Assembly: GCF_001048695.1 (NCBI RefSeq)
Contig: NZ_CVRB01000001.1
Coordinates: 1,612,001-1,676,000 of the forward strand
Length of the DNA: 64,000 nt
Source of the DNA: Neobacillus massiliamazoniensis
GTDB taxonomy: Bacteria > Bacillota > Bacilli > Bacillales > Cytobacillaceae
Direction of reading: 5' to 3'
In this document: positions 1-64,000 of the stretch, piece by piece
How the letters are laid out: each line of letters begins with the position of its first letter
Numbering within the stretch: position 1 is the first letter of the stretch
The notes under the pieces: model-generated
Seen by the model: the letters and a program-made list of their open reading frames with translations, nothing else
Told to the model about the DNA's origin: nothing
Database searches by the model: none
Made by a program: the position numbers and the translations under genes

Positions 1-70
1 TGTAAAACATATAAGAATAGTAGGAATTATTCTTTTGTTATAAAAAAATTACATTGGGGGGAAAGACAAA

Positions 71-1645
71 GTGGTTCGGAAAAATATTAATATTGTCGCA
101 GCCATTTTATTAAGTATGCTTTTAGTGCTTTCAGGCTGTTCTTCAAAAACTACTGATACAGCTAGCACGAAAAATACAAGCAAACCGGATACCTTTATTT
201 ATGGTATTGACGGAGATCCAGGAAACGCAGTGAATGCAATCACCACTGGTGACCGTTATGGATTAATGGAGATCAAAGCTATTTATTCACCATTATATAT
301 GTATAATGGTAAAAATGATGTGAAGTACTTCTTAGCAGAAAGTATGACCCCATCATCTGACTTTTTAACTTACACAGCAAAATTAAGAAAAGGCGTAAAA
401 TGGTCTGATGGGCAGCCTTTTACTGCTGATGATGTTGTATTTACATATGATCAAATGTTAAAAGAAGAAAATGGCGGCTGGGCTAGAAGCCAGCTTATTT
501 TCAACAATCAACCAGTTAAAGTAGAAAAAGTCGATGACTATACAGTAAAATTCACGCTTCCAACCGTTAGTATGGGTGCGATGGAAGCTTTAGGTAACAT
601 TTTCATTATGCCTAAGCATATTTACCAAAATGAGACCAATATTGCTAACAGCCCGAAAAATGCTACACCAGTTGGTACCGGTCCATATATCTTGAAAGAA
701 TATAAAGCAGGTGAAAGTGTTACGTTTGTAAAGAACGATAACTATTTCCTAGGGGCACCAAAGATTCCAAAAGTAGTTTTCCGGATCATACAGGATCCAA
801 ATACAGCAGTGATGGCACTTCAAAAAGGGGAAATTAACGCCCTTGCCGTACAGCCATCAGACGCAAGCAAGTTTAAAGGGGATTCCAATGTAACGCTTAA
901 ACCTTATGATGAAGGACGTATTGGTTACTTGGCTTACAACTTAAGCTCAAAGGCGGTCCAATCTAAAGAGGTAAGACAGGCTCTAGCTTATGCAATGAAT
1001 CGTGATGATATGATTACGGCAAGTTATTTATCAAGCGATTATGCAAAACCTGCTTATTCCTTCTTGCCAACAAAAGCAACTTATTACACCGACAATGTAG
1101 AAAAATATAAATTTGATACGAAAAAAGCAAAAAGCTTATTGGCAAAAGCGGGTACTTCGAATTTAAAACTGAAACTTGCCTATACAGCTAATAACCCAAT
1201 CCAGCAAAAGCAGGCTGCTGTCATTCAGCAAAACTTGAAAGCTGTTGGTGTTGACGTTCAGCTTGTTGGTATGGATGCTACCGCTTTAAGCAAGAAGCTT
1301 CAAAGTGTGCAAACAGACTTTGATATGTATCTTAACGGATACATTATGGGAATTGACCCAGATACCTTTAACTCCTTATTTGTCACCAATGGAGAAGCCA
1401 ACTACATGCATTATAGCAATCCAAAAGTGGATGCATTATTCAATCAAGGTCGCGTAGAGAAAGATGACGCAAAACGGAAAGCGATTTATGAAGACATTCA
1501 AAAAACGATTGCCGACGATGCTGCATTCTATCCGATCACAGAAAACAAGCGGATTCTTGCAATCGATTCTAAAGTCAAAGGAATTGACCAAGCAGGCTTA
1601 GTACCAGTTTATACGTTTGAGGATATGTCGAAGCTATCCTATTAA
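71..1645 (+). CDS. Oligopeptide ABC transporter substrate-binding lipoprotein
   Basis: Extracellular peptide-binding component of the importer encoded by the next four genes. The N-terminus is a lipoprotein signal: a charged start, a hydrophobic stretch and the lipobox LSGC with the lipidated Cys at residue 23. The remaining ~500 residues read as the SBP_bac_5 (OppA/DppA) fold, including a GTGPY segment and a C-terminal YANYMHYSNP-like region. The 524-residue length is normal for the family. It starts at GTG behind a GGGGGGAAAG ribosome site. A strong hairpin follows it, which should make it more abundant than the permeases. Peptide or nickel specificity cannot be read; peptide is the likelier. 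Confidence 0.93.
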   Translation: MVRKNINIVAAILLSMLLVLSGCSSKTTDTASTKNTSKPDTFIYGIDGDPGNAVNAITTGDRYGLMEIKAIYSPLYMYNGKNDVKYFLAESMTPSSDFLTYTAKLRKGVKWSDGQPFTADDVVFTYDQMLKEENGGWARSQLIFNNQPVKVEKVDDYTVKFTLPTVSMGAMEALGNIFIMPKHIYQNETNIANSPKNATPVGTGPYILKEYKAGESVTFVKNDNYFLGAPKIPKVVFRIIQDPNTAVMALQKGEINALAVQPSDASKFKGDSNVTLKPYDEGRIGYLAYNLSSKAVQSKEVRQALAYAMNRDDMITASYLSSDYAKPAYSFLPTKATYYTDNVEKYKFDTKKAKSLLAKAGTSNLKLKLAYTANNPIQQKQAAVIQQNLKAVGVDVQLVGMDATALSKKLQSVQTDFDMYLNGYIMGIDPDTFNSLFVTNGEANYMHYSNPKVDALFNQGRVEKDDAKRKAIYEDIQKTIADDAAFYPITENKRILAIDSKVKGIDQAGLVPVYTFEDMSKLSY

Positions 1646-1653
1646 AGGTAGAT

Positions 1654-1688
1654 AAAGATAAACAGTGCGCTGTTTATCTTTATTTTTT
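1654..1688 (+). terminator. Intercistronic hairpin after the binding-protein gene
   Basis: A perfect 12-bp stem (AAAGATAAACAG with CTGTTTATCTTT) has a TGCG loop and is followed by ATTTTTT. It sits just after the stop of the binding-protein gene and before the permease genes, so it probably acts as a partial terminator or mRNA stabiliser that sets a high ratio of binding protein to membrane components. Confidence 0.8.
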
Positions 1689-1745
1689 AGAACAAAAAGT
1701 TATAGAATGATAAAGTGTTCTTTTTGGGAAGGAGTGAGGTCATAA

Positions 1746-2702
1746 TTGTTAAAATATATTGTAAAAAGGATATTACAGGCAATTCCTTTGTTAATTATTA
1801 TTTCGATTATTTGCTTTAGCCTGATAAAATTGGCGCCATATGATGCGGTCGATGCAATGACCACACCAAACATGTCAAAGCAAACAGTCGCGCTAATCAA
1901 AGCAAAATATGGTTTAGACAAACCGGCATATGAGCAATATTTTTATTGGGTCAAGGGGATTTTGAACGGTGAATGGGGCTACTCGATTGTAACGCATGAA
2001 AGTATTGCCAAGGATCTTTCGGTCAGAATTCCGAATACCATTTTACTTGTCCTGCCATCTTATATTCTTGCATTATTTCTATCTATTATTCTAGGTTTGT
2101 TTGCTGGTGCGAAAAAAGGGAAAGTCGCGGATAAAATCATAGACGGCTTCAGTTCCTTTGGGATAGCGATTCCAAGTTTTTGGATGGCGATGATTCTCGT
2201 GTATATTTTTGGTCATCGTCTCAATCTTTTCCCCATCCTTGGGATGCATACCGTGGGAAATGAAAGCTCGTTCTCCGATCTTTTAAGTCATATGGTTCTA
2301 CCGTGTACCGTATTAACGCTTTCTTTTATGCCAGAGCTTGTTCGTTATGTCCGCTCTTCCACCATCGGGCAGCTTTCTGAGGATTACGTCATGGTCCAGC
2401 AAGCTTACGGGGCAGGATCTTCTTGGATATTATTTAAACATGTCCTAAGAAATGTTCTTCTTCCAATTATTACAATTGTAGGGATGAGTCTTCCGATGTT
2501 AGTAACCGGGGCTGTAGTAACCGAAACAGTTTTTGGCTGGCCGGGAATCGGTACGTATTTTGTCAAAGCGATTCAAGGATTTGACTACCCTGTAGTCATG
2601 GCCATCATGCTGCTTTCATCAAGTCTTGTGATCATCGGTAATTTGGTATCTGATATATTATATTGCATCGTTGACCCGAGAATTAAAGGAATGGGGGAAT
2701 AG
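1746..2702 (+). CDS. Peptide ABC transporter permease, OppB/DppB type
   Basis: First transmembrane subunit of the peptide importer. It begins MLKYIVKRILQAIPLL, the usual OppB N-terminal helix, and has about six hydrophobic segments. The EAA loop (YGAGSSWILFKHVLRN, about residues 221-236) is the site that docks on the ATPases. The 318-residue length fits the family. It starts at TTG behind GGAAGGAGTGAGG. It ends 3 bases before the next permease gene, so the two are probably translationally coupled. Confidence 0.93.
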   Translation: MLKYIVKRILQAIPLLIIISIICFSLIKLAPYDAVDAMTTPNMSKQTVALIKAKYGLDKPAYEQYFYWVKGILNGEWGYSIVTHESIAKDLSVRIPNTILLVLPSYILALFLSIILGLFAGAKKGKVADKIIDGFSSFGIAIPSFWMAMILVYIFGHRLNLFPILGMHTVGNESSFSDLLSHMVLPCTVLTLSFMPELVRYVRSSTIGQLSEDYVMVQQAYGAGSSWILFKHVLRNVLLPIITIVGMSLPMLVTGAVVTETVFGWPGIGTYFVKAIQGFDYPVVMAIMLLSSSLVIIGNLVSDILYCIVDPRIKGMGE

Positions 2703-2705
2703 GTA

Positions 2706-3560
2706 ATGGCCGGCAAACATAATAGACGTGTTGCGCAGTTTAAAAAAGAACTGAAACGAAATAAAACGGCTGCCTTCGCCCTCGGTTTCCTTATTCTTAT
2801 TATACTCGTTTCGATTTTCGCCTTTTTATCACCTTATCCTCCTGATAAGGTTGATGTAACGAATGTTTTGCAAGGTCCAAGCTTAAAGCATTGGTTTGGC
2901 ACAGACGAGCTGGGCAGGGATTACTTGACAAGGGCATTGTATGGCGGCAGGGTATCCCTTACTGTCGGCATTTTAGCGATGCTTATCTCAACAAGTATTG
3001 GAGTATTGGTAGGAACGGTCAGTGGCTATTTTGGCGGCCGGATTGATAACATTTTAATGAGGACAGTGGATGTTATTTCTTCTATACCATGGATGATTCT
3101 TGTTACTGTTGTGAGCATTTATCTTACGCCTGGTTTAAAGGCGATTATTCTTGTCATTGGTCTTTTTACATGGATGAGCACGGCTAGGCTGGTCCGTGCC
3201 GAAACCCTATCCATCAAAGAGCGAGAGTATGTTTTATATGCAAAATCCTCAGGTCAGTCTTTGACAAAAGTCATCTTGAAACATATTATTCCTGCAGTAT
3301 TTCCCACCTTTATCGTGGCATCAACGGTAAGTATTGCCAATGCAATTTTAATGGAATCAGCCTTGAGCTTTCTCGGTCTAGGTATTCAACAACCGTTATC
3401 ATCATGGGGAAGCATGCTTCAAAATGCTCAAGGAAACCTGGCAAATGCCCCATATATGGCTATTTTACCCGGGCTTCTAATCGTCTTAACGGTTTATTCA
3501 TTTAATAAAATTGGTGATCTACTTCGGACAGTAATTGAACCGAAGACAAGCGGAAAATAG
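2706..3560 (+). CDS. Peptide ABC transporter permease, OppC/DppC type
   Basis: Second transmembrane subunit. An N-terminal OppC_N segment contains the first helix. The periplasmic-side motif HWFGTDELGRDYLTRALYGGR, diagnostic of OppC/DppC, follows, then the five-helix permease core with an EAA loop (AKSSGQSLTKVILKHIIPAV). It is 284 residues long. It partners with the preceding OppB-type protein to form the channel. Confidence 0.93.
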   Translation: MAGKHNRRVAQFKKELKRNKTAAFALGFLILIILVSIFAFLSPYPPDKVDVTNVLQGPSLKHWFGTDELGRDYLTRALYGGRVSLTVGILAMLISTSIGVLVGTVSGYFGGRIDNILMRTVDVISSIPWMILVTVVSIYLTPGLKAIILVIGLFTWMSTARLVRAETLSIKEREYVLYAKSSGQSLTKVILKHIIPAVFPTFIVASTVSIANAILMESALSFLGLGIQQPLSSWGSMLQNAQGNLANAPYMAILPGLLIVLTVYSFNKIGDLLRTVIEPKTSGK

Positions 3561-3578
3561 AAAGTAGGTAATCATGAA

Positions 3579-4565
3579 ATGGGTAACAACGAAAATCGTT
3601 TACTAGACGTGAAAAACCTTCGGACAAGCTTTTATAATGGAAAATCCAAAACAGAAGTCATTCGTGGGATTGATTTTACTGTTGAAAAGGGTGAAATTTT
3701 AGGGATCGTCGGGGAATCAGGCAGTGGTAAAAGTGTCATGGTGAAATCTATTCTTGGAATTATTCCACCTAACGCAAAAATCGATACCGGTGAGATTATT
3801 TTGGATGGAAAGCATATTGAGGGCCTCTCGAAAAAAGAAAAACGAGCGATAAGAGGCCGAGAAATCGCGATGATTTTTCAGGATCCGATGACCGCTCTTA
3901 ACCCGTTAAAAAAAGTTGGAGATCATCTTGTTGAACTGTTAACAAGGATTAGAGGCTTAAACAAGAAGGATGCCAAACAAGAATCTATTGAATTGCTGAG
4001 AATGGTAGGGATTCCTTCTCCAGAAACGAGAGTAGACCAATATCCTCATGAATTTAGCGGTGGAATGAGGCAAAGGGTATTAATTGCGATGGCTCTTTCG
4101 TGCAATCCGAAGCTATTGATAGCAGATGAACCGACAACCGCCCTCGATGTGACGATCCAGGCGCAAATTCTGGAGTTAATAAAGAAACTGCAGCAAGAGA
4201 AGGATATGTCCGTGGTATTCATTACCCATGACCTTGGCGTCGTGGCCACGATATGCAGCCGAATCTTAGTCATGTATGCCGGAAAGGTAATGGAAGAGGG
4301 TTTGGCCCATGAAATCTTTTATTCTCCGAAACATCCTTATACAAAAGCACTGCTAAATTCGATCCCAAGGGTTGATGGGGAGAAAACGAGATTAAAGCCG
4401 ATTAGAGGTGCCGCGCCATCGCTGCAAAATACGGTAAACGGATGCCCTTTTGCTGAACGTTGTGAGCTGGCGGTGGAAAAATGCTTTACGGAAATGCCTG
4501 AATATAAGAGCTTCTCGTCTACGCAGAAATGCATGTGCTTTTTAGCTGGTGAGGGGGAAAACTAA
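3579..4565 (+). CDS. Peptide ABC transporter ATPase, OppD/DppD type
   Basis: First ATPase of the importer. Walker A is GESGSGKS (residues 45-52), the ABC signature is FSGGMRQR, Walker B is LLIADEPTTALD and the switch His lies in ITHDL. The C-terminal extension carries the Cys-containing oligo_HPY segment (GCPFAERCELA...KC) typical of OppD/DppD and often linked to an iron-sulfur cluster. It ends directly against the start of the next ATPase gene. An out-of-frame ATG at 3574 lies too close to the ribosome site, so 3579 was chosen. Confidence 0.93.
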   Translation: MGNNENRLLDVKNLRTSFYNGKSKTEVIRGIDFTVEKGEILGIVGESGSGKSVMVKSILGIIPPNAKIDTGEIILDGKHIEGLSKKEKRAIRGREIAMIFQDPMTALNPLKKVGDHLVELLTRIRGLNKKDAKQESIELLRMVGIPSPETRVDQYPHEFSGGMRQRVLIAMALSCNPKLLIADEPTTALDVTIQAQILELIKKLQQEKDMSVVFITHDLGVVATICSRILVMYAGKVMEEGLAHEIFYSPKHPYTKALLNSIPRVDGEKTRLKPIRGAAPSLQNTVNGCPFAERCELAVEKCFTEMPEYKSFSSTQKCMCFLAGEGEN

Positions 4566-5537
4566 ATGACTGAGAAACTCGTAGAAGTAAACAATCTTAA
4601 AAAATATTTTCCTATCAAAACCTCTTTGTTTAACAAGAGCAAACAGGTTGTGAAGGCGGTCGATGATGTTTCGTTCCACATTTATAAAGGGGAAACGTTC
4701 GGCCTTGTGGGAGAATCAGGGTGCGGCAAATCCACGTTAGGAAGGACATTGAATCGTTTGTATGATCCGACGTCAGGAGAAATCTTTTTTGATGGTAAGG
4801 ACATTGCCAAGCTTAATAATAAGGAACTTCAACCCTACCGAAAAAGAATGCAAATGATATTTCAGGATCCTTATTCATCACTTAATCCGTACATGAATGT
4901 GGAAGAAATTATTGATGAGCCGCTCGAGATTCACACTTCTCTTTCTAAAGTAGAGCGCAAAGAAGTAGCCATGGATATTCTTGAAAAAGTAGGCTTGAAG
5001 AAAGAAGATATGGAGAAATTCCCACATGAGTTTAGCGGTGGTCAGCGGCAAAGAATTGGAATAGCCCGTGCGTTATCCATCAATCCTGATTTCATTCTGT
5101 GCGACGAAGCAATTTCAGCCCTCGACGTTTCGATTCAAGCCCAAGTTATTAATATGTTAGAAGATTTACAGGCTGAAATGAAGCTTACTTATTTATTTGT
5201 CGCCCATGACTTATCAATGGTCCGCCATATTTCAAATCGAATTGGTGTGATGTATCTTGGCAAAATGGTCGAGATATCGAAGAGCGACGAACTTTATTCT
5301 AAGCCGCTTCATCCCTATACTCAGGCACTATTGTCTGCGATACCGATCCCAGACCCTATCAAGGCACAGAACAGTAAACGCGCAATCATAACCGGAGAGC
5401 TTCCGAGCCCGATCGAGATGGAAACAGGCTGCCGCTTCCGCTCCCGCTGCCCGTTTGCCAAACCAATCTGTGCAGAAGCGAATCCGCAATTGAAGGAAGT
5501 AGATAGTGAGCACCTCGTTGCCTGTCATTTATATTAA
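4566..5537 (+). CDS. Peptide ABC transporter ATPase, OppF/DppF type
   Basis: Second ATPase, forming a heterodimer with the preceding OppD-type subunit. Walker A is GESGCGKS, the signature is [15 protein letters not shown], Walker B is [12 protein letters not shown] and the switch is [10 protein letters not shown]. The C-terminal oligo_HPY extension has the Cys pattern [15 protein letters not shown]. The ATG follows one base after the previous stop and uses the GAGGGGGAAAAC ribosome site inside the upstream gene. It is the last gene of the operon; I see no strong T-tailed hairpin directly after it. Confidence 0.93.
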
Positions 5538-5692
5538 AGAGGTTCGCAACTAAAACATGCATTTTTGGTTTCGCAAATGAAACAAAAAAGATTGCAAGAA
5601 AAAGATGCTTTTTCGAAAATTAAACTAGTTTTTTGTATGAGTTACTTCTAAAATTACTAATACTACAAAAAAAGTAGAAAATCGGGTGGATT

Positions 5693-6151
5693 ATGATGGA
5701 AAAGATCAAGTTAGCGTTAAATTATGCCTTAATGCTGGAAATGATGAAAGCAAAAGGATTCAGCAGTCCAACCATCGTTGCACTCCTCAGTGAGGGAAAT
5801 GAAGAATTGCTCGAGAGCATTGGCGAGGGAATCCCTTCTTGGAAAACGCTGGTCGACTATTATCACTTGCATAAAGATAAATTCCACAAAGCCCTTAAGG
5901 AAGGTTATAAAATTAGTTTTTTGACAAAAGGGGCGCTTAAATCATTATTAGCGATTATGTTTGAAATGAAAGAAGGCGTCGATTTCGTCGATACTGGCGA
6001 GTATCTCGACAAGGTTAAGTTCTCTAGCGACAATCTTCAATCACTTCGTGAGGTTATTTCGAATAACTGGTCGATTGTCGTGCTCGAGGAGGACAGTGAG
6101 CAAGCTTCGGTAGTGGTAAATATCGAGCTTACTCATAAGCCAAATTTTTAA
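5693..6151 (+). CDS. Uncharacterised small protein
   Basis: A 152-residue protein that I do not recognise. It is probably soluble (no hydrophobic helix), rich in Lys and Glu, and looks mostly helical up to about residue 100, with a shorter mixed C-terminal part. Two adjacent ATGs (5693 and 5696) follow a GGGTGGA ribosome site. It converges on the small minus-strand gene that follows; a shared hairpin lies between the two expected stops. Codon use matches its neighbours, so it is probably a genuine gene. Confidence 0.7.
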   Translation: MMEKIKLALNYALMLEMMKAKGFSSPTIVALLSEGNEELLESIGEGIPSWKTLVDYYHLHKDKFHKALKEGYKISFLTKGALKSLLAIMFEMKEGVDFVDTGEYLDKVKFSSDNLQSLREVISNNWSIVVLEEDSEQASVVVNIELTHKPNF

Positions 6152-6349
6152 ATTACGAAAAAAAGAACCATCATTTCCGTTTTGGGATTGATGGTTCTTG
6201 TGTTTAAACTGATATAAATGATCTTTTTTCGTCTTTGTTGTTCTTGTTCTCATGTCTGCGAAAACAAACGGGCTTCGCTTTAACTCCGGATTTATTTTTC
6301 CTTCGCGTGAAAGCTTTTCTCTCAATTTTTTGGCTTTTGATTTAGCCAT
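6041..6349 (-). CDS. Small basic conserved protein (MAKSKAKK family), probably frameshifted at its 3' end
   Basis: Begins MAKSKAKKLREKLSREGK and runs to NGNDGSFF. This resembles a short, very basic Bacillus protein of roughly 65-70 residues that I recall ending near DGSFF. The start at 6349 is set by AGGAGTG eight bases upstream. In this sequence the frame reads on for another 35 or so unlikely residues into the convergent neighbour. Adding one T to the seven-T run at 6158-6164 (minus strand) would give DGSFFS and a TAA at 6155-6153, just clear of the neighbour's stop. The true product is therefore probably 6349-6153. Function unknown. Confidence 0.6.
   Translation of the reverse strand: MAKSKAKKLREKLSREGKINPELKRSPFVFADMRTRTTKTKKDHLYQFKHKNHQSQNGNDGSFFRNLKIWLMSKLDIYHYRSLLTVLLEHDNRPVIRNNLTK
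6155..6199 (-). terminator. Terminator between convergent small genes
   Basis: A perfect 11-bp stem (AAGAACCATCA at 6163-6173 with TGATGGTTCTT at 6189-6199). On the minus strand it runs straight into a seven-T tract, so it is a good intrinsic terminator for the minus-strand small gene. On the plus strand it lacks a T tract and may act only weakly. Confidence 0.75.
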
Positions 6350-6417
6350 ATCCATCACTCCTATAATTTGGTTCAAACCATTATATAACATTTGTAGAGC
6401 GATGGACAGTGCATCTT

Positions 6418-7617
6418 TTATATCTCTTGTTCTTTAATTATCTCCTGGCTTTTAATTTTCGATTTTCTTGTATGAAGGAAGTAATAGAGAACTACCCCAA
6501 TTAAAATATAGAGTGAGCAATAGAAATAAAGAGTGCTATAATCCATTTTCGATACAATTGCGCCCACTATAAAAGATCCTAATGCAATACCCATATCGTA
6601 GATAGACAAAAAGGTTGCGGTAGCTAACCCTCTTTTTCTCGGTTCAGCATCTTGAATGGCAATCGTTTGAAAGGTAGGAAAAAGGGTTCCCCAGCCTAAG
6701 CCAATCATACCGGCAGATAGGAGGAATGTGAAGGCTGCACCGCTTTTACTTAAAATAAACATTCCAATCGCGAACAGAAATATACCAGGAAATGTGATCA
6801 CGTTTGGACCATATAGATCGAGCCATTTTCCTGTAAAGGGTCTTGAAATTAACAACACGATGGCATAGACCACAAAGAATAGGCTCGAAACACTTGCTAA
6901 GTGAATTTCATCTGCATAAATGGATACGAAGGAGAGCAAGGCTGAATAGACAATGGCTAAGAAACTGCCAACAACTGCAATCGGAACAGCAGTTGGCTCA
7001 ATCAGATTCCAGATTGAAAAATTGGAATGAGCCACTTCATGATGTTGTCCATTACTTGTAAGCTTCACACTTAAACCGGTTAATAAAGAACAAAATGCAA
7101 CGATTACACTTAAGGTAAACAATATTTTTGCGCCCCACTGCTGGACTGCCATCAATCCAACAAAAGGTCCTAATACCATTGCTATATTGGTGGACATAGC
7201 GAAGTACCCCATACCCTCTCCTCTTCGTGAAGTTGGGATCATATCCGCTACGATCGTACCTACAGCTGTCGTTGCCATTCCAAAGCCAACCCCGTGTAAA
7301 AGACGAATCAGCAAAAAGCCGATTACGGTTTTAGGAAAAAAGTATAAAAGCGAAGCACCTGCAAATATCACTAAGGCTGTTAACAGCACCCTCTTATTCC
7401 CAACTCGTTCAAGCCATTGCCCTGCAATAGGACGAGATATTATCGCAGAAAGTAAAAACAACGTTGTCATTAACCCTGCTTCAGATGCATTACCATGTAA
7501 TTCTTGCAACACATAGGATGGGAGAGTGACTAGTAAAATATAAAAAGTCATAAAAAGAAAAAAGTTACTCAATGAAACACTAATAAAGTCCTTTGTCCAT
7601 AGTTTAGGTTTGTTCAT
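6418..7617 (-). CDS. MFS transporter, probable drug or small-molecule exporter
   Basis: A 399-residue protein with about 12 hydrophobic helices, the layout of a major facilitator. The loop between helices 2 and 3 contains RPIAGQWLERVGNKRVLL, a variant of motif A (GxLaDrxGrkxxl), and a related RPFTGKWLDLYG lies at the start of the second half. The start is supported by AAGGAGTAATCTT before the ATG. It lies 12 bases downstream of a marR-type gene in the same direction, behind one operator-controlled promoter. That suggests an inducible exporter for a toxic compound; the substrate is unknown. Confidence 0.88.
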   Translation of the reverse strand: MNKPKLWTKDFISVSLSNFFLFMTFYILLVTLPSYVLQELHGNASEAGLMTTLFLLSAIISRPIAGQWLERVGNKRVLLTALVIFAGASLLYFFPKTVIGFLLIRLLHGVGFGMATTAVGTIVADMIPTSRRGEGMGYFAMSTNIAMVLGPFVGLMAVQQWGAKILFTLSVIVAFCSLLTGLSVKLTSNGQHHEVAHSNFSIWNLIEPTAVPIAVVGSFLAIVYSALLSFVSIYADEIHLASVSSLFFVVYAIVLLISRPFTGKWLDLYGPNVITFPGIFLFAIGMFILSKSGAAFTFLLSAGMIGLGWGTLFPTFQTIAIQDAEPRKRGLATATFLSIYDMGIALGSFIVGAIVSKMDYSTLYFYCSLYILIGVVLYYFLHTRKSKIKSQEIIKEQEI

Positions 7618-7629
7618 AAGATTACTCCT

Positions 7630-8043
7630 TTATAAAAGCTGGTTCAGCCAATAATTCTGTAGGTTAAATAGCTCTTCTTGTGATGTTTTTGGTAGCTGGC
7701 TTAAAAGAGTCTGATTTAGCTCTGTTACTGCTTGTTCCCAGTTTGGATATTGTTTTAATGCTTCATCGGTCAATTGAATGTGCTTCTCCCGTTTGTCCTG
7801 ACCCGGGACTTGACGGACATATCCTTGTTTAACAAGACGTTGAATAGTCCTGGTCATCGGAGGGGCTTCAACAAATAAATAGTCACAAAGTTCCTTTTGA
7901 GTTAATGAGTCTTTCTTTTTCAGGACATAAATAACGGCCCATTGCGATCCGTATATTCCCATAGGTTTTAAGACTTCATTAAGTTTATTTGTAAGATGGC
8001 GTGAGAGCTGATGAAGGCTATGGAATAAATCGTGGCTATGCAT
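7630..8043 (-). CDS. MarR family transcriptional regulator
   Basis: A 137-residue winged-helix protein. It has an N-terminal dimer helix (LFHSLHQLSRHLTNKLNEVL), a helix-turn-helix at roughly residues 50-75 (LTQKELCDYLFVEAPPMTRTIQRLVKQGYV) and the wing motif DKREKHIQLT characteristic of MarR. The ATG at 8043 was chosen because GGAGTG lies seven bases upstream; an in-frame TTG at 8049 is too close. It presumably represses itself and the downstream MFS gene through the palindrome at 8068-8087. Confidence 0.9.
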   Translation of the reverse strand: MHSHDLFHSLHQLSRHLTNKLNEVLKPMGIYGSQWAVIYVLKKKDSLTQKELCDYLFVEAPPMTRTIQRLVKQGYVRQVPGQDKREKHIQLTDEALKQYPNWEQAVTELNQTLLSQLPKTSQEELFNLQNYWLNQLL

Positions 8044-8067
8044 GGGCAAACACTCCGTTTTTTAAAA

Positions 8068-8111
8068 ATAGTTACCTAGGTAACTATAAGGTTATTTTAA
8101 ATGAATGTCAA
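8068..8111 (-). promoter_or_regulatory. Promoter and MarR-type operator of the marR-MFS operon
   Basis: On the minus strand a TTGACA -35 (8106-8111) and a TATAGT -10 (8083-8088) are separated by exactly 17 bp. A perfect 20-bp palindrome (AGTTACCTAGGTAACT at its core, 8068-8087) starts inside the -10 box and covers the likely start site. A MarR dimer bound there would block initiation. Confidence 0.8.
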
Positions 8112-8144
8112 GAAATGTTCACAATTTAAATGCTGTTGATCGGT

Positions 8145-9136
8145 TTCGCGGAATTATTGCAGATTCCCGCGGAATAATTGCAAAAGTCCGCGGAATAAAA
8201 TCAAAAGCTCGCGGAATAAATCCGAAAATCCGCGGAATTATTCCAAAACTTCGCGGAAAGTCTGTACCTAAGTAAAAAAACCAGCCCCAAAGAAAGAGAT
8301 TCGCGGAATAATCGCAGATTCCCGCGGAATAATTGCAAAAGTCCGCGGAATAAAATCAAAAGCTCGCGGAATAAATCCGAAAATCCGCGGAATTATTCCA
8401 AAACTTCGCGGAAAGTCGGTACCTAAGTAAAAGAAACCAGCCCCAAAGAAAGAGATTCGCGGAATTATCGCAGATTCCCGCGGAATAATTGCTAAAGTCC
8501 GCGGAATAAATCCGAAAATCCGCGGAATTATTCCAAAACTTCGCGGAAAGTCGGTACCTAAGTAATAGAAACCAGACCCAAAGAAAGAGTTTCGCGGAAT
8601 AATTGCAGATTCCCGCGGAATAATTGCTAAAGTCCGCGGAATAAAATCAAAAGCACGCGGAATAAATCCGAAAATCCGCGGGAAAATCCGTACCTAATTA
8701 AAAGAAACCAGCCCCAAAGAAAGAGATTCGCGGAATTATCACAGATTCCCGCGGAATAAAATCTAAAGTACGCGGAATAAATCCGGAAATCCGCGGAATT
8801 ATTCCAAAACTTCGCGGAAAGTCCGCATCTAATTAAAAGAAACCAGCCCCAAAGAAAGAGATTCGCGGAATTATCGCAGATCCCCGCGGAATAATTGTAA
8901 AAGTCCGCGGAATAAAATCAAAAGCTCGCGGAATAAATCCGAAAATCCGCGGAATTATTCCAAAACTTCGCGGAAAGTCCGCACCCAATTAAAAGAAACC
9001 AGCCCCAAAGAAAGAGATTCGCGGAATTATCACAGATTCCCGCGGAATAATTGCAAAAGTCCGCGGAATTAATCCAATAATCCGCGGAATAAAATCAAAA
9101 CTCCGCGGAATTATCACCAAATCCCGCGGAATGAAC
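8145..9136. repeat. Nested tandem repeat array: seven units of 21-bp-phased CGCGG boxes
   Basis: This gene-free stretch holds seven head-to-tail units beginning at 8145, 8300, 8456, 8591, 8727, 8862 and 9018. Each unit contains five or six boxes of the form CGCGGAATWA. In unit 1 the boxes start at 8147, 8168, 8189, 8210, 8231 and 8252, exactly 21 bp apart. A conserved spacer containing ACCAGCCCCAAAGAAAGAGA separates units (about 50 bp from last box to next first box). Units of 155-156 bp and 135-136 bp differ by one 21-bp subunit. I count about 39 boxes. The last box ends a few bases from the metH stop codon. Confidence 0.92.
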
Positions 9137-9140
9137 ACAA

Positions 9141-12100
9141 CTATTTCAACACATTAAAATACCGTGCCTCTGGATGAGCAAACACCATTGCCGAAACGGA
9201 CGCTTCCGGTTCCATCATGCAACCATCTGTAAGCTCAACCCCAATCTCTTCGGGCCGTAGTAACTTGAACAATTTTTTCTGGTCCTCCAAATCAGGACAT
9301 GCAGGGTAGCCAAACGAAAAGCGCTGGCCTTGATAATGGGCAGCAAATCGATCTTTCATCGTAAAATCCAGTGGATCCGGGAATCCCCATCGGTCACGCA
9401 TTTGCCGGTGAATTAATTCTGCAAATCCTTCTGCCGCCTCAAGTGCCAATGCTTGAAGAGCGTGACTTTCAAGATATCGACCTTCCGCTTTATAGTGGTC
9501 AGCTTTTTCACGAATTCCTCTTCCGGCAGTTACTGTAAAGAATCCAACATAATCCTTTACGCCGCTGTCAACCGTTTTAATGAAATCTGCTAAACATAAG
9601 TGTGGTGCCGATTCCTGTCGGGGAAAATCAAAAGTTTCAATCACCCTTTCTGGTGATTCTGGGTCATAAACATAAATCTTATTTCCGTCAGACTGGGCCG
9701 GGAAAAACTGATAGATTGCCGCCGGAGAAATCCATTCCTTATTTTCTAACAGTAATTGGTCAACTACTTCTTTTACCTTCCATGCTTTTTCATCTTTTTC
9801 AGCAAGTAATTTAGAAATCTTACCTTTCACGCCAAGATGGTGACCAAGCAGCATTTGCATATTAATATATGGCTCAATATGAGAAAGTGAATACGATTTT
9901 AAGACATGTTTTTTCGTATCCTTTGGAACAAAAACAGGTACCTTAGTAGAAACAGTTGACTTTATTTTAACCGCTACAGAACTAACCGCTTTTTGCTGAA
10001 TTTCAATAAACGTCCCGATGGAATCTATTTTTTCAGAGCGTTCCACAACAAGTTTTTCATATTCCTCTGGGGATTGTAGCTGGTTCGCTAGCGCCAAGCC
10101 TGTCATTGCATCTTTTGCGTAAAGGACAAGTCCGTCATATTCCTTGGCAATTTTCGTTTCTGTAAATTTCCGCGATAAAGCGGCACCGCCAACTAAAATC
10201 GGCAAAGAAATTCCTGCCTCCTTCATATCCTGGGCTGTTAACACCATTTGCTGGGCGGATTTTACGAGCAAGCCGGATAAGCCAACAATGTCTGGTTTTA
10301 CGTCACGGATGGCTTGAATCAATTCGGTCGGTGATACTTTTATGCCGAGGTCTTTCACATCATAGCCATTATTGCTCAGGATGATGTCGACAAGATTTTT
10401 TCCGATATCATGAACATCGCCTTTAACCGTTGCCAGAAGAACTTTTCCTTTTGATGCAGAAGCATCGCCTTTTTCCATAAACGGCTCTAAAAAGGCAACC
10501 GATGCTTTCATTACTTCCGCACTTTGGAGAACCTCAGCAACAATTAATTGATTATCATTAAAGAGGCGGCCGACTTCTTTCATGCCCACCATTAATGGCC
10601 CATTAATAATATCTAGCGGCGCGGGATACGTATCCAAAGCCACTTCTAAATCCGGTATCAATCCTTCTTTTGTTCCTTCAACAACATAATGGGCGAGCCG
10701 CTCCTCTAGACTCATATTTAGAACGGCCACTTTTGCCTCTTTCTTTTTATCGCGGTAAAAGTCTGTAAAGGTTGCGAGTGTTTCTTCAGTCGTTTTAAAA
10801 AGCAAATTCTCCGCTAATTCAACTTCTTCCTTTGAGATTGAAGCAAACCGCTCCAATTTTTCCGTATTCACAATCGCATAATCAAGCCCAGCCAATGTGC
10901 AGTGGTAGAGGAAGACGGAATTTAATATTTCTCTTCCTACAGGTGGCAGTCCGAATGATACATTGCTAATCCCAAGTATTGTTTGAACGCCCGGCAAATG
11001 CTCTTTAATAAGCCGAATTCCTTCAACGGTCGCTTGAGCGGATCCAATATATTGCTCATCACCAGTACCAACTGGAAAAACTAGTGGGTCAAAAATTAAA
11101 TCCTGCGGCTTCAGCTTGTATTTATGAACTAATAAATCATAAGAACGCTTGGCAATTTCTAGTTTCCGCTCAGCGCTAACACCCATACCTTTTTCATCAA
11201 TTGTCCCAACTACTACTGCTGCGCCGTACCGATGAATAAGGGGAACAACTGCTTGAAACCGATCTTCACCGTCCTCAAGGTTGATTGAATTGATAATGGC
11301 TTTTCCCTGCGAATATTTAAGTGCTTTTTCACTGACTTTTTCGTCTGTTGAGTCGATTACGAGTGGCGCCTTTATTTTCTTTACAACCTCTTTCATGAAG
11401 TTTTCCATGTCGATGATTTCATCGCGGTCGGGGTCAGCAAGGCAAATATCAATAACATGGGCACCGCCCTTTACTTGTGCCCGAGCAATTTCAGCTGCTT
11501 CCTCAAATTTCCCTGTGGAGATTAGCCGTTTGAATTTTCGGGAGCCAATCACATTGGTACGTTCGCCAACCATAATGGGACGCAATGTTGGATCATCATA
11601 AATAAATGGTTCGATACCTGACACCATATGTGCAGTGGTAGACTCAAACACTCGCGGTTTATACTGTTTCATCGCTTCTGCAATCGCACGGATATGGTCA
11701 GGAGTTGTACCGCAGCAGCCTCCAACAATATTTAACCAGCCATGTGAAGCAAAATCGGACAGTTTTTTCGCAAGTGACTCGGGTGTTTCGTGATAGTGTC
11801 CTTCCTCATCAGGCAATCCCGCATTTGGATAACAGCTGACGGCTGTCCCAGCAAGACCCGCAAGCGAGCGGATATGATCCTGCATAAATTCAGGACCAGT
11901 GGCACAGTTTAAGCCGACCGCAATCGGCTGCATATGCTCAACCGAAATATAAAAAGCTTCAATCGATTGTCCTGCGAGTGTTGTGCCCATAGGCTCAATT
12001 GTTCCTGACAACATCAGCGGCAAGGCTTTACCGGTTTTTTCAAACGCCCTTGATATTCCGATATAGCCAGCCTTCACGTTCAACAAATCCTGACTCGTTT

Positions 12101-12584
12101 CTAGCAAAAGAAGGTCGGCACCGCCATCAATCAAGCCAATTGCTTGTTCCTCATAGGCTATGGCAAGGGCATCAAAAGTTGTTCCACCGGTAACACTTAA
12201 GGTTTTGGTGGTTGGACCCATCGAACCGGCCACAAATCGAGGCCAATCCCGAGTTGAAGCCTCTAAAGCTGCTTTTTTAGCAATTTGTGCCGCCTGTTTG
12301 TTAATTTCATAAGCTTTAAATCCAAGCTCATATTCATCAAGGACAATACTGGTTGCCCCAAAAGTATTTGTTTCAATAATATCAGCACCAGCCCGTAAAT
12401 ATTCAAGGTGGATTCGTTCAATTACCGAAGGAGCGGTTAGATTAAGCTGTTCATTGCAGCCTTCATACTGCTCACCACCAAAGTCGAGAGCGGAGAGTTC
12501 AGCCTGCTGCAACATGGTCCCCATGGCACCGTCCATGACGAGAATTCGTTTGTTCAGTTGATCAATAAATGGTGTTTTCGACAT
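9141..12584 (-). CDS. metH: Cobalamin-dependent methionine synthase
   Basis: Transfers a methyl group from 5-methyltetrahydrofolate to homocysteine through cobalamin. In order it has a homocysteine-binding domain with the zinc motif GGCCGTTP (around residue 291), a pterin-binding domain (from about residue 340, [12 protein letters not shown]), a B12-binding domain with DVHDIGKN supplying the cobalt-ligand His (around residue 723) and the C-terminal reactivation domain. With the ATG at 12584 it is 1147 residues, the usual length. That start has GAGGAGG seven bases upstream; a longer in-frame start at 12611 has none. It overlaps the end of yitJ by 23 bases and ends beside the repeat array. Confidence 0.95.
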
Positions 12585-14424
12585 TGCTGTTCCTCCTCGT
12601 ATCATTTGCACGCTCCCGGGCGTATAAAGCTAGTTCCCTGGTAAGCTCATAACGTAAAAATGGTGTAATTAAATAAATACCATTAAAAAGGTCGAGTGCT
12701 GCATCTATTAATGATTTTGTAATCTGAAGCCCTTCTTGAACAGCTTGGAGTGGGTGGTCATTCCATTTGGCCATCTGATCACGAATAGAATCGGTAATTT
12801 TAATGCCTGGAACTTCGTTGTGCAGGAATTCAGCATTTCTAGAGCTCGTCAGTGGCATTAAGCCAATATAGATGGGGGCATCAAGATGTTTTGTATTTTC
12901 ATAGATTTCTAGCAGCTTTTCTTCTGAAAAAACAGGTTGGGAGATAAAATAATCAGCCCCATATTGAATCTTTTTCTCAAGTCGTTTGACTGCTTTTTCG
13001 AGGGAGCGAACATTCGGGTTAAAGGCAGCAGCAATACTAAACGCAGTTTTTTGCCCGAGATCTTTTCCGGAAAAAGACAAGCCATCATTTAACTGTTTGA
13101 TCATTTGAATCAGTTCAAATGAGGACACATCATAGACAGAGGATGCACCAGGGAAATCACCTACGCGGGCTGGATCGCCAGTGATTGCTAAAACATCATT
13201 CATCCCAAGCGTATGAAGCCCCATTAAATGAGATTGCAAGCCAATCAGATTACGATCTCTACATGAAATATGAATGAGTGGCCTTATTGCTAATTCGCTT
13301 TTAAGCAAATATCCTAATGATTCATTTGAAATCCGGACAGTAGCGAGGGAATTATCTGCTAATGTAATCGCATCAATACCTGCTTTTTTCAGTTCTTTTG
13401 CCCCTTCAAAAAATTTTCTCGTATCGAGCTTCCTTGGGGGATCTAATTCAACAATGACAGAAGGTCTTTCCTTCACAATTTCTTGTAAAGGAGGACAGTC
13501 TCTTTTTGGAGAACGAGCTTCACTCACGATTTTCTTCGGTTTGAAATGGACGACCTTTTCCGAAATTGGAGCACTGTTTTTTAATTCAGAGGCAAAGGCT
13601 CTGATGTGCTCGGGTGTCGTACCGCAGCAGCCTCCGAGAAGGCGGATGCCTTGATGACGAAAGCTTTGTGCTGATTGCCGAAAATAATCTGCATCTCCTT
13701 CATAATGAAATTTCCCATCGTTGTAAGAGGGCAGACTTGCATTAGGATAGGCGGACAGATAGGCATGTGACGGCAGCTCAATTTGCTCAAGGGTCAGCAG
13801 CATATGGTGTGGTCCAAGCCTACAGTTTAAACCAATCACATCGGCACCGAGGCCTTCGAGTCTTTTTAAAGCATCATTAACAGGTAGTTGATTTTGCAAA
13901 ATTCCCGTCTCCTGTAGGGATACTTGAGCAATAATGGGCAGCTTCGTTTCTTTTCTGGCTATGGTTAGCACTGTTTCAAGCTCTTCAAGGTCATAAAAGG
14001 TTTCAAGCAATAATCCGTCTACTCCTTCGAGTAAAAGACAATATAATTGCTCACGGAAGCTTCGTTTTATTTCTTCAATTGTAATGGTGGTGGGCTTGAT
14101 GCCACGATTGCCGCCAATCGTTCCTAGTACATAGGCATTACTCCCGGCTACCGTTTTCGCGTTCTTTACTGCTGCACTATTTATCTCTTTTACCGAGTCT
14201 TCAAGCCCGTACCGCCCGAGCTTTAGATAGTTTGCAGCATAGGTATTCGTTTGAATCACATCAGCCCCGGCCTCAATATAGGCTTGATGGATATGCTGGA
14301 TTTGTTCTGGATGGGAGAGATTCAATTCCTCAAAACAACAATCCGTTCCATATGAATAGAGCAGGGTCCCCATGGCACCATCGGCGATTAAGATTTGATT
14401 TTTTAATTTTTCTAAAAAGCTCAT
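12562..14424 (-). CDS. yitJ: Bifunctional homocysteine S-methyltransferase / methylenetetrahydrofolate reductase (YitJ type)
   Basis: The N-terminal ~300 residues form a homocysteine methyltransferase domain with the zinc motif [10 protein letters not shown] (around residue 266). The C-terminal ~300 residues form a MetF-like methylenetetrahydrofolate reductase ([21 protein letters not shown], then QPVFSEEKL). It makes 5-methyltetrahydrofolate for the following MetH and may methylate homocysteine itself. The 620-residue length fits B. subtilis YitJ. The start has CGAGGAGAATCATA before ATG, and its first base overlaps the end of metC. In this window it has no riboswitch of its own, so it seems to depend on the S-box upstream of metI. 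Confidence 0.93.
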
Positions 14425-15614
14425 TATGATTCTCCTCGTTGCAATACCAATTGTTTGGCACGGACCTTCTCAAACGCTTGGGAAAAATCATGGATCAGGT
14501 CATCCACGTTTTCAAGTCCAACTGATAAACGAATCAGACTGTTCTTGATTCCTCGCTTTTCTCTTTCGGTTTGCGGCATGGCTGCGTGCGACATCTTGGC
14601 AGGGTATGATAAAATCGATTCCACCGCACCTAAGCTAACTGCAAAGACAGGGATTTTCACGTTCGCGACAAAAGTTCTAAGTGCTTCTTCATTCACAAAA
14701 TCAAACGATAAAACAGCTCCCGAACCAGCTGCTTGATTTTTTTGCAAATGATGCTGCGGATGATGTTTGAGACCAGGATAATAAACTTTTTCAACAAGCT
14801 GATGTACATCCAAATAATTTGCTAGTTTCATAGCTGATTTTTGCGATTGCTCCAGGCGGACGTGAAGAGTCTTCAGGCCCCTAAGAACAAGCCAAGCATC
14901 CTGAACCCCAAGGACAGCTCCAAAGGAATTTTGCAAAAAGCCGAGCCGGGACGCTAAAATTTCGTCTTTTACAACCGCAAGACCTGCCACCACATCACTA
15001 TGCCCAGATAAAAACTTTGTTGCACTATGAAGAACAACATCTGCACCAAGCTCCAGCGGTCTTTGTAATTCTGGAGTAAGGAAAGTGTTATCAACAAAAG
15101 TTAATGCTTGAATTTCCTTCGCCAGTTCACTAATTGCTTTGATATCCGTCACCTTCATTAATGGATTTGAAGGGGTTTCTACATAAAATGCTTTTGTATT
15201 CTTCTTTATTGCATGTTTTACTTCATGTAAGTTGGTCATATCGATAAAGGTATGTTCAATACCAAATCTTGAAAGCACCTGGGTGACCATCCGGTACGTA
15301 CCGCCATAAACATCTTCGGTAATCACGACATGATCGCCGGAAGAAAGCAAAAGAAACGCTGTTGAAATCGCCGCCATACCTGAAGAAAAAGCAAATCCTC
15401 TTGTACCTCCCTCTAACTCAGCAATCACTTCCTCAAGCGCTTCCCTTGTTGGATTTAAACTACGACTATAATCATATTTTCCGAATTGATCGAGGTTCGT
15501 TTGATGAAAAGTAGAAGCATGTTGAATCGGCACGCTGACAGCGCCCGTAACAGGGTCTATTTTTTGGCGATTATGAAGGAGCTTTGTTTCAAAACAAAAA
15601 TCCTCACCTACCAT
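14424..15614 (-). CDS. metC: Cystathionine beta-lyase
   Basis: PLP enzyme of the Cys/Met metabolism family, cleaving cystathionine to homocysteine. Visible motifs are the PLP-phosphate-binding [10 protein letters not shown], the PLP-ring DNTFLTP, the PLP lysine in [12 protein letters not shown] and the C-terminal [14 protein letters not shown]. It is 396 residues long. It overlaps the end of metI by 11 bases and uses AAGGAGTGATGACGA before ATG. The order metI-metC matches B. subtilis, which favours beta-lyase over gamma-synthase activity. Confidence 0.9.
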
Positions 15615-16725
15615 TCGTCATCACTCCTTCTTTTATATTGGTAAAAGCACGCTCAAGGTCGGAAATGATATCGTCTGCATCCTCAATTCCAACAGCAAAA
15701 CGCAATAATCGATTGCAGACACCTGCTTGGATGCGGACCTCCTCTGGAATATCTGCATGCGTTTGAGTAGCCGGATACGTAATGAAGCTTTCAGTACCGC
15801 CAAGGCTTTCGGCAAAGGAAATCAGTGATAAACCTTGGAGAAAGGGATTCACCCATGACGCATCTTGTAAGCGGAACGAAAGCATTCCTCCTCTGCCAGG
15901 GTAAAGAACATCGGTAATATCATCATGATTTGAAAGGAAATCAGCAATTTGTCGGGCGTTTTTTTCATGCCTTTCCATTCGAAGCGCCAAGGTTTTCATG
16001 CCCCGCATTAACAGCCACGAATCAAAAGGACTTAATACACCGCCTGCACCGTTATGATAAAGGGCGAGTGCCTGACATAATTCTTCACCTTTGGCAACAA
16101 TCAATCCGGCAAGGACATCATTATGACCACCTAAGTATTTCGTTGCACTATGGATCACAATATCTGCCCCAAGCCTGATGGGCTGCTGCAATAACGGGGT
16201 ATAAAAGGTATTGTCAACAATCAGCAAGATTTCATAACGCTTTGCAATTTCTGCAATTGCGCCAATATCAGATTGCTGCATGAGGGGATTTGTTGGGGTT
16301 TCGAGAAAGATGGCCTTTGTTTTTGGTGTAATCTTGCTTTCAATCTCATCTAGACAACATGTATTTACATAGTGACAAGTTAAGCCCCATTTTTTATAAC
16401 CCTTCTCTAATAAACGGTAGGTGCCGCCGTATAAATCCTTGCTTACGAGCCATTCATCTCCGGATTGGAATAAGGAAAGAATGGTAAAGATCGCCGCCAT
16501 CCCTGAGCTGCAGGCAAATCCTTGGTCACCACCTTCAAGGTCGGCAATCGTTTTTTCAAGGAGCTGGCGCGTTGGATTTCCAGTCCGAGAATAATCAAAC
16601 CCAGTGGATTGGCCAATACCCTCATGGCGGTAAGCTGTGGAAAGGTAGATGGGCGGATTGACCGTTCCTGTTACGGTTTCACTGCGATTCCCAATTTGAG
16701 CAAGTTTTGTTTCAATTTTGTACAT
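15604..16725 (-). CDS. metI: Cystathionine gamma-synthase / O-acetylhomoserine thiolyase
   Basis: First gene of the met operon, a paralogue of the following gene. It joins an activated homoserine to cysteine or sulfide. Family motifs are YSRTGNPTRQLLE, SSGMAAIFT, DNTFYTP, the PLP lysine in HSATKYLGGHND and LRFAVGIEDADDII. It has 373 residues, normal for MetI. AAAGGAGGTTTAATC precedes the ATG, and the S-box terminator lies immediately upstream. Confidence 0.9.
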   Translation of the reverse strand: MYKIETKLAQIGNRSETVTGTVNPPIYLSTAYRHEGIGQSTGFDYSRTGNPTRQLLEKTIADLEGGDQGFACSSGMAAIFTILSLFQSGDEWLVSKDLYGGTYRLLEKGYKKWGLTCHYVNTCCLDEIESKITPKTKAIFLETPTNPLMQQSDIGAIAEIAKRYEILLIVDNTFYTPLLQQPIRLGADIVIHSATKYLGGHNDVLAGLIVAKGEELCQALALYHNGAGGVLSPFDSWLLMRGMKTLALRMERHEKNARQIADFLSNHDDITDVLYPGRGGMLSFRLQDASWVNPFLQGLSLISFAESLGGTESFITYPATQTHADIPEEVRIQAGVCNRLLRFAVGIEDADDIISDLERAFTNIKEGVMTNGR

Positions 16726-16748
16726 GATTAAACCTCCTTTTTCTCAAC

Positions 16749-16778
16749 AAAAAAAGTCTTCTATAAGAAGAAGACTTT
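16749..16778 (-). terminator. S-box riboswitch terminator
   Basis: On the minus strand, AAAGTCTTCT pairs with AGAAGACTTT around a short loop and is followed by a seven-T run. The TCTTCTTAT in its 5' arm and loop is complementary to ATAAGAAGA at the 3' end of the aptamer's P1 strand, giving an explicit antiterminator. SAM binding should hold P1 closed and allow termination. Confidence 0.88.
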
Positions 16779-16805
16779 GTAAGGACTTATCACTTTGTCA
16801 TTCTT

Positions 16806-16916
16806 CTTATCTCGCAAATTACAAAATTTGCAGGAATTAGCACCTTTTCAATGGGCACGCCATTGAAGGTTGCTGAGGTGTCTTCGGGCCAGTCCCTCTA
16901 CCTCTCTTGATAAGAA
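16806..16916 (-). ncRNA. SAM-I (S-box) riboswitch aptamer
   Basis: On the minus strand the leader shows the S-box core in order: CTTATCAAGAGAGG, then GAGGGACTGGCCCG, AGCAACC, AAGGTGCTAATTCC and a closing GATAAG that pairs with the initial CTTATC to form P1. The terminator follows at once, then metI. It should switch the metI-metC-yitJ-metH operon off when S-adenosylmethionine is plentiful. Confidence 0.95.
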
Positions 16917-16944
16917 AATTAATATTTAGATTATTTATAAAATT

Positions 16945-16970
16945 TACAATATAATTAGCCGTTTTGTCAA
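16945..16970 (-). promoter_or_regulatory. Probable sigma-A promoter of the met operon
   Basis: A perfect TTGACA (-35, 16965-16970, minus strand) lies about 50 bases upstream of the S-box. The -10 is weaker (TAAATT or an overlapping GTAAAT at 17-18 bp). Placement fits transcription starting just before the riboswitch. Confidence 0.55.
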
Positions 16971-17052
16971 TTGTTTTTTTTTGATTGAAATTCTCTTGAA
17001 AATAAAAATTTATTTAAGTGTTCTAATTAAGAATAAAAAGAATTAAATATAT

Positions 17053-17160
17053 GAGGAACTATTTTGGGATGAAGCATATGTTCCTGGTAAACTGTTAGAT
17101 CCCAATATTCAAGTGGTATTGAAAAGATTAGAATTAAATGAAATTAACTTTATTTGTTGA
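17053..17160 (+). pseudogene. Possible gene remnant upstream of the EPS operon
   Basis: A short open stretch reads EELFWDEAYVPGKLLDPN and on to a TGA at 17158-17160. It looks like genuine coding sequence (hydrophobic pattern, a VPGKLLDPN turn) but has no start codon with a ribosome site, and a stop precedes it at 17044-17046. I do not recognise the parent protein. Its end overlaps the -35 box of the EPS promoter. Confidence 0.3.
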
Positions 17161-17185
17161 CTTGTTCTTTTTAAAGAACTACTAT
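17157..17185 (+). promoter_or_regulatory. EPS operon promoter with SinR-type operator between -35 and -10
   Basis: TTGACT (-35, 17157-17162) is followed after 17 bp by TACTAT (-10, 17180-17185). The spacer contains the inverted repeat GTTCTTT-TT-AAAGAAC (17164-17179). Both arms match the SinR half-site GTTCTYT perfectly. A bound SinR dimer would sit directly on the promoter. Confidence 0.8.
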
Positions 17186-17287
17186 TATAGTATAGATAAA
17201 AAATTAATGTTATTTACCAATAAAAAATGCGAAATTGGTAGTTGAGTGGATAAATCTTAAGAGATTACCTTTTTTTATATTCAAAAG

Positions 17288-17303
17288 GTTCTTTATTTAG
17301 AAC
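17288..17303 (+). promoter_or_regulatory. Second SinR-type operator in the EPS leader
   Basis: GTTCTTTATTTAGAAC has the same 7-2-7 layout as the upstream operator. The first arm is a perfect GTTCTYT; the second reads GTTCTAA on the other strand. It lies about 44 bases upstream of the first EPS gene and about 110 bp downstream of the promoter operator. Confidence 0.6.
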
Positions 17304-17346
17304 GTTTTTATGTGAATAATAAAATGACTTTTAAGAGGTGGATAAT

Positions 17347-18078
17347 ATGAGCTTCCATAATGCAAACAAAACGAATGCAAAGGATATTAATTTGAAAGAG
17401 TTATTTTACGTCATTAAAAAGAGGTTATGGATTGTTGTGGTCATAACATTCATTTCAACTGGACTGGGTACATACTATAGCTATTCACATAACACTTCCT
17501 TATATCAAGCTTCTTCAAGAATTATTATTGATACAACTCCAGACTATCGGAATACCCTTCAAGTAATCATTAAGGACTCAACCATATTAGGTAAGGTTGT
17601 GAAACAACTTGGATTACCTCAGTCACCAGAGGCGTTAGCTGGACAAATTACGGTTACAAGTATAGATAATACTCAAGTTGTCAGTATTGGTGTGACATAC
17701 ACGGACCCTAAACGTGCTGCAGATATTGCCAACACAACTGCTACCGTATTTAAGGCGGAGCTTCCAAATATTGTTAGTTCTAATAATGTTCGAGATGTTA
17801 GTATATTATCTAATGCTTCGGTAAACCCGGTACCCATTAATCACAATCAAAAAATGAAAATCGTGATTGCATTGGTGATTGGGGGCGTAATAGGCATTGG
17901 ACTAGCGTTTTTGTTAGATTCCCTTGATGATACATTAAGATCGAACAATGAAGTAGAGGAAATTTTGGGGTTGCCTGTTTTAGGAAGAGTTTCGCGAGCG
18001 AATAAAAAGAATTTGAAAAAGAAATATATTAAGCATGTAAATTTAGAAGCAAGAGGTGATACGGTTGGCTATAAATAA
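17347..18078 (+). CDS. epsA: EPS chain-length regulator / tyrosine-kinase modulator (EpsA/YveK type)
   Basis: Membrane adaptor of the polysaccharide export machinery, partner of the next protein. It has a Wzz domain: an N-terminal helix (about residues 27-45), an extracytoplasmic region, the Pro-rich NPVPINHN motif and a second helix (KIVIALVIGGVIGIGLAFLL). A cytoplasmic tail follows that should contact and activate the kinase. The ATG at 17347 is preferred because AAGAGGTGG lies upstream; an in-frame GTG at 17338 overlaps that ribosome site. It is the first gene of the EPS operon, and its end overlaps the next start. Confidence 0.9.
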   Translation: MSFHNANKTNAKDINLKELFYVIKKRLWIVVVITFISTGLGTYYSYSHNTSLYQASSRIIIDTTPDYRNTLQVIIKDSTILGKVVKQLGLPQSPEALAGQITVTSIDNTQVVSIGVTYTDPKRAADIANTTATVFKAELPNIVSSNNVRDVSILSNASVNPVPINHNQKMKIVIALVIGGVIGIGLAFLLDSLDDTLRSNNEVEEILGLPVLGRVSRANKKNLKKKYIKHVNLEARGDTVGYK

Positions 18079-18721
18079 GGGAAAGAGCAATATCCTAACA
18101 AAGAAACAACCATTAATAGCTTATTTTCACCCTGAGTCCATTATTTCTGAACAATATAGAATGATTCAGGCAAATATAAAATTTTCAATGACTGACAAAG
18201 GAAGCAAATCGTTTTTAATCACATCACCAAGCAAGGGGGAGGGCAAATCTACAACTGCTGCCAACTTAGCAGTCTCAATGGCCCAACAGAAAGAAAAGGT
18301 TTTACTAATAGATGCTAATTTAAGAAATCCTGGTCAACACTCCATATTTAAATTGCAAAATTCTATTGGATTAACGGATGTTCTAACCGGTAAATCACAT
18401 TTTTATGATGCTATTCAACATACAGAAATCGGTAGGTTAGATATATTAACAGGGGGTTCACTCACACATAACCCAGTAGAATTACTCTCATCACCTATGA
18501 TGAATGAATTATTTACCAACGCCTTAAAATCTTATGATGTCGTTTTAATTGATTCACACTCCGTGTTAGAGTTGACTGATACAAAACTATTAGCTAATCA
18601 ATGTAATGGGGTAGTATTAGTTATTCAAAGCGGAAAAACATTACAAGATTTAGCGTTTGAGGCGAAAAAAGTATTAGAATTCGCGAAGGCAAAGCTTATT
18701 GGTGTCATTGTCAATGAATGA
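18065..18721 (+). CDS. epsB: EPS BY-kinase-like ATPase (EpsB/CpsD type), lacking the tyrosine tail
   Basis: Cytoplasmic partner of EpsA. Walker A is SKGEGKSTTAAN, Walker A' is LLIDANLRNP and Walker B is VVLIDSH. The usual family sequence after Walker B is DTPPV; here it is DSHSV. The protein stops at IGVIVNE, where relatives continue into a C-terminal cluster of tyrosines that is autophosphorylated. That cluster is absent. TTG at 18065 is the better start, with AGAGGTG six bases upstream; GTG at 18056 lies inside that site. It has 218 residues. Confidence 0.88.
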   Translation: MAINKGKSNILTKKQPLIAYFHPESIISEQYRMIQANIKFSMTDKGSKSFLITSPSKGEGKSTTAANLAVSMAQQKEKVLLIDANLRNPGQHSIFKLQNSIGLTDVLTGKSHFYDAIQHTEIGRLDILTGGSLTHNPVELLSSPMMNELFTNALKSYDVVLIDSHSVLELTDTKLLANQCNGVVLVIQSGKTLQDLAFEAKKVLEFAKAKLIGVIVNE

Positions 18722-18789
18722 TTATCAATAAAAAATTTTAATTCAATTGTTCTTAATAGGGAACATAAGATGTTTTTTAAAGAATATAT

Positions 18790-18915
18790 AAAATTGGTGA
18801 TGTCTCCTCTCCGTTATCAATGGAGGCACTCGGTCATGCTGTGGGTTTAAGAGACCTTAGACGCAGGTCGTCAAGAGTGTGATGTGAGGGCGGGTTAGAT
18901 GCCCATTTACATAAA
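18790..18915 (+). ncRNA. EAR element (eps-associated RNA, epsC RNA)
   Basis: A GC-richer, structured stretch (GGTGATGTCTCCTCTCC, GGAGGCACTCGGTCATGC, then a GGGCGGGTTAGATGCCC hairpin) lies between the epsB-like and epsC-like genes. That is exactly where B. subtilis carries EAR, a processive antitermination RNA needed to read through terminators in the eps operon. The assignment rests on position, size and conserved-looking core; boundaries are approximate. Confidence 0.75.
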
Positions 18916-18982
18916 AAATGTTACTTATATGTCTTTTCCGGAAGGGATATAATTAACATTTTTTAAACAGAGGAGGGAATGT

Positions 18983-20803
18983 ATGACTTATCGTCAAAGA
19001 GTATCATTATTTATTTTTATTGATTCTTGTATTGTATTGACAGCCATTTTTTTTAGTCGTCTTTTAGTAGATGCAACAACGGATGTCATTACTTTTCCAA
19101 TCGTATTAAGTTCTATTGTAATATTAATAAGTCATCATATCTTTTCATTATTATTTCATCTATATAAAAAGGCCTGGGAGTATGCCAGTATTGGAGAATT
19201 GATTATTATTTTAAAAACTGTAACTTTTTCCATTCTAATAGCAGTAGCAACCCAACTGCTAATTACTCATAAAGTCCAATTTCGCTTACTAACCGTAACG
19301 TGGTTACTCAATATGTCTTTTATTGGTGGCTCGCGTTTTTGCTGGAGAATGTTCAGAGATTTCTTTCTTTATGAAGGAAAAAATAAAAAGAGAACATTGA
19401 TAGTAGGTGCTGGATCTGCCGGGACGATGGTGGCTAGACAGCTTCACAATAATCATGATGCGGACCTTTTACCGGTTGGTTTTATTGATGATGATGAAAA
19501 AAAGCAGAAATTGGATATTTTAGGGATTCCAGTGTTGGGTGGAATTGTTGAAATAGAGGATATTGTTAAAGAGTTTGATATCGACAATATCGTTATTGCC
19601 ATTCCTTCGCTTAGAAAAAGGGTGCTAAATACTATTTTTCAGGAATGTGCAAAAACAAATGCCAAAACACAAATTCTGCCGATGCTTGAAGATCTAATGA
19701 CGGGAAAGGTTTCTGTTCAGCAATTTAGGGATGTGCAGGTAGAGGATCTTTTAGGAAGGGATCCCGTTGAACTAGATATTGAAAGTATTTCTGAAAATAT
19801 TACCAATAAGGTTGTTTTAGTTACAGGAGCCGGTGGTTCAATTGGATCTGAAATATGCAGACAAATTTCTTGTTTTAATCCAAAGAAGCTTGTCTTATTG
19901 GGTCACGGTGAAAATAGCATCTACTCTATCGAGATGGAATTAAAAGAGACCTTTAAAAATGATGAAATTGATTTTGTACCAGTAATTGCAGATATCCAAG
20001 ATGAGAAGAAAATGATGTCCGTTATGAGTACATATCAACCAGAAACAGTCTACCATGCTGCTGCTCATAAGCATGTTCCTTTAATGGAAGCCAACCCTGA
20101 AGAAGCTGTAAAAAATAACATAATTGGAACGATGAATGTCGCTAAAGCATCTAGTTGGAATGAGGTGAAAACCTTTGTCATGATCTCAACCGATAAAGCA
20201 GTGAATCCAACAAGTGTAATGGGGGCGACGAAAAGACTTGCGGAAATGGTCATACAGCACCTGGATAAAGAAAGTGACACCAAATTTGTTGCCGTTCGCT
20301 TTGGAAATGTCTTGGGAAGCAGGGGGAGTGTCATTCCATTATTTAAACGACAAATTGAAAGGGGAGGACCTGTAACTGTTACTCACCCTGACATGATTCG
20401 CTACTTTATGACGATTCCCGAAGCATCAAGATTGGTTTTACAAGCCGGAGCACTTGCACAGGGTGGTGAGATTTTTGTTCTCGATATGGGAGATCCAGTG
20501 AAAATCATTGATTTAGCTAAAAATCTCATAAAATTCTCAGGTAATTCTATAGATGATATTGGCATTAAATACACTGGAATAAGACCTGGAGAAAAGCTTT
20601 TTGAAGAATTATTAAAGGAAGATGAGGTACATGAGCAACAGATTTATCCCAAGATTTATATTGGAAAAACTTCTAATCTTTTAATCCAAGAAATAGAAGA
20701 AATCATTTCAAATTACTCGATTTTAGATAAAGAAGAAATGAAAGAACGGCTAATCACCCTTGCAAACAATAAAGAGATTCCTAAATTATCAGTTTCTGTA
20801 TAA
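18983..20803 (+). CDS. epsC: UDP-sugar 4,6-dehydratase, EpsC/CapD type
   Basis: Membrane-linked nucleoside-diphosphate-sugar dehydratase, probably UDP-GlcNAc 4,6-dehydratase, starting a bacillosamine-type sugar. About four N-terminal helices are followed by a first Rossmann domain (VGAGSAGTMVARQ, about residue 139) and then the catalytic SDR domain (VTGAGGSIGSE). The active-site segment STDKAVNPTSVMGATKR carries Met where classical SDRs have Tyr, as is normal in this long subfamily. It has 606 residues. The start has AGAGGAGGGAATGT upstream. EAR lies immediately upstream, as in B. subtilis. Confidence 0.92.
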   Translation: MTYRQRVSLFIFIDSCIVLTAIFFSRLLVDATTDVITFPIVLSSIVILISHHIFSLLFHLYKKAWEYASIGELIIILKTVTFSILIAVATQLLITHKVQFRLLTVTWLLNMSFIGGSRFCWRMFRDFFLYEGKNKKRTLIVGAGSAGTMVARQLHNNHDADLLPVGFIDDDEKKQKLDILGIPVLGGIVEIEDIVKEFDIDNIVIAIPSLRKRVLNTIFQECAKTNAKTQILPMLEDLMTGKVSVQQFRDVQVEDLLGRDPVELDIESISENITNKVVLVTGAGGSIGSEICRQISCFNPKKLVLLGHGENSIYSIEMELKETFKNDEIDFVPVIADIQDEKKMMSVMSTYQPETVYHAAAHKHVPLMEANPEEAVKNNIIGTMNVAKASSWNEVKTFVMISTDKAVNPTSVMGATKRLAEMVIQHLDKESDTKFVAVRFGNVLGSRGSVIPLFKRQIERGGPVTVTHPDMIRYFMTIPEASRLVLQAGALAQGGEIFVLDMGDPVKIIDLAKNLIKFSGNSIDDIGIKYTGIRPGEKLFEELLKEDEVHEQQIYPKIYIGKTSNLLIQEIEEIISNYSILDKEEMKERLITLANNKEIPKLSVSV

Positions 20804-20841
20804 ATAAGATGGTGAAAATGAAACATTGGGTGGACGATAAA

Positions 20842-21996
20842 ATGCCAAAAAGAGTACTTTTCTGTGCAACTGTTGATATTCACTTGAAAGTCTTTCACTT
20901 ACCGTACTTAAAATGGTTTAAAGAACAAGGATGGGAAGTACATGTAGCTGCATCTGGAGATATGAAACTACCGTATGTAGATAAAAAAATCAATATTCCT
21001 ATTAAAAGATCTCCACTAAGCAGTAAAAATATTCAAGCATATCATGAATTAAAAATGATGATGGAGAAAAATCAATATCAGATTATTCATTGCCATACAC
21101 CAATGGGAGGGGTACTAACTCGTATTGCGGCAAGAAAAGCTAGAAAACAAGGAGCGAAGGTAATTTACACAGCCCATGGCTTTCACTTTTGTAAAGGGGC
21201 ACCATTTATTAATTGGGCTTTATATTATCCTATTGAGAAATTTTTAGCACGGTATACTGATTGTCTCATAACAATAAACGAAGAAGACTTTCAACTTGCA
21301 CGCAGTCATCACTTTAAAGCAGGGCTTATTTCGCATGTTCATGGAGTTGGAGTTGACACAGATTGTTACTTCCCTGTTGGTCCATTGGATAAATTCGTAT
21401 TACGAGTAGAACATGGATTTAATGAAGAGGATTTCTTAATGTTTTATGCAGCAGAATTTAATAAAAATAAAAACCAACCATTTCTGATCAAGTCGGTTGC
21501 CATGGTAAAGGACGAAATACCCAATGCCAAGCTTTTATTAGCTGGAGAAGGGCCAATGTTAGAAGAGTGCAGAAAGCTTGCAAGTAATCTTGGTGTAGAT
21601 AGAATAGTTCATTTTTTAGGATATCGGAATGATGTTGACGAGCTTCTAAAGATGAGTGATATTGCGGTTGCTTCTAGTTACCGAGAGGGGCTTCCTGTTA
21701 ATGTTATGGAAGCAATGGCAAGCGTCTTGCCGGTTATCGCTAGCGATAATCGTGGGCATCGAGAATTGATTGAAAATGGAAAAAATGGATGGTTGATTCA
21801 TTTGAATGATACAGAAGAAATGTCAGAAAAGCTAAAAATACTTGCCAAGGATGAAGAACTACGAAATAAATTTGGGATAACTTCGAGAAAGATCATCCAG
21901 GAGAAATACTCAATTGATAAAGTTTTAAGTGAAAACAGGAATCTGTATTCATTGTTTACAGAGGAAAGGGAGGATTTAGGGTGGGCAGTCCATTAA
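20842..21996 (+). CDS. epsD: Glycosyltransferase family 4, EpsD type
   Basis: GT-B glycosyltransferase adding a sugar to the lipid-linked repeat unit in the cytoplasm. It begins MPKRVLFCATVDIHLKVFHLPYLKWFKEQGWEVHVAASG, close to EpsD, and its C-terminal half carries the EX7E motif (YREGLPVNVMEAM). Starts at 20809 and 20818 are in frame, but 20842 has GGGTGGA eight bases upstream and matches the family's usual N-terminus. Its end overlaps the next gene by 16 bases. Confidence 0.88.
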   Translation: MPKRVLFCATVDIHLKVFHLPYLKWFKEQGWEVHVAASGDMKLPYVDKKINIPIKRSPLSSKNIQAYHELKMMMEKNQYQIIHCHTPMGGVLTRIAARKARKQGAKVIYTAHGFHFCKGAPFINWALYYPIEKFLARYTDCLITINEEDFQLARSHHFKAGLISHVHGVGVDTDCYFPVGPLDKFVLRVEHGFNEEDFLMFYAAEFNKNKNQPFLIKSVAMVKDEIPNAKLLLAGEGPMLEECRKLASNLGVDRIVHFLGYRNDVDELLKMSDIAVASSYREGLPVNVMEAMASVLPVIASDNRGHRELIENGKNGWLIHLNDTEEMSEKLKILAKDEELRNKFGITSRKIIQEKYSIDKVLSENRNLYSLFTEEREDLGWAVH

Positions 21997-23090
21997 GGGT
22001 ACTTCATGTTGTGGTAAATATGAACCGTGGAGGGGCAGAAACCCTTATTATGAATCTCTATCGGAATATAGACCGCTCGAAGATCCAATTCGACTTTCTA
22101 ACTTGTAAAGAAGGTGTCTTTGATTCAGAAATTAAAAACCTTGGTGGTCAAATCTATCAAATACCGTACATTTCTGATGTAGGACACTGGGAATATGTAA
22201 GAGAGTTAAAGAACTTTTTTATAGCAAATGCTCACTATAAAATTGTCCATTCTCATCTAGATAAAATGAGTGGCCTCGTTCTCCGTGCGGCCAAACAAGC
22301 AGGAATTCCCATTCGCATTTCACATAGCCATAACACAAGAAGTGAGGGTGGAAGAGTGGCAAGACTGTATAAGTGGTTTGTAGGGAATTATATTGTTCCC
22401 AATTCGACCCATTTAGTTGCCTGTTCAAGTGATGCTTCTAACTGGTTATTTAAAGAAAAAAAAACCTCAACCATGATTTTGAACAATGGGATTGACCCTG
22501 ATAAATTTATATTTTCTTCGGAAATCAGAAAGACAATAAGAAATGAATTAAACATTGAAGATACACAATTTGTTCTTGGGCATGTTGGTCGATTTAATGA
22601 TCAAAAGAATCATTTATTTTTGTTAGATGTTTTTTCACAGTTTAATTCCGAGGAAAAAAATTCTGTCCTAATTTTAGTTGGCGATGGTGACTTACGACCT
22701 GAAATTGAGAAGAAAATTAAGGATTTAAATTTGGAAGGTAAGGTGCAGTTGCTTGGAATTCGAAGCGATATTAATCATGTCCTTCAAGCATTTGACCTTT
22801 TTATTTTTCCCTCTTTACATGAAGGCTTACCTGTTTCTCTAGTCGAGGCGCAAGGTGCCGGATTACCTTGCGTAATATCTGACCATATTTCGCAGGAAGT
22901 AGATCTAGGGTTCAAACTGATTGAATATGCTTCACTTTCCAACCAAAGCAGCTGGTTAGAGAAAATAAAAAATATTAAGTCTACTCAAATAGATCGAAAT
23001 GGGGTTTTAGACCTTCTGTTAAAAAGCGGATTTAATATAAGAAACACTGCAGGCTTTTTAGAGGACTATTACTTTTCGTTATCGAGGTGA
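21981..23090 (+). CDS. Glycosyltransferase family 4, EpsF type
   Basis: A 369-residue GT-B enzyme. The N-terminus (RVLHVVVNMNRGGAETLIMN) carries the acceptor-domain glycine motif and the C-terminal domain the EX7E motif (HEGLPVSLVEA). It starts at GTG behind GGGAGGATTTAGG inside the end of epsD. It is a close paralogue of the protein at 25157, which shares the RGGAETLIMN(L/I)YRNID opening. Sugar donor unknown. Confidence 0.88.
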   Translation: MGSPLRVLHVVVNMNRGGAETLIMNLYRNIDRSKIQFDFLTCKEGVFDSEIKNLGGQIYQIPYISDVGHWEYVRELKNFFIANAHYKIVHSHLDKMSGLVLRAAKQAGIPIRISHSHNTRSEGGRVARLYKWFVGNYIVPNSTHLVACSSDASNWLFKEKKTSTMILNNGIDPDKFIFSSEIRKTIRNELNIEDTQFVLGHVGRFNDQKNHLFLLDVFSQFNSEEKNSVLILVGDGDLRPEIEKKIKDLNLEGKVQLLGIRSDINHVLQAFDLFIFPSLHEGLPVSLVEAQGAGLPCVISDHISQEVDLGFKLIEYASLSNQSSWLEKIKNIKSTQIDRNGVLDLLLKSGFNIRNTAGFLEDYYFSLSR

Positions 23091-23096
23091 ATGTAA

Positions 23097-23993
23097 TTGA
23101 AATTATTAACCGTTTTTACCCCAACTTATAATAGGGCCTATTGCCTCGATACCTGTTATAAAAGTCTCTTGAATCAAACTTGTAAAGATTTTGTTTGGCT
23201 AATTATTGATGATGGGTCTACAGATTCAACAAAAGAATTGGTTAATCATTGGATAACAGAAAATCAAATTGAAATTAGATATCACTGGCAAGAAAATCAA
23301 GGGATGCATGGTGCTCATAATACCGCCTATGAACTTATCGATACCGAATTAAATGTTTGTATTGACTCCGATGACTCAATGCCAGAAGATTCAGTTGAAA
23401 AAATTGTTCATTTCTGGAGAGAGTATGGAAACATTACTTATAGTGGAATAATTGGACTTGATGCTGACAATAACAATAAGGTAATTGGCACAAAACTACC
23501 GGAAAAACTCAAAAGCTCAACGCTGTTTAACCTATACAATAAATATGGTGTATTAGGAGATAAAAAGCTTGTATATCGTACTGAATTAACAAAACTATAT
23601 CCATATCCAATCTTTGAAAATGAAAAATATGTGGGATTGGCGTACAAGTACTATATGCTCGATCAACAATACGAAATGCTACTGATGAATGAAGAATTAT
23701 GTACTGTTGAATATCTTCCTGATGGTTCATCACTTAATATGTTTAATCAGTATCGGAAAAATCCAAAAGGTTTTGCGTTTTATCGTAAAGAATTAATGCA
23801 ATTACCATTTGCGAGCATTTCATTTAAATTTCGCCAAGCCATTCATTATGTATCCAGTAGTTTTCTAAATAGGAATTGGCGGTTTTTAAGTGAGACTCCA
23901 CTAAAAGGTCTTACGTTTTTAGCCATACCATTAGGTTTCTTATTATATTTATATGTCCAACAAAAAAAGGGGCAACTAAAGTTAAGGTCTTAA
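23097..23993 (+). CDS. Glycosyltransferase family 2
   Basis: GT-A enzyme, 298 residues. It opens LLTVFTPTYNRAYCLDTCYKSLLNQTC, then the nucleotide-binding IIDDGSTDSTKELV and a metal-binding D-x-D equivalent in CIDSDDSMPED. A hydrophobic C-terminal segment (FLAIPLGFLLYLYV) may tether it to the membrane. It starts at TTG with GAGGTGAATGTAA upstream. A long perfect hairpin begins within its last codons. Confidence 0.85.
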   Translation: MKLLTVFTPTYNRAYCLDTCYKSLLNQTCKDFVWLIIDDGSTDSTKELVNHWITENQIEIRYHWQENQGMHGAHNTAYELIDTELNVCIDSDDSMPEDSVEKIVHFWREYGNITYSGIIGLDADNNNKVIGTKLPEKLKSSTLFNLYNKYGVLGDKKLVYRTELTKLYPYPIFENEKYVGLAYKYYMLDQQYEMLLMNEELCTVEYLPDGSSLNMFNQYRKNPKGFAFYRKELMQLPFASISFKFRQAIHYVSSSFLNRNWRFLSETPLKGLTFLAIPLGFLLYLYVQQKKGQLKLRS

Positions 23994-24003
23994 CTTTAGT
24001 TGC
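23968..24003 (+). terminator. Long perfect hairpin inside the EPS operon
   Basis: A perfect 17-bp stem (GGGCAACTAAAGTTAAG with CTTAACTTTAGTTGCCC) has only a two-base GT between the arms. It overlaps the stop of the preceding GT2 gene. The run after it is only CCCTTTG, so it is a weak intrinsic terminator by itself, but it could pause or stop polymerase that has not been modified by the upstream EAR element. Confidence 0.6.
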
Positions 24004-24059
24004 CCTTTGCGTTATTAATAAAGATTTAGAAAAAGGATGATCTGAAAGGAAAATACCGG

Positions 24060-25142
24060 ATGACTATTCTCTGGATTAACCTAGCCACCGTTTTTATGTT
24101 GGCCTATTTTTCAAGATACTTCGCTGTTGTGACATTTTCTTCTAATTCCATTGCTATCGTTAAACCAAATAAATTGTTTATTTGTGGTTCTTTACTATGT
24201 TTAATTTTAGTTTCAGGGCTTAGAGCAAATATTGGGGATACCGGAGCTTACCGCCATGCCTATATACTTAATAATTTTACCTGGGATTACGTTAAGTCGC
24301 AAAAGGATATTGGCTTTGGAATTCTTCAAATGATCTTAAAAAATTTTACAAATGATCCACAATTAATGATTTTTATTACGGCCTTCATTACCAACGTGCT
24401 AATTATTGGAGTATTTTATAAGTATTCTAGAATGATTGAATTGAGCATTTTTGTATATATTACCAGTGGTTTTTTTATCACTTCAATGAATGGGATACGG
24501 CAATGCCTTGCAGCAGCGATTGTTTTTGCAGCAACAAAGTTCCTATTTGATGGAAACTGGAAGAGATACTTTTTAGTTGTTCTCATTGCTACATCTATAC
24601 ATGAAACAGCGCTCATTCTTATTCCTATTTATTTCATTGTTAGAAGAAAAGCATGGACACGAGCGACCTTTTTCCTTATTTCAATAGCTATTATTGTTGT
24701 GCTTGGATTCAATCAGTTTTCAACTGTTTTGTTTGCTGCCATTCAGGATACGCAATATGGAGGATATAAAGATTTTGCTGAGGGTGGGGCAAATGTTATT
24801 AGAGTTGCAGTAGAAGGAGCACCGTTACTCATTGCTTTCTTTGGAAGAGAAAAACTAAAAACGATTATGCCCAATAGTGATTATATTGTAAACATGGCTG
24901 TTCTTAGTTTAGTCTTTATGATTATTTCAACGCAAAACTGGATATTCGCCAGGTTTTCCATTTATTTTACTCTTTACCAATTTATTTTAATTTCATGGGT
25001 GGTTAAGCTTTTTAAAGAAAGCAATCAGAGGTTAATTTATTTCACGATCTTAATTTGTTATTTGATTTATCATTATTATGATAGTGTTATTACTCTGAAT
25101 ATCCTGTATAGAAGTGAATTTTTAGATCAAATTTTTCGATAA
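24060..25142 (+). CDS. epsG: EPS polymerase-like membrane protein, EpsG family
   Basis: A 360-residue protein with about ten hydrophobic helices. The segment GLRANIGDTGAYRHAY and later NGIRQCLAAAIVF match the EpsG family of Wzy-like polymerases, which join lipid-linked repeat units outside the membrane. Its presence implies a Wzy-dependent pathway. The start has GAAAGGAAAATACCGG upstream. A hairpin lies in the short gap before it. Confidence 0.88.
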   Translation: MTILWINLATVFMLAYFSRYFAVVTFSSNSIAIVKPNKLFICGSLLCLILVSGLRANIGDTGAYRHAYILNNFTWDYVKSQKDIGFGILQMILKNFTNDPQLMIFITAFITNVLIIGVFYKYSRMIELSIFVYITSGFFITSMNGIRQCLAAAIVFAATKFLFDGNWKRYFLVVLIATSIHETALILIPIYFIVRRKAWTRATFFLISIAIIVVLGFNQFSTVLFAAIQDTQYGGYKDFAEGGANVIRVAVEGAPLLIAFFGREKLKTIMPNSDYIVNMAVLSLVFMIISTQNWIFARFSIYFTLYQFILISWVVKLFKESNQRLIYFTILICYLIYHYYDSVITLNILYRSEFLDQIFR

Positions 25143-25156
25143 AGGGGAGGGAACAA

Positions 25157-26335
25157 ATGGATAAAAAGAGCAATCTGAAGAGAGTCCTGCATATCGTTAG
25201 CACGATGGATCGAGGTGGGGCAGAGACACTAATTATGAATATCTATAGAAATATAGATAAAACAAAAATCCAGTTTGATTTTGTTTCCCATTCATCGAAA
25301 AAGGGAGATTATGATGATGAAATTATCTCCTTAGGTGGAAAAATTCATTATATTCCGAGCTTAGGAGAGTTAGGACCCATTAAATATATAAAAGAATTGA
25401 AAAGAGTAATGTCTTCGGCACATTACATAGCGGTTCATTCGCACACGGATTTCCAGAGTGGCTTTCCCGCTTTAGCCGCAAAACTTTGTGGAATCAAAAA
25501 AAGAATCTGTCATTCTCATAGTACTAATTGGCCGAAAAATAATCATATGATAAATAAGTTTATCCTAAAGTTTTTACAAATATTAATTAAAGTTTCAGCA
25601 ACAAATTATTGCAGCTGCAGTAATGAAGCAGCTGCGTTTTTGTTCAGTCAAAAGCTGGTGGATCATGGCAAAGTGAAAATCTTAAATAATGGAATTGATC
25701 TAAACTCATTCTTTGAAACTTACGATGGTAGAGATCATTTGCTATCTGAATTGGGGCTACCAAAAGATGTGAAAATAATTGGGCATGTCGGACGTTTTTC
25801 TAAATCTAAGAATCAAAGCTTTATCCTAAAAATATTGAAAAAAATTCTCGAGACTGATCCTAACTATTTTGTATGTTTAGTGGGAGATGGTCCATTAAAA
25901 AAACAAGTTGAAAGAGAAGCGGAAGCACTTGGTGTATTAAATCATATTAAGTTTTTAGGCGTTCGAACGGATATCCCAAGATTAATGAAAGCATTTGATG
26001 TGTTTCTCTTTCCCTCTCTATTTGAAGGGTTTGGAATTGTAACCTTAGAAGCTCAATGTGCCGGTACTCCTTGTGTGGCATCAGCAGCGGTTCCAAGGTC
26101 AACGGACATGGGGCTCGGTTTAATTACCTATATTAGTTTGGAAGAGGATTTAAATACCTGGTCAAAATATATTAATAAAGCCGCTTTTTCCAACAGACCT
26201 GACAATGAAACAATAAAGAAACATTTCAAAAATAAAGGATTCAGTATGGAGGAAAATGTCCCTAAGTGGTTATCGTTGTATCTAAATGATAAGCAAGAAT
26301 CCCTTTCTCATTTATTAGATCTAATAAGGAGTTAA
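25157..26335 (+). CDS. Glycosyltransferase family 4 (EpsF-like paralogue)
   Basis: A 392-residue GT-B enzyme. The opening RVLHIVSTMDRGGAETLIMNIYRNID closely matches the gene at 21981, so the pair probably arose by duplication. The C-terminal domain has GHVGRFSKSKNQ and the EX7E motif FEGFGIVTLEA. GGGGAGGGAACAA precedes the ATG. It probably adds a different sugar from its paralogue. Confidence 0.86.
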   Translation: MDKKSNLKRVLHIVSTMDRGGAETLIMNIYRNIDKTKIQFDFVSHSSKKGDYDDEIISLGGKIHYIPSLGELGPIKYIKELKRVMSSAHYIAVHSHTDFQSGFPALAAKLCGIKKRICHSHSTNWPKNNHMINKFILKFLQILIKVSATNYCSCSNEAAAFLFSQKLVDHGKVKILNNGIDLNSFFETYDGRDHLLSELGLPKDVKIIGHVGRFSKSKNQSFILKILKKILETDPNYFVCLVGDGPLKKQVEREAEALGVLNHIKFLGVRTDIPRLMKAFDVFLFPSLFEGFGIVTLEAQCAGTPCVASAAVPRSTDMGLGLITYISLEEDLNTWSKYINKAAFSNRPDNETIKKHFKNKGFSMEENVPKWLSLYLNDKQESLSHLLDLIRS

Positions 26336-26340
26336 TTGGA

Positions 26341-27537
26341 GTGAAAAAACAAATACTTTTTGTAACACAATACCTCCAAACAGGTGGTATAGAGAAAAGC
26401 TTATTAACACTACTTTCCGATATTGATTACGATCAATACGACGTAGACTTGCTTCTATTTGATCACAGTGGTGTCCTGTTCAAATTGATTCCACCACAAG
26501 TAAATATTCTTCCACCACTGTTTGAAACTTTTTCTACTCCTTTGTCACAAGCAGCCTTAGAATTAATAAAAAAAAGAAAATATCGACTGTTGATTGGTAA
26601 AATCCTTGCAGCTGGTTTAGCACGATTTTCATCAGGTGTTGGAACGGGGATCAGATGGGGAGTTTATCGTAATATCTTGCCTAAACAAATAAAACACTAC
26701 GATGTAGCAATCAGCTATATCGATTTTTTTTGTAATTACTACGTGACAGAAAAAGTTAGTGCCAAACGGAAAATTGTCTACAATCATATGGATTATGCAT
26801 ACAGTGAGAACAATGGCTGGCTTTGTCCGAACCTTGAGAGGAAGAGCTTTTCCGAGTGTGATTATATTGTTACGGTAGCTGAAACTGCCAAGGAATCATT
26901 AGAGTCTTTCTTTCCAGAGTACGCAAATAAAATTCAAGTCATTCATAATCGAGTGTCACCAAATACGGTTCGGGCAATGGCAAATGAAACGAATATAGAC
27001 AAAGGCTTTAAGGAAAGTAAAAATATTAAAATCGTTACAGTAGCTAGACTCGTTGATGAAAAAGGAGTCTTTTTTGCGTTAGAGGCATGTAAAATTCTAA
27101 TAGACCAAGGATATGCCATATCCTGGTTTATGATTGGAAACGGACCATTGTTCCATGTATTGAAATTGAAGTCCGTAGAGTGGGGAATTGATAAAAATTT
27201 TATTTTACTTGGTGAGAAAGAAAATCCATATCCTTATATGAAGGAATGTGATATATATGTTCAACCATCGAAAACGGAAGCCCATTGTGTGGCAGTAGAA
27301 GAGGCAATTGCTCTTTCATGCCCTATCGTTACAACAGATATACCTTCATTCCGAACTCAAATTCAGGAAGGGGAGACAGGAATGATCGTACATGCTGACC
27401 CAAAGGCATTAGCAGAAGGAATAAAAAAATTAATCGAGTCAAAAGTGTTACGTAATAGACTATCTGTAAACTTAAAGAATTTAAATGGCAGAAATCAAGA
27501 GGAATTAGAGAAGTTTTTAAAATTAATATCAGCATGA
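26341..27537 (+). CDS. Glycosyltransferase family 4
   Basis: A 398-residue GT-B enzyme of a different subgroup, opening ILFVTQYLQTGGIEKSLLTLLSDIDYD. It shares this shape with the genes at 43111 and 44329. The C-terminal domain shows VARLVDEKG and the EX7E-type motif TEAHCVAVEEA. It starts at GTG five bases after the previous stop, with AAGGAGTTAATTGGA upstream, so translation is probably coupled. Confidence 0.85.
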   Translation: MKKQILFVTQYLQTGGIEKSLLTLLSDIDYDQYDVDLLLFDHSGVLFKLIPPQVNILPPLFETFSTPLSQAALELIKKRKYRLLIGKILAAGLARFSSGVGTGIRWGVYRNILPKQIKHYDVAISYIDFFCNYYVTEKVSAKRKIVYNHMDYAYSENNGWLCPNLERKSFSECDYIVTVAETAKESLESFFPEYANKIQVIHNRVSPNTVRAMANETNIDKGFKESKNIKIVTVARLVDEKGVFFALEACKILIDQGYAISWFMIGNGPLFHVLKLKSVEWGIDKNFILLGEKENPYPYMKECDIYVQPSKTEAHCVAVEEAIALSCPIVTTDIPSFRTQIQEGETGMIVHADPKALAEGIKKLIESKVLRNRLSVNLKNLNGRNQEELEKFLKLISA

Positions 27538-27580
27538 AGGAAAAACTAAAAATATTAATAGGAAGAAAGGGGTGTATGAA

Positions 27581-28654
27581 TTGTCTATTCTAGTAACGGG
27601 AGGAGCAGGGTATATAGGGAGCCACACCATTGTTGAACTTTTAAATAAAGGGTATGACGTCATCGTAATTGATAATTTTTCTAATAGTCACCCAGAAGCA
27701 TTGAGACGTGTGAGTGAAATTACCGGTGAAGAATTCAAGATATATAACATAGATATTCTAGATCGACTTGGGCTTGAAAAAGTTTTTTCAGAAAATAGTA
27801 TCGAGGCAGTTATACATTTCGCAGGCTTAAAGGCTGTAGGAGAATCGGTAGAGGTACCTCTGCACTATTACAAGAATAATATTACTGGTACTCTTAATCT
27901 CTGCGAAATGATGCAAAAATACAATGTAAAGAGATTGGTATTTAGTTCATCGGCAACTGTATATGGAAATCCTAAAACAGTTCCGATTTCTGAGGATTTT
28001 CCTCTAAATGCAACTAATCCATATGGTCGGACAAAATTGATGATAGAAGAAATTCTTAGAGATCTCTATGTATCAGATAACCAATGGAGCATAACCATTT
28101 TACGGTATTTTAATCCAATTGGTGCACATGTTAGTGGCATAATTGGCGAAGATCCCACTGGTATTCCCAACAATTTGTTGCCATTTATTTCGAAGGTGGC
28201 AATTGGTGAATTAAAGGAAGTAAAGGTTTTTGGAAACCATTATCCTACAAAGGACGGAACAGGGATAAGAGACTATATACATGTTGTTGATCTCGCACTG
28301 GGACATTTACATGCTCTTGAAAACAATCTGAAAACAAAAGGAATTAGCACCTATAATCTTGGTACTGGAAAAGGATATAGTGTATTAGAAATAATTAGCG
28401 CTTTTGAAAAGGCAAGTGGAAGAAAGATTCCCTACACGATTACGGAGCAAAGGCCTGGTGATGTAGCTGTTTGTTTTGCTAATCCAGTAAAAGCAAAAAG
28501 AGAGCTGCAATGGACCGTGGAAAGAGGAATAGAGGAAATGGTTGCTGATTCTTGGCGCTGGCAATGCCAAAACCCTAGCGGATACAGAGAAGAAAATAAA
28601 ATCTTAACAGTTACAGGAAATCCCATGCAGAGCAATGGGGATTTTTCTTTTTAA
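27581..28654 (+). CDS. galE: UDP-glucose 4-epimerase
   Basis: Interconverts UDP-glucose and UDP-galactose (or the N-acetyl forms), supplying donors to the transferases around it. The NAD-binding motif is TGGAGYIGSH at the N-terminus; the catalytic triad is SSSATVYG with YGRTK. The TTG at 27581 gives the usual MSILVTGGAGYIGSH start and has AAGGGGTG upstream; GTG at 27572 is less likely. It has 357 residues, slightly longer than many GalE proteins. A T-tailed hairpin overlaps its last codons. Confidence 0.92.
   Translation: MSILVTGGAGYIGSHTIVELLNKGYDVIVIDNFSNSHPEALRRVSEITGEEFKIYNIDILDRLGLEKVFSENSIEAVIHFAGLKAVGESVEVPLHYYKNNITGTLNLCEMMQKYNVKRLVFSSSATVYGNPKTVPISEDFPLNATNPYGRTKLMIEEILRDLYVSDNQWSITILRYFNPIGAHVSGIIGEDPTGIPNNLLPFISKVAIGELKEVKVFGNHYPTKDGTGIRDYIHVVDLALGHLHALENNLKTKGISTYNLGTGKGYSVLEIISAFEKASGRKIPYTITEQRPGDVAVCFANPVKAKRELQWTVERGIEEMVADSWRWQCQNPSGYREENKILTVTGNPMQSNGDFSF
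28617..28652 (+). terminator. Intrinsic terminator overlapping the end of galE
   Basis: AAATCCCAT pairs with ATGGGGATTT (one bulged G) and is followed by TTTCTTTTT. It is a convincing intrinsic terminator in the middle of the EPS operon, inside the last codons of galE. Downstream genes would need read-through, consistent with EAR-dependent antitermination. Confidence 0.7.
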
Positions 28655-28667
28655 AGGGGATTTAAAC

Positions 28668-28820
28668 ATGAACATTTCCGACAAATTGACTCAGCAAAAA
28701 TTATTGGAAATCTTAGTCTCATCTTATATAAAGGGCCAAGAAAATAAAAATATTCAAACAATAGAGATATTAGAAGATATGAAGCAGAAATTTTTATCAA
28801 TCATGAACACAAATAGGTAA
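28668..28820 (+). CDS. Small helical protein of unknown function in the EPS operon
   Basis: A 50-residue protein starting MNISDKLTQQKLLEIL and ending SIMNTNR. It has an AAAGGGGATTTAAAC ribosome site in front of ATG 28668. It should form two amphipathic helices and has no membrane segment. It does not resemble SinI or another EPS component that I know. It lies directly behind the galE terminator and ahead of the epsL-like gene. Confidence 0.55.
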   Translation: MNISDKLTQQKLLEILVSSYIKGQENKNIQTIEILEDMKQKFLSIMNTNR

Positions 28821-28881
28821 GAAATTTACGATGAAGAACCTGAAATGGTATCTCCATTAGAGGGGATGAGGTGATGAGGAA

Positions 28882-29505
28882 ATGAAGCGAATTTTTGATC
28901 TTGTTTTTTCTATTTTCTTATTAGTATGCTTTTCTCCAATTATAGTTGGCATAGCTGTTATGGTCAGGTACAAATTAGGAAAACCAATAATATTTAAACA
29001 ACAACGTCCCGGTTTAAATGAAAAACCTTTTTATATTTATAAATTTCGCACTATGACTGACGAACGTGGGAGTAACGGAGAGTTATTACCTGATTATGCA
29101 CGCTTAACATCGTTTGGCAGATTTCTAAGAAAATATAGTTTAGATGAGACAGTTCAATTAGTGAATGTTGTAAAAGGAGATTTAAGTATTGTTGGACCAA
29201 GGCCACTTCTTATGGACTATCTGCCATTATACAGTTCAGAACAATCTAAACGTCACCAGGTTAAACCTGGAATGACTGGTTGGGCACAGGTAAATGGGCG
29301 AAATTCCATTTCATGGGAGGAAAAGTTTCAATTGGATGTATGGTATGTTGAAAATCAAAGTTTCTTTCTAGATTTGAAGATTTTATATCTTACCTTTATT
29401 AAAGTAATGAAATCTGAAGGTATTCAAAATGGAGAGAATGTTACCATGCCGGTTTTTAAAGGGAACTCAAATGAAAAAAATTCAGGGAAATCTAGTGCTT
29501 TTTAG
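28882..29505 (+). CDS. epsL: Initiating sugar-phosphate transferase, EpsL type
   Basis: Bacterial sugar transferase that places the first sugar phosphate on undecaprenyl phosphate. One N-terminal membrane helix (LVFSIFLLVCFSPIIVGIAV) precedes the catalytic domain with YKFRTM, KYSLDETVQLVNV, SIVGPRPLL and PGMTGWAQVNGRN, all standard. It has 207 residues. The C-terminal ~15 residues are low-complexity and polar. GATGAGGAA precedes the ATG. In B. subtilis the EpsL substrate is thought to be a bacillosamine-type UDP-sugar, which fits the EpsC and EpsN homologues here. Confidence 0.92.
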   Translation: MKRIFDLVFSIFLLVCFSPIIVGIAVMVRYKLGKPIIFKQQRPGLNEKPFYIYKFRTMTDERGSNGELLPDYARLTSFGRFLRKYSLDETVQLVNVVKGDLSIVGPRPLLMDYLPLYSSEQSKRHQVKPGMTGWAQVNGRNSISWEEKFQLDVWYVENQSFFLDLKILYLTFIKVMKSEGIQNGENVTMPVFKGNSNEKNSGKSSAF

Positions 29506-29536
29506 CTTAGTTTTCTTTAAGTGGTGAGGTATTGAG

Positions 29537-30598
29537 ATGCTTCAATTTAAAATTATTGAAAAACAGGATAGTTGGAAAAACACATTAAAGAATTTTAATA
29601 ATATAGATTGCTATTACTCATATGAATATGGGAATTCATTTGCAAAGAAAGAAGGAGGCAGACTGTTTGCTGCCTATTATGAAGATCATGATACGAAAAT
29701 ATTTTATCCGTATATAAAAAGGAGAATTCCTCATATTGAGGAAGAACTTTTTGATATTGTAACACCTTATGGCTACGGTGGTCCTGTAATTAGCGGAACT
29801 TATACGAATGTATTTATGATGAAATTTCATGAATTATTCAGTTCATATTGCAGATTACATAACATCATAACAGAAACAATTAGATTTCATCCTTTATATC
29901 AAAATTATAAAATTTGTAGAAATTTCTGGGATATTGAATATATTAGAAAAACAACCGCAGTTGATTTAACACAATCACTAGAAGAAATAAGAAATAATTA
30001 TAGTGAAATGACCAAAAGAAATATTAAGAAGGCCAAAATGAATAATCTTACGTGTTTTATTGCTGAAAATAGCGAGGAAAATATTAGAATCTTCATAGAT
30101 CTCTATAAAGAAACGATGGACCGGAATCATGCGGCAAGTTATTACTATTTCGATGAGGATACCTTTTTTGAGCAAGTAAAGGAAACAGATATTAGTGAAA
30201 CCTTATTACTATTCACCAAAACGAATAATGAAATTATTGCTGGCGTAATGGTTTTGGTTGGTAAGGAATTTTCTCATTACCATCTCGGTGCATCGAAAAC
30301 GGACTATTTACATTTTCGACCTAACAATTTAATGTTTGATTTTATGATTGAATCCTGTAAGTCAAAGGGGTCAAGTGTTTTACACTTAGGCGGAGGTTAT
30401 CAAGAAAATGATGGCCTTTTTAAATTTAAAGCTTCCTTCACTAATGATCATTATTTCAAATACTATATTGGCAAAAAAGTCCATAACCTAGTTCGGTACA
30501 ATGAAGTCATTGAAGGTTTAAAAGAACAGTATGAATTGAATGAACGTTATTTTCCTATCTATCGTGGTCAAATGGAAAAAAGAAAAATTCGTACTTAA
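29537..30598 (+). CDS. FemAB/GNAT-fold acyl- or aminoacyltransferase
   Basis: A 353-residue soluble protein. The stretch YGYGGPVISG, an acceptor-binding region ending in NYSEMTKRNIKKAKMNN, and a second half with AGVMVLVGKEFSHYHLGAS then FDFMIESCKSKGSSVLHLGGGY match the FemAB-like GNAT superfamily (PF13480 type). Such enzymes acylate or aminoacylate amino groups. It lies between the EpsL-like and EpsN-like genes, where B. subtilis has the acetyltransferase epsM. It may therefore acylate the amino sugar made by EpsC and EpsN; this is inference. Confidence 0.75.
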   Translation: MLQFKIIEKQDSWKNTLKNFNNIDCYYSYEYGNSFAKKEGGRLFAAYYEDHDTKIFYPYIKRRIPHIEEELFDIVTPYGYGGPVISGTYTNVFMMKFHELFSSYCRLHNIITETIRFHPLYQNYKICRNFWDIEYIRKTTAVDLTQSLEEIRNNYSEMTKRNIKKAKMNNLTCFIAENSEENIRIFIDLYKETMDRNHAASYYYFDEDTFFEQVKETDISETLLLFTKTNNEIIAGVMVLVGKEFSHYHLGASKTDYLHFRPNNLMFDFMIESCKSKGSSVLHLGGGYQENDGLFKFKASFTNDHYFKYYIGKKVHNLVRYNEVIEGLKEQYELNERYFPIYRGQMEKRKIRT

Positions 30599-30614
30599 GA
30601 AAGGGGTGAAAGAT

Positions 30615-31787
30615 ATGATGAAGAATCGAATTTTTTTATCTCCTCCACATTTGAGTGGAAATGAACAAAAATATATAAATGAAGCTTTTGAAACAAATTG
30701 GGTTGCCCCATTAGGACCAAATATAGATGCTTTTGAAAAGGAAATAGCTAATTATGTAGGAGCCAATGAAGCTGTAGCAGTTAGTTCTGGAACTGCGGCG
30801 ATTCATTTGGCTCTTTGTTTATTGGATGTAAAAAAAGGAGATACAGTCTTTTGCTCCAGCCTTACCTTTATTGCAAGTGCAAATCCTATTATTTATCAGG
30901 GAGCAGAACCTGTGTTTATCGATTCAGAACCCGAAACATGGAATATGTCACCACAAGCACTCGAACGGGCATTTCAGGATGGAAGTCATGAAAATAAACT
31001 GCCTAAAGCTGTCATTGTTGTGAACCTATATGGCCAAAGTGCAAAAATGGATGAAATCATGTCGATTTGTAGCCGTTACAATGTTCCCATCATTGAAGAT
31101 GCTGCCGAATCTTTTGGAGGAACCTATAAGGGAAAAGCGAGCGGTACATTAGGGTTGTTTGGGATATATTCATTTAATGGAAACAAAATCATTACAACCT
31201 CTGGAGGAGGAATGATCATTTCAAATGATCAGGAGGCAATGAACAAGGCTAGATTTTTAGCAACGCAAGCTAGAGATCCAGCCCCTTATTATCAGCATAG
31301 TAATATAGGATTTAACTATCGAATGAGTAATGTATTGGCTGGGATTGGCAGAGGCCAACTGGAGGTTTTACCAAAAAGAGTGGCAGAAAGAAGACGGATT
31401 TTTGAACAGTACTACAAAGAATTAGCGAATCTACCAGGAATATATTTTATGGCAGAACTCCAAAATACTCAGTCTAATCGGTGGCTTACAGCCCTAACCA
31501 TCAATGAAAAAGAAGCAGGTGTAACGGCAGGGGAAGTGTTAGTTGCATTAACAAAAGAAAATATTGAAGCGCGTCCTGTTTGGAAACCCCTTCATTTACA
31601 GCCAATCTTTGATGGATTACGCTATTATCCACATGAAAAAAATGAAAGTGTTTCGGACCGTTTATTCCAACAAGGGCTCTGTCTACCATCTGGGTCTAAT
31701 ATGGCTTTCAATGACCAAATGAGGGTCATTAAATGTATAAAGGAATCCATAAATTCACACATGTGTAAAAGGGAGCTCCAAGCCTAA
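30615..31787 (+). CDS. epsN: PLP-dependent sugar aminotransferase, EpsN / DegT-DnrJ-EryC1 family
   Basis: Transfers an amino group to the 4-keto sugar produced by the EpsC homologue. Motifs include NWVAPLGPN, the cofactor-binding SSGTAAIHLAL, IIEDAAESFGG and the PLP lysine in SFNGNKIITTSGGGM. It has 390 residues. ATGATG at 30615 follows AAAGGGGTGAAAGAT; an upstream in-frame start at 30540 lies inside the previous gene without a ribosome site. It matches EpsN (PglE-like) well. Confidence 0.92.
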   Translation: MMKNRIFLSPPHLSGNEQKYINEAFETNWVAPLGPNIDAFEKEIANYVGANEAVAVSSGTAAIHLALCLLDVKKGDTVFCSSLTFIASANPIIYQGAEPVFIDSEPETWNMSPQALERAFQDGSHENKLPKAVIVVNLYGQSAKMDEIMSICSRYNVPIIEDAAESFGGTYKGKASGTLGLFGIYSFNGNKIITTSGGGMIISNDQEAMNKARFLATQARDPAPYYQHSNIGFNYRMSNVLAGIGRGQLEVLPKRVAERRRIFEQYYKELANLPGIYFMAELQNTQSNRWLTALTINEKEAGVTAGEVLVALTKENIEARPVWKPLHLQPIFDGLRYYPHEKNESVSDRLFQQGLCLPSGSNMAFNDQMRVIKCIKESINSHMCKRELQA

Positions 31788-31815
31788 AAAATCTAGGAAA
31801 AAATGGGGTATTTAA

Positions 31816-32154
31816 ATGATCGGGAAAACTATTTATCAAATTCGAAGGAAAAGGGGATACACACTATCTGAACTAGCTGAACGGACCCGCATATCAAAAT
31901 CGTATTTAAGTAATATTGAACGAAATATTAACATAAATCCATCAATAGAAGTCATTAAAAAAATAGCAAAAGTGTTGGAGGTTGATTTAAAAACATTAAT
32001 TGGAACAATTGATGGAACACAAAACGATCTTGACTCGGACTGGATTGATTTTGTAAATGAACTAAAAGAATCAGGCATTGAAAAAGAGCTGCTCCATGAG
32101 TATAAACCGTTAATCGAATTTATCAAGTGGAAAAATGATAGTAAGGGAAAATAA
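31816..32154 (+). CDS. SinR/SlrR-type transcriptional regulator
   Basis: A 112-residue regulator aligned throughout with SinR. The N-terminal helix-turn-helix (MIGKTIYQIRRKRGYTLSELAERTRISKSYLSNIERN) is followed by NPSIEVIKKIAKVLEV. The C-terminal DSDWIDFVNELKESGIEKELLHEY is the SinR dimerisation and SinI-binding type segment. It is encoded inside the EPS operon, unlike B. subtilis, where sinR is elsewhere. Two SinR-type operators lie upstream of this operon, and two more lie in the window, so an autoregulatory loop is plausible. Whether it acts like SinR or like SlrR cannot be told from sequence alone. Confidence 0.88.
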   Translation: MIGKTIYQIRRKRGYTLSELAERTRISKSYLSNIERNININPSIEVIKKIAKVLEVDLKTLIGTIDGTQNDLDSDWIDFVNELKESGIEKELLHEYKPLIEFIKWKNDSKGK

Positions 32155-32160
32155 ATAGGT

Positions 32161-33234
32161 ATGGACACGAGAGTAAGTGTTATCGTCCCAATCTATAAAG
32201 TAGAAAAATATCTCAAAAGATGTTTAGACACAATTGTAAATCAATCTTATCCCTATTTAGAGATTATCTTGGTGGACGATGGATCACCCGATAACTGCGG
32301 TTCAATTGCAGAAGAATATGTCAAAGCAGACAACCGAATAATCGTCATCCACCAAAAAAATGGGGGATTGTCTGATGCAAGAAATACAGGCATGCTGCAT
32401 GTTACTGGGGAATATATCTTATTTGTAGATAGTGACGACTGGCTAGAAAACAACATGATTGAGCAAATGTTGAATACATCTATAAAATTAAAAGCTGATG
32501 TAGTTCAATCGGCTTTTTATTATGCATATGATGATCATTTGCTTTTTGATCAACGCTATTTTAAAAAAGGAAATCCTCCTTCTATTTTAAACAATATCGA
32601 GTTAATGACTGAATTAGTGGCTAATGAGAGAGTGAAAAATTTCGCCTGGGGTAAGCTTTATAAAACAAAATTAATCAGGGATATTCCTTTTAAGAAAGGG
32701 GTCTTGTTTGAAGACGTCTTTTGGGCCCATCACGTTATGCACCGTGTAAAAAAGTATGCAATCATAAATCAGCCACTTTATTATTATTTTCAACGAAGTG
32801 ATAGCATTGTTTCAACGTATACACCTAAAAATTTAGACATCATAGAAGGCTTAAAGGAAAGGCAATATTTTATAGAAAAAAATCACAAAGAATTAACTTT
32901 CCAATCCTATAAAGTTCTTTTAAATACGATTTTTATTCATTACAACCTTCTTTTACTAAATAGAAAGAAAGATGAAGGTGGAAGTTACAGGAAAGAATTG
33001 CAGACATACGTCAAAAAAAATTATAACAACTTTAAAAAGGCAGTTGAAAGTGATAAGCCCCTTAAAAAACAGCTTTTTTTATTTTCAATACATCCGTATA
33101 TAAATATTATTTTTCTAATATTAGCCAAAATTTTAAGACGATTGAGAATAGTTTCGAAACCTATGGGACTAGAAAAAATTAATCTTTCAATTAACGGGAG
33201 ACAAAAACATGAACATACAAAAAGTGGAGGGTAA
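32161..33234 (+). CDS. Glycosyltransferase family 2
   Basis: A 357-residue GT-A enzyme. It opens RVSVIVPIYKVEKYLKRCLDTIVNQSYPYLEIILVDDGSPDN, with DSDDW as the metal-binding D-x-D region. The C-terminal third is basic, with one hydrophobic patch (INIIFLILAKILRRL). It lies six bases after the SinR-like gene. It resembles the EpsH/EpsJ group and its neighbours at 34888 and 35871. A hairpin with a T run begins at its stop codon. Confidence 0.86.
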   Translation: MDTRVSVIVPIYKVEKYLKRCLDTIVNQSYPYLEIILVDDGSPDNCGSIAEEYVKADNRIIVIHQKNGGLSDARNTGMLHVTGEYILFVDSDDWLENNMIEQMLNTSIKLKADVVQSAFYYAYDDHLLFDQRYFKKGNPPSILNNIELMTELVANERVKNFAWGKLYKTKLIRDIPFKKGVLFEDVFWAHHVMHRVKKYAIINQPLYYYFQRSDSIVSTYTPKNLDIIEGLKERQYFIEKNHKELTFQSYKVLLNTIFIHYNLLLLNRKKDEGGSYRKELQTYVKKNYNNFKKAVESDKPLKKQLFLFSIHPYINIIFLILAKILRRLRIVSKPMGLEKINLSINGRQKHEHTKSGG

Positions 33235-33264
33235 GACTTCTTCACAAGAAAGGAGAAGTTTTTT
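33235..33264 (+). terminator. Hairpin containing the next gene's ribosome binding site
   Basis: ACTTCTTC pairs with GGAGAAGT (one wobble) and is followed by TTTTTT. The 3' arm contains the AGGAG ribosome site of the gene that starts at 33267. The element could terminate transcription, hide the ribosome site, or both. Confidence 0.6.
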
Positions 33265-33266
33265 CT

Positions 33267-34466
33267 ATGTCATTTAAAAGTTTTCTAAATGCAATAAAAA
33301 ACAGTACTTCTCTGATTATCATATTCATATTTAACTGCCTTCCTATAAAGAATAACAAAATCTTTCTTTTTAGTTACTATGGAAGCCAATACGGATGCAA
33401 TCCAAAATATATTTCTGAACATATACTTAAGCGCTACCCAAAAGATAAATTTGATCTTGTATGGGCATTTAATGATTTATCAAATAAGGGAAATATAGCT
33501 GGGGTAAGAACGGTTAAAACCATGTCGATTAAATACTTTTACGAACTTTGTACGTCTAAAATAGTCATTACTAATTTTAGAACAACCAATCTGTTCCGTA
33601 AGAGAAAAAATCAGTTTTATATTCAGACCTGGCATAGCTCTTTACGATTAAAACAAATTGAAAAAGATGCGGAAGATTTATTACCACTAGATTATGTCGA
33701 GATGGCGAAGCAGGATTCAAGGAAAATTGATCTTCTCCTATCGGGCTGCAAGGTTAGTACCGAAATTTTAAAAAGATCCTTTTGGTATAATGGAGAAATT
33801 TTTGAACAGGGTACCCCAAGAAATGATCTTTTATTTCAACAGAGTAAGGATTTAAGAAAGAATCTATTAAACAAATTGAACATACCTGACGATTATAGGG
33901 TCGTTCTTTATGCCCCCACCTTTAGAAAGAATAATCAATTTGAAGTGTATAACCTAGATTACCCTAAAATCCTGGAGAAATTATCAGATAAATTTGGTGG
34001 CAGATGGATCTTTCTCGTGAAATTACATCCCCATATGCTATCCCAGGATAGACAGTTTATGGGAAACAATCAAATGGTTAAAGATGTAACAAAATACGAT
34101 GATATCCAAGAATTATTAAGCATTGCTGATGTGTTGATATCAGATTATTCATCACTCATCTTTGATTATTCCATTACAAAACGCCCTTGTTTTCTTTATG
34201 TTCCGGACTTGTTTGAATATACACATCAGGATCGACCATTATATTTTAATTTAACAGATCTTCCTTTTACTACAGCTACCAATAATCCAATGTTATTAGA
34301 GAAAATAGATTATTTTAATACAAATGAATATAACAAGACTATGGCAGATTTTTTAACTAAAACGGGGTCATTTGAAGAGGGAAAAGCATGCGAAGCATTG
34401 ACTAAGCGGATTGAACAAGTTTGCCTTAGTAATGAGAAAGGGAGGATTACTTATGAAGCGATATAA
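33267..34466 (+). CDS. CDP-glycerol glycerophosphotransferase-family protein (TagB/TagF-like)
   Basis: A 399-residue enzyme of the family that transfers glycerol phosphate (or a related polyol phosphate) from the CDP form. Signature stretches are YGSQYGCNPKYISEHIL, TWHSSLRLKQIEKDAEDL, YAPTFRKN, LHPHM and ISDYSSLIFDYSITKRPCFLYVPD. A hydrophobic, amphipathic N-terminus suggests membrane association. It is a paralogue of the protein at 46641. The cytidylyltransferase gene overlaps its end by 14 bases, a functionally coherent pair. Confidence 0.88.
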   Translation: MSFKSFLNAIKNSTSLIIIFIFNCLPIKNNKIFLFSYYGSQYGCNPKYISEHILKRYPKDKFDLVWAFNDLSNKGNIAGVRTVKTMSIKYFYELCTSKIVITNFRTTNLFRKRKNQFYIQTWHSSLRLKQIEKDAEDLLPLDYVEMAKQDSRKIDLLLSGCKVSTEILKRSFWYNGEIFEQGTPRNDLLFQQSKDLRKNLLNKLNIPDDYRVVLYAPTFRKNNQFEVYNLDYPKILEKLSDKFGGRWIFLVKLHPHMLSQDRQFMGNNQMVKDVTKYDDIQELLSIADVLISDYSSLIFDYSITKRPCFLYVPDLFEYTHQDRPLYFNLTDLPFTTATNNPMLLEKIDYFNTNEYNKTMADFLTKTGSFEEGKACEALTKRIEQVCLSNEKGRITYEAI

Positions 34467-34869
34467 AGTTGGTTACACAACAGGTGTCTTTGATTTATTT
34501 CATGTCGGTCATCTAAATATTTTAAAAAGGGCAAAGGAACAATGTGATTATTTGATTGTTGGTGTCAGTACGGATGAATTGGTAATGGAATATAAAAATA
34601 AGAAACCTGTTATTCCCTTTGAGGACAGAATGGAAATTGTTAAGGGAATTAAATATGTAGATAAAGTAATTCCACAAATGAATAGAGATAAGCTTTCAGC
34701 ATGGCAACATTTAAAATTTGATGCAATGTTTGTGGGGGACGATTGGAGAGGAACTCATCTCTTTAATGAAATTGAGAAAAAGTTTAACGAAGTTGGAGTT
34801 GAGCTCGTGTATTTTCCATACACACCTGGAGTCTCTTCAACACTAGTTAAAGAGAAAATAAAAATTTAA
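34453..34869 (+). CDS. tagD: Glycerol-3-phosphate cytidylyltransferase (TagD-like)
   Basis: Makes CDP-glycerol (or a close CDP-polyol) for the transferase encoded just upstream. It has 138 residues with the nucleotidyltransferase motif GVFDLFHVGH, the loop YLIVGVSTDE and the C-terminal YTPGVSSTLVK, a variant of RTEGISTT. The ATG at 34453 has GGGAGGATTACTT upstream and gives the family's normal length; a longer start at 34411 is unsupported. A second copy of this domain is fused to an oxidoreductase at 48084. Confidence 0.88.
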   Translation: MKRYKVGYTTGVFDLFHVGHLNILKRAKEQCDYLIVGVSTDELVMEYKNKKPVIPFEDRMEIVKGIKYVDKVIPQMNRDKLSAWQHLKFDAMFVGDDWRGTHLFNEIEKKFNEVGVELVYFPYTPGVSSTLVKEKIKI

Positions 34870-34887
34870 AGGAACGGGAGTTTTTTT

Positions 34888-35871
34888 ATGAACCCCTTAA
34901 TCAGTATTATTGTTCCTGTTTATAATACCGAACCATATGTAAGAAAATGTTTAGATAGCATCCTTGCACAAACTTTCAAGGATTTTGAAGTTATTGTCGT
35001 TAACGATGGTTCGACAGATAACAGCGGAATTATTTGTGATGAGTTTGCACATAAAGACCATCGGGTTAGTGTTATCCATAAAACCAATGGAGGGCTTAGT
35101 TCTGCAAGAAACGCTGGAATAAAAATTGCAAAAGGCGAGTTCATTGGTTTTGTTGATAGTGATGACTATATTAATCAGGATATGTATAAGGAACTGTATG
35201 GCTTATGTAATGAAACGAATAGTGATATTTCGATATGTAAGTTTAGCAGAGAGGTTAATAAGAAAGTGATAAGTGAACAAAATGAAGAATTCATATTAGA
35301 AATGAATAATGAAGAGGCAATGAGACAACTTTTTAAAGGCATGCTATATAGGTTTTCGGTATGTAATAAATTATTTAAGAAAACCTGTTTTAAAAATGTC
35401 TTATTTCCAGATGGAAGGATTCACGAAGATTTAGCAACTACTTATAAATTATTTTCTCACTCTAATAAGGCAGTGTACACAGCTTATCCAGGTTATGTTT
35501 ATGTAAAGCGAGAGGAAAGTATATTAACTTCCAGATTTAACAAAAAGCGGTTAGATGCATTTATTGGGTGGGATGAAATTTTGAGTTTCATGTATAGGAA
35601 TTATCCCGGATTATCAAAGGAATTTATTAGCTGCTTTTCCTATGGATCAGTAGATAATATTCATAATATTATGAATCAAGTGGAAAACAAAGAGGATAAG
35701 AAGACCTATCTAAAGGTTATCCAACAATTAGTTAGGAAATATTTTTATAACATAATGGTAAATGAGTCCCTTTCATTGAAGTATAAGATAACCCTTGCTT
35801 TGTTAATGTTAAATACAAATTTTTTGATATTCTCAGGTAAATCCAAAAAACTTTTAAGGTTGGGATTTTAG
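34888..35871 (+). CDS. Glycosyltransferase family 2
   Basis: A 327-residue GT-A enzyme. It opens LISIIVPVYNTEPYVRKCLDSILAQTF with VNDGSTDNSG and the metal-binding DSDDYINQDM. It is a near neighbour and clear paralogue of the next gene, which has the same length (327). AAAGGAACGGGAG lies upstream of the ATG. Donor and acceptor are unknown. Confidence 0.86.
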   Translation: MNPLISIIVPVYNTEPYVRKCLDSILAQTFKDFEVIVVNDGSTDNSGIICDEFAHKDHRVSVIHKTNGGLSSARNAGIKIAKGEFIGFVDSDDYINQDMYKELYGLCNETNSDISICKFSREVNKKVISEQNEEFILEMNNEEAMRQLFKGMLYRFSVCNKLFKKTCFKNVLFPDGRIHEDLATTYKLFSHSNKAVYTAYPGYVYVKREESILTSRFNKKRLDAFIGWDEILSFMYRNYPGLSKEFISCFSYGSVDNIHNIMNQVENKEDKKTYLKVIQQLVRKYFYNIMVNESLSLKYKITLALLMLNTNFLIFSGKSKKLLRLGF

Positions 35872-36854
35872 TGGTGAATCCAAAAATCAGCATTATAGTT
35901 CCAATATATAATGTTGAAAAATACCTTTCAAAGTGCATTGATTCCATATTAGCTCAGACGTTTTCTGATTTTGAGCTAATTCTTGTAAATGATGGTTCAC
36001 CAGACAATTGTGGAGAAATTTGTGATAAGTATGGTGAAAAAGATGAAAGGATTAAAGTCATTCATAAAGAAAACGGAGGTTTATCTTCAGCTAGAAATGC
36101 CGGTATAAAGATGGCAACCGGTATCTATCTTGGTTTTATTGATAGTGATGATTATATTGATGAAAAAATGTATGAGATTTTATATCTTAATGCTGTAAAT
36201 CATTCTTCGGATGTAGTAGTTTGTGATTTTCTAAAGGTAAGTGAAGGGGAATGTTTATTAAGTAGTAAAAGTGAATTGGAAATCGATGTATTGCACTTTA
36301 CAAATAAACAAGCTTTGGAGCAACTATATATCTCTGAAAAAGAACAACGTGTTAAATGGGTCATTGCTTGTAATAAGTTATATAAAAGAAGTTTGTTTGA
36401 TCATTTAGAGTTTAAATTAAATAGACTATACGAAGATGAGTTTATTGCTCATGAAATACTGTATAACAGTTCAAAAGTTACTTTAATAACAAAACAACTG
36501 TACTATTACGTTCAAAGAGAAAACAGTATTGTGGGTTCTTCCTTTACAATTAAAAAATTAGATCGAGTTTATGCACTTAAAGAAAGGGCAGATTTTTTTA
36601 GGGGAATTAAGGAAACCGATCTTCACAATCAAGCTCAAAGACAGTTCATGGATGTATTCTTTTGGTATTTTCACAAAACTAAGTTTGAAATACTAAATGC
36701 GGAAAAAGAATTAAGGGACCTAAAAAAAGTTTTTAACAAAAATTTATTCTTCTTATTAAAAAACCCTCATATAAGTAGGAGAAATAAATTAGCTTTGATT
36801 TTGTTTACCTTACTTCCTTTTGCTTATTTCAAATTAATAAAAAATAGTCATTAA
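35871..36854 (+). CDS. Glycosyltransferase family 2 (paralogue of the preceding gene)
   Basis: A 327-residue GT-A enzyme opening ISIIVPIYNVEKYLSKCIDSILAQTF, with VNDGSPDNCG and DSDDYIDEKM. The GTG start shares its first base with the stop of the previous gene, so the two are translationally coupled; a GTG at 35874 is an alternative. The tandem pair probably arose by duplication. A glycosyltransferase remnant follows it. Confidence 0.86.
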   Translation: MVNPKISIIVPIYNVEKYLSKCIDSILAQTFSDFELILVNDGSPDNCGEICDKYGEKDERIKVIHKENGGLSSARNAGIKMATGIYLGFIDSDDYIDEKMYEILYLNAVNHSSDVVVCDFLKVSEGECLLSSKSELEIDVLHFTNKQALEQLYISEKEQRVKWVIACNKLYKRSLFDHLEFKLNRLYEDEFIAHEILYNSSKVTLITKQLYYYVQRENSIVGSSFTIKKLDRVYALKERADFFRGIKETDLHNQAQRQFMDVFFWYFHKTKFEILNAEKELRDLKKVFNKNLFFLLKNPHISRRNKLALILFTLLPFAYFKLIKNSH

Positions 36855-36890
36855 ATAATTTTGAAAAAGTATAGTTAGGAAGATTTGAAT

Positions 36891-36977
36891 ATGAGGAAGG
36901 TAAATTTATTATTTGTATTTGATTCTTTAGTTGTGAGCAGGGCAGAAATAGATAAATTACATTTCATTCCTTGTTAG
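36891..36977 (+). pseudogene. Remnant of a glycosyltransferase family 4 N-terminus
   Basis: ATG at 36891 opens 28 codons reading MRKVNLLFVFDSLVVSRAE and then TAG. The first 19 residues match the start of the intact transferase at 43111 (MKKRKLLFVIDSLVVAGAE) at 13 positions, including the LLFV-DSLVV core. Nothing of the remaining enzyme is left before the next gene. It is the stump of a deleted paralogue. Confidence 0.65.
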
Positions 36978-37036
36978 ACTCTAATAAAATCTCAGTGGAA
37001 TTTTGGAATTCACTTTAATTTGGGGGTGATGATGTT

Positions 37037-38203
37037 TTGTTGAACCCTAAGAATTTTGTTTCTATAAAGAAAAAATATTATGAGTGGAGGTTTTGGAATA
37101 ATGTCTATAGAGAAATGCTCAAACACATTAAAATTTTCGGTGATAAGAGTAATCAACAGTTAACCCCATATATTAACAAACCCGGAATTGCTTTATCGTT
37201 TGATGATAGTTATCGAATAAAAGATTGGACGAAATATGGAAAAGATATATTTGGATATTATGATGTTAAGGTCACCTTTAATATTAATGCAATTCATCAT
37301 TTTGAAGGGAAAAGGGAACATAGTCAAAATGAAATAGATTTGTTACTGGACTTACAAGGGCATGGTCATGAAATTGCCCATCATAGTCTTACACATAAAA
37401 AAGCTACCGAGTACTCAAACCAATTTGGTATAAATAAATGGATAGAAGATGAAATAATTTCTTTATTTCAATGGATGGGAAAGCAAACACATTCGAAAAC
37501 CGGTGAAGGATTTAAAAAACCTGTTACCTTTGCATTTCCACATTTTTTGTACAATAGTGAAAATATCCAAAAATTAATTCCGAAATATTTCAAGATTGCA
37601 AGAGGATATCATGATAAGGATAATTTAACAGCTTTTAACCATCAAGGATTTGCCCCGTCCATTTGTTTGGATGGGTATTACTCATGCAATTTAAAGTATG
37701 TAGAAAAAATGATCAAAAAAGCCAAAGAAGCCAGTAAAAATCTGATTATTACTTGTCATTCAATTTTGCCAAAAGAAGTAGATTGGGACGACTTCGGCTG
37801 GGGAGAGGAATCAAATAAATCCGGTACTTGGAGAACTACACCAGAAACAATCCAGTTTATTATTGATGTGGCAAAAAAATTTAATATGGAATTTTATACT
37901 ACTGCTGAACTGGCTGGTATTGCAACTTTTATAGACGAAAATTTCGAAATGGCAGTTAGGGAGCAAATAACAAATCCCAAAGCAAAATGGATTCCAATTT
38001 CGGAATTAATTGAAATTACCGAATTAGATTTAAGTAATAGAAATATAGCAAATTTGGATGGGATACAATACTTTTTAAATCTTGAAAGTTTAAATTTGGC
38101 TAACAATCAAATTAAAAATTTTAGATTGTTAGAAAAGCTTCCTAAATTATCTAACTTAAATATTGAAAATAATTCTATACAAACAAATAAAAAGATAGTG
38201 TAA
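37037..38203 (+). CDS. Polysaccharide deacetylase (NodB/CE4-like) fused to leucine-rich repeats
   Basis: A 388-residue two-domain protein. The N-terminal part is NodB-like: the catalytic and metal Asp pair in SFDD (54-57), the metal-binding HSLTH (116-120) and FAFPHF further on. From about residue 302 it changes to a leucine-rich-repeat unit: a cap (DENFEMAVREQI...WIPISEL) and about three repeats from residue 327 (ITELDLSNRNI, LESLNLANNQI, LSNLNIENNSI). No signal peptide is visible, so location is uncertain. TTG at 37037 is used with TGGGGGTGATGA upstream. It may deacetylate a GlcNAc-containing glycan; the repeats may bind a protein partner. Confidence 0.8.
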   Translation: MLNPKNFVSIKKKYYEWRFWNNVYREMLKHIKIFGDKSNQQLTPYINKPGIALSFDDSYRIKDWTKYGKDIFGYYDVKVTFNINAIHHFEGKREHSQNEIDLLLDLQGHGHEIAHHSLTHKKATEYSNQFGINKWIEDEIISLFQWMGKQTHSKTGEGFKKPVTFAFPHFLYNSENIQKLIPKYFKIARGYHDKDNLTAFNHQGFAPSICLDGYYSCNLKYVEKMIKKAKEASKNLIITCHSILPKEVDWDDFGWGEESNKSGTWRTTPETIQFIIDVAKKFNMEFYTTAELAGIATFIDENFEMAVREQITNPKAKWIPISELIEITELDLSNRNIANLDGIQYFLNLESLNLANNQIKNFRLLEKLPKLSNLNIENNSIQTNKKIV

Positions 38204-38225
38204 TCAATGGAAAGGGAGGGGGATT

Positions 38226-39224
38226 ATGGGATCAAAATTACTATTTGTCAAAAATCTTATAAATAGAAAGATAACGTTAGGTATTTGGTCAATTAAAGCT
38301 TTTAAAACGAAATCAATGATCCTTAGCCCGCCACATCAGGAACTAATCAAAAGTCCATCACTTCAGGCAGCGGACATTAAAGATGTTCCTGCAGAATTTA
38401 TTGCAGACCCATTTATCATTCACCATAACTTTACATTTTATATGTTTTTTGAGGTTCTAGATAAACAGTCTGGAAAAGGAATGATTGGGTTAGCAACTAG
38501 TAAAGATGGGGAGAAGTGGGAGTATGAAAAAATCGTTTTAAGGGAAGAGTACCATCTGTCTTATCCACATGTATTTATGTATAACAATAATTTCTATATG
38601 ATACCTGAATCTTGTGAGGCCAACAAAGTTTTATTATATAAAGCTAAAAACTTTCCATATGATTGGAAAGTCTCAAAAGAACTAATGAAAGGAAAATATG
38701 TTGATACAAGTATTTTTCAATATAATGACAAATGGTGGATGTTTTCAGGGAAAAACAGAAAGTTGCATTTGTTTTACTCAGATCATCTTGAAGGCAACTG
38801 GAAAGAACATTCAAAAAGTCCGCTAATAACGAATAATAATAATATTACAAGGCCAGGCGGAAGAGTGATTGTTGAAAATAATGAGATATTTAGATACACA
38901 CAAGACGGTGAACCATCCTATGGGAGCGCCGTGAGGGTTTTCAAAATTAACCACCTTTCGAAAACAGATTATTCAGAAAAAGAAGTGGATTTAATCCTTA
39001 AGGGTACAAAAAGTGACACGGATTGGAGAAAAGATGGCATGCATTCCATTGATCAAATAAAGATCAATGAAAATGAATGGCTAGTGGTGGTGGATGGTCA
39101 TAAATTGGTAAAAAGAAATTTTATATTATGGAAACTAGAAAGGCTCTTTTCAAAGTTTTTTATCTGTTTACTATTTTTAATGAAATCAGTAATCCTAGAA
39201 AATTTGGACTTTATCTCCTTTTAA
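38226..39224 (+). CDS. Five-bladed beta-propeller protein, GINT1 N-terminal-like
   Basis: A 332-residue protein. ADPFIIHHNFTFYMFFEVLD, GMIGLATSKDGEKWEYEKIVL, SYPHVFMYNNNFYMIPES and RPGGRVIVENNEIFRYTQD are repeating beta-propeller blades. They resemble glycosidase-like propellers (GH43/GH68 shape) and the N-terminal part of glucosamine inositolphosphorylceramide transferase-type proteins, which occur in bacterial polysaccharide clusters. A hydrophobic stretch at the C-terminus (FFICLLFLMKSVIL) may contact the membrane. Catalytic role unknown; sugar binding or transfer is likely. Confidence 0.65.
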   Translation: MGSKLLFVKNLINRKITLGIWSIKAFKTKSMILSPPHQELIKSPSLQAADIKDVPAEFIADPFIIHHNFTFYMFFEVLDKQSGKGMIGLATSKDGEKWEYEKIVLREEYHLSYPHVFMYNNNFYMIPESCEANKVLLYKAKNFPYDWKVSKELMKGKYVDTSIFQYNDKWWMFSGKNRKLHLFYSDHLEGNWKEHSKSPLITNNNNITRPGGRVIVENNEIFRYTQDGEPSYGSAVRVFKINHLSKTDYSEKEVDLILKGTKSDTDWRKDGMHSIDQIKINENEWLVVVDGHKLVKRNFILWKLERLFSKFFICLLFLMKSVILENLDFISF

Positions 39225-39282
39225 AAGGTGTAAATGAAGAATTTTCTGTAATGGATTTATTTATAGAAAGGCGGTAAAGGAA

Positions 39283-41064
39283 TTGGGTTCGACAATAAAA
39301 AAAGTCCTTTCGTTATTTAACAAAAGGGAAAAGAAAAAGCTCATACTGTTATTTTTCATGATGATCATTTCTGCCTTGTTTGAAACACTAGGCATCGGTT
39401 TAATTGTCCCCTTTGTAAACATCGTAATAAATCCGACAGTTATCAAAGAAAATAATTTCTTAGCTTTTTTATATAAAACGTTAAGATTTCAATCAACAAC
39501 TACATTTTTGATATTCTCCGTTGTAATGTTGTTGTTGATTTTTGTTATAAAAAATTTATATATTCTTTTATTCCAATATGCCCAAAATAGAGTAATACTG
39601 AATCAACAAGTTAAACTATCAGGCAAATTATTTAATGAATACTTAACCAAGCCATATACATTCCATCTCCAAAGGAATACCGCGGTATTACTAAGGAATG
39701 TAAATAGTGAAGTTCCAAAGGTTTTACAAGGAATGGTTATGTCAACCCTTCAGTTATTAACAGAACTTCTTGTCATAACTTGTATTTTAGTTTTGTTATT
39801 ATTTTCTGCGACAACAGCAACGGTTGTAACTTCTGTCCTTTTAGGTGGAAGTGTTTTTTTATTTTATAAAATCTTCCGCAAAAAAATGGGGGAATTAGGA
39901 AAAGAGCAACAATTAGTATCTGGTTTAATGATTAAGTGGATAAATCAGGGACTAGGTGCAAGTAAAGAAGTGAAAGTATCAGGAAAGGAACAGTTTTTCG
40001 TTTATGAATACACAAAACAAAGCCGGATAAATGCGAATATTAGCCGCTATCGAATGATGTTGGATCAAACACCACGGCTTTTTATTGAGACTTTATTAGT
40101 TTCAGCGGTACTTGTTACGATGTTGATTATACTGTTCCAAGGAACGAATACAACACAGATTGTATCAACTATGGCTTTATTTGCAATGGCAGCATTTCGG
40201 TTAATGCCATCGATTAATCGAGTAATGGCGATGATTACGTCCATCCGTTTTAGTCAACCTGCACTACAGGTTATTTATGAAGATTTATCAACCAATATAG
40301 AAGATTCCACAAGCAATCTTTTGTCTGCACCAATATTGAGATTTCCCGAAAATGGGGAGAAGGCTTTCAATAATTCGATAAGATTATCTAATGTTTCGTT
40401 TCGGTACCCAAATCAGGAGAAGCTTTCAATCAAGGATGTTTCTTTGACGATTCCCATTGGTCAATCAGTAGCGTTTGTCGGTGAGTCAGGTGCTGGGAAA
40501 ACAACACTTGTTGATATAATCCTTGGATTGCTGGAACCAGAAAAAGGAAATGTCTTAATTGATGGTGAAGACCTACAAGGGCTTATCTCCTTATGGCAAC
40601 AGAAAATAGGATATATTCCTCAGACAATATTTCTATCGGATGATTCCGTTCGGGGGAATGTTGCTTTTGGAATTCCTAGTGACAAAATAGATGATACGGC
40701 CGTTTGGAGAGCCTTGGAGCAAGCTCAATTAAAGGATTTTATTGAATCGCTACCTGACAAATTAGATACATCTGTAGGAGAGCGTGGGGTAAGGCTTTCA
40801 GGTGGCCAACGGCAGCGAATCGGAATTGCTAGAGCGCTATATCATAATCCGGAAATATTATTTATGGATGAAGCGACATCTGCATTGGACAATGAAACGG
40901 AAAAGGAAATTATGAAGGCTATTGATGGCTTAAAAGGAGAAAAAACATTAATCATTATCGCTCATCGATTAAGTACAATAGAAAATTGCGATATTGTTTT
41001 CAAAATAAATAATGGCAGATTAATCGCGACTGAAAATAAATTAAAACAGCAGGTAGTCATGTGA
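39283..41064 (+). CDS. MsbA-type ABC exporter (half transporter with fused ATPase)
   Basis: A 593-residue protein with about six N-terminal helices followed by an ATPase domain. Walker A is GESGAGKT, the signature is [15 protein letters not shown], Walker B is ILFMDEATSALD and the switch is IIAHRLST. This is the layout of lipid-linked oligosaccharide flippases and exporters such as PglK or MsbA. As no Wzx-type flippase is visible in the operon, it may move the lipid-linked repeat unit across the membrane. It starts at TTG with AAAGGCGGTAAAGGAA upstream. Confidence 0.87.
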   Translation: MGSTIKKVLSLFNKREKKKLILLFFMMIISALFETLGIGLIVPFVNIVINPTVIKENNFLAFLYKTLRFQSTTTFLIFSVVMLLLIFVIKNLYILLFQYAQNRVILNQQVKLSGKLFNEYLTKPYTFHLQRNTAVLLRNVNSEVPKVLQGMVMSTLQLLTELLVITCILVLLLFSATTATVVTSVLLGGSVFLFYKIFRKKMGELGKEQQLVSGLMIKWINQGLGASKEVKVSGKEQFFVYEYTKQSRINANISRYRMMLDQTPRLFIETLLVSAVLVTMLIILFQGTNTTQIVSTMALFAMAAFRLMPSINRVMAMITSIRFSQPALQVIYEDLSTNIEDSTSNLLSAPILRFPENGEKAFNNSIRLSNVSFRYPNQEKLSIKDVSLTIPIGQSVAFVGESGAGKTTLVDIILGLLEPEKGNVLIDGEDLQGLISLWQQKIGYIPQTIFLSDDSVRGNVAFGIPSDKIDDTAVWRALEQAQLKDFIESLPDKLDTSVGERGVRLSGGQRQRIGIARALYHNPEILFMDEATSALDNETEKEIMKAIDGLKGEKTLIIIAHRLSTIENCDIVFKINNGRLIATENKLKQQVVM

Positions 41065-41121
41065 GAAGTATCATCGGTCAATATTCATTGGGGATGATCT
41101 AAATGACTTACCCGTCAATAA

Positions 41122-41323
41122 ATTAAAGGATTCTCTGCTGCACCTAAAGATGCTGAGGATACGGTTAAGAAATCCGTGCACTTTGTCAGTCAAAATAATG
41201 GCGGTGACGGGCTGTATGCGAAGTAATGGGGCTTATTCTGTCCTGTCAAGTAGATGGAAACTTGCTAATTGGAAACTTCCTTCATGGCAAGCTGAAGATT
41301 TCCCAACAATAAAAGAAAGCTGA
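41122..41323 (+). pseudogene. Frameshifted remnant of an unrecognised gene
   Basis: Within a 380-bp gap, one frame reads GFSAAPKDAEDTVKKSVHF and on to GGDGLYAK with a stop at 41224-41226. Directly after it a second frame reads GAYSVLSSRWKLANWKLPSWQAEDFPTIKES to a stop at 41321-41323. Both look like real protein with a one-base shift between them, and neither has a start. I do not recognise the parent. The rest of the gap holds nothing that I can name. Confidence 0.45.
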
Positions 41324-41445
41324 ATTTTTTAGGAATTACATTCCACTGTGAGTTGGGTGCATCATTTTGAACAGGGGGGAGGTTTATATGCAGAAATTAT
41401 TTCAAATTAGGAGATTTATTGATTTAAAAATAAAGGAATGATTAT

Positions 41446-43098
41446 ATGAAGAATCGGAGAAATCCCCTTTTTGTAGTAATCCTCCTTCTAGTGATGATTC
41501 TCCTTTTAAGCGCAGTCACGTTGATGGTTAACAAGAAAACAAGTGTCATTGCACCTCAGGGGCAAAAAGCAATGAATTACCAAAATTCAATGAATGATTC
41601 AAATTTTGCAAAAGGTGATGGAAAAGTTTATAAACTTGATCTGCAAAAGTGGGGAGTTTTCAATGATGGAACACATCCCGAGCAAACAACAAAAGGAATA
41701 AATACTGCCCTGAAATGGGCGAAGACAAAGGGATATACAACGTTTTATGTTCCGGCTGGGACCTATTTAATTTCAAAAGGAAAATCCGATTCAGATCCGA
41801 ATTCCAGAATTAATCTGGTTTCAAATATGACTTTCCTTCTTGATCAAAGGGTAGTCATTCAAAAGGAAACAAACGGTTTCGAAATTTATTCTACTTTGTA
41901 TCTTGATTCTCAGACTGAAAATGTCACGATAAGAGGCGGTACATTGCGTGGAGACCGCGAAACACATGATTATTCCCGAAAAGAAAAAAATATAGATGGT
42001 ACTCATGAATGGGGTGATGGGATATATTCTGAAGGTGCGAGAAATATAACCATCGACCAAGTAAAGATTGAAAAATTCACTGGGGATGGAATTGAAATTG
42101 GGGGCACCGCTATTTATGGAGATTATATTACTGAAAAGGATCTGGAATTAGGGAGTATAGATAATCAGGGAAAGCCGATTTCTCAAAAAGGGAAAATCCG
42201 CTCCAATAATTATCATGTCGAGAATTTTAATAATGTAATCTATAAAAATCCCCATTATCGAAATGTTATGATGTGGCTTCCAAAAGGTGTAAATGGAAAT
42301 TATGATATCTTCTTTTATCGGAAAGACGGCAGTTTTATAAAAGCAGACCGGAATCAGCATTTTAATTCAACGTGGGGATTTTCGCGTATTCCAGATGATG
42401 CTGATTATTTCAGGGTAGTTTTTAATAGTAAGACAGTCAAGAATATAGAAGTCAACAGGATGACCGTTGCCATTACAGAGAATATGACCATAAAGAATTG
42501 CGATATCGGGTATAACCGCAGGCAAGGGATTACAGTCGGGGCTTCGGAAAATATTAAAATTATTAACAACAAAATTCATCACATTAAAGGTACTTCACCG
42601 CAAAGTGGAATTGATATCGAGCCGGGCTTTTACCCGGCTATTAATACCTTAATAAAAAGTAACAAATTTTTAAACAACAAAATTCATATTGTTCTCGCTT
42701 ACGGCGGTAATACAACAATAACAGATAACTATTTTGGGCCAAATATTTCAGGTGGGCTTGGTTTATCAGTTAATCCCAATTATTACGGTACAACCGTAGA
42801 CAATAACAAGTTTGATCATACTAATTTTATAACTTGGGGCAATACGAAATTCCTAAATAATAAGTTAACTTTCAGTTTAGCAAAGTTTGAAGGCGGTGAA
42901 AATGTAATTGTAGATGGTGTTGATGGAACTGACTCAAATTTAGAATTCACACAAACGGACAAAGATGGGATCATTGTGTCTAATGTTATGCTCACATCAT
43001 CAAAAGGCAATAAAAATACTTGTGGGATAACTGTATCCGGAAAACCGCTCCATTTAACAAATATTACATTGTTGAAGGAATGTAAATCAATTAGATAG
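41446..43098 (+). CDS. Membrane-anchored right-handed beta-helix protein (pectate-lyase-like)
   Basis: A 550-residue protein with an N-terminal anchor or signal (PLFVVILLLVMILLLSAVTLMV). It then has a Pectate_lyase_3-type opening (LQKWGVFNDGTHPEQTTKGINTALKWAK, with FYVPAGTYLIS) and many parallel beta-helix turns (VTIRGGTLRGD, ITIDQVKIEKFTGDGIEIGG, ENIKIINNKIHHIKGTSPQSGIDIEPG). Such proteins are usually polysaccharide lyases, hydrolases or epimerases. The Asp-rich loops around GDGIEIGG and SGIDIEPG are candidate active-site loops. In an EPS operon it may trim or remodel the polymer outside the membrane. Confidence 0.82.
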   Translation: MKNRRNPLFVVILLLVMILLLSAVTLMVNKKTSVIAPQGQKAMNYQNSMNDSNFAKGDGKVYKLDLQKWGVFNDGTHPEQTTKGINTALKWAKTKGYTTFYVPAGTYLISKGKSDSDPNSRINLVSNMTFLLDQRVVIQKETNGFEIYSTLYLDSQTENVTIRGGTLRGDRETHDYSRKEKNIDGTHEWGDGIYSEGARNITIDQVKIEKFTGDGIEIGGTAIYGDYITEKDLELGSIDNQGKPISQKGKIRSNNYHVENFNNVIYKNPHYRNVMMWLPKGVNGNYDIFFYRKDGSFIKADRNQHFNSTWGFSRIPDDADYFRVVFNSKTVKNIEVNRMTVAITENMTIKNCDIGYNRRQGITVGASENIKIINNKIHHIKGTSPQSGIDIEPGFYPAINTLIKSNKFLNNKIHIVLAYGGNTTITDNYFGPNISGGLGLSVNPNYYGTTVDNNKFDHTNFITWGNTKFLNNKLTFSLAKFEGGENVIVDGVDGTDSNLEFTQTDKDGIIVSNVMLTSSKGNKNTCGITVSGKPLHLTNITLLKECKSIR

Positions 43099-43110
43099 GT
43101 GGACTTGATT

Positions 43111-44304
43111 ATGAAGAAAAGAAAACTTCTGTTTGTGATTGATTCATTAGTTGTTGCCGGCGCTGAAAAGAGTTTAATTACGCTGCTGACATTATTAGAT
43201 TATCGTAAATTCACCGTTGATTTAATGTTGTTCGCTCATGGTGAAATGTTAGAAAAAATGCTACCAAAAGAAGTCAATATTTTGAGACCATTAAACTATA
43301 CGAATTTTACCCACCTAAGTCCGTATAAAGCACTTATATATTCTGCCAAACATTTGGATTTGAAAATGCTTAATTCCAGAATTAAATATTCATTCAATAT
43401 TCGCTTCAAGAATTACAACAATGTGCAAAAGGCAAGACTGTTTTGGCAATGCGCTGCAAATGTAATCGAGGAAAACTCGGTTTACTATGATATTGCCATC
43501 AGTTATGCGCAAGGGGTACCAACCTTTTATGTAGCAGATAAGGTAAAAGCAGAGAAAAAGTTTGCTTGGGTAAATGTAAGCTACCGCTTGGATAAAAAAG
43601 AGGCTGAATATCAAAAACAGTTTTATGATCGATTTGATAAAATAGTTGCTGTCTCTGATTCCGCGAAAGATATTTTTTTAGAGACATTTCCAAGTTATAA
43701 TCCCAAAGTTCAAGTAATCTATGATATTAATAATCCGCAATTTATTTATAACATGGCTGATGCTTATGAGGGTTATAATGACGATTTTGATGGAATTCGA
43801 ATACTTACGATTGGCAGATTAGCTTATGGAAAAGGATACGATATTGCACTGGAGGCTTGTAAAAAGTTAAAAGAAAAAGGAATTAACTTCCGCTGGTATG
43901 TTCTGGGAAAGGGTCCTTTAAGAGAGGAAATACAACAATTTATTAAGGAAAATAAATTGGAAAATTACTTTATATTATTAGGGGTTACCGCAAATCCATA
44001 TCCGTTTATAAAAAACTGTGATATATATGTCCAAACATCAAGATTTGAAGGATTTGGTTTGGCAATAGCCGAAGCACGGATACTAAATAAGCCTGTGGTA
44101 ACGACTAGATTCGATACTGTGTTTAATCAAATGATTGATAGGAAAAATGGGCTTGTTGTTGATATGAATGCTGATGCAATTTGTGAAGGAATCATGGAAT
44201 TAATTCGTAATCAAAATCTTAGAAATAATATAATTGATTTTTTACAGCATGAAAAGAAAGGAAACGTCGAGGAGATTAATAGATTTTATCAATTAATTGG
44301 CTAA
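43111..44304 (+). CDS. Glycosyltransferase family 4
   Basis: A 397-residue GT-B enzyme opening KLLFVIDSLVVAGAEKSLITLLTLLDYRKF, with TIGRLAYGKGYDIALEA and the EX7E motif FEGFGLAIAEA. It shares its subgroup with the genes at 26341 and 44329, and its N-terminus matches the remnant at 36891. ATG at 43111 has GATAGGTGGAC upstream; an in-frame GTG at 43099 lies within that site. Confidence 0.86.
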   Translation: MKKRKLLFVIDSLVVAGAEKSLITLLTLLDYRKFTVDLMLFAHGEMLEKMLPKEVNILRPLNYTNFTHLSPYKALIYSAKHLDLKMLNSRIKYSFNIRFKNYNNVQKARLFWQCAANVIEENSVYYDIAISYAQGVPTFYVADKVKAEKKFAWVNVSYRLDKKEAEYQKQFYDRFDKIVAVSDSAKDIFLETFPSYNPKVQVIYDINNPQFIYNMADAYEGYNDDFDGIRILTIGRLAYGKGYDIALEACKKLKEKGINFRWYVLGKGPLREEIQQFIKENKLENYFILLGVTANPYPFIKNCDIYVQTSRFEGFGLAIAEARILNKPVVTTRFDTVFNQMIDRKNGLVVDMNADAICEGIMELIRNQNLRNNIIDFLQHEKKGNVEEINRFYQLIG

Positions 44305-44328
44305 TATCATATGAAGGAGTAAGAGTAA

Positions 44329-45519
44329 ATGAAGAAAAAGATAATCTTTATGCTCATAAATATGAATATTGGGGGCACAGAAAAGGCCTTACTTAACATG
44401 ATTAATGAATTTCCAAAAGATCAATATGAAATAACTATTTTTTTATTGGAGGAATACGGCGGTTTTCTAAAGTTTATTCCAGAGGACGTTAAGGTCAAGT
44501 ATTTTTCAGGGTATCAAAGCATTAAGGATCTTTTAAATCAACCTCAACAAATGATGTCATTACAATTATTAAAAGAGGGGAAAATAGTAAAAGCAATGAT
44601 AATTTTGTTTTTATATATTATTACAAAAATATTAAAAGATAGGACTTTATATTTTAAATATATTTTAAGAAAATACCCAATCCTTGATGAGGAATATGAT
44701 GTTGCTGTAGCTTATGGTGGCCCAATGGACTTCATAAGCTATTTTGTTATAAAAAAGATAAAAGCAAAAAGGAAAATTCAATGGATTCATTTTGATGTAA
44801 CAAAAATTGGTTTTAATCGAAAGTTTGCAGCTAAAATTTATAGAAAATTTCAAAAAATTTTCGTTGTTTCAAAGGAAGGAAAAGAAAAACTGACAAATAT
44901 ATTACCATCATTAGCAGAGAGAACAGAGATTTTCCGAAATATTATTTCACCCCAATTAATTAAAACCCAGGCAAAAGAAGGGGAAGGGTTTTGCGATAAT
45001 TTTATGGGAATAAAAATTTTAACTGTTGGAAGATTATCCCTTGAAAAGGGCCAGGATCTTGCGATAAAAGCAATGGCAAAATTAAAACAAGAAGGATTTA
45101 ATGTCAGATGGTATTGCGTTGGGGAAGGAAAGTTTAGAAATAAATGTGAAGAGTTAATCGATGAATATAATTTAAAAAATGATTTTATTTTATTAGGCTC
45201 TACTCACAATCCGTATCCATATATTGAGCAATGCGATATTTATGTACAGCCGTCCAGGCATGAAGGTTTTTGCATAACCCTTGCTGAAGCTAAGTGCTTA
45301 GTAAAACCTATTGTTACAACTAATTTTACTGGAGCAAAAGAGCAGTTAAATAATTGGAACAACGGATTAATTGTTGGAATTGATGAAAATGAAATCTATA
45401 GAGCAATTGTTGAAATTATCACAAATAATGATTTGCGTAAAAGGTTTTCCCATAATTTACTTATAGAATCTTTTGACTGCAAACAGGAAATAAAAAAAAT
45501 AATGGATTTTGCAGTCTAA
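44329..45519 (+). CDS. Glycosyltransferase family 4
   Basis: A 396-residue GT-B enzyme opening KIIFMLINMNIGGTEKALLNMINEFPKDQYEI, with TVGRLSLEKGQDLAIKAM and the EX7E motif HEGFCITLAEA. It is a paralogue of the previous gene. GAAGGAGTAAGAGTAA precedes the ATG. It is strongly A+T rich compared with the met operon, like most of the second half of this locus. Confidence 0.86.
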   Translation: MKKKIIFMLINMNIGGTEKALLNMINEFPKDQYEITIFLLEEYGGFLKFIPEDVKVKYFSGYQSIKDLLNQPQQMMSLQLLKEGKIVKAMIILFLYIITKILKDRTLYFKYILRKYPILDEEYDVAVAYGGPMDFISYFVIKKIKAKRKIQWIHFDVTKIGFNRKFAAKIYRKFQKIFVVSKEGKEKLTNILPSLAERTEIFRNIISPQLIKTQAKEGEGFCDNFMGIKILTVGRLSLEKGQDLAIKAMAKLKQEGFNVRWYCVGEGKFRNKCEELIDEYNLKNDFILLGSTHNPYPYIEQCDIYVQPSRHEGFCITLAEAKCLVKPIVTTNFTGAKEQLNNWNNGLIVGIDENEIYRAIVEIITNNDLRKRFSHNLLIESFDCKQEIKKIMDFAV

Positions 45520-45650
45520 TATTTTTTATATGGGACTAATACTAGCGAAATGGTAAAAAGTTTCCTAAGCTAAAGGGCAAAAAAAATTCAGGTTTCTTTT
45601 ATAGGAATTAACGTGAAAAAAAGGATTAATAAATAAAGGTGGATCGTAAA

Positions 45651-46556
45651 ATGACTCGAATGATGCCAAAAACTGCCTATATTTTACAAATTCATAAAAA
45701 CCCTGGTCAAGTAAATCAATTTATTAAACAAATTATTTCAGAAAATCATGCAGATGTATTTATTCATATTGATAAAAAAAATTATGAAGATCTAACTAGA
45801 AAAATTATCAGAAATCCAAGAGTGAAAATTTTACAAGAAAGCATCGACGTTAAATGGGGGGACATAACTCAAGTTGATGCCACTATTCTCCTATTAAAAG
45901 AAGTAATTGCTTCAGGAGTCAATTACGATTTTGTTTGCTTTAGAAGCGGGCAAGACTTGTTGGTGAAAAACGGATTTACTGAATTTCTGGGGGAAAACAA
46001 AAATAAAATTTTTATGAATGCCTTTCATGTACGAAAAAAGGAGCCGCATGCAGCCTTTGTAAATGTTAGTTGGCCAAAGATGACAAGAAGATTGTATTTA
46101 AACCCATTTCATCCCAATAGAGTTTTTAGGCGTGCAATTGCCCTGTTATATAGTTTTGGAGTGAATGTGTTGCCAAATAAAAGTCAACTTCCAAAAGATT
46201 ATTCAATCTATAATGGCTCAAATTGGTTCTGTATTCCTCTGGATGTTGCGAACTATATAATAAAATTTTTAGATGAAAACGAGTGGTTTTATGAGGTATT
46301 TAAGAATAGTTTGGTTCCAGATGAATTTTTCTTTCAAACTTTAATTATGAATTCCAAATACAAAGCTGATGTAGTGAATGATAACCTAATGTATATAAAA
46401 TTTGCCGAGTCATTAAAAGGCCGAAATAATCCCATTACGTTAACGATGGAACATATTGAAATAATTAAAAAGTCAAATGAATACTTCGCCAGAAAATTTG
46501 ATGAAAATGTGGATAAAGTTGTAATTGAATATTTTACTAATCAGATAAAAATGTAA
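45651..46556 (+). CDS. Glycosyltransferase family 14-like (core-2/I-branching type)
   Basis: A 301-residue enzyme. TAYILQIHKNPGQVNQFIKQI, DVFIHIDKKNYEDL, FVCFRSGQDLLVKN, YNGSNWFCIPLDVANYI and LVPDEFFFQTLI follow the order of the GT14 beta-1,6-N-acetylglucosaminyltransferase fold, including the acidic PDE region. It may add a branch to the repeat unit. ATG at 45651 has AAAGGTGGATCG upstream; an in-frame GTG at 45639 is too close to that site. Confidence 0.82.
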   Translation: MTRMMPKTAYILQIHKNPGQVNQFIKQIISENHADVFIHIDKKNYEDLTRKIIRNPRVKILQESIDVKWGDITQVDATILLLKEVIASGVNYDFVCFRSGQDLLVKNGFTEFLGENKNKIFMNAFHVRKKEPHAAFVNVSWPKMTRRLYLNPFHPNRVFRRAIALLYSFGVNVLPNKSQLPKDYSIYNGSNWFCIPLDVANYIIKFLDENEWFYEVFKNSLVPDEFFFQTLIMNSKYKADVVNDNLMYIKFAESLKGRNNPITLTMEHIEIIKKSNEYFARKFDENVDKVVIEYFTNQIKM

Positions 46557-46640
46557 CATATAGCTGGAATTGATTCCGATCTATTGACCAACCAGAAGAA
46601 TTGAGTTAACTGGAAATTAAATAATAAAGGAGTTGATTCA

Positions 46641-47912
46641 ATGGTAAACAACAAAGTAAAAAAATATCTAAAAAATTCCCCAAGATTATACCCAAAATTA
46701 CAAAGAATTTTTTACATTTTTGTATTACTTCCTAAATATAAAATTAAGAAGAGCTTCCTTATTTTTCTAACCCCTTTCTTTATTAAACTACCTATTAAAA
46801 ATAATAAAATTGTAATGACAAACTTTAATGGTAAAGGATATGGGTGTAATCCGAAATATATAGCAGAAGAACTGTTAAGACAAAAGCTAAATTATGATAT
46901 TGTTTGGGTTTTAAAGAAAGAGTTAATTGGAAAAGCGAAGATACCTAAAGAAATAAGAATAGTTGAATATGAATCAATAAAACATTTATATGAGTTAGCA
47001 ACTGCTAGAGTTTGGATTGATAATGAAAGAAAGTATTTTTATTCTCCAAAAAGGAAAAAACAATTTTATATCCAAACATATCATGGTGTTGTAGCTTTAA
47101 AACAAGTTGAGAAGGATGTAGAAAAACAACTTCCTGTTAGTTATGTTGATAAGGCCAAAAATGATTCCAAAATGATTGACCTTTTTATAGCAAATAGTAA
47201 ATTCAATAGTAATTTATACCGAAGAGCATTTTGGTATGAGGGCGAAGTTCTCGAGGTTGGGGCTCCAAGATGCGAGATTCTAATAAAAGAAAATAAAAAT
47301 ATTTTAGATCAGGTTAGGAATTATTTTAATATTACAGAAGGTAAGCGTATTCTACTATATGCTCCAACTTTTAGAGCCAATTCTGATACTAAAGTATATA
47401 ATGTCGATTTTGAAACATTAATTCAAACTTTAGAGAAAAAGTATTGTGGAGAATGGATAGTATTAGTTAGATTGCATCCAGATATATCAACAAAAGCTGA
47501 TTTTTTGGAATACAACTCAAAAATACTAAATGCAACAGATTATGATGATATGAATGAATTGCTATCAGCAAGTGATATTTTAATAACCGATTATTCGAGT
47601 AGTGTGTTTGAATTTTCTTTCACTAAGAAGCCTATCTTTTTATATGCACCAGATATTAAGGAATATATTGAAGAAAGGAATTTTTACTTTGATATTCGCT
47701 CTTTGCCATATCCATTAGCTGAGAATAATAACCAATTACAAACGGTAATAGAAGGATTTGATAAGAGTAGGTATTTAATAGAACTAGATACCTTTTTTAA
47801 AAAAATAGGGATATTTGATCCTAAAGGTGCATCCGCAAAAATCGTTAAAATTATTAACGATGTTGCGAATCAAAACACTGAATTTCCCAATAATATTGAA
47901 ATATCTGTTTAA
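46641..47912 (+). CDS. CDP-glycerol glycerophosphotransferase-family protein
   Basis: A 423-residue paralogue of the protein at 33267. Shared motifs are GYGCNPKYIAEELL, TYHGVVALKQVEKDVEKQLP, YAPTFRAN, RLHPD and ITDYSSSVFEFSFTKKPIFLYAPD. It has a basic, hydrophobic N-terminus suited to the membrane face. It presumably uses a CDP-polyol made by one of the two cytidylyltransferase domains in the operon; the acceptor is unknown. Confidence 0.86.
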   Translation: MVNNKVKKYLKNSPRLYPKLQRIFYIFVLLPKYKIKKSFLIFLTPFFIKLPIKNNKIVMTNFNGKGYGCNPKYIAEELLRQKLNYDIVWVLKKELIGKAKIPKEIRIVEYESIKHLYELATARVWIDNERKYFYSPKRKKQFYIQTYHGVVALKQVEKDVEKQLPVSYVDKAKNDSKMIDLFIANSKFNSNLYRRAFWYEGEVLEVGAPRCEILIKENKNILDQVRNYFNITEGKRILLYAPTFRANSDTKVYNVDFETLIQTLEKKYCGEWIVLVRLHPDISTKADFLEYNSKILNATDYDDMNELLSASDILITDYSSSVFEFSFTKKPIFLYAPDIKEYIEERNFYFDIRSLPYPLAENNNQLQTVIEGFDKSRYLIELDTFFKKIGIFDPKGASAKIVKIINDVANQNTEFPNNIEISV

Positions 47913-47931
47913 CTGTATGTATTCATCCTGA

Positions 47932-48054
47932 AGCGAAAAGTTTACCTGGTCCCTGAATAGGGCTTATCACCTCATTAAAGATAAAAAAGTGGTTTTCACA
48001 ATTCCTGATACTGTAATTGAACCATATGACATTTATTATTGGTTAATTGACTAA
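47932..48054 (+). pseudogene. Possible remnant of a sugar nucleotidyltransferase
   Basis: A 40-codon open stretch with no start reads SEKFTWSLNRAYHLIKDKK, then VVFTIPDTVIEPYDIYYWLID and TAA. The segment VVFTIPDTVIEP resembles the metal-binding centre of NTP-transferase-type sugar nucleotidyltransferases (compare FGMPDT-like cores). It fills the gap in front of the cytidylyltransferase-oxidoreductase fusion and looks like the trace of a lost sugar-activation gene. Confidence 0.4.
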
Positions 48055-48083
48055 TAAATTTATTTTTGAAAGTAGTGGTTTAA

Positions 48084-49433
48084 ATGAAAAAAGTTATAAC
48101 TTATGGTACTTTCGATTTATTGCATTATGGTCATATGAATCTTTTGAAAAAAGCAAAGTCTCTTGGGGATTACCTTATTGTAGGTGTTACTACAGAAAAT
48201 TTTGACATTAATCGAGGTAAACTAAATGTCCAGCAATCATTAATGGAAAGAATTCAAGCGGTAAAAGATACTGGATTAGTAGATGAAGTAATCCCCGAAG
48301 AATATGTTGGACAAAAAATTGATGATATTAGAAGGTATGGCGTTGATATTTTTGCAATTGGCTCTGACTGGGAGGGTGAGTTTGATTATTTAAAAAATTT
48401 CTGCAAAGTAGTTTATTTGGATCGGACACAAGGAATTTCTAGTACGCAAATACGCACGGAGTCTCAATTGGTTAGGATGGGGATTGTTGGATACTCTCCA
48501 ATGGTAGACAAATTTATAGATGAGAGCAGATACGTAAGCGGTATAGTTGTCACGGGAATTTATCTTGAAGAAGAGGAAACTCTCCCTGAAAAATTACAGG
48601 AAAATGGCTTCGAACTGATTACAAATAATTTCAATAGACTTATTGACACTGTTGACGCAGTCTATGTGATATCAAAACCGGTAAATAGATACGAGTTGGT
48701 AAAACAGGCATTATCTCAAGGAAAAAATGTTCTATGCGAATCTCCCATAACGTTGAACAATAGCCAGGTAAAAGAGTTATTTGAACTAGCAGATAGTAAG
48801 CATTGCATATTATTTGAAGCCATAAAAACAGCATATGCTCTTGCGTTTTCAAGGTTAGCTCTTTTAATTAAAAGTGGGGAAATAGGAGAAGTAAAATCAG
48901 TTGAGGCGACATGTACAAGTTTACAATCTAAGAGTAATTGGTTATACAATAAGGAAAGTGGCGGCGGGAGCCTAACTTCATGGGGGCCGATTGCACTTTT
49001 ACCGATATTTGCAATTTTGGGGACTGATTATAAAGAATGTAACTTTGTGTCTTATTATAAAGAAAAACATGGAGTGGATTTGTTTACTAAGATTGATTTA
49101 ATATATCAAAAAGCTGTAGCATCTTTAAAAGTAGGAGTCGGGGTAAAATCTGAAGGCGAGTTGATTATATCTGGAACAAAGGCATATATATATGTGCCAT
49201 CTCCTTGGTGGAAAACAGAATATTTTGAAGTAAGATACGAGGATTTCACCAACAACAAAAGATATTTCTACAAGTTAGAGGGAGAAGGGATTCGATATGA
49301 GATAGCTGCTTTTTTAAAGTCAATACGGACTCAACAAAATAACTTCTATATTGATAAAGATATATCACTCGGCATCAGTGAGATTATGGAGAAGTTTTTT
49401 ACTAGTAATTATAAAAAAAGTGTGCTTAACTAA
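48084..49433 (+). CDS. Cytidylyltransferase fused to a Gfo/Idh/MocA-like oxidoreductase
   Basis: A 449-residue two-domain protein. Residues 1-130 are a TagD-like nucleotidyltransferase: GTFDLLHYGH (8-17) and GISSTQIR (117-124). From residue 131 it reads as a Gfo/Idh/MocA oxidoreductase: a beta-strand GIVGYSP where the family has GxGxxG/A, CESP (218-221) where it has EKP, and a C-terminal domain with YNKESGGGSLTSWGPIALLPIF. It probably makes a CDP-activated polyol phosphate, with the second domain once or still reducing the precursor. The catalytic Lys of EKP is replaced by Ser. It is the last intact gene of the EPS operon. Confidence 0.82.
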   Translation: MKKVITYGTFDLLHYGHMNLLKKAKSLGDYLIVGVTTENFDINRGKLNVQQSLMERIQAVKDTGLVDEVIPEEYVGQKIDDIRRYGVDIFAIGSDWEGEFDYLKNFCKVVYLDRTQGISSTQIRTESQLVRMGIVGYSPMVDKFIDESRYVSGIVVTGIYLEEEETLPEKLQENGFELITNNFNRLIDTVDAVYVISKPVNRYELVKQALSQGKNVLCESPITLNNSQVKELFELADSKHCILFEAIKTAYALAFSRLALLIKSGEIGEVKSVEATCTSLQSKSNWLYNKESGGGSLTSWGPIALLPIFAILGTDYKECNFVSYYKEKHGVDLFTKIDLIYQKAVASLKVGVGVKSEGELIISGTKAYIYVPSPWWKTEYFEVRYEDFTNNKRYFYKLEGEGIRYEIAAFLKSIRTQQNNFYIDKDISLGISEIMEKFFTSNYKKSVLN

Positions 49434-49610
49434 CGCTGATTTAATCTAAAGATGATTACGTAAATAAGAGAATAATTTAAATTCGTTTAAGGTCCAATGG
49501 TTTAACTTATTCAGATATAGGTACCAAATTCGGAAAAGTCTAAAGAGCGGATATGTTTTTTAGAGTAGACAATAAAAGTTTAGGGCTATTGATGAAGATG
49601 TAATTTATAA

Positions 49611-49697
49611 ATTTTAGTGGTAGCTGCATGCCCGGATGGTATTTTAGTTGCTGATAGAGCTTCAAGTCCGAAAATAAAGGATCGAACCAAATTATAG
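49611..49697 (+). pseudogene. Remnant of a mannose-1-phosphate guanylyltransferase-like C-terminus
   Basis: An open stretch with no start reads ILVVAACPDGILVADRASS and PKIKDRTKL, then TAG. The pattern PDGILVADRASSPKIKD resembles the segment SPDGILVSDKEASSxxK of GDP-mannose pyrophosphorylases. It lies in the 400-bp gap after the last EPS gene; the rest of that gap holds only the hairpin at 49723. Confidence 0.45.
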
Positions 49698-49722
49698 TAA
49701 AAATTAGAAAAGCAGTGGTGTA

Positions 49723-49770
49723 GGGGAGGCGGAGGTTTTTGGCCTCCCTCTATCTTAATATTTTTTAAAA
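49723..49770 (+). terminator. Probable terminator at the end of the EPS operon
   Basis: GGGAGGC pairs with GCCTCCC around a loop of about 12 bases (49723-49748), followed by a loosely T-rich TCTATCTTAATATTTTTT. It is the only convincing hairpin between the last EPS gene and the convergent metallophosphoesterase gene. Confidence 0.6.
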
Positions 49771-49830
49771 AAGTACACTGACTATCTAGGAAAAAATATT
49801 ATAGCATTTGTTTACTCCCTCTTTTAACAA

Positions 49831-50694
49831 TTATAATCGAAACACCGTAATCTCCGGCCGACAAAACAACCGAAACGCTAACCCAGTGGTCCCTATTCCA
49901 CGATTCACATACAAAGACATTTTCCTTTCGCCAACCTGATAGAGTCCGTCGGAATATTTTTGGGCAAGCTCCTGTCTAATAATCGGACCATAAAAAGGAA
50001 TCCGAACCTGCCCACCATGAGAATGTCCTGAAAACTGGGCACTAATCGGATGCAAGATACTTTCATCCGCTATATCAGGTTCATGTGCCAATAACAGAAC
50101 ACAATCTTGCTCGGTTAATCCTTTGACAGCTTTTTTGATATTGGGATTCCCATACATCATGTCGTCGATGCCGGCAATATAAAGGCGTTGCTGGTTTGAC
50201 TCGATAAAATCATGACTATTTTCCAACACCTTGAATTGTGAACGTTGGAAAACTTGAATAACTTTATCCTTCGTGTAAAAATCATGATTCCCAATCACTG
50301 CCCATTTTCCTCCGCGAATCCCCTTCAATGATTGAAGTAATGGAATAGCAGCTTCTGGTTCATTGTTTCCAATCTGGATGAGATCTCCCGTAAAAAAAAT
50401 AACATCTGGTTTCAACCCGTTTATCATCTTAATAACGGGTTGAAAATCTTCGACTCCATAATGAAAACCTAAATGAACATCACTGAATTGAACAATTTTC
50501 CATCCTTCAAACGCTTTAGGAAGGTTGTTTATTTTCAACTGAACTTCTTTTATTTGATACCAAAATCGTTCTACCTTAAATGAGTATGTTCCTATCATCA
50601 TTCCTGCTGCAACTAAGCCTAAATACATTTTTCCAGATTTCTTTAAAAAGCTACGACGATTCATCGTCAACTGCTTTGGTGGTGATTCAGCCAT
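49831..50694 (-). CDS. Metallophosphoesterase with Tat-type signal (YkuE-like)
   Basis: A 287-residue calcineurin-fold hydrolase. The N-terminus has a twin-arginine motif NRRSFLKKS followed by a hydrophobic stretch (LGLVAAGMMIGTYSF), so it is probably exported folded with its metals. Catalytic blocks are FSDVHLG, FFTGDLI, GNHDFY, LAHEPD and GHSHGGQ, all intact. The layout matches B. subtilis YkuE. AAAAGGAGTTTCGA precedes the ATG. Its promoter overlaps a SinR-type operator. The natural substrate is unknown. Confidence 0.9.
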   Translation of the reverse strand: MAESPPKQLTMNRRSFLKKSGKMYLGLVAAGMMIGTYSFKVERFWYQIKEVQLKINNLPKAFEGWKIVQFSDVHLGFHYGVEDFQPVIKMINGLKPDVIFFTGDLIQIGNNEPEAAIPLLQSLKGIRGGKWAVIGNHDFYTKDKVIQVFQRSQFKVLENSHDFIESNQQRLYIAGIDDMMYGNPNIKKAVKGLTEQDCVLLLAHEPDIADESILHPISAQFSGHSHGGQVRIPFYGPIIRQELAQKYSDGLYQVGERKMSLYVNRGIGTTGLAFRLFCRPEITVFRL

Positions 50695-50755
50695 TCGAAA
50701 CTCCTTTTAAGGGCTTAAAATCCATAGAGGATACAGCAATTTAACCCATACAAAC

Positions 50756-50800
50756 GTTCTATTTAAAGAACATTATATATGATACCATATTGTTCCACAA
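50756..50800 (-). promoter_or_regulatory. Promoter with SinR-type operator for the metallophosphoesterase gene
   Basis: On the minus strand TTGTGG (-35, 50795-50800), 17 bp and a perfect TATAAT (-10, 50772-50777) are followed without a gap by GTTCTTT-AA-ATAGAAC (50756-50771). One arm matches the SinR half-site GTTCTYT exactly and the other has one mismatch. The operator covers the expected transcription start. Confidence 0.72.
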
Positions 50801-50833
50801 GTTTTATGAAAGACTGCCATTTATCTAAATGCA

Positions 50834-51538
50834 TTATCTATAAAAAAACACCTCTAAATTGTCCTCGCAATCAATCGTTGCTAATAAAACATTGCTTACC
50901 TGGGTTTGATGAAGAGTTTTTACTCTGTCTAGTAACCATTGTTCCTCTTTGTTGATTTGTTGAAGCCTCTGGGTATTAATCTTACCTTCTTTGATCAAAA
51001 TCATAGGTAAATCAAATGGCTTAGTTTTCAATTGATAAGTGGAAGGAGTGATGGGGTCAAATTGTGGATCCAAAAAAATAGACATTTTTCCATCCGATTC
51101 CCATAGGGCCAACGCTACTTTTTTTACATCCTCTATTTTTTCTTTCCTTAACTCTGACAATAAATAATCAAGTGTAATTCGTGCCTTCCTTAGCGCTTTA
51201 TAGTTAATTTCTCCGTCTTTTATGAGCAACATAGGGGCTGGATCGGTAAATTTTCGCAGCCACTCCCATTTTAAACTTAGTAAAATACCTGAAATATATA
51301 AAACGGCAATTACAAGGGTAGTTATAATAGAACCATCCATGCCGATAGTTGGGTCAGACAATGGATGGGCAATGATGTTTCCTAGCATTAAGGCCACCAC
51401 AAAATCAAGCAATCGTAATTGGGATAACGACCGCTGTCCCATGAATTTTGCTGTCATTACCATAATGAAAAAGGTGACGACTGCTCTCATGATCCAATCA
51501 AAATTGGATAATGTTTCATTACCATAGAAAAAATGCAT
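50834..51538 (-). CDS. DUF421 membrane protein (YetF/YdfR-like)
   Basis: A 234-residue protein. Three N-terminal helices (IMRAVVTFFIMVMTAKFMG, LLDFVVALMLGNIIA, IITTLVIAVLYISGILLSL) are followed by a cytoplasmic domain typical of DUF421, with KDGEINYKALRKARITLDYLLSELR and PFDLPMILIKEGKIN. Relatives are spore or envelope proteins of uncertain function. ATG at 51538 has TAAGGAT nine bases upstream; a longer GTG start at 51547 lies next to that site. Confidence 0.85.
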   Translation of the reverse strand: MHFFYGNETLSNFDWIMRAVVTFFIMVMTAKFMGQRSLSQLRLLDFVVALMLGNIIAHPLSDPTIGMDGSIITTLVIAVLYISGILLSLKWEWLRKFTDPAPMLLIKDGEINYKALRKARITLDYLLSELRKEKIEDVKKVALALWESDGKMSIFLDPQFDPITPSTYQLKTKPFDLPMILIKEGKINTQRLQQINKEEQWLLDRVKTLHQTQVSNVLLATIDCEDNLEVFFYR

Positions 51539-51673
51539 TGAGGACACATCCTTAATCTGAATAATTTTCCTTTGAATTATTATTACCCTTTTTCGACTAT
51601 GTTAAATTTGTTGTAAAATCATAATGTTGCTGAAGACCAAATCTAGGAAATCAAGCAGGTGCTGCATCACAAC

Positions 51674-51711
51674 CAAAAAAAAGCCGGAATAAGCTTGTTC
51701 CGGCTTTTTTT
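51674..51711 (-). terminator. Terminator downstream of the lactonase gene
   Basis: AAAAAAGCCGGAA pairs with TTCCGGCTTTTTT around a short loop. It is A-rich on one side and T-rich on the other, so it can work in both directions. On the minus strand it follows the lactonase gene, whose stop lies about 110 bases upstream of it. Confidence 0.85.
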
Positions 51712-51819
51712 GACACCATTACCTCTATGATCACTTTATTGCAAAAAATTCAAGATTATTTGCTAATCCTATGAATTTTTCGTGAATACAGTTAAAACAT
51801 TAAAACGGAAGAAACTCGT

Positions 51820-52878
51820 TTAATAATGTAAAAATTTCACACACACAGGATAAGGGACAGTAATATCTGACTGCAGCAATGTAAGCTTTCCGGTTTCTTC
51901 ATCCCTGGCATATAAAACAAGATTATGTGATTCCTGATTGGAGGCAACCACAAATTTCCCCGATGGGTCGATTGAAAAATCCCTCGGCCAATCTCCTTCT
52001 GAGGAAACAAGCTCTACAAAGCTTAGCTTACCGCTCTCATTATCCACTTTAAAAACCGCAATACTATTATGTCCCCGGTTCCCTGCATAAACAAACCGAC
52101 CATCAGCGGACAGATGGATGGCGCTTCCCTGATTATTTTCCTTAAAATCTTCTGGCAGAGTAGAAATATACTGCTTAGCTGTAAAATGACCATCTACCTC
52201 ATCATACGTCAGAAAGATCACTTCAGAACTAAACTCTGTCATCACATAAGCGAACCGACCATTTGGATGGAAAGCAATATGCCTCGGGCCGCTGCCTGGA
52301 GGGGTGGTTAAACGATTCACTTCGCTTAAAGTACTATCCTGGTTCAGTTTATAGGTGATGATAGAATCAATCCCCAATTCAACTGCTACAACATATTTTT
52401 CATCAGGGGTAACCCCTGCAAAATGAGTGTGTGCCTTTTCTTGTCTTGGATCAGGACCGGACCCTTCATGCTTAATAATAGAAGTAGGGGGTAATATAGA
52501 ACTGGTGTTAGTATCTAGTACATAAGATTCCACTGTCCCTCGATGATAATTGGCGCTGAACAGGAATTTATTTTCATGGCCAATACTTACATGGCAAGGT
52601 GACGGACCTGGTGAAAGCTGAGAATTGATAAGATTCAATTCTCCTCTATTTTCAATAGTAAAAGAGGCAACTCCTCCTTCTGCTCCCTCTTTCATTACAG
52701 AGTAAAGGTAACGGTTGTCTTTGCTGATATTTATGTATGTAGGGTTTTCCAGTTCAGCAGCTATCTTTATATCTGTTATTTTGGCAGTAGCTGTTTCAAG
52801 TACAAAAGAATAGATACCTTTACTTTCTCCTTTCGTATACGTTCCAATATATCCGGTAAATTTTTTGGCTGTCGTCAT
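51820..52878 (-). CDS. pgl: Lactonase, seven-bladed beta-propeller family (6-phosphogluconolactonase type)
   Basis: A 352-residue cytoplasmic protein. It begins TGYIGTYTKGESKGIYSF, the family signature, followed by repeating blades (NPTYINISKDNRYLYSV, GPSPCHVSIGHENKFLFSANY, GSGPRHIAFHPNGRFAYVMTEF, GDWPRDFSIDPSGKFVVASNQ). The conserved His and Arg residues of Pgl-type lactonases are present. It probably hydrolyses 6-phosphogluconolactone in the pentose phosphate pathway. GAGGAGGAAAGATC precedes the ATG. Confidence 0.88.
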   Translation of the reverse strand: MTTAKKFTGYIGTYTKGESKGIYSFVLETATAKITDIKIAAELENPTYINISKDNRYLYSVMKEGAEGGVASFTIENRGELNLINSQLSPGPSPCHVSIGHENKFLFSANYHRGTVESYVLDTNTSSILPPTSIIKHEGSGPDPRQEKAHTHFAGVTPDEKYVVAVELGIDSIITYKLNQDSTLSEVNRLTTPPGSGPRHIAFHPNGRFAYVMTEFSSEVIFLTYDEVDGHFTAKQYISTLPEDFKENNQGSAIHLSADGRFVYAGNRGHNSIAVFKVDNESGKLSFVELVSSEGDWPRDFSIDPSGKFVVASNQESHNLVLYARDEETGKLTLLQSDITVPYPVCVKFLHY

Positions 52879-53028
52879 GATCTTTCCTCCTCAGTAAAAA
52901 TTAATTATTATTTTATCATAATTCAATTTGAATCTTACTATTTGCTTAAATCAATAAGTTTTGTAATATTGATAGTAGCTAGGACAGTCATTTTGGCTGA
53001 TATACGTTAAATAAAAGGGAGTTCGAAT

Positions 53029-53742
53029 ATGGCAAATAAGAAGAAAACTGTTAAAAGAGGGAATAATTCTTCATCAAAGGTCGTTTTCTGGACAATTGGG
53101 ATTATCGCTGTTTTCCTGCTCGGATTTATTTTTTTAGGAAATCAATCAAAACCGGTTGAAAAAGCTAAAACGAATGAAACGATTGATTACAGCAATGAAC
53201 CGTTTTTAGGAAAGGATTCAGCGCCTGTATCGATTATAGAATTTGGTGACTATAAGTGCCCGAATTGCAAAAACTTTTCTGAAGAGGTAGTCCCTGTCAT
53301 TAAACAGGAACTAGTTGATACAGGAAAAGCGAAATTTTATTTCTTTAATGATTCCTTTATTAGTACTGACTCCATACGCTCGGCAAAATTTGCCGAATCA
53401 GTTTATCAGGAGCTTGGAAACGAAACATTTTGGAAATTTCATGATTTGCTATACAGTAAACAGCCTAAAGATCCAAAGTATGAAAAAATGGATGTTTATG
53501 ATGAGCAATTTTTAGTCAATACGTTGAAGGAAATTGCAAGTGATTCAGATGTTAATAAGGTTGTGGAAAATTTCCACGCTAAAAAATCGGATGCTGCCTG
53601 GCAAAAGGATATGGATTATGCGGAGAAGCTCGGTGTATCTGGAACGCCAACCATATTTGTCGACGGGAAACTATTTACTGGATCACAGTTGCAGGATTTA
53701 ATTGACATGGTAGATAAAGCTGCACAGCAAAAGGGGAAATGA
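53029..53742 (+). CDS. bdbD: Thiol-disulfide oxidoreductase BdbD (DsbA-like)
   Basis: Membrane-anchored oxidase that introduces disulfides into exported proteins. An N-terminal anchor (residues 19-37) is followed by a thioredoxin fold with an inserted helical domain. The active site is CPNC (77-80) in GDYKCPNCKNF, and the cis-proline lies in SGTPTIF. It has 237 residues. It is encoded directly ahead of its partner BdbC, one base apart. Confidence 0.92.
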   Translation: MANKKKTVKRGNNSSSKVVFWTIGIIAVFLLGFIFLGNQSKPVEKAKTNETIDYSNEPFLGKDSAPVSIIEFGDYKCPNCKNFSEEVVPVIKQELVDTGKAKFYFFNDSFISTDSIRSAKFAESVYQELGNETFWKFHDLLYSKQPKDPKYEKMDVYDEQFLVNTLKEIASDSDVNKVVENFHAKKSDAAWQKDMDYAEKLGVSGTPTIFVDGKLFTGSQLQDLIDMVDKAAQQKGK

Positions 53743-53743
53743 A

Positions 53744-54157
53744 ATGAATAAAAAGTTACTTCTCGCTTGGATCACGGCGATCATCGCAACACTTGGGAGC
53801 CTATATTTCAGTGAGGTGCGCCATTTTATTCCTTGCACCCTCTGCTGGTATCAAAGGATTTTTATGTACCCATTAGCGATTATATTGGGAGTTGCCGTCT
53901 ACCGAAATGACAAAGGAATCTATAAATATGTTCTCCCATTATCCATTATCGGAATGGTATTATCCGGTTATCATGTATTGCTGCAAAAAGTCCCCTATTT
54001 ACAGCACTTTGAAATGTGTACAACTGGAGTACCTTGCTCGAAGGATTACCTAAATTGGCTAGGTTTTATTACGATTCCGCTAATGGCCTTTATCGCATTT
54101 ACGATCATTACCATTTGTTTAGTGTTACTTTCGCGAAAAGAAAAAAATGAAGCTTAA
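53744..54157 (+). CDS. bdbC: Disulfide oxidoreductase BdbC (DsbB-like)
   Basis: A four-helix membrane protein of 137 residues that reoxidises BdbD and passes electrons to quinone. The first active-site pair is CTLC in PCTLCWYQRIFMYPL and the second is the C-x5-C pair in CTTGVPC. It overlaps the BdbD operon and has GGGGAAATGA as its ribosome site. A terminator follows. A decayed second copy of this gene lies at 54301-54474. Confidence 0.92.
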   Translation: MNKKLLLAWITAIIATLGSLYFSEVRHFIPCTLCWYQRIFMYPLAIILGVAVYRNDKGIYKYVLPLSIIGMVLSGYHVLLQKVPYLQHFEMCTTGVPCSKDYLNWLGFITIPLMAFIAFTIITICLVLLSRKEKNEA

Positions 54158-54164
54158 ATCTTTC

Positions 54165-54191
54165 AGAGGCTCCCACATGGTGCCTCTTTTT
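54165..54191 (+). terminator. Terminator of the bdbD-bdbC operon
   Basis: AGAGGC pairs with GCCTCT around an 11-base loop and runs into TTTTTGT, a few bases after the bdbC stop. Confidence 0.75.
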
Positions 54192-54300
54192 GTATCAACA
54201 ATTTTTAACATTTGGCATAAGATATTAGCTTATACATTGTTAACTAATACTCTGCTATAGACTTTAAATATTAGAATATTTCATTAAAAGTTGGTGAATT

Positions 54301-54474
54301 AATAAAGAATTAATCGAGTATGTTACTTTTGGGATCGCCTATACTCTTACAAAAAAATCCGTTTCAAAAAAGAGTTTTCGTACAATTGGGGTACCTTGTT
54401 CAAAGGAATATATTAGTTGGTTAGTATTTATTATCATTCAATTATTAGAAATAATAATATTTATTACATTTTAA
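54301..54474 (+). pseudogene. Decayed second copy of bdbC with an internal deletion
   Basis: An open stretch of 57 codons begins NKELIEYVTFGIAYTL and later reads GVPCSKEYISWLVFI before a stop. The latter matches the intact BdbC (GVPCSKDYLNWLGFI) at 11 of 15 positions, and the former resembles the DsbB-family N-terminus. The central ~60 residues with the CTLC site are missing. It is a remnant, not a working oxidoreductase. Confidence 0.65.
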
Positions 54475-54667
54475 AACATTTTTACCTTTAATTCATTTAT
54501 AATCCAGTTTATATATATTGTGGAAATTTTTATTGATTGGTTAGTTTATTATTATTATAATCATTTTAGTAACTTGTCATATGCAAAAGAAATTTGTCAA
54601 ATTGGCTCAAGGTTAAGTACCTGATCGAGTAACTAAAAAAGCATTACAACCACTCATATGGAAGGAC

Positions 54668-54952
54668 TTAACGATCTTTTTCCCATTCTGATGTGAGAAG
54701 TGTTTGGTACTCCATGCTGTTACGGTTTGAATTGTAAGTGATTTCTTTGGATGCTTGGGATTTTAGGTCTAATGATCGAAAACTGATATGCCAAAAAATG
54801 ACCTTGTTATTAAAAAGTAAAAAGGATTTAGCAATGGATTTAATCGAATCAAATAAATCAACAGAAGATGTGTATGTCTTTATTGGTTGATAGCTGGTAT
54901 ATAAGTGAAATTGATCTTTCAAGCAAAACGCCTTTTTGTAACCTTTATACAT
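54668..54952 (-). pseudogene. Coding-like fragment of unknown function
   Basis: A 94-codon frame reads MYKGYKKAFCLKDQFHLYT and continues with SIKSIAKSFLLFNNKVIFWHI to a Glu-Lys-rich end. It looks like real protein, but the ATG has no ribosome site and plausible sequence continues upstream in the same frame (NLYSRNEGFSRNPSYY) to an in-frame TAG. It is probably the 3' part of a larger lost gene. I do not recognise it. Confidence 0.35.
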
Positions 54953-55082
54953 ATAGTAGCTTGGATTACGTGAAAATCCTTCGTTTCTAGAATATAGGTT
55001 GAAAACATTGAATCTGCGCTATTTTCAGGAATTACTCGGTTTCGTACAAAGGTATTTATTCTTTTTTGTACTAATACAAGGG

Positions 55083-55112
55083 TTGATGTTCTTTTAAAGA
55101 ACTGGAAATAAT
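55083..55112 (+). promoter_or_regulatory. Promoter with SinR-type operator for the surface nucleotidase gene
   Basis: TTGATG (-35, 55083-55088), 18 bp and AATAAT (-10, 55107-55112) enclose the palindrome GTTCTTT-T-AAAGAAC (55088-55102). Both arms match GTTCTYT exactly, but the centre is one base shorter than in the other operators of this window. It lies 32 bases upstream of the ATG. Confidence 0.65.
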
Positions 55113-55133
55113 ACAAAAAATGGGGGAAGAAGG

Positions 55134-57794
55134 ATGAAACGTTTTTATTCGCTCGTATATTCTTTAATGCTAGTACTAGCTCTGGTTGTACCTTCGTTTT
55201 CTAATGTAGTTGTTGCTAAAGCGGCGGACAATACAACAAAGACGATTACGATTTTCCATACGAATGATGTCCATGGACGATTGGTCAATCAAGCTAGTAG
55301 TGTAGTGGGTATAGATTATATTTCGAGCATAAAGAAGAGTGTACCGGGTTCATTACTAATTGACGCTGGGGATGCTACACAAGGATTACCATTTGCAAAC
55401 ATAAGTCAAGGTGCAGATGTTATTAAATTAATGAATGCAGCAGGATACGACGGAATGACATTGGGGAACCATGAGTTTGATTTTGGTTTTGATGCAGTAT
55501 TGAAAAATGTCAAGTTAGCAAACTTCCCAATTGTATCTGCTAATACATATTATCAGGGGAAACCTTTATTAGAAGGAATTAATAGTACGAATGGAAAAGA
55601 CTTTATTAAAGATGTACAAGGGATTAAGGTTGGATTTTTTGGAATAACGACACAAGAAACATATTATAAAACAAATCCAAACAATATTGTTGGTGTTAGT
55701 TTTACAGATCCAATTAAAACATCACAGGATGAAGTAGACAAATTGAAAAAAGATGGTGCGCAAGTAATTGTCGGAATTATGCACATCGGAAACGATTCCT
55801 CTAGTGATCCTATTAGTGATAAAATTGCTGAAAATGTTACTGGGATCGATGTAATCATTGATGGCCATAGCCATACGATCGAAAATAAACATGTTAATAA
55901 CACTTTAATTGCACAAACATCTGCCTATAATGCGAATCTTGGTAAAATAGAAATCACAGTAACAGATGGTAAAGTGACAGACTCAAAGGAATCATTAATT
56001 CCTGCTAAGGTTGCGCAAGCTAACTTTACTCCAGACGCTTCCGTAACTGCATTAGTAAAACAAATTAATGATACACAGGCGGCTAATAATAAGAAGGTCA
56101 TTGGCCGGACAGCAACAGCACTATGGGGTGGAACAGTAAATAATATGTCTGTTGCACGATTTGGAGAAACAAATTTAGGAGATTTAGTAGCTGACTCTAT
56201 GAATTGGGGCGCTTCGTCACAAGTGAAAGGTACGGCCTTTGAAGGTCTTCCAATTGTTGCCCTAGAAAATGGCGGCGGTGTACGGACATCGATTCTAACC
56301 GGATACATTACTCATGAAAATGTTATTGGTGTATTACCTTTTGGAAACATTTTATCGTTGAAAGTGGTCACGCCTAATATCCTTTATGCAGTTTTAGAAA
56401 ATGGAGTATCCAAGGTAGCAAAAGTAGATCCGGCTACTGGCATTATTTCCGGTGTCGATGGTCGCTTCCCGCAAATCTCCGGAATGAGATTTGAATATGA
56501 CCCATCGCTAACGCCTTCCAATACCGATCCTTCCAAAGGGGAATTAGTGACTGGAAATCGTGTAACGAAAATTGTTTTAGTCAATGCGGACGGGACAGAT
56601 GGGAAAGTGTTGGACCGCAAAGATACAACAACGTCCATTGTGTTAGCTTCAAATGATTTTGAAGTTGCTGGTGGCGATGGATATACAATGTTAAAAAATT
56701 TAAAAAATATTGGTGAAGGTAATGCCTTAGATGTTATTTTCGAACAGTATCTTACGAAGCTAACAATAGAAGGAAATGGTTCTTTCTTCTATCCAAGTAG
56801 TCAGGGCAGAACGAAGGCGATTACAACCTATCAGTACAAGCCATATAGTGCAACTGTCACTGTTAGTGATAACCAAGGCTTATTAGTGAATCAAGATGTA
56901 ACGTATTCAATCGACAATGGTAAACCGCAAACTGCTAAAACAAATGAGAAAGGTGAATTGGTCCTTAGCGATATTCCTTCTGGACCACATTCTGTATTTG
57001 TTTCAGCCAATAATTTAGTAGCTGATGTGTTTATTAACGATTTATACGGTAGCGTGAAGGTTTCTACTACTTTACTTTCTGACGATACTGCAGTAGCGCA
57101 AGCTGTGACCTATCTAATTGCTTCTCTACCTGATCAAGTGAGTCTCTCGGATAAAGACCAAGTCATGCAAGTGAAAAAAGCGTACGTTGAATTGACAGAT
57201 ACTCAGAAAAAATTAGTTACTAATTACAGCAAGTTAGAGAAAGCTTTCAATGATATTTCAGATCTTACAACCACTCAAGAAGTCATCGATCTAATTGCTC
57301 GCATACCTGATCAAGTGAAGCTAACAGATCAAGACCAAGTAAAGAAAGCGCAATATGCATACGAAGCATTATCAGTAGATCAGAAAAAATTAGTTAATAA
57401 CTATAGCAAGTTAGAAAAGGCAGCCAATGATATGTTAGATCTTACAGCTGCCCAAGCTGTCATCGATCTTATCGCTGGTCTATCTGATCAAGTAAAGGAT
57501 ACGGATCAAGACAAAATCATGCAAGCGAAAAAAGCGTATGATGAATTGTCAGCAGATCAGAAAAAACTAGTCAATAACTACAGCAAATTAGACAAAGCAA
57601 TTAAGGATATTAACGATCTAGTTGCTACGCAAACTGTCAGCGGGAACGGTAATGATCTTACGAATACTGATTCAAATCATCAGTTAGCGAATACAGCAAC
57701 AAACATCTATAATATGATTTTTGTAGGTGCAGGGGTATTGCTATCTGGATTGGTCTTACTGTTCGTTGGAAGAAGGAAAAAATCCTTACAATAA
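55134..57794 (+). CDS. Cell-surface 5'-nucleotidase / cyclic-nucleotide phosphodiesterase with three C-terminal repeats
   Basis: An 886-residue exported enzyme. A signal peptide (residues 1-31, cut near VVVAKA) precedes a calcineurin-type domain (FHTNDVHGRL, IDAGDATQG, GNHEFDFG, IDGHSH) and a 5'-nucleotidase C-terminal domain (FGETNLGDLVAD, LENGGGVRTSI, FEVAGGDGYTML). A carboxypeptidase-like Ig region follows, then three 59-residue helical repeats. The end is a cell-wall sorting signal, LANTATN at 851, then a hydrophobic segment and RRKK. The motif has Ala where LPxT(A/G) has Pro. It probably degrades extracellular nucleotides. GGGGGAAGAAGG precedes the ATG. Confidence 0.9.
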   Translation: MKRFYSLVYSLMLVLALVVPSFSNVVVAKAADNTTKTITIFHTNDVHGRLVNQASSVVGIDYISSIKKSVPGSLLIDAGDATQGLPFANISQGADVIKLMNAAGYDGMTLGNHEFDFGFDAVLKNVKLANFPIVSANTYYQGKPLLEGINSTNGKDFIKDVQGIKVGFFGITTQETYYKTNPNNIVGVSFTDPIKTSQDEVDKLKKDGAQVIVGIMHIGNDSSSDPISDKIAENVTGIDVIIDGHSHTIENKHVNNTLIAQTSAYNANLGKIEITVTDGKVTDSKESLIPAKVAQANFTPDASVTALVKQINDTQAANNKKVIGRTATALWGGTVNNMSVARFGETNLGDLVADSMNWGASSQVKGTAFEGLPIVALENGGGVRTSILTGYITHENVIGVLPFGNILSLKVVTPNILYAVLENGVSKVAKVDPATGIISGVDGRFPQISGMRFEYDPSLTPSNTDPSKGELVTGNRVTKIVLVNADGTDGKVLDRKDTTTSIVLASNDFEVAGGDGYTMLKNLKNIGEGNALDVIFEQYLTKLTIEGNGSFFYPSSQGRTKAITTYQYKPYSATVTVSDNQGLLVNQDVTYSIDNGKPQTAKTNEKGELVLSDIPSGPHSVFVSANNLVADVFINDLYGSVKVSTTLLSDDTAVAQAVTYLIASLPDQVSLSDKDQVMQVKKAYVELTDTQKKLVTNYSKLEKAFNDISDLTTTQEVIDLIARIPDQVKLTDQDQVKKAQYAYEALSVDQKKLVNNYSKLEKAANDMLDLTAAQAVIDLIAGLSDQVKDTDQDKIMQAKKAYDELSADQKKLVNNYSKLDKAIKDINDLVATQTVSGNGNDLTNTDSNHQLANTATNIYNMIFVGAGVLLSGLVLLFVGRRKKSLQ
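57105..57635 (+). repeat. Three in-frame 177-bp repeats in the surface nucleotidase gene
   Basis: Copies start at 57105, 57282 and 57459. Each encodes 59 residues of the pattern V-x-x-L-I-A-x-x-x-D-Q-V followed by a conserved QKKLVxNYSKLxKA. Copies 2 and 3 are most alike. They probably form a helical stalk that lifts the enzyme off the wall. Confidence 0.9.
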
Positions 57795-57800
57795 TAATAA

Positions 57801-57847
57801 AAAAAAAGCTTCCATGTCCTGAAATCAGTACGTGGAAGCTTTTTTTA
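57801..57847. terminator. Bidirectional terminator between convergent genes
   Basis: AAAAAAAGCTTCCA and TGGAAGCTTTTTTT form a long stem with extra pairing inside. It has A and T runs on opposite sides, so it serves both the nucleotidase gene and the convergent oxidoreductase gene. Confidence 0.88.
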
Positions 57848-57881
57848 AGTATCGAATATACCCATCTTTTCAAGGATTAAT

Positions 57882-59150
57882 TTAGCTATATTGCGGGCGA
57901 AGTTTAGAACGTTTATTAACATGCTGTTCTGCACTTAGTGCCGCAATTGCACCATCGGCAGCAGAAATAACGGCTTGTTTAATTGGTGTTCTTCTGGCAT
58001 CACCGCCGGCAAAAACTCCTTCTGCACTAGTTTTGAGAAGGTCATCAACCACAACATAGCCTTCCTCATCTCGCATAACAGAGCCATTAAGGAAATCCGT
58101 TCCTGGTTTCAATCCGCCAAGATACAAGAATACGCCATCCACTTCCCAGATTTGTTCTTCTTTTTTATCAGTTAGGATGACAATTTTTTCAACACTATCC
58201 TCACCGATAATTTCTCTTAAACGATAGCGTTTAAAGATTTCAACATTTGCGTTGTTCTCTAATTGCGAAAGGTCAACATCACCCTTTAATTCGGTTGGAA
58301 TGAGAAGCTTGACTGTTTTGCAATATTTTGAAAGTGTTTCAGCCTCGTGAATGGCTTCTTCGGTATCACCGACAACAGCGACGATTCGGTCCTGATAAAA
58401 AGCAGCATCACATGTTGAGCAATAGCTTACACCACGACCCGTAAATTCTTCTTCCCCTTTAATTTTACTTGATGGTGCTTTTGCACCAACAGCGATAAAG
58501 ACACTTTTTGCCTTGATGGTTCCTTCTGCAACCTCAATTTTTTTGATTTCATCTGAAAAATTAACGGATAGTACCGTCCCGCGAACGAATTCTGCACCAA
58601 AATCTTTTGCTTGCTCTTGCATCCTTGTTAAAAGCTCAAGCCCGGTCAATTCTTCACGGACTCCTGGGTAGTTAGCTATTTTATGAGTAATGGCAAGTGT
58701 ACCAGCTTTAGGTGCTTTATCAATTACAAGTGTTTTTAGTTTTCCACGGGCAGCATAAACAGCTGCTGAAGCACCAGCTGGACCTCCACCAATCGTAACA
58801 AAATCATATACCTCTTCAAGGATTTTTTCAGTAACAGGCTGGAAAATAGAGTCTGAACTTTCTGCTGTTTCTTTAACTTGTGAATTGGTTGCTGGGGTAG
58901 TCGTTTCCTCTTCCGAAATTCCAAGCAGCTTCTTCAATTTCTTCTCCTGGAAACCTAAAACTAGTTTGCCATTAATAAAGGTTGCTGGTGTTCCGAAAAT
59001 TTTCTTTTCTTTCAATTGATCAAAATATTCCTTATGTATAGAGGCATTCCGTTCCTCATAATCAATTCCCCATTCCTTAAGGGCAGATTTTACTTTTTGG
59101 CAGTGGGGGCAACCGGTACTGCTATAGATAATAACTTCTGGTTTAGACAT
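57882..59150 (-). CDS. Glutaredoxin domain fused to a thioredoxin-reductase-like flavoprotein
   Basis: A 422-residue fusion. Residues 1-80 are a glutaredoxin (YSSTGCPHC, Cys14 and Cys17; cis-Pro in GTPATF). A linker of about 30 polar residues follows. From about residue 115 comes a TrxR-like flavoprotein: FAD motif GGGPAGASAAVYAARG, redox pair CSTC near 245 and the FAD-binding GVFAGGDARRTP at the end. The usual NADPH motif GGGxSAxEEA is VVGDTEEAIHEA, and the HRRxxxR segment reads LLIPTEL, so the electron donor is in doubt. It may pass electrons from flavin to the glutaredoxin. CTGGAGG precedes the ATG. Confidence 0.85.
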   Translation of the reverse strand: MSKPEVIIYSSTGCPHCQKVKSALKEWGIDYEERNASIHKEYFDQLKEKKIFGTPATFINGKLVLGFQEKKLKKLLGISEEETTTPATNSQVKETAESSDSIFQPVTEKILEEVYDFVTIGGGPAGASAAVYAARGKLKTLVIDKAPKAGTLAITHKIANYPGVREELTGLELLTRMQEQAKDFGAEFVRGTVLSVNFSDEIKKIEVAEGTIKAKSVFIAVGAKAPSSKIKGEEEFTGRGVSYCSTCDAAFYQDRIVAVVGDTEEAIHEAETLSKYCKTVKLLIPTELKGDVDLSQLENNANVEIFKRYRLREIIGEDSVEKIVILTDKKEEQIWEVDGVFLYLGGLKPGTDFLNGSVMRDEEGYVVVDDLLKTSAEGVFAGGDARRTPIKQAVISAADGAIAALSAEQHVNKRSKLRPQYS

Positions 59151-59183
59151 GAATAAAACCTCCAGTAAATTTTCTTTTTTATT

Positions 59184-59235
59184 ATAATAATATTTTTATT
59201 ATATAAAAGTCAATATTTTTTAATAATAATTATAA
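59184..59235 (-). promoter_or_regulatory. Promoter and PerR-box-like site of the Grx-TrxR fusion gene
   Basis: On the minus strand TTGACT (-35, 59208-59213) and TATTAT (-10, 59184-59189) are 18 bp apart. Upstream, TTATAATTATTATTA (59221-59235) differs from the PerR consensus TTATAATNATTATAA at one position. A half site TTATAAT also overlaps the -10. The region is very A+T rich, which lowers the weight of the match. Confidence 0.4.
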
Positions 59236-59238
59236 TGT

Positions 59239-59258
59239 AAAAAGCCCAACCTCTTGGG
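59239..59258 (-). terminator. Terminator of the dps-like gene
   Basis: On the minus strand CCCAA-GAGG-TTGGG is followed by CTTTTTAC. It is short but correctly placed about 20 bases after the stop of the Dps gene. Confidence 0.65.
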
Positions 59259-59279
59259 ATTGGACTCACTACATAAAAT

Positions 59280-59726
59280 TTAAATGGTTTTTCCAAGGAA
59301 TGCGGTCAGCATCCAAACATGTTTCTCTAAACCTGAATGAATAGCGAGGAGGATGTCGCCGGTTGTTTCATCCTTCATTTCATCAGCTAAAGCCATTCCT
59401 TCTTTTAATTCTCCAATGGTCTGAGAAAAATCGTTAATGATAGCCTGAACCATGTCGTGAGCAGCTTCTTGTCCTGACGCTTCTTGAATGGAGGAAATTT
59501 CAAGGCACTCTTTCATGGTGGCAACAGGTTTCCCGCCGATTGCAAGGAGACGTTCAGCTAATTCATCTACATGTAGCCCTGCCTCATTATAAAATTCCTC
59601 AAATTTCACGTGTAAAGTAAAAAATTGTTCACCTTTCACATACCAGTGAAAGTTATGTAACTTCATATACAAAACCGACCAGTTGGCAATTTGTTTGTTC
59701 AACACACTGACAAGTTGATTTTCCAT
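59280..59726 (-). CDS. Dps-family DNA-protecting ferritin-like protein
   Basis: A 148-residue protein of the Dps/MrgA family, which stores iron and protects DNA from peroxide. The ferroxidase ligands are visible in [38 protein letters not shown], spaced as in Dps. The ATG at 59726 follows TAGGAGGG by nine bases; a start at 59732 is too close, and the long upstream extension of the frame has no coding character. It lies upstream of the Grx-TrxR fusion, a plausible redox-stress pair. Confidence 0.9.
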
Positions 59727-60061
59727 TGTCATTTCCCTCCTAACATCTTCTATTATATCCAATAGTAAATTAGAAATCCTGTAAGTATATAGGGGGAATG
59801 GTGTCAAATTAGCGAATTTTATTTGAAAGATAATGTTACCTCCATGAAATATTGTAAAAATAGCCCCGTTAATATCCGTTAGCACCATATTGTGGCATAA
59901 AAATCGCATTGGATTAAATTCCCATAAAATAAGCAAACTCCCTTAGAATGGGTGTGAAGTATGTAGAAGCTATGTTACTATTTTTTGGATGATGAATTAC
60001 TATGTTACAACTGATAGCCTTATTAATAGAAAAACGAGTAAGGTAATCTTAGGAGGATATG
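59727..60061. other. Divergent intergenic region between dps-like and sleB-like genes
   Basis: About 335 bp without a gene. It should carry divergent promoters, but I see no strong -35/-10 pair on either strand. A direct repeat CTATGTTAC occurs at 59970 and 60000, 30 bp apart, of unknown meaning. An upstream in-frame extension of the Dps frame runs through it but has no coding character. Confidence 0.4.
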
Positions 60062-60658
60062 ATGAAAAAATTAAAAAAACTAGTTATTGCAGCAGGGTTC
60101 ATTTTGTCAATCTCTTCATTTACTTTAAATAGTCAGTCTGAAGCAGCAACGAATTCTTACAAAGTACAAAATGGTGAAACTTATTGGAAAATTGCAACGA
60201 AGTTCGGAGTTCCTGTTAATACTTTAATAAATGCAAATCACAGCTCGACTCTTCACGCAGGTCAAAATTTAGTAATCCCTAATTCTAGTATTTCAGAATC
60301 AGATAAAGAACTAATGGCACGTCTTGTTCATGCCGAGGCACAAGGGGAACCTTATTCAGGGAAGGTAGCAGTTGCATCAGTCATTTTGAACAGAGTAAAA
60401 AGCCCTGACTTTCCATCAACCGTAAGGGGAGTCATTTATCAAATAGATTCCGGACATTATGCGTTCACACCGGTCCAAAATGGTGCCATTAATCAAGCGG
60501 CCGATGCTGATTCAATGAGAGCTGTGAATGAGGCATTAGCTTTAGAAGGACAAGGAAATGGTTCTTTATATTTCTACAATCCAAAAACGGCTAAAAGCTC
60601 TTGGATTTTATCACGTCCAGTAACAGTTACGATTGGGAATCACCGATTTGCCAAATAA
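60062..60658 (+). CDS. Cell wall hydrolase, LysM plus SleB/CwlJ domain (YkvT-like)
   Basis: A 198-residue exported hydrolase. A signal peptide (residues 1-29) is followed by one LysM domain (YKVQNGETYWKIATKFGVPVNTLINAN, about 33-75) and then a Hydrolase_2 domain (ARLVHAEAQGEPYSGKVAVASVILNRV, with the catalytic Glu in HAEAQGEP). This resembles SleB, which cleaves spore cortex, and more closely the shorter B. subtilis YkvT. ATG at 60062 lies five bases after AGGAGG; the ATG at 60059 is too close. Confidence 0.88.
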   Translation: MKKLKKLVIAAGFILSISSFTLNSQSEAATNSYKVQNGETYWKIATKFGVPVNTLINANHSSTLHAGQNLVIPNSSISESDKELMARLVHAEAQGEPYSGKVAVASVILNRVKSPDFPSTVRGVIYQIDSGHYAFTPVQNGAINQAADADSMRAVNEALALEGQGNGSLYFYNPKTAKSSWILSRPVTVTIGNHRFAK

Positions 60659-60674
60659 ATAAAAGTAGTGAACT

Positions 60675-60748
60675 AGGTATCTTCTTTTTGGGGGAAATGG
60701 GTTTAAGGAACCTAAATTTCTCCAAACAGTGAGATGCCTTTTTTTTGC
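60675..60748 (+). terminator. Nested terminator after the hydrolase gene
   Basis: AGGTATCT (60675-60682) pairs with AGATGCCT (60732-60739, one wobble) and runs into eight T residues. The loop contains a second hairpin made of GGGGAAAT with ATTTCTCC and GGTT with AACC. The nesting is more elaborate than a usual terminator, but no known riboswitch pattern is evident. Confidence 0.65.
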
Positions 60749-60924
60749 TAAATGGAAAGTAAAAATTCAACTGCGCCTTATAAACACCTATCGAAATCGC
60801 CAATCATCGATTTTCATTTATGCATTTTAGAGTAAATTATGCAGAATTTCATAATCTTAATCGCTATTTCTTTATTAAATTTTTTTAAAAGCAAAAAATT
60901 ACCTTGATTAGTATATAACGATAA

Positions 60925-60941
60925 ATGGCATGAAAATTGCA
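60925..60941 (+). promoter_or_regulatory. Sigma-54 promoter of the amino-acid permease gene
   Basis: ATGGCATGAAAATTGCA matches the sigma-54 (SigL) consensus YTGGCACGRNNNTTGCW with the key GG and GC exactly ten bases apart (60927-60928 and 60939-60940). Transcription would start near 60951, about 126 bases upstream of the permease start. It needs an enhancer-binding activator, which is not encoded in the window. Confidence 0.75.
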
Positions 60942-61022
60942 ACTATTTAAAATAGTATAATATTTTTTGTGATTAGGAAGGAGGGTCTGATAAAAAGCTG
61001 AATGCTTTAACCATTTACAGTT

Positions 61023-61046
61023 AAATGTAAATGCTTACATTTTTTT
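61023..61046 (+). promoter_or_regulatory. cre-like site and weak hairpin in the permease leader
   Basis: ATGTAAATGCTTACAT (61025-61040) fits the CcpA cre consensus WTGNAANCGNWNNCW except for T in place of the central C. The same bases form an eight-pair hairpin followed by a T run. Either carbon repression by roadblock or attenuation could act here. Confidence 0.4.
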
Positions 61047-61076
61047 AAAAATTGAGCTAAAAAGGAGAGTTGATAA

Positions 61077-62429
61077 ATGGAGAATGTTACTCTTAAGAGA
61101 TCACTTGGAATGTGGGCTATCGTCGGCCTGGGATTAGGTTATATGACACCAACTATTGTGTTTGACACCTTTGGGATTGTTTCGAATCAAACGAATGGTG
61201 TTGTTCCGCTTGCGTACCTCACAGCCTTAGTAGTTATGCTGTTTACAGCTATTAGTTACGCGAAGATGGTAAAAGTGTTTCCAAGTGCTGGATCAGCCTA
61301 TACGTATACAAGAGAGACAATGAACCCATATCTTGGATTTATCGTCGGGTGGGCAGCGTTACTTGATTATATCCTACTTCCAATGGTAAATGCCTTAATT
61401 ATTCGAATTTATATGATGTCCGTATTTCCTTCTGTCCCGGCATGGGTTTGGGTTGTCACTTATGTAGCAGTTGTCACGGCTATAAATGTATGGAGTATTG
61501 GGAAAACATCAAGTTTGAATTCACTGCTTGTTATTTTTGAAATTGTCTTGATTGCGGCCTTTATTGTGCTGGCCTTTGTGAAGTTTTCCCAGGGGATGGG
61601 ACAAGGTACCATTTTAACTACGGAACCGCTGTTTCACTCCAATATCCATTTTGGTTCAATTTTAACTGGAGCCACAGTGGTATGTTTCTCCTTTATTGGC
61701 TTTGACGCCGTAACAATGTATGCTGAGGAAGCCAAAGATCAAAAAGTAATGACAAAAGCAATTATGTTGACTGTTTTTATTGGTGGAGCGATCTTTTTTG
61801 TCGCTGGCTACTTCGCACAGGCCTTATTTCCAAATGTATCGCATTTCAAAGTGACTGACGACACGTTACCTGAAATAGGATTATACGTGGGCGGCACCCT
61901 CTTTAAAATGCTGTTTATTTCAGGGGCATTTGCTGCAACCGTTGCTTCGGGACTTGCCTCTCATGCCAGTGTCTCCCGGCTTTTATATGTTATGGGACGA
62001 AATGGCGTTCTTCCAAAAAAGTTCTTTGGTTATGTCCATCCTAAATTCCAGACACCTGCCTTTAATGTTATTCTGGTGGGAGTTGTCTCCCTGCTTGCCA
62101 TAACTCCAAGTCTAGAGTTAATTTCTTCATTTATTAACTTTGGAGCATTAATCGCTTTTACTTTCGTTAATTTATCTGTTATTGCCCATTTTGCTGTACG
62201 GAAAAAAAGATATAAAACAATGAAAGATATTTTCTCTTTCTTGATTATGCCTATTATCGGAGCGGGATTAACGGGAATTTTGTGGGCCAATTTACATGCT
62301 GATGCTCTTATAGGCGGTCTAGTTTGGGCTGGGATAGGATTTATCTATATGCTCTTCCAAACAAAATTCTTTAAGATTAAGCTTATGGATTTTGACTTTG
62401 ATGAAGCAGATAGATCGTCTACATTATAA
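61077..62429 (+). CDS. APC-family amino acid / polyamine permease
   Basis: A 450-residue membrane protein with about 12 helices. The first helix has the APC glycine motif (MWAIVGLGLGYMTPTIVFDTFG), followed by SAGSAYTYTRETMNPYLGFIVGW and the helix-6 region CFSFIGFDAVTMYAEEAKD. These suggest a transporter of the amino acid-polyamine-organocation family, close to the putrescine/glutamate-type group. AAAAGGAGAGTTGATAA precedes the ATG. The sigma-54 promoter and the neighbouring glutamate dehydrogenase gene suggest import of an amino acid used as carbon and nitrogen source. Confidence 0.88.
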   Translation: MENVTLKRSLGMWAIVGLGLGYMTPTIVFDTFGIVSNQTNGVVPLAYLTALVVMLFTAISYAKMVKVFPSAGSAYTYTRETMNPYLGFIVGWAALLDYILLPMVNALIIRIYMMSVFPSVPAWVWVVTYVAVVTAINVWSIGKTSSLNSLLVIFEIVLIAAFIVLAFVKFSQGMGQGTILTTEPLFHSNIHFGSILTGATVVCFSFIGFDAVTMYAEEAKDQKVMTKAIMLTVFIGGAIFFVAGYFAQALFPNVSHFKVTDDTLPEIGLYVGGTLFKMLFISGAFAATVASGLASHASVSRLLYVMGRNGVLPKKFFGYVHPKFQTPAFNVILVGVVSLLAITPSLELISSFINFGALIAFTFVNLSVIAHFAVRKKRYKTMKDIFSFLIMPIIGAGLTGILWANLHADALIGGLVWAGIGFIYMLFQTKFFKIKLMDFDFDEADRSSTL

Positions 62430-62443
62430 GATTATGAAGAGTC

Positions 62444-62693
62444 TGTCCCAAAAGGTGACAGGCACCACTATATGTACAAAGTTCATGAAAATTTTTCCGC
62501 AATGTTGATTGGAGCGAAAGGCACTCGATTCCTGCGGGAGTACGGGGCAGGGGAGACCCCGCAGGCGCAATAGCGCCGAGGAGGCTCCCCGTACCGCCCG
62601 CGGATGCTCGCTTCTTGAGCGGAAATCAACAGACAAGTTTAATAGACCATTAATAAGAAAGGGGGTGCCCATAAAGGTTATACTTTTGGGACA
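62444..62693. repeat. Interspersed GC-rich palindromic element with flanking inverted repeats
   Basis: A 250-bp non-coding element. The ends are an 11-bp inverted repeat (TGTCCCAAAAG at 62444-62454, CTTTTGGGACA at 62683-62693). Inside is a GC-rich core bounded by GTTGATT (62503) and AATCAAC (62630), with CCTGCGGGAGTACGGGG and a GCGCAATAGCGC hairpin. It resembles abundant extragenic repeats that I recall from Bacillaceae genomes. It is far richer in GC than its surroundings and encodes no protein. Confidence 0.75.
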
Positions 62694-62935
62694 CTCCCTT
62701 TCCTTCTTTATTTTCTATGTCTTGTGATTCATCTACCTGCTGAAATCCTAATTGATACGTCAATCGGCTAAATTTATAGATGCAAAACCCAGGTATGCAG
62801 AAATGAATAATTGTTCCATTTTTTCATAGATTCTGAATATAAAAAATATGAAAACGGTCTTCATCGAGCACACAGCGATTCGAGTAGCTCAGGTCCAGTC
62901 TAGATGCAGCCTTAATGATCGCTTCGTTTTTCATG

Positions 62936-62952
62936 TTGGCACGAAAATTGCT
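62936..62952 (+). promoter_or_regulatory. Sigma-54 promoter of the glutamate dehydrogenase gene
   Basis: TTGGCACGAAAATTGCT is a perfect match to the sigma-54 consensus YTGGCACGRNNNTTGCW, with GG (62938-62939) and GC (62950-62951) ten bases apart. It ends 39 bases before the ATG. The related B. subtilis rocG gene is also SigL-dependent. The rest of the 62694-62935 gap shows no feature that I can name. Confidence 0.88.
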
Positions 62953-62991
62953 AAATATTTAGATAACTTTAATTAAATGAGGTGTTATTTT

Positions 62992-64000
62992 ATGACAATC
63001 GATTCATTAGATGTAAAAAAGAAAGAAGTTACAGAGGAAAAAGATAACTCCCTGCTTGAGTTTCAGGAAACGCTTAAGGAAGCTGTGGATATTTTGAATT
63101 ATCCACCGCAGGTTTTTGAATTTTTAAAGAAACCATTGAGATTTTTAGAGGTAAGCATACCAGTTAAGATGGATAATGGGCAGACGGAGATTTTCCAAGG
63201 GTACCGTGCTCAGCATAATGATGCTGCGGGGCCGACAAAAGGAGGAATTCGCTTCCATCCGGATGTCACGCCGGAAGAAGTGAAAGCGTTGGCAGGCTGG
63301 ATGAGCTTAAAATGCGGGATTACCAACCTTCCTTACGGTGGCGCAAAAGGTGGTATTATATGTGATCCTAGAAAAATGAGCCTTGATGAATTGGAACGGT
63401 TAAGCAGAGGATACGTACGAGCCGTCAGTCAAATTGTGGGTCCTACAAAGGATATTCCGGCACCTGATATGTATACAAACTCGCAAATAATGGCATGGAT
63501 GCTCGATGAGTATGACCATATTCGCGAATTTGATTCACCAAGTTTTATTACAGGAAAGCCGATTGCGCTCGGAGGTTCAATGGGTAGGGAAACGGCCACT
63601 TCAAAAGGGGTTTTATATACGCTGCAGATCGTATGTGAAAAAAGGAAGCTGGAGTTAAAAGATACCAAGGTCATTATTCAAGGTTTTGGGAATGTTGGCA
63701 GTTATTTAGCACTATATTTACATGAATTAGGAGCAAAGGTTATTGGTATTGGGGATGTATTAGGCGGCCTATATGATGAAAATGGTTTAGATATTCCATA
63801 TTTATTAGAGAGCAGGGACTCATTTGGAATTGTTTCTAATCAATTTTCTAATAGTATCTCTAACCAAGAATTATTAGAAAAAGAATGTGATATTCTGATT
63901 CCAGCAGCGATTTCTGGCGTGATCAATAAGCATAATGCATCAAAAATCAATTGTCAGATTGTCATTGAGGCAGCGAATGGTCCAACGACAAAAGAGGCAC
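62992..64000 (+). CDS. NAD-type glutamate dehydrogenase, 3' end beyond the window
   Basis: Converts glutamate to 2-oxoglutarate and ammonium. The open frame runs from ATG 62992 (AAATGAGGTG upstream) to the window end without a stop, giving 336 residues of an expected ~425. Motifs include QGYRAQHNDAAGPTKGGIRFHP, the catalytic Lys in PYGGAKGGI, GPTKDIPAPD, GGSMGRETATSKGV and the Rossmann motif VIIQGFGNVGSYLA. It could be RocG or GudB; the sigma-54 promoter favours the RocG role. Confidence 0.93.
   Translation, partial: MTIDSLDVKKKEVTEEKDNSLLEFQETLKEAVDILNYPPQVFEFLKKPLRFLEVSIPVKMDNGQTEIFQGYRAQHNDAAGPTKGGIRFHPDVTPEEVKALAGWMSLKCGITNLPYGGAKGGIICDPRKMSLDELERLSRGYVRAVSQIVGPTKDIPAPDMYTNSQIMAWMLDEYDHIREFDSPSFITGKPIALGGSMGRETATSKGVLYTLQIVCEKRKLELKDTKVIIQGFGNVGSYLALYLHELGAKVIGIGDVLGGLYDENGLDIPYLLESRDSFGIVSNQFSNSISNQELLEKECDILIPAAISGVINKHNASKINCQIVIEAANGPTTKEA

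Follow-up and report, generated by a model that had tools for sequence, protein, structure and literature searches.

An exopolysaccharide (EPS) operon in the window, the 64,000-nucleotide stretch of Neobacillus massiliamazoniensis DNA analyzed here, has a predicted promoter whose 17-bp spacer (17163-17179) is almost entirely a SinR-type palindrome, O1, which takes 16 of the 17 bp and leaves a single T at 17163. We consider it probable that O1 fills the spacer of a sigma-A promoter, where a SinR-family repressor, likely the paralogue encoded within the operon itself, binds and excludes RNA polymerase. The palindrome, its register, its conservation, a second palindrome in the leader (O2) and the linked SinR paralogue are all established from sequence and its comparison. 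The textbook account of SinR as a biofilm switch that controls exopolysaccharide comes from B. subtilis; what is new here is a layout that recurs across the order, differs from that of B. subtilis, has a second operator and points to the in-operon paralogue as regulator. In titles and abstract openings, a body of literature that leaves subscription papers mostly outside, we did not find a SinR operator inside an EPS promoter spacer.

The half-sites of O1, at 17164-17170 on the plus strand and 17173-17179 on the minus strand, both match the SinR consensus GTTCTYT and form an inverted pair. A sequence-only reading of this DNA had described the 17-bp gap between TTGACT and TACTAT as nearly all SinR palindrome, and direct reading indeed bears this out to the letter, with only the one extra T. 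Its identification of the site as SinR-type is supported by the inverted GTTCTYT arms, the 16-bp geometry shared with epsA of the B. subtilis group, and the like palindromes before SipW and camelysin/TasA-like genes. The 16-mer has a single exact occurrence in the 5.6-Mb genome. The promoter scores 9 of 12 consensus matches, its -10 hexamer being among the weakest of the compared set, and the 3-kb region contains 11 pairs this good where shuffled sequence gives 12.0, so that taken by itself the promoter is unremarkable. Nor is GTTCT-N6-AGAAC enriched over the whole genome (11 sites versus 12 for the reversed control). It is register and conservation in the compared sequences, rather than motif or promoter alone, that raise O1 above chance.

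Table 1. Features of the EPS operon and its control region in the window (positions in the window).
Feature	Position	Strand	Basis
Predicted -35 hexamer TTGACT, EPS operon promoter	17157..17162	+	sequence and relatives
O1, SinR-type palindrome GTTCTTTTTAAAGAAC, fills promoter spacer	17164..17179	+	sequence and column information in 23 loci
Predicted -10 hexamer TACTAT, weak here	17180..17185	+	sequence and relatives
O2, second SinR-type palindrome GTTCTTTATTTAGAAC, in predicted leader	17288..17303	+	sequence and recurrence in relatives
epsA-like chain-length determinant, Wzz domain; likely start ATG 17347	17338..18078	+	
epsB-like tyrosine autokinase	18056..18721	+	TIGR01007 above cut-off
epsC RNA (EAR)	18795..18905	+	Rfam RF01735, 111.7 bits vs gathering score 42
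EPS biosynthesis genes between epsB and SinR-like gene	18983..31787	+	some of these ORFs searched
In-operon SinR-family paralogue, 112 aa, Asn33, candidate cognate repressor	31816..32154	+	predicted same transcript

Conservation was clear within the genus, of which 61 genomes were sampled. A DNA search of these genomes with a 345-bp query gave 13 short matches besides the window, eight of them spanning 17157-17181, and the pattern TTGACNNGTTCTN6AGAAC had 21 matches in 21 of the 61 genomes, compared with three for the reversed control pattern. Independently of promoter sequence, 30 upstream regions were chosen by EpsA protein similarity; 25 belong to close homologues (E<=1.1e-55), and dropping one from the promoter counts (L077, whose contig ends 98 bp upstream of the gene) leaves 24 testable loci. 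The palindrome stands in spacer register at 23 of these (21 by the strict call), compared with means of 0.075 and 0.000 (strict) in shuffled upstream regions. The -35 hexamer among the 23 loci is TTGACT in 12, TTGACA in 10 and TTGACC in one, and the -10 hexamers include TAATAT (8), TAAAAT (5), TATAAT (3) and TATTAT (3). Operator columns average 1.69 bits, with flanks at 0.56 and 0.52, and mean pairwise identity is 88% in the operator and 35% in the -60 to -10 upstream stretch; the module call (at least 8/10 arm letters and at least 4/6 matches to TTGACA) somewhat raises the identity, information and -35 figures.

The EpsA-clade locus L097 (G032) has no spacer module despite a SinR-family neighbor. 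At this locus GTTCTTAATAAAGGAT lies directly after a TATAAT, and the operator has possibly shifted to the start site. Among the five more distant EpsA loci (~40%), L099 and L100 carry a palindrome in a putative 18-bp spacer; L101-L103, outside the close EpsA clade (three of the 30 EpsA-selected loci), have no palindrome within 260 bp upstream. A search with EpsA among the named relatives yielded one distant locus. Three genomes (L056, L069 and L070 of G009, G051 and G052) show a second operon order: the in-operon SinR paralogue sits 40-950 bp upstream of an EpsA-like gene, and the module, another 4-5 kb upstream, precedes a different gene.

Beyond the genus, the signal was weak by raw count in the class (12 module matches in 11 of 398 genomes versus 7 in the control). 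By eye, the canonical form is seen in 11 of these 12 matches, among them the window's own, and these stand ahead of polysaccharide, kinase-like or SinR-like genes; L207 lies in coding DNA. The order-wide search of 397 genomes returned 69 matches, spread over 65 genomes and 26 of 135 genera, with eight for the reversed-pattern control. The conservation of the operator in relatives, which the earlier reading proposed to check, is seen both at the genus EpsA loci and in the order. Of the 69 order loci, 62 were newly read: an EpsA homologue follows within 400 bp in 47, two (L270 and L271) were judged false and removed before the O2 counts, and the other 13, judged by eye from their first residues, precede some polysaccharide-type genes and some of no assigned identity. 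These pattern matches inside the core promoter in about a fifth of the genera suggest that the textbook B. subtilis promoter is not typical; core-promoter operators mostly stand before EpsA-type genes, often with a leader operator, and the window's genus has the SinR paralogue in the EPS operon. At one further locus, L200 (G230), the spacer module lies directly before a Tyr33 SinR-family gene that is followed by an EpsA-like gene (by eye), an apparent case of autoregulation. According to the gene tables, two Priestia plasmids carry both EpsA-like and SinR-like genes.

To set this layout against the known one, we took a B. subtilis-type genus, five sampled genomes of which encode a SinR sharing 93-98% identity with the B. 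subtilis protein; 44 of its genomes were searched with EpsA and 20 epsA upstream regions were compared. In 18 of the 20 loci GTTCTYTAAARAGAAC is present, always 43 bp upstream of a TATAAT, and an extra GTTCTTT half-site lies 62 bp upstream of the palindrome where the palindrome exists; the other two loci have no such palindrome. The TATAAT, read from the motif alone, is the predicted working -10, yet no consensus -35 was found 16-18 bp from it (best 4/6), nor any -35-like hexamer at the position equivalent to that in the window. The order sample includes 10 genomes from this genus, and the spacer module is absent from all of them. The gene divergent from epsA at L180, the sole one tested, passes the NCBIfam SlrR cut-off (278.6 versus 250), confirming the locus type there.

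The two layouts share a 16-bp inverted GTTCTYT pair (GTTCTCTAAAGAGAAC and close variants) upstream of an EpsA-type EPS operon, but the palindrome lies upstream of the core promoter in the B. subtilis group, whereas in the window O1 lies between -35 and -10, filling the spacer of a promoter whose -35 is good, with O2 further downstream, beyond that promoter. The likeness to B. subtilis epsA repression drawn in the sequence-only reading therefore stands for the type of palindrome and not for its position. In B. subtilis, RemA is reported to activate eps from sites overlapping those of SinR, which acts as an anti-activator (PMC4238804, seen in excerpt). Since the operator layouts differ, different mechanisms are predicted: the layout in the window predicts direct occlusion of the core promoter rather than displacement of RemA. 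The B. subtilis layout may be the derived one. The kinB SinR-2 site also has SinR half-sites overlapping a core promoter; by the excerpted account, SinR is needed there for positive stringent control, likely via a tandem site that overlaps both -35 and -10 (PMC5733473). Unlike that poorly matching tandem site with its reported positive role, the site in the window is a near-perfect palindrome that fills the spacer.

The protein encoded at 31816, taken earlier for a SinR homologue, does have a SinR-type helix-turn-helix (Pfam HTH_3, 59.5 bits; best solved match SinR 1b0n/3zkc, E 6.3e-23), but it is not the SinR orthologue: it falls in a separate clade (100/99), and the canonical sinR, to whose product it is 42% identical in the search alignment, lies elsewhere in the genome at C2:195816, where its neighbor on the opposite strand is sinI. 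The two proteins are alike in length (112 and 111 aa) and nearly identical in the recognition helix; they differ in that the 31816 protein has Asn33 rather than Ser33, a weak SinI-type domain and a place inside the EPS operon instead of beside sinI. Its SinI-type C-terminal domain scores 13.7 bits against a Pfam cut-off of 31.4 (54 bits for the canonical SinR of this genome), which hints that SinI may not be the releasing signal. The alternative assignment to SlrR was rejected on a score of 73.9 bits against the NCBIfam cut-off of 250 and on separation in the tree. Like SlrR of B. subtilis it is a SinR paralogue linked to the eps operon; SlrR, unlike it, has ~152 aa and Lys33 and is divergent from epsA, whereas the 31816 gene is co-directional and within the operon. 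On C2 of this genome (L002 1501-1824 (+) and 1966-2274 (-)), sinR and sinI are convergent, with sinI downstream. The gene order in B. subtilis, sinIR, is unlike this convergent pair.

In a tree of 43 SinR-family proteins, which took in 20 of the 29 in-operon clade members (those passing a motif filter) and six of 23 SlrR rows, the in-operon proteins fall in a single clade (20 rows, 100/99) that is sister to the canonical SinR rows (98/91), and B. subtilis SlrR (100/100) and the divergently placed genes are separate from it. At residue 33, all 29 in-operon clade members have Asn, the 23 SlrR rows have Lys, and the divergent genes encode either Tyr or Asn; eight Ser33 rows were labeled canonical by this residue, and the tree places all of them on one branch (93/82). 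This recognition-helix residue (Ser in SinR, Lys in SlrR) has been proposed to explain the different specificity of SlrR (PMC3163267, in part).

The in-operon clade is present in 21 of the 25 EpsA-clade genomes. In 20 of these, read by hand, its gene shares contig and strand with epsA, and in G040 the two are on different contigs; the remaining four genomes have a SinR-family gene divergent from epsA. Of the 21 genomes with the exact module, 18 also have the clade; of the 40 that lack the module, 11 do (Fisher p 2.7e-5, from hand counts and ignoring descent). Module and clade belong to one operon type, so this linkage is not proof of binding. Taken together, these sequence comparisons make the 31816 paralogue the best candidate repressor and the likely partner of O1.

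The gene for this paralogue starts 28 bp after the preceding ORF and 14.5 kb downstream of O1, and the short gap makes cotranscription over 14.5 kb plausible. The genes in between encode a sugar-nucleotide epimerase/dehydratase, glycosyltransferases, an EpsG-family protein and a LegC-like aminotransferase. The epsC RNA (EAR) has an antitermination role; it plausibly supports a long operon and helps cotranscription. Four plus-strand terminator-like sites between epsA and the 31816 gene (26700, 28621, 29727 and 30392) count against cotranscription; such sites number 10 in 18000-37000, compared with 9.8 in shuffles. On the far side of the promoter, a SAM riboswitch (16804-16916, minus strand) precedes a gene for a Cys/Met-metabolism PLP enzyme, transcribed divergently to the EPS operon. 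By eye, what seems to be a homologue of this gene, also divergent, stands upstream of the module in L053, L056, L058, L069, L070 and L073, a recurrence that may mean that the EPS operon sits at a conserved insertion site.

We infer that the hexamers form a working promoter, that a protein binds O1 and represses it, and that the repressor gene is cotranscribed. From its position, a SinR-family repressor on O1 would cover about -29 to -14 and shut out polymerase. O2 could strengthen repression, either as a roadblock or through a tetramer bridging O1 and O2. With the repressor cotranscribed, the operon would make its own repressor, a negative feedback that would close a self-limiting loop. Its good -35 would make an activator unnecessary, in contrast to epsA of B. 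subtilis. SinR is reported to have about a tenfold preference for an inverted repeat over tandem or single sites (Colledge 2011, PMC3163267, in excerpt). The sequence-only reading was right about the site and probably also about the mode of action. If binding is as proposed, commitment to the biofilm would run through direct promoter occlusion and local feedback rather than RemA displacement, and operator position could predict the control mode from sequence. Speculatively, much of the order may have a built-in EPS switch that B. subtilis has lost, in which a residue-33-tuned SinR paralogue in or beside the operon acts at O1 and bridges to O2 as an activator-free, self-limiting on/off device; the RemA/anti-activator scheme would then be a derived exception.

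O2, which the earlier reading does not mention, stands after the promoter and before the start codon, 124 bp downstream of O1. When the stretch 30-170 bp downstream of O1 was searched for palindromes with at least 9/10 arm letters, an O2-like site was found in 28 of 41 loci (shuffle mean 0.24), a set that includes several close relatives and was assembled from 25 loci chosen for their EpsA similarity and 16 for an exact pattern match. A new set of 60 loci repeated the result, with such a site in 41 (shuffle mean 0.40) and in none of the 60 over an upstream span of similar size. O2 is not as symmetric as O1, with a strong left arm and a last position that is C in 45 of 69 and T in 21 of 69. It may act through a DNA loop, in which a SinR-family tetramer joins O1 and O2 on one helical face, an extension of the proposed occlusion at O1. 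The enrichment of O2 in both locus sets argues for such a loop, and the excerpted text of PMC3163267 holds that the SinR tetramer could loop DNA, with looping at eps and yqxM proposed from the structure. O1-O2 distances were phased at 10.5 bp in the first set (R 0.44, n=28, p~0.005; each distance counted once, n=23, p~0.024), and at a similar phase in the new set (R 0.32, n=41, p~0.017). However, with repeated distances removed the helical signal was lost, both in the new set (p 0.29, n=29) and in the combined set (p 0.18, n=43), the peak is broad (10.5-11.5 bp), the loci are related, and the distance falls anywhere from 60 to 145 bp. Looping between O1 and O2 is thus possible, if doubtful.

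The identity of the repressor is the point on which another reading carries real, though lesser, weight: the canonical SinR, released by SinI, might be the main repressor at O1 and O2, with the in-operon paralogue a modifier, for example through mixed oligomers such as SlrR forms in B. subtilis. The genome does have adjoining sinR and sinI and hence a Ser33 protein that could be the binder, the like palindromes before SipW and camelysin/TasA-like genes are of the B. subtilis SinR target type, and in G404 the module is 36 kb from sinR on the same contig. We nevertheless regard this as possible rather than probable, since a SinR-family match (E<=1e-9) is found in 60 of the 61 genus genomes and the exact module in just 21, and the module tracks the in-operon clade, a weak argument because both belong to one operon type and a minority of the other SinR-family matches were read. 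Spacer-binding activators exist, and MerR-type promoters have long spacers. That O1 is an activator site of MerR-like kind, at which a SinR-family protein switches the promoter on, would agree with the positive role of SinR reported at kinB (PMC5733473, in part), but it is improbable given a 17-bp spacer here, good -35 hexamers in relatives and an O2 in the leader that suits repression. As for a chance palindrome in an AT-rich spacer, the motif alone is unenriched in the genome and promoter-like pairs are at shuffle level; the in-register conservation across genera nonetheless rules this out for practical purposes. Occlusion at O1 by a SinR-family repressor, likely the in-operon paralogue, is the reading that we retain.

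Palindromes of the O1 form occur elsewhere in the genome upstream of a SipW gene and, as a pair of sites 50 bp apart, of a camelysin/TasA-like gene, so that, with the EpsA/EpsB operon, SinR-type sites stand at promoters of matrix genes. SipW is above the NCBIfam cut-off and camelysin above that of Pfam; the NCBIfam TasA score is below (89.4 versus 450). In B. subtilis, tapA-sipW-tasA is described as a SinR target (PMC5733473, in excerpt), to which the SipW and camelysin/TasA-like sites correspond. At L022 (C1:1502922 and 1502990), two GTTC-N8-GAAC palindromes 68 bp apart lie upstream of a short Flp-pilin-like gene, which is just below the Pfam cut-off, and pili may belong to the same regulon. 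The remaining GTTCT-N6-AGAAC sites of the genome are before genes without a biofilm link or inside coding DNA, which fits the absence of overall enrichment. Two further palindromes are seen in the window itself. At 50756-50771, GTTCTATTTAAAGAAC lies directly downstream of a minus-strand TATAAT (TTGTGG-17-TATAAT, by eye) and 62 bp upstream of a metallophosphoesterase gene (49831-50694, minus strand), possibly a SinR-type operator over the start site. At 55088-55102, a shorter palindrome with a 5-bp center, GTTCTTTTAAAGAAC, lies ~30 bp upstream of a gene for an 886-aa 5'-nucleotidase-like protein.
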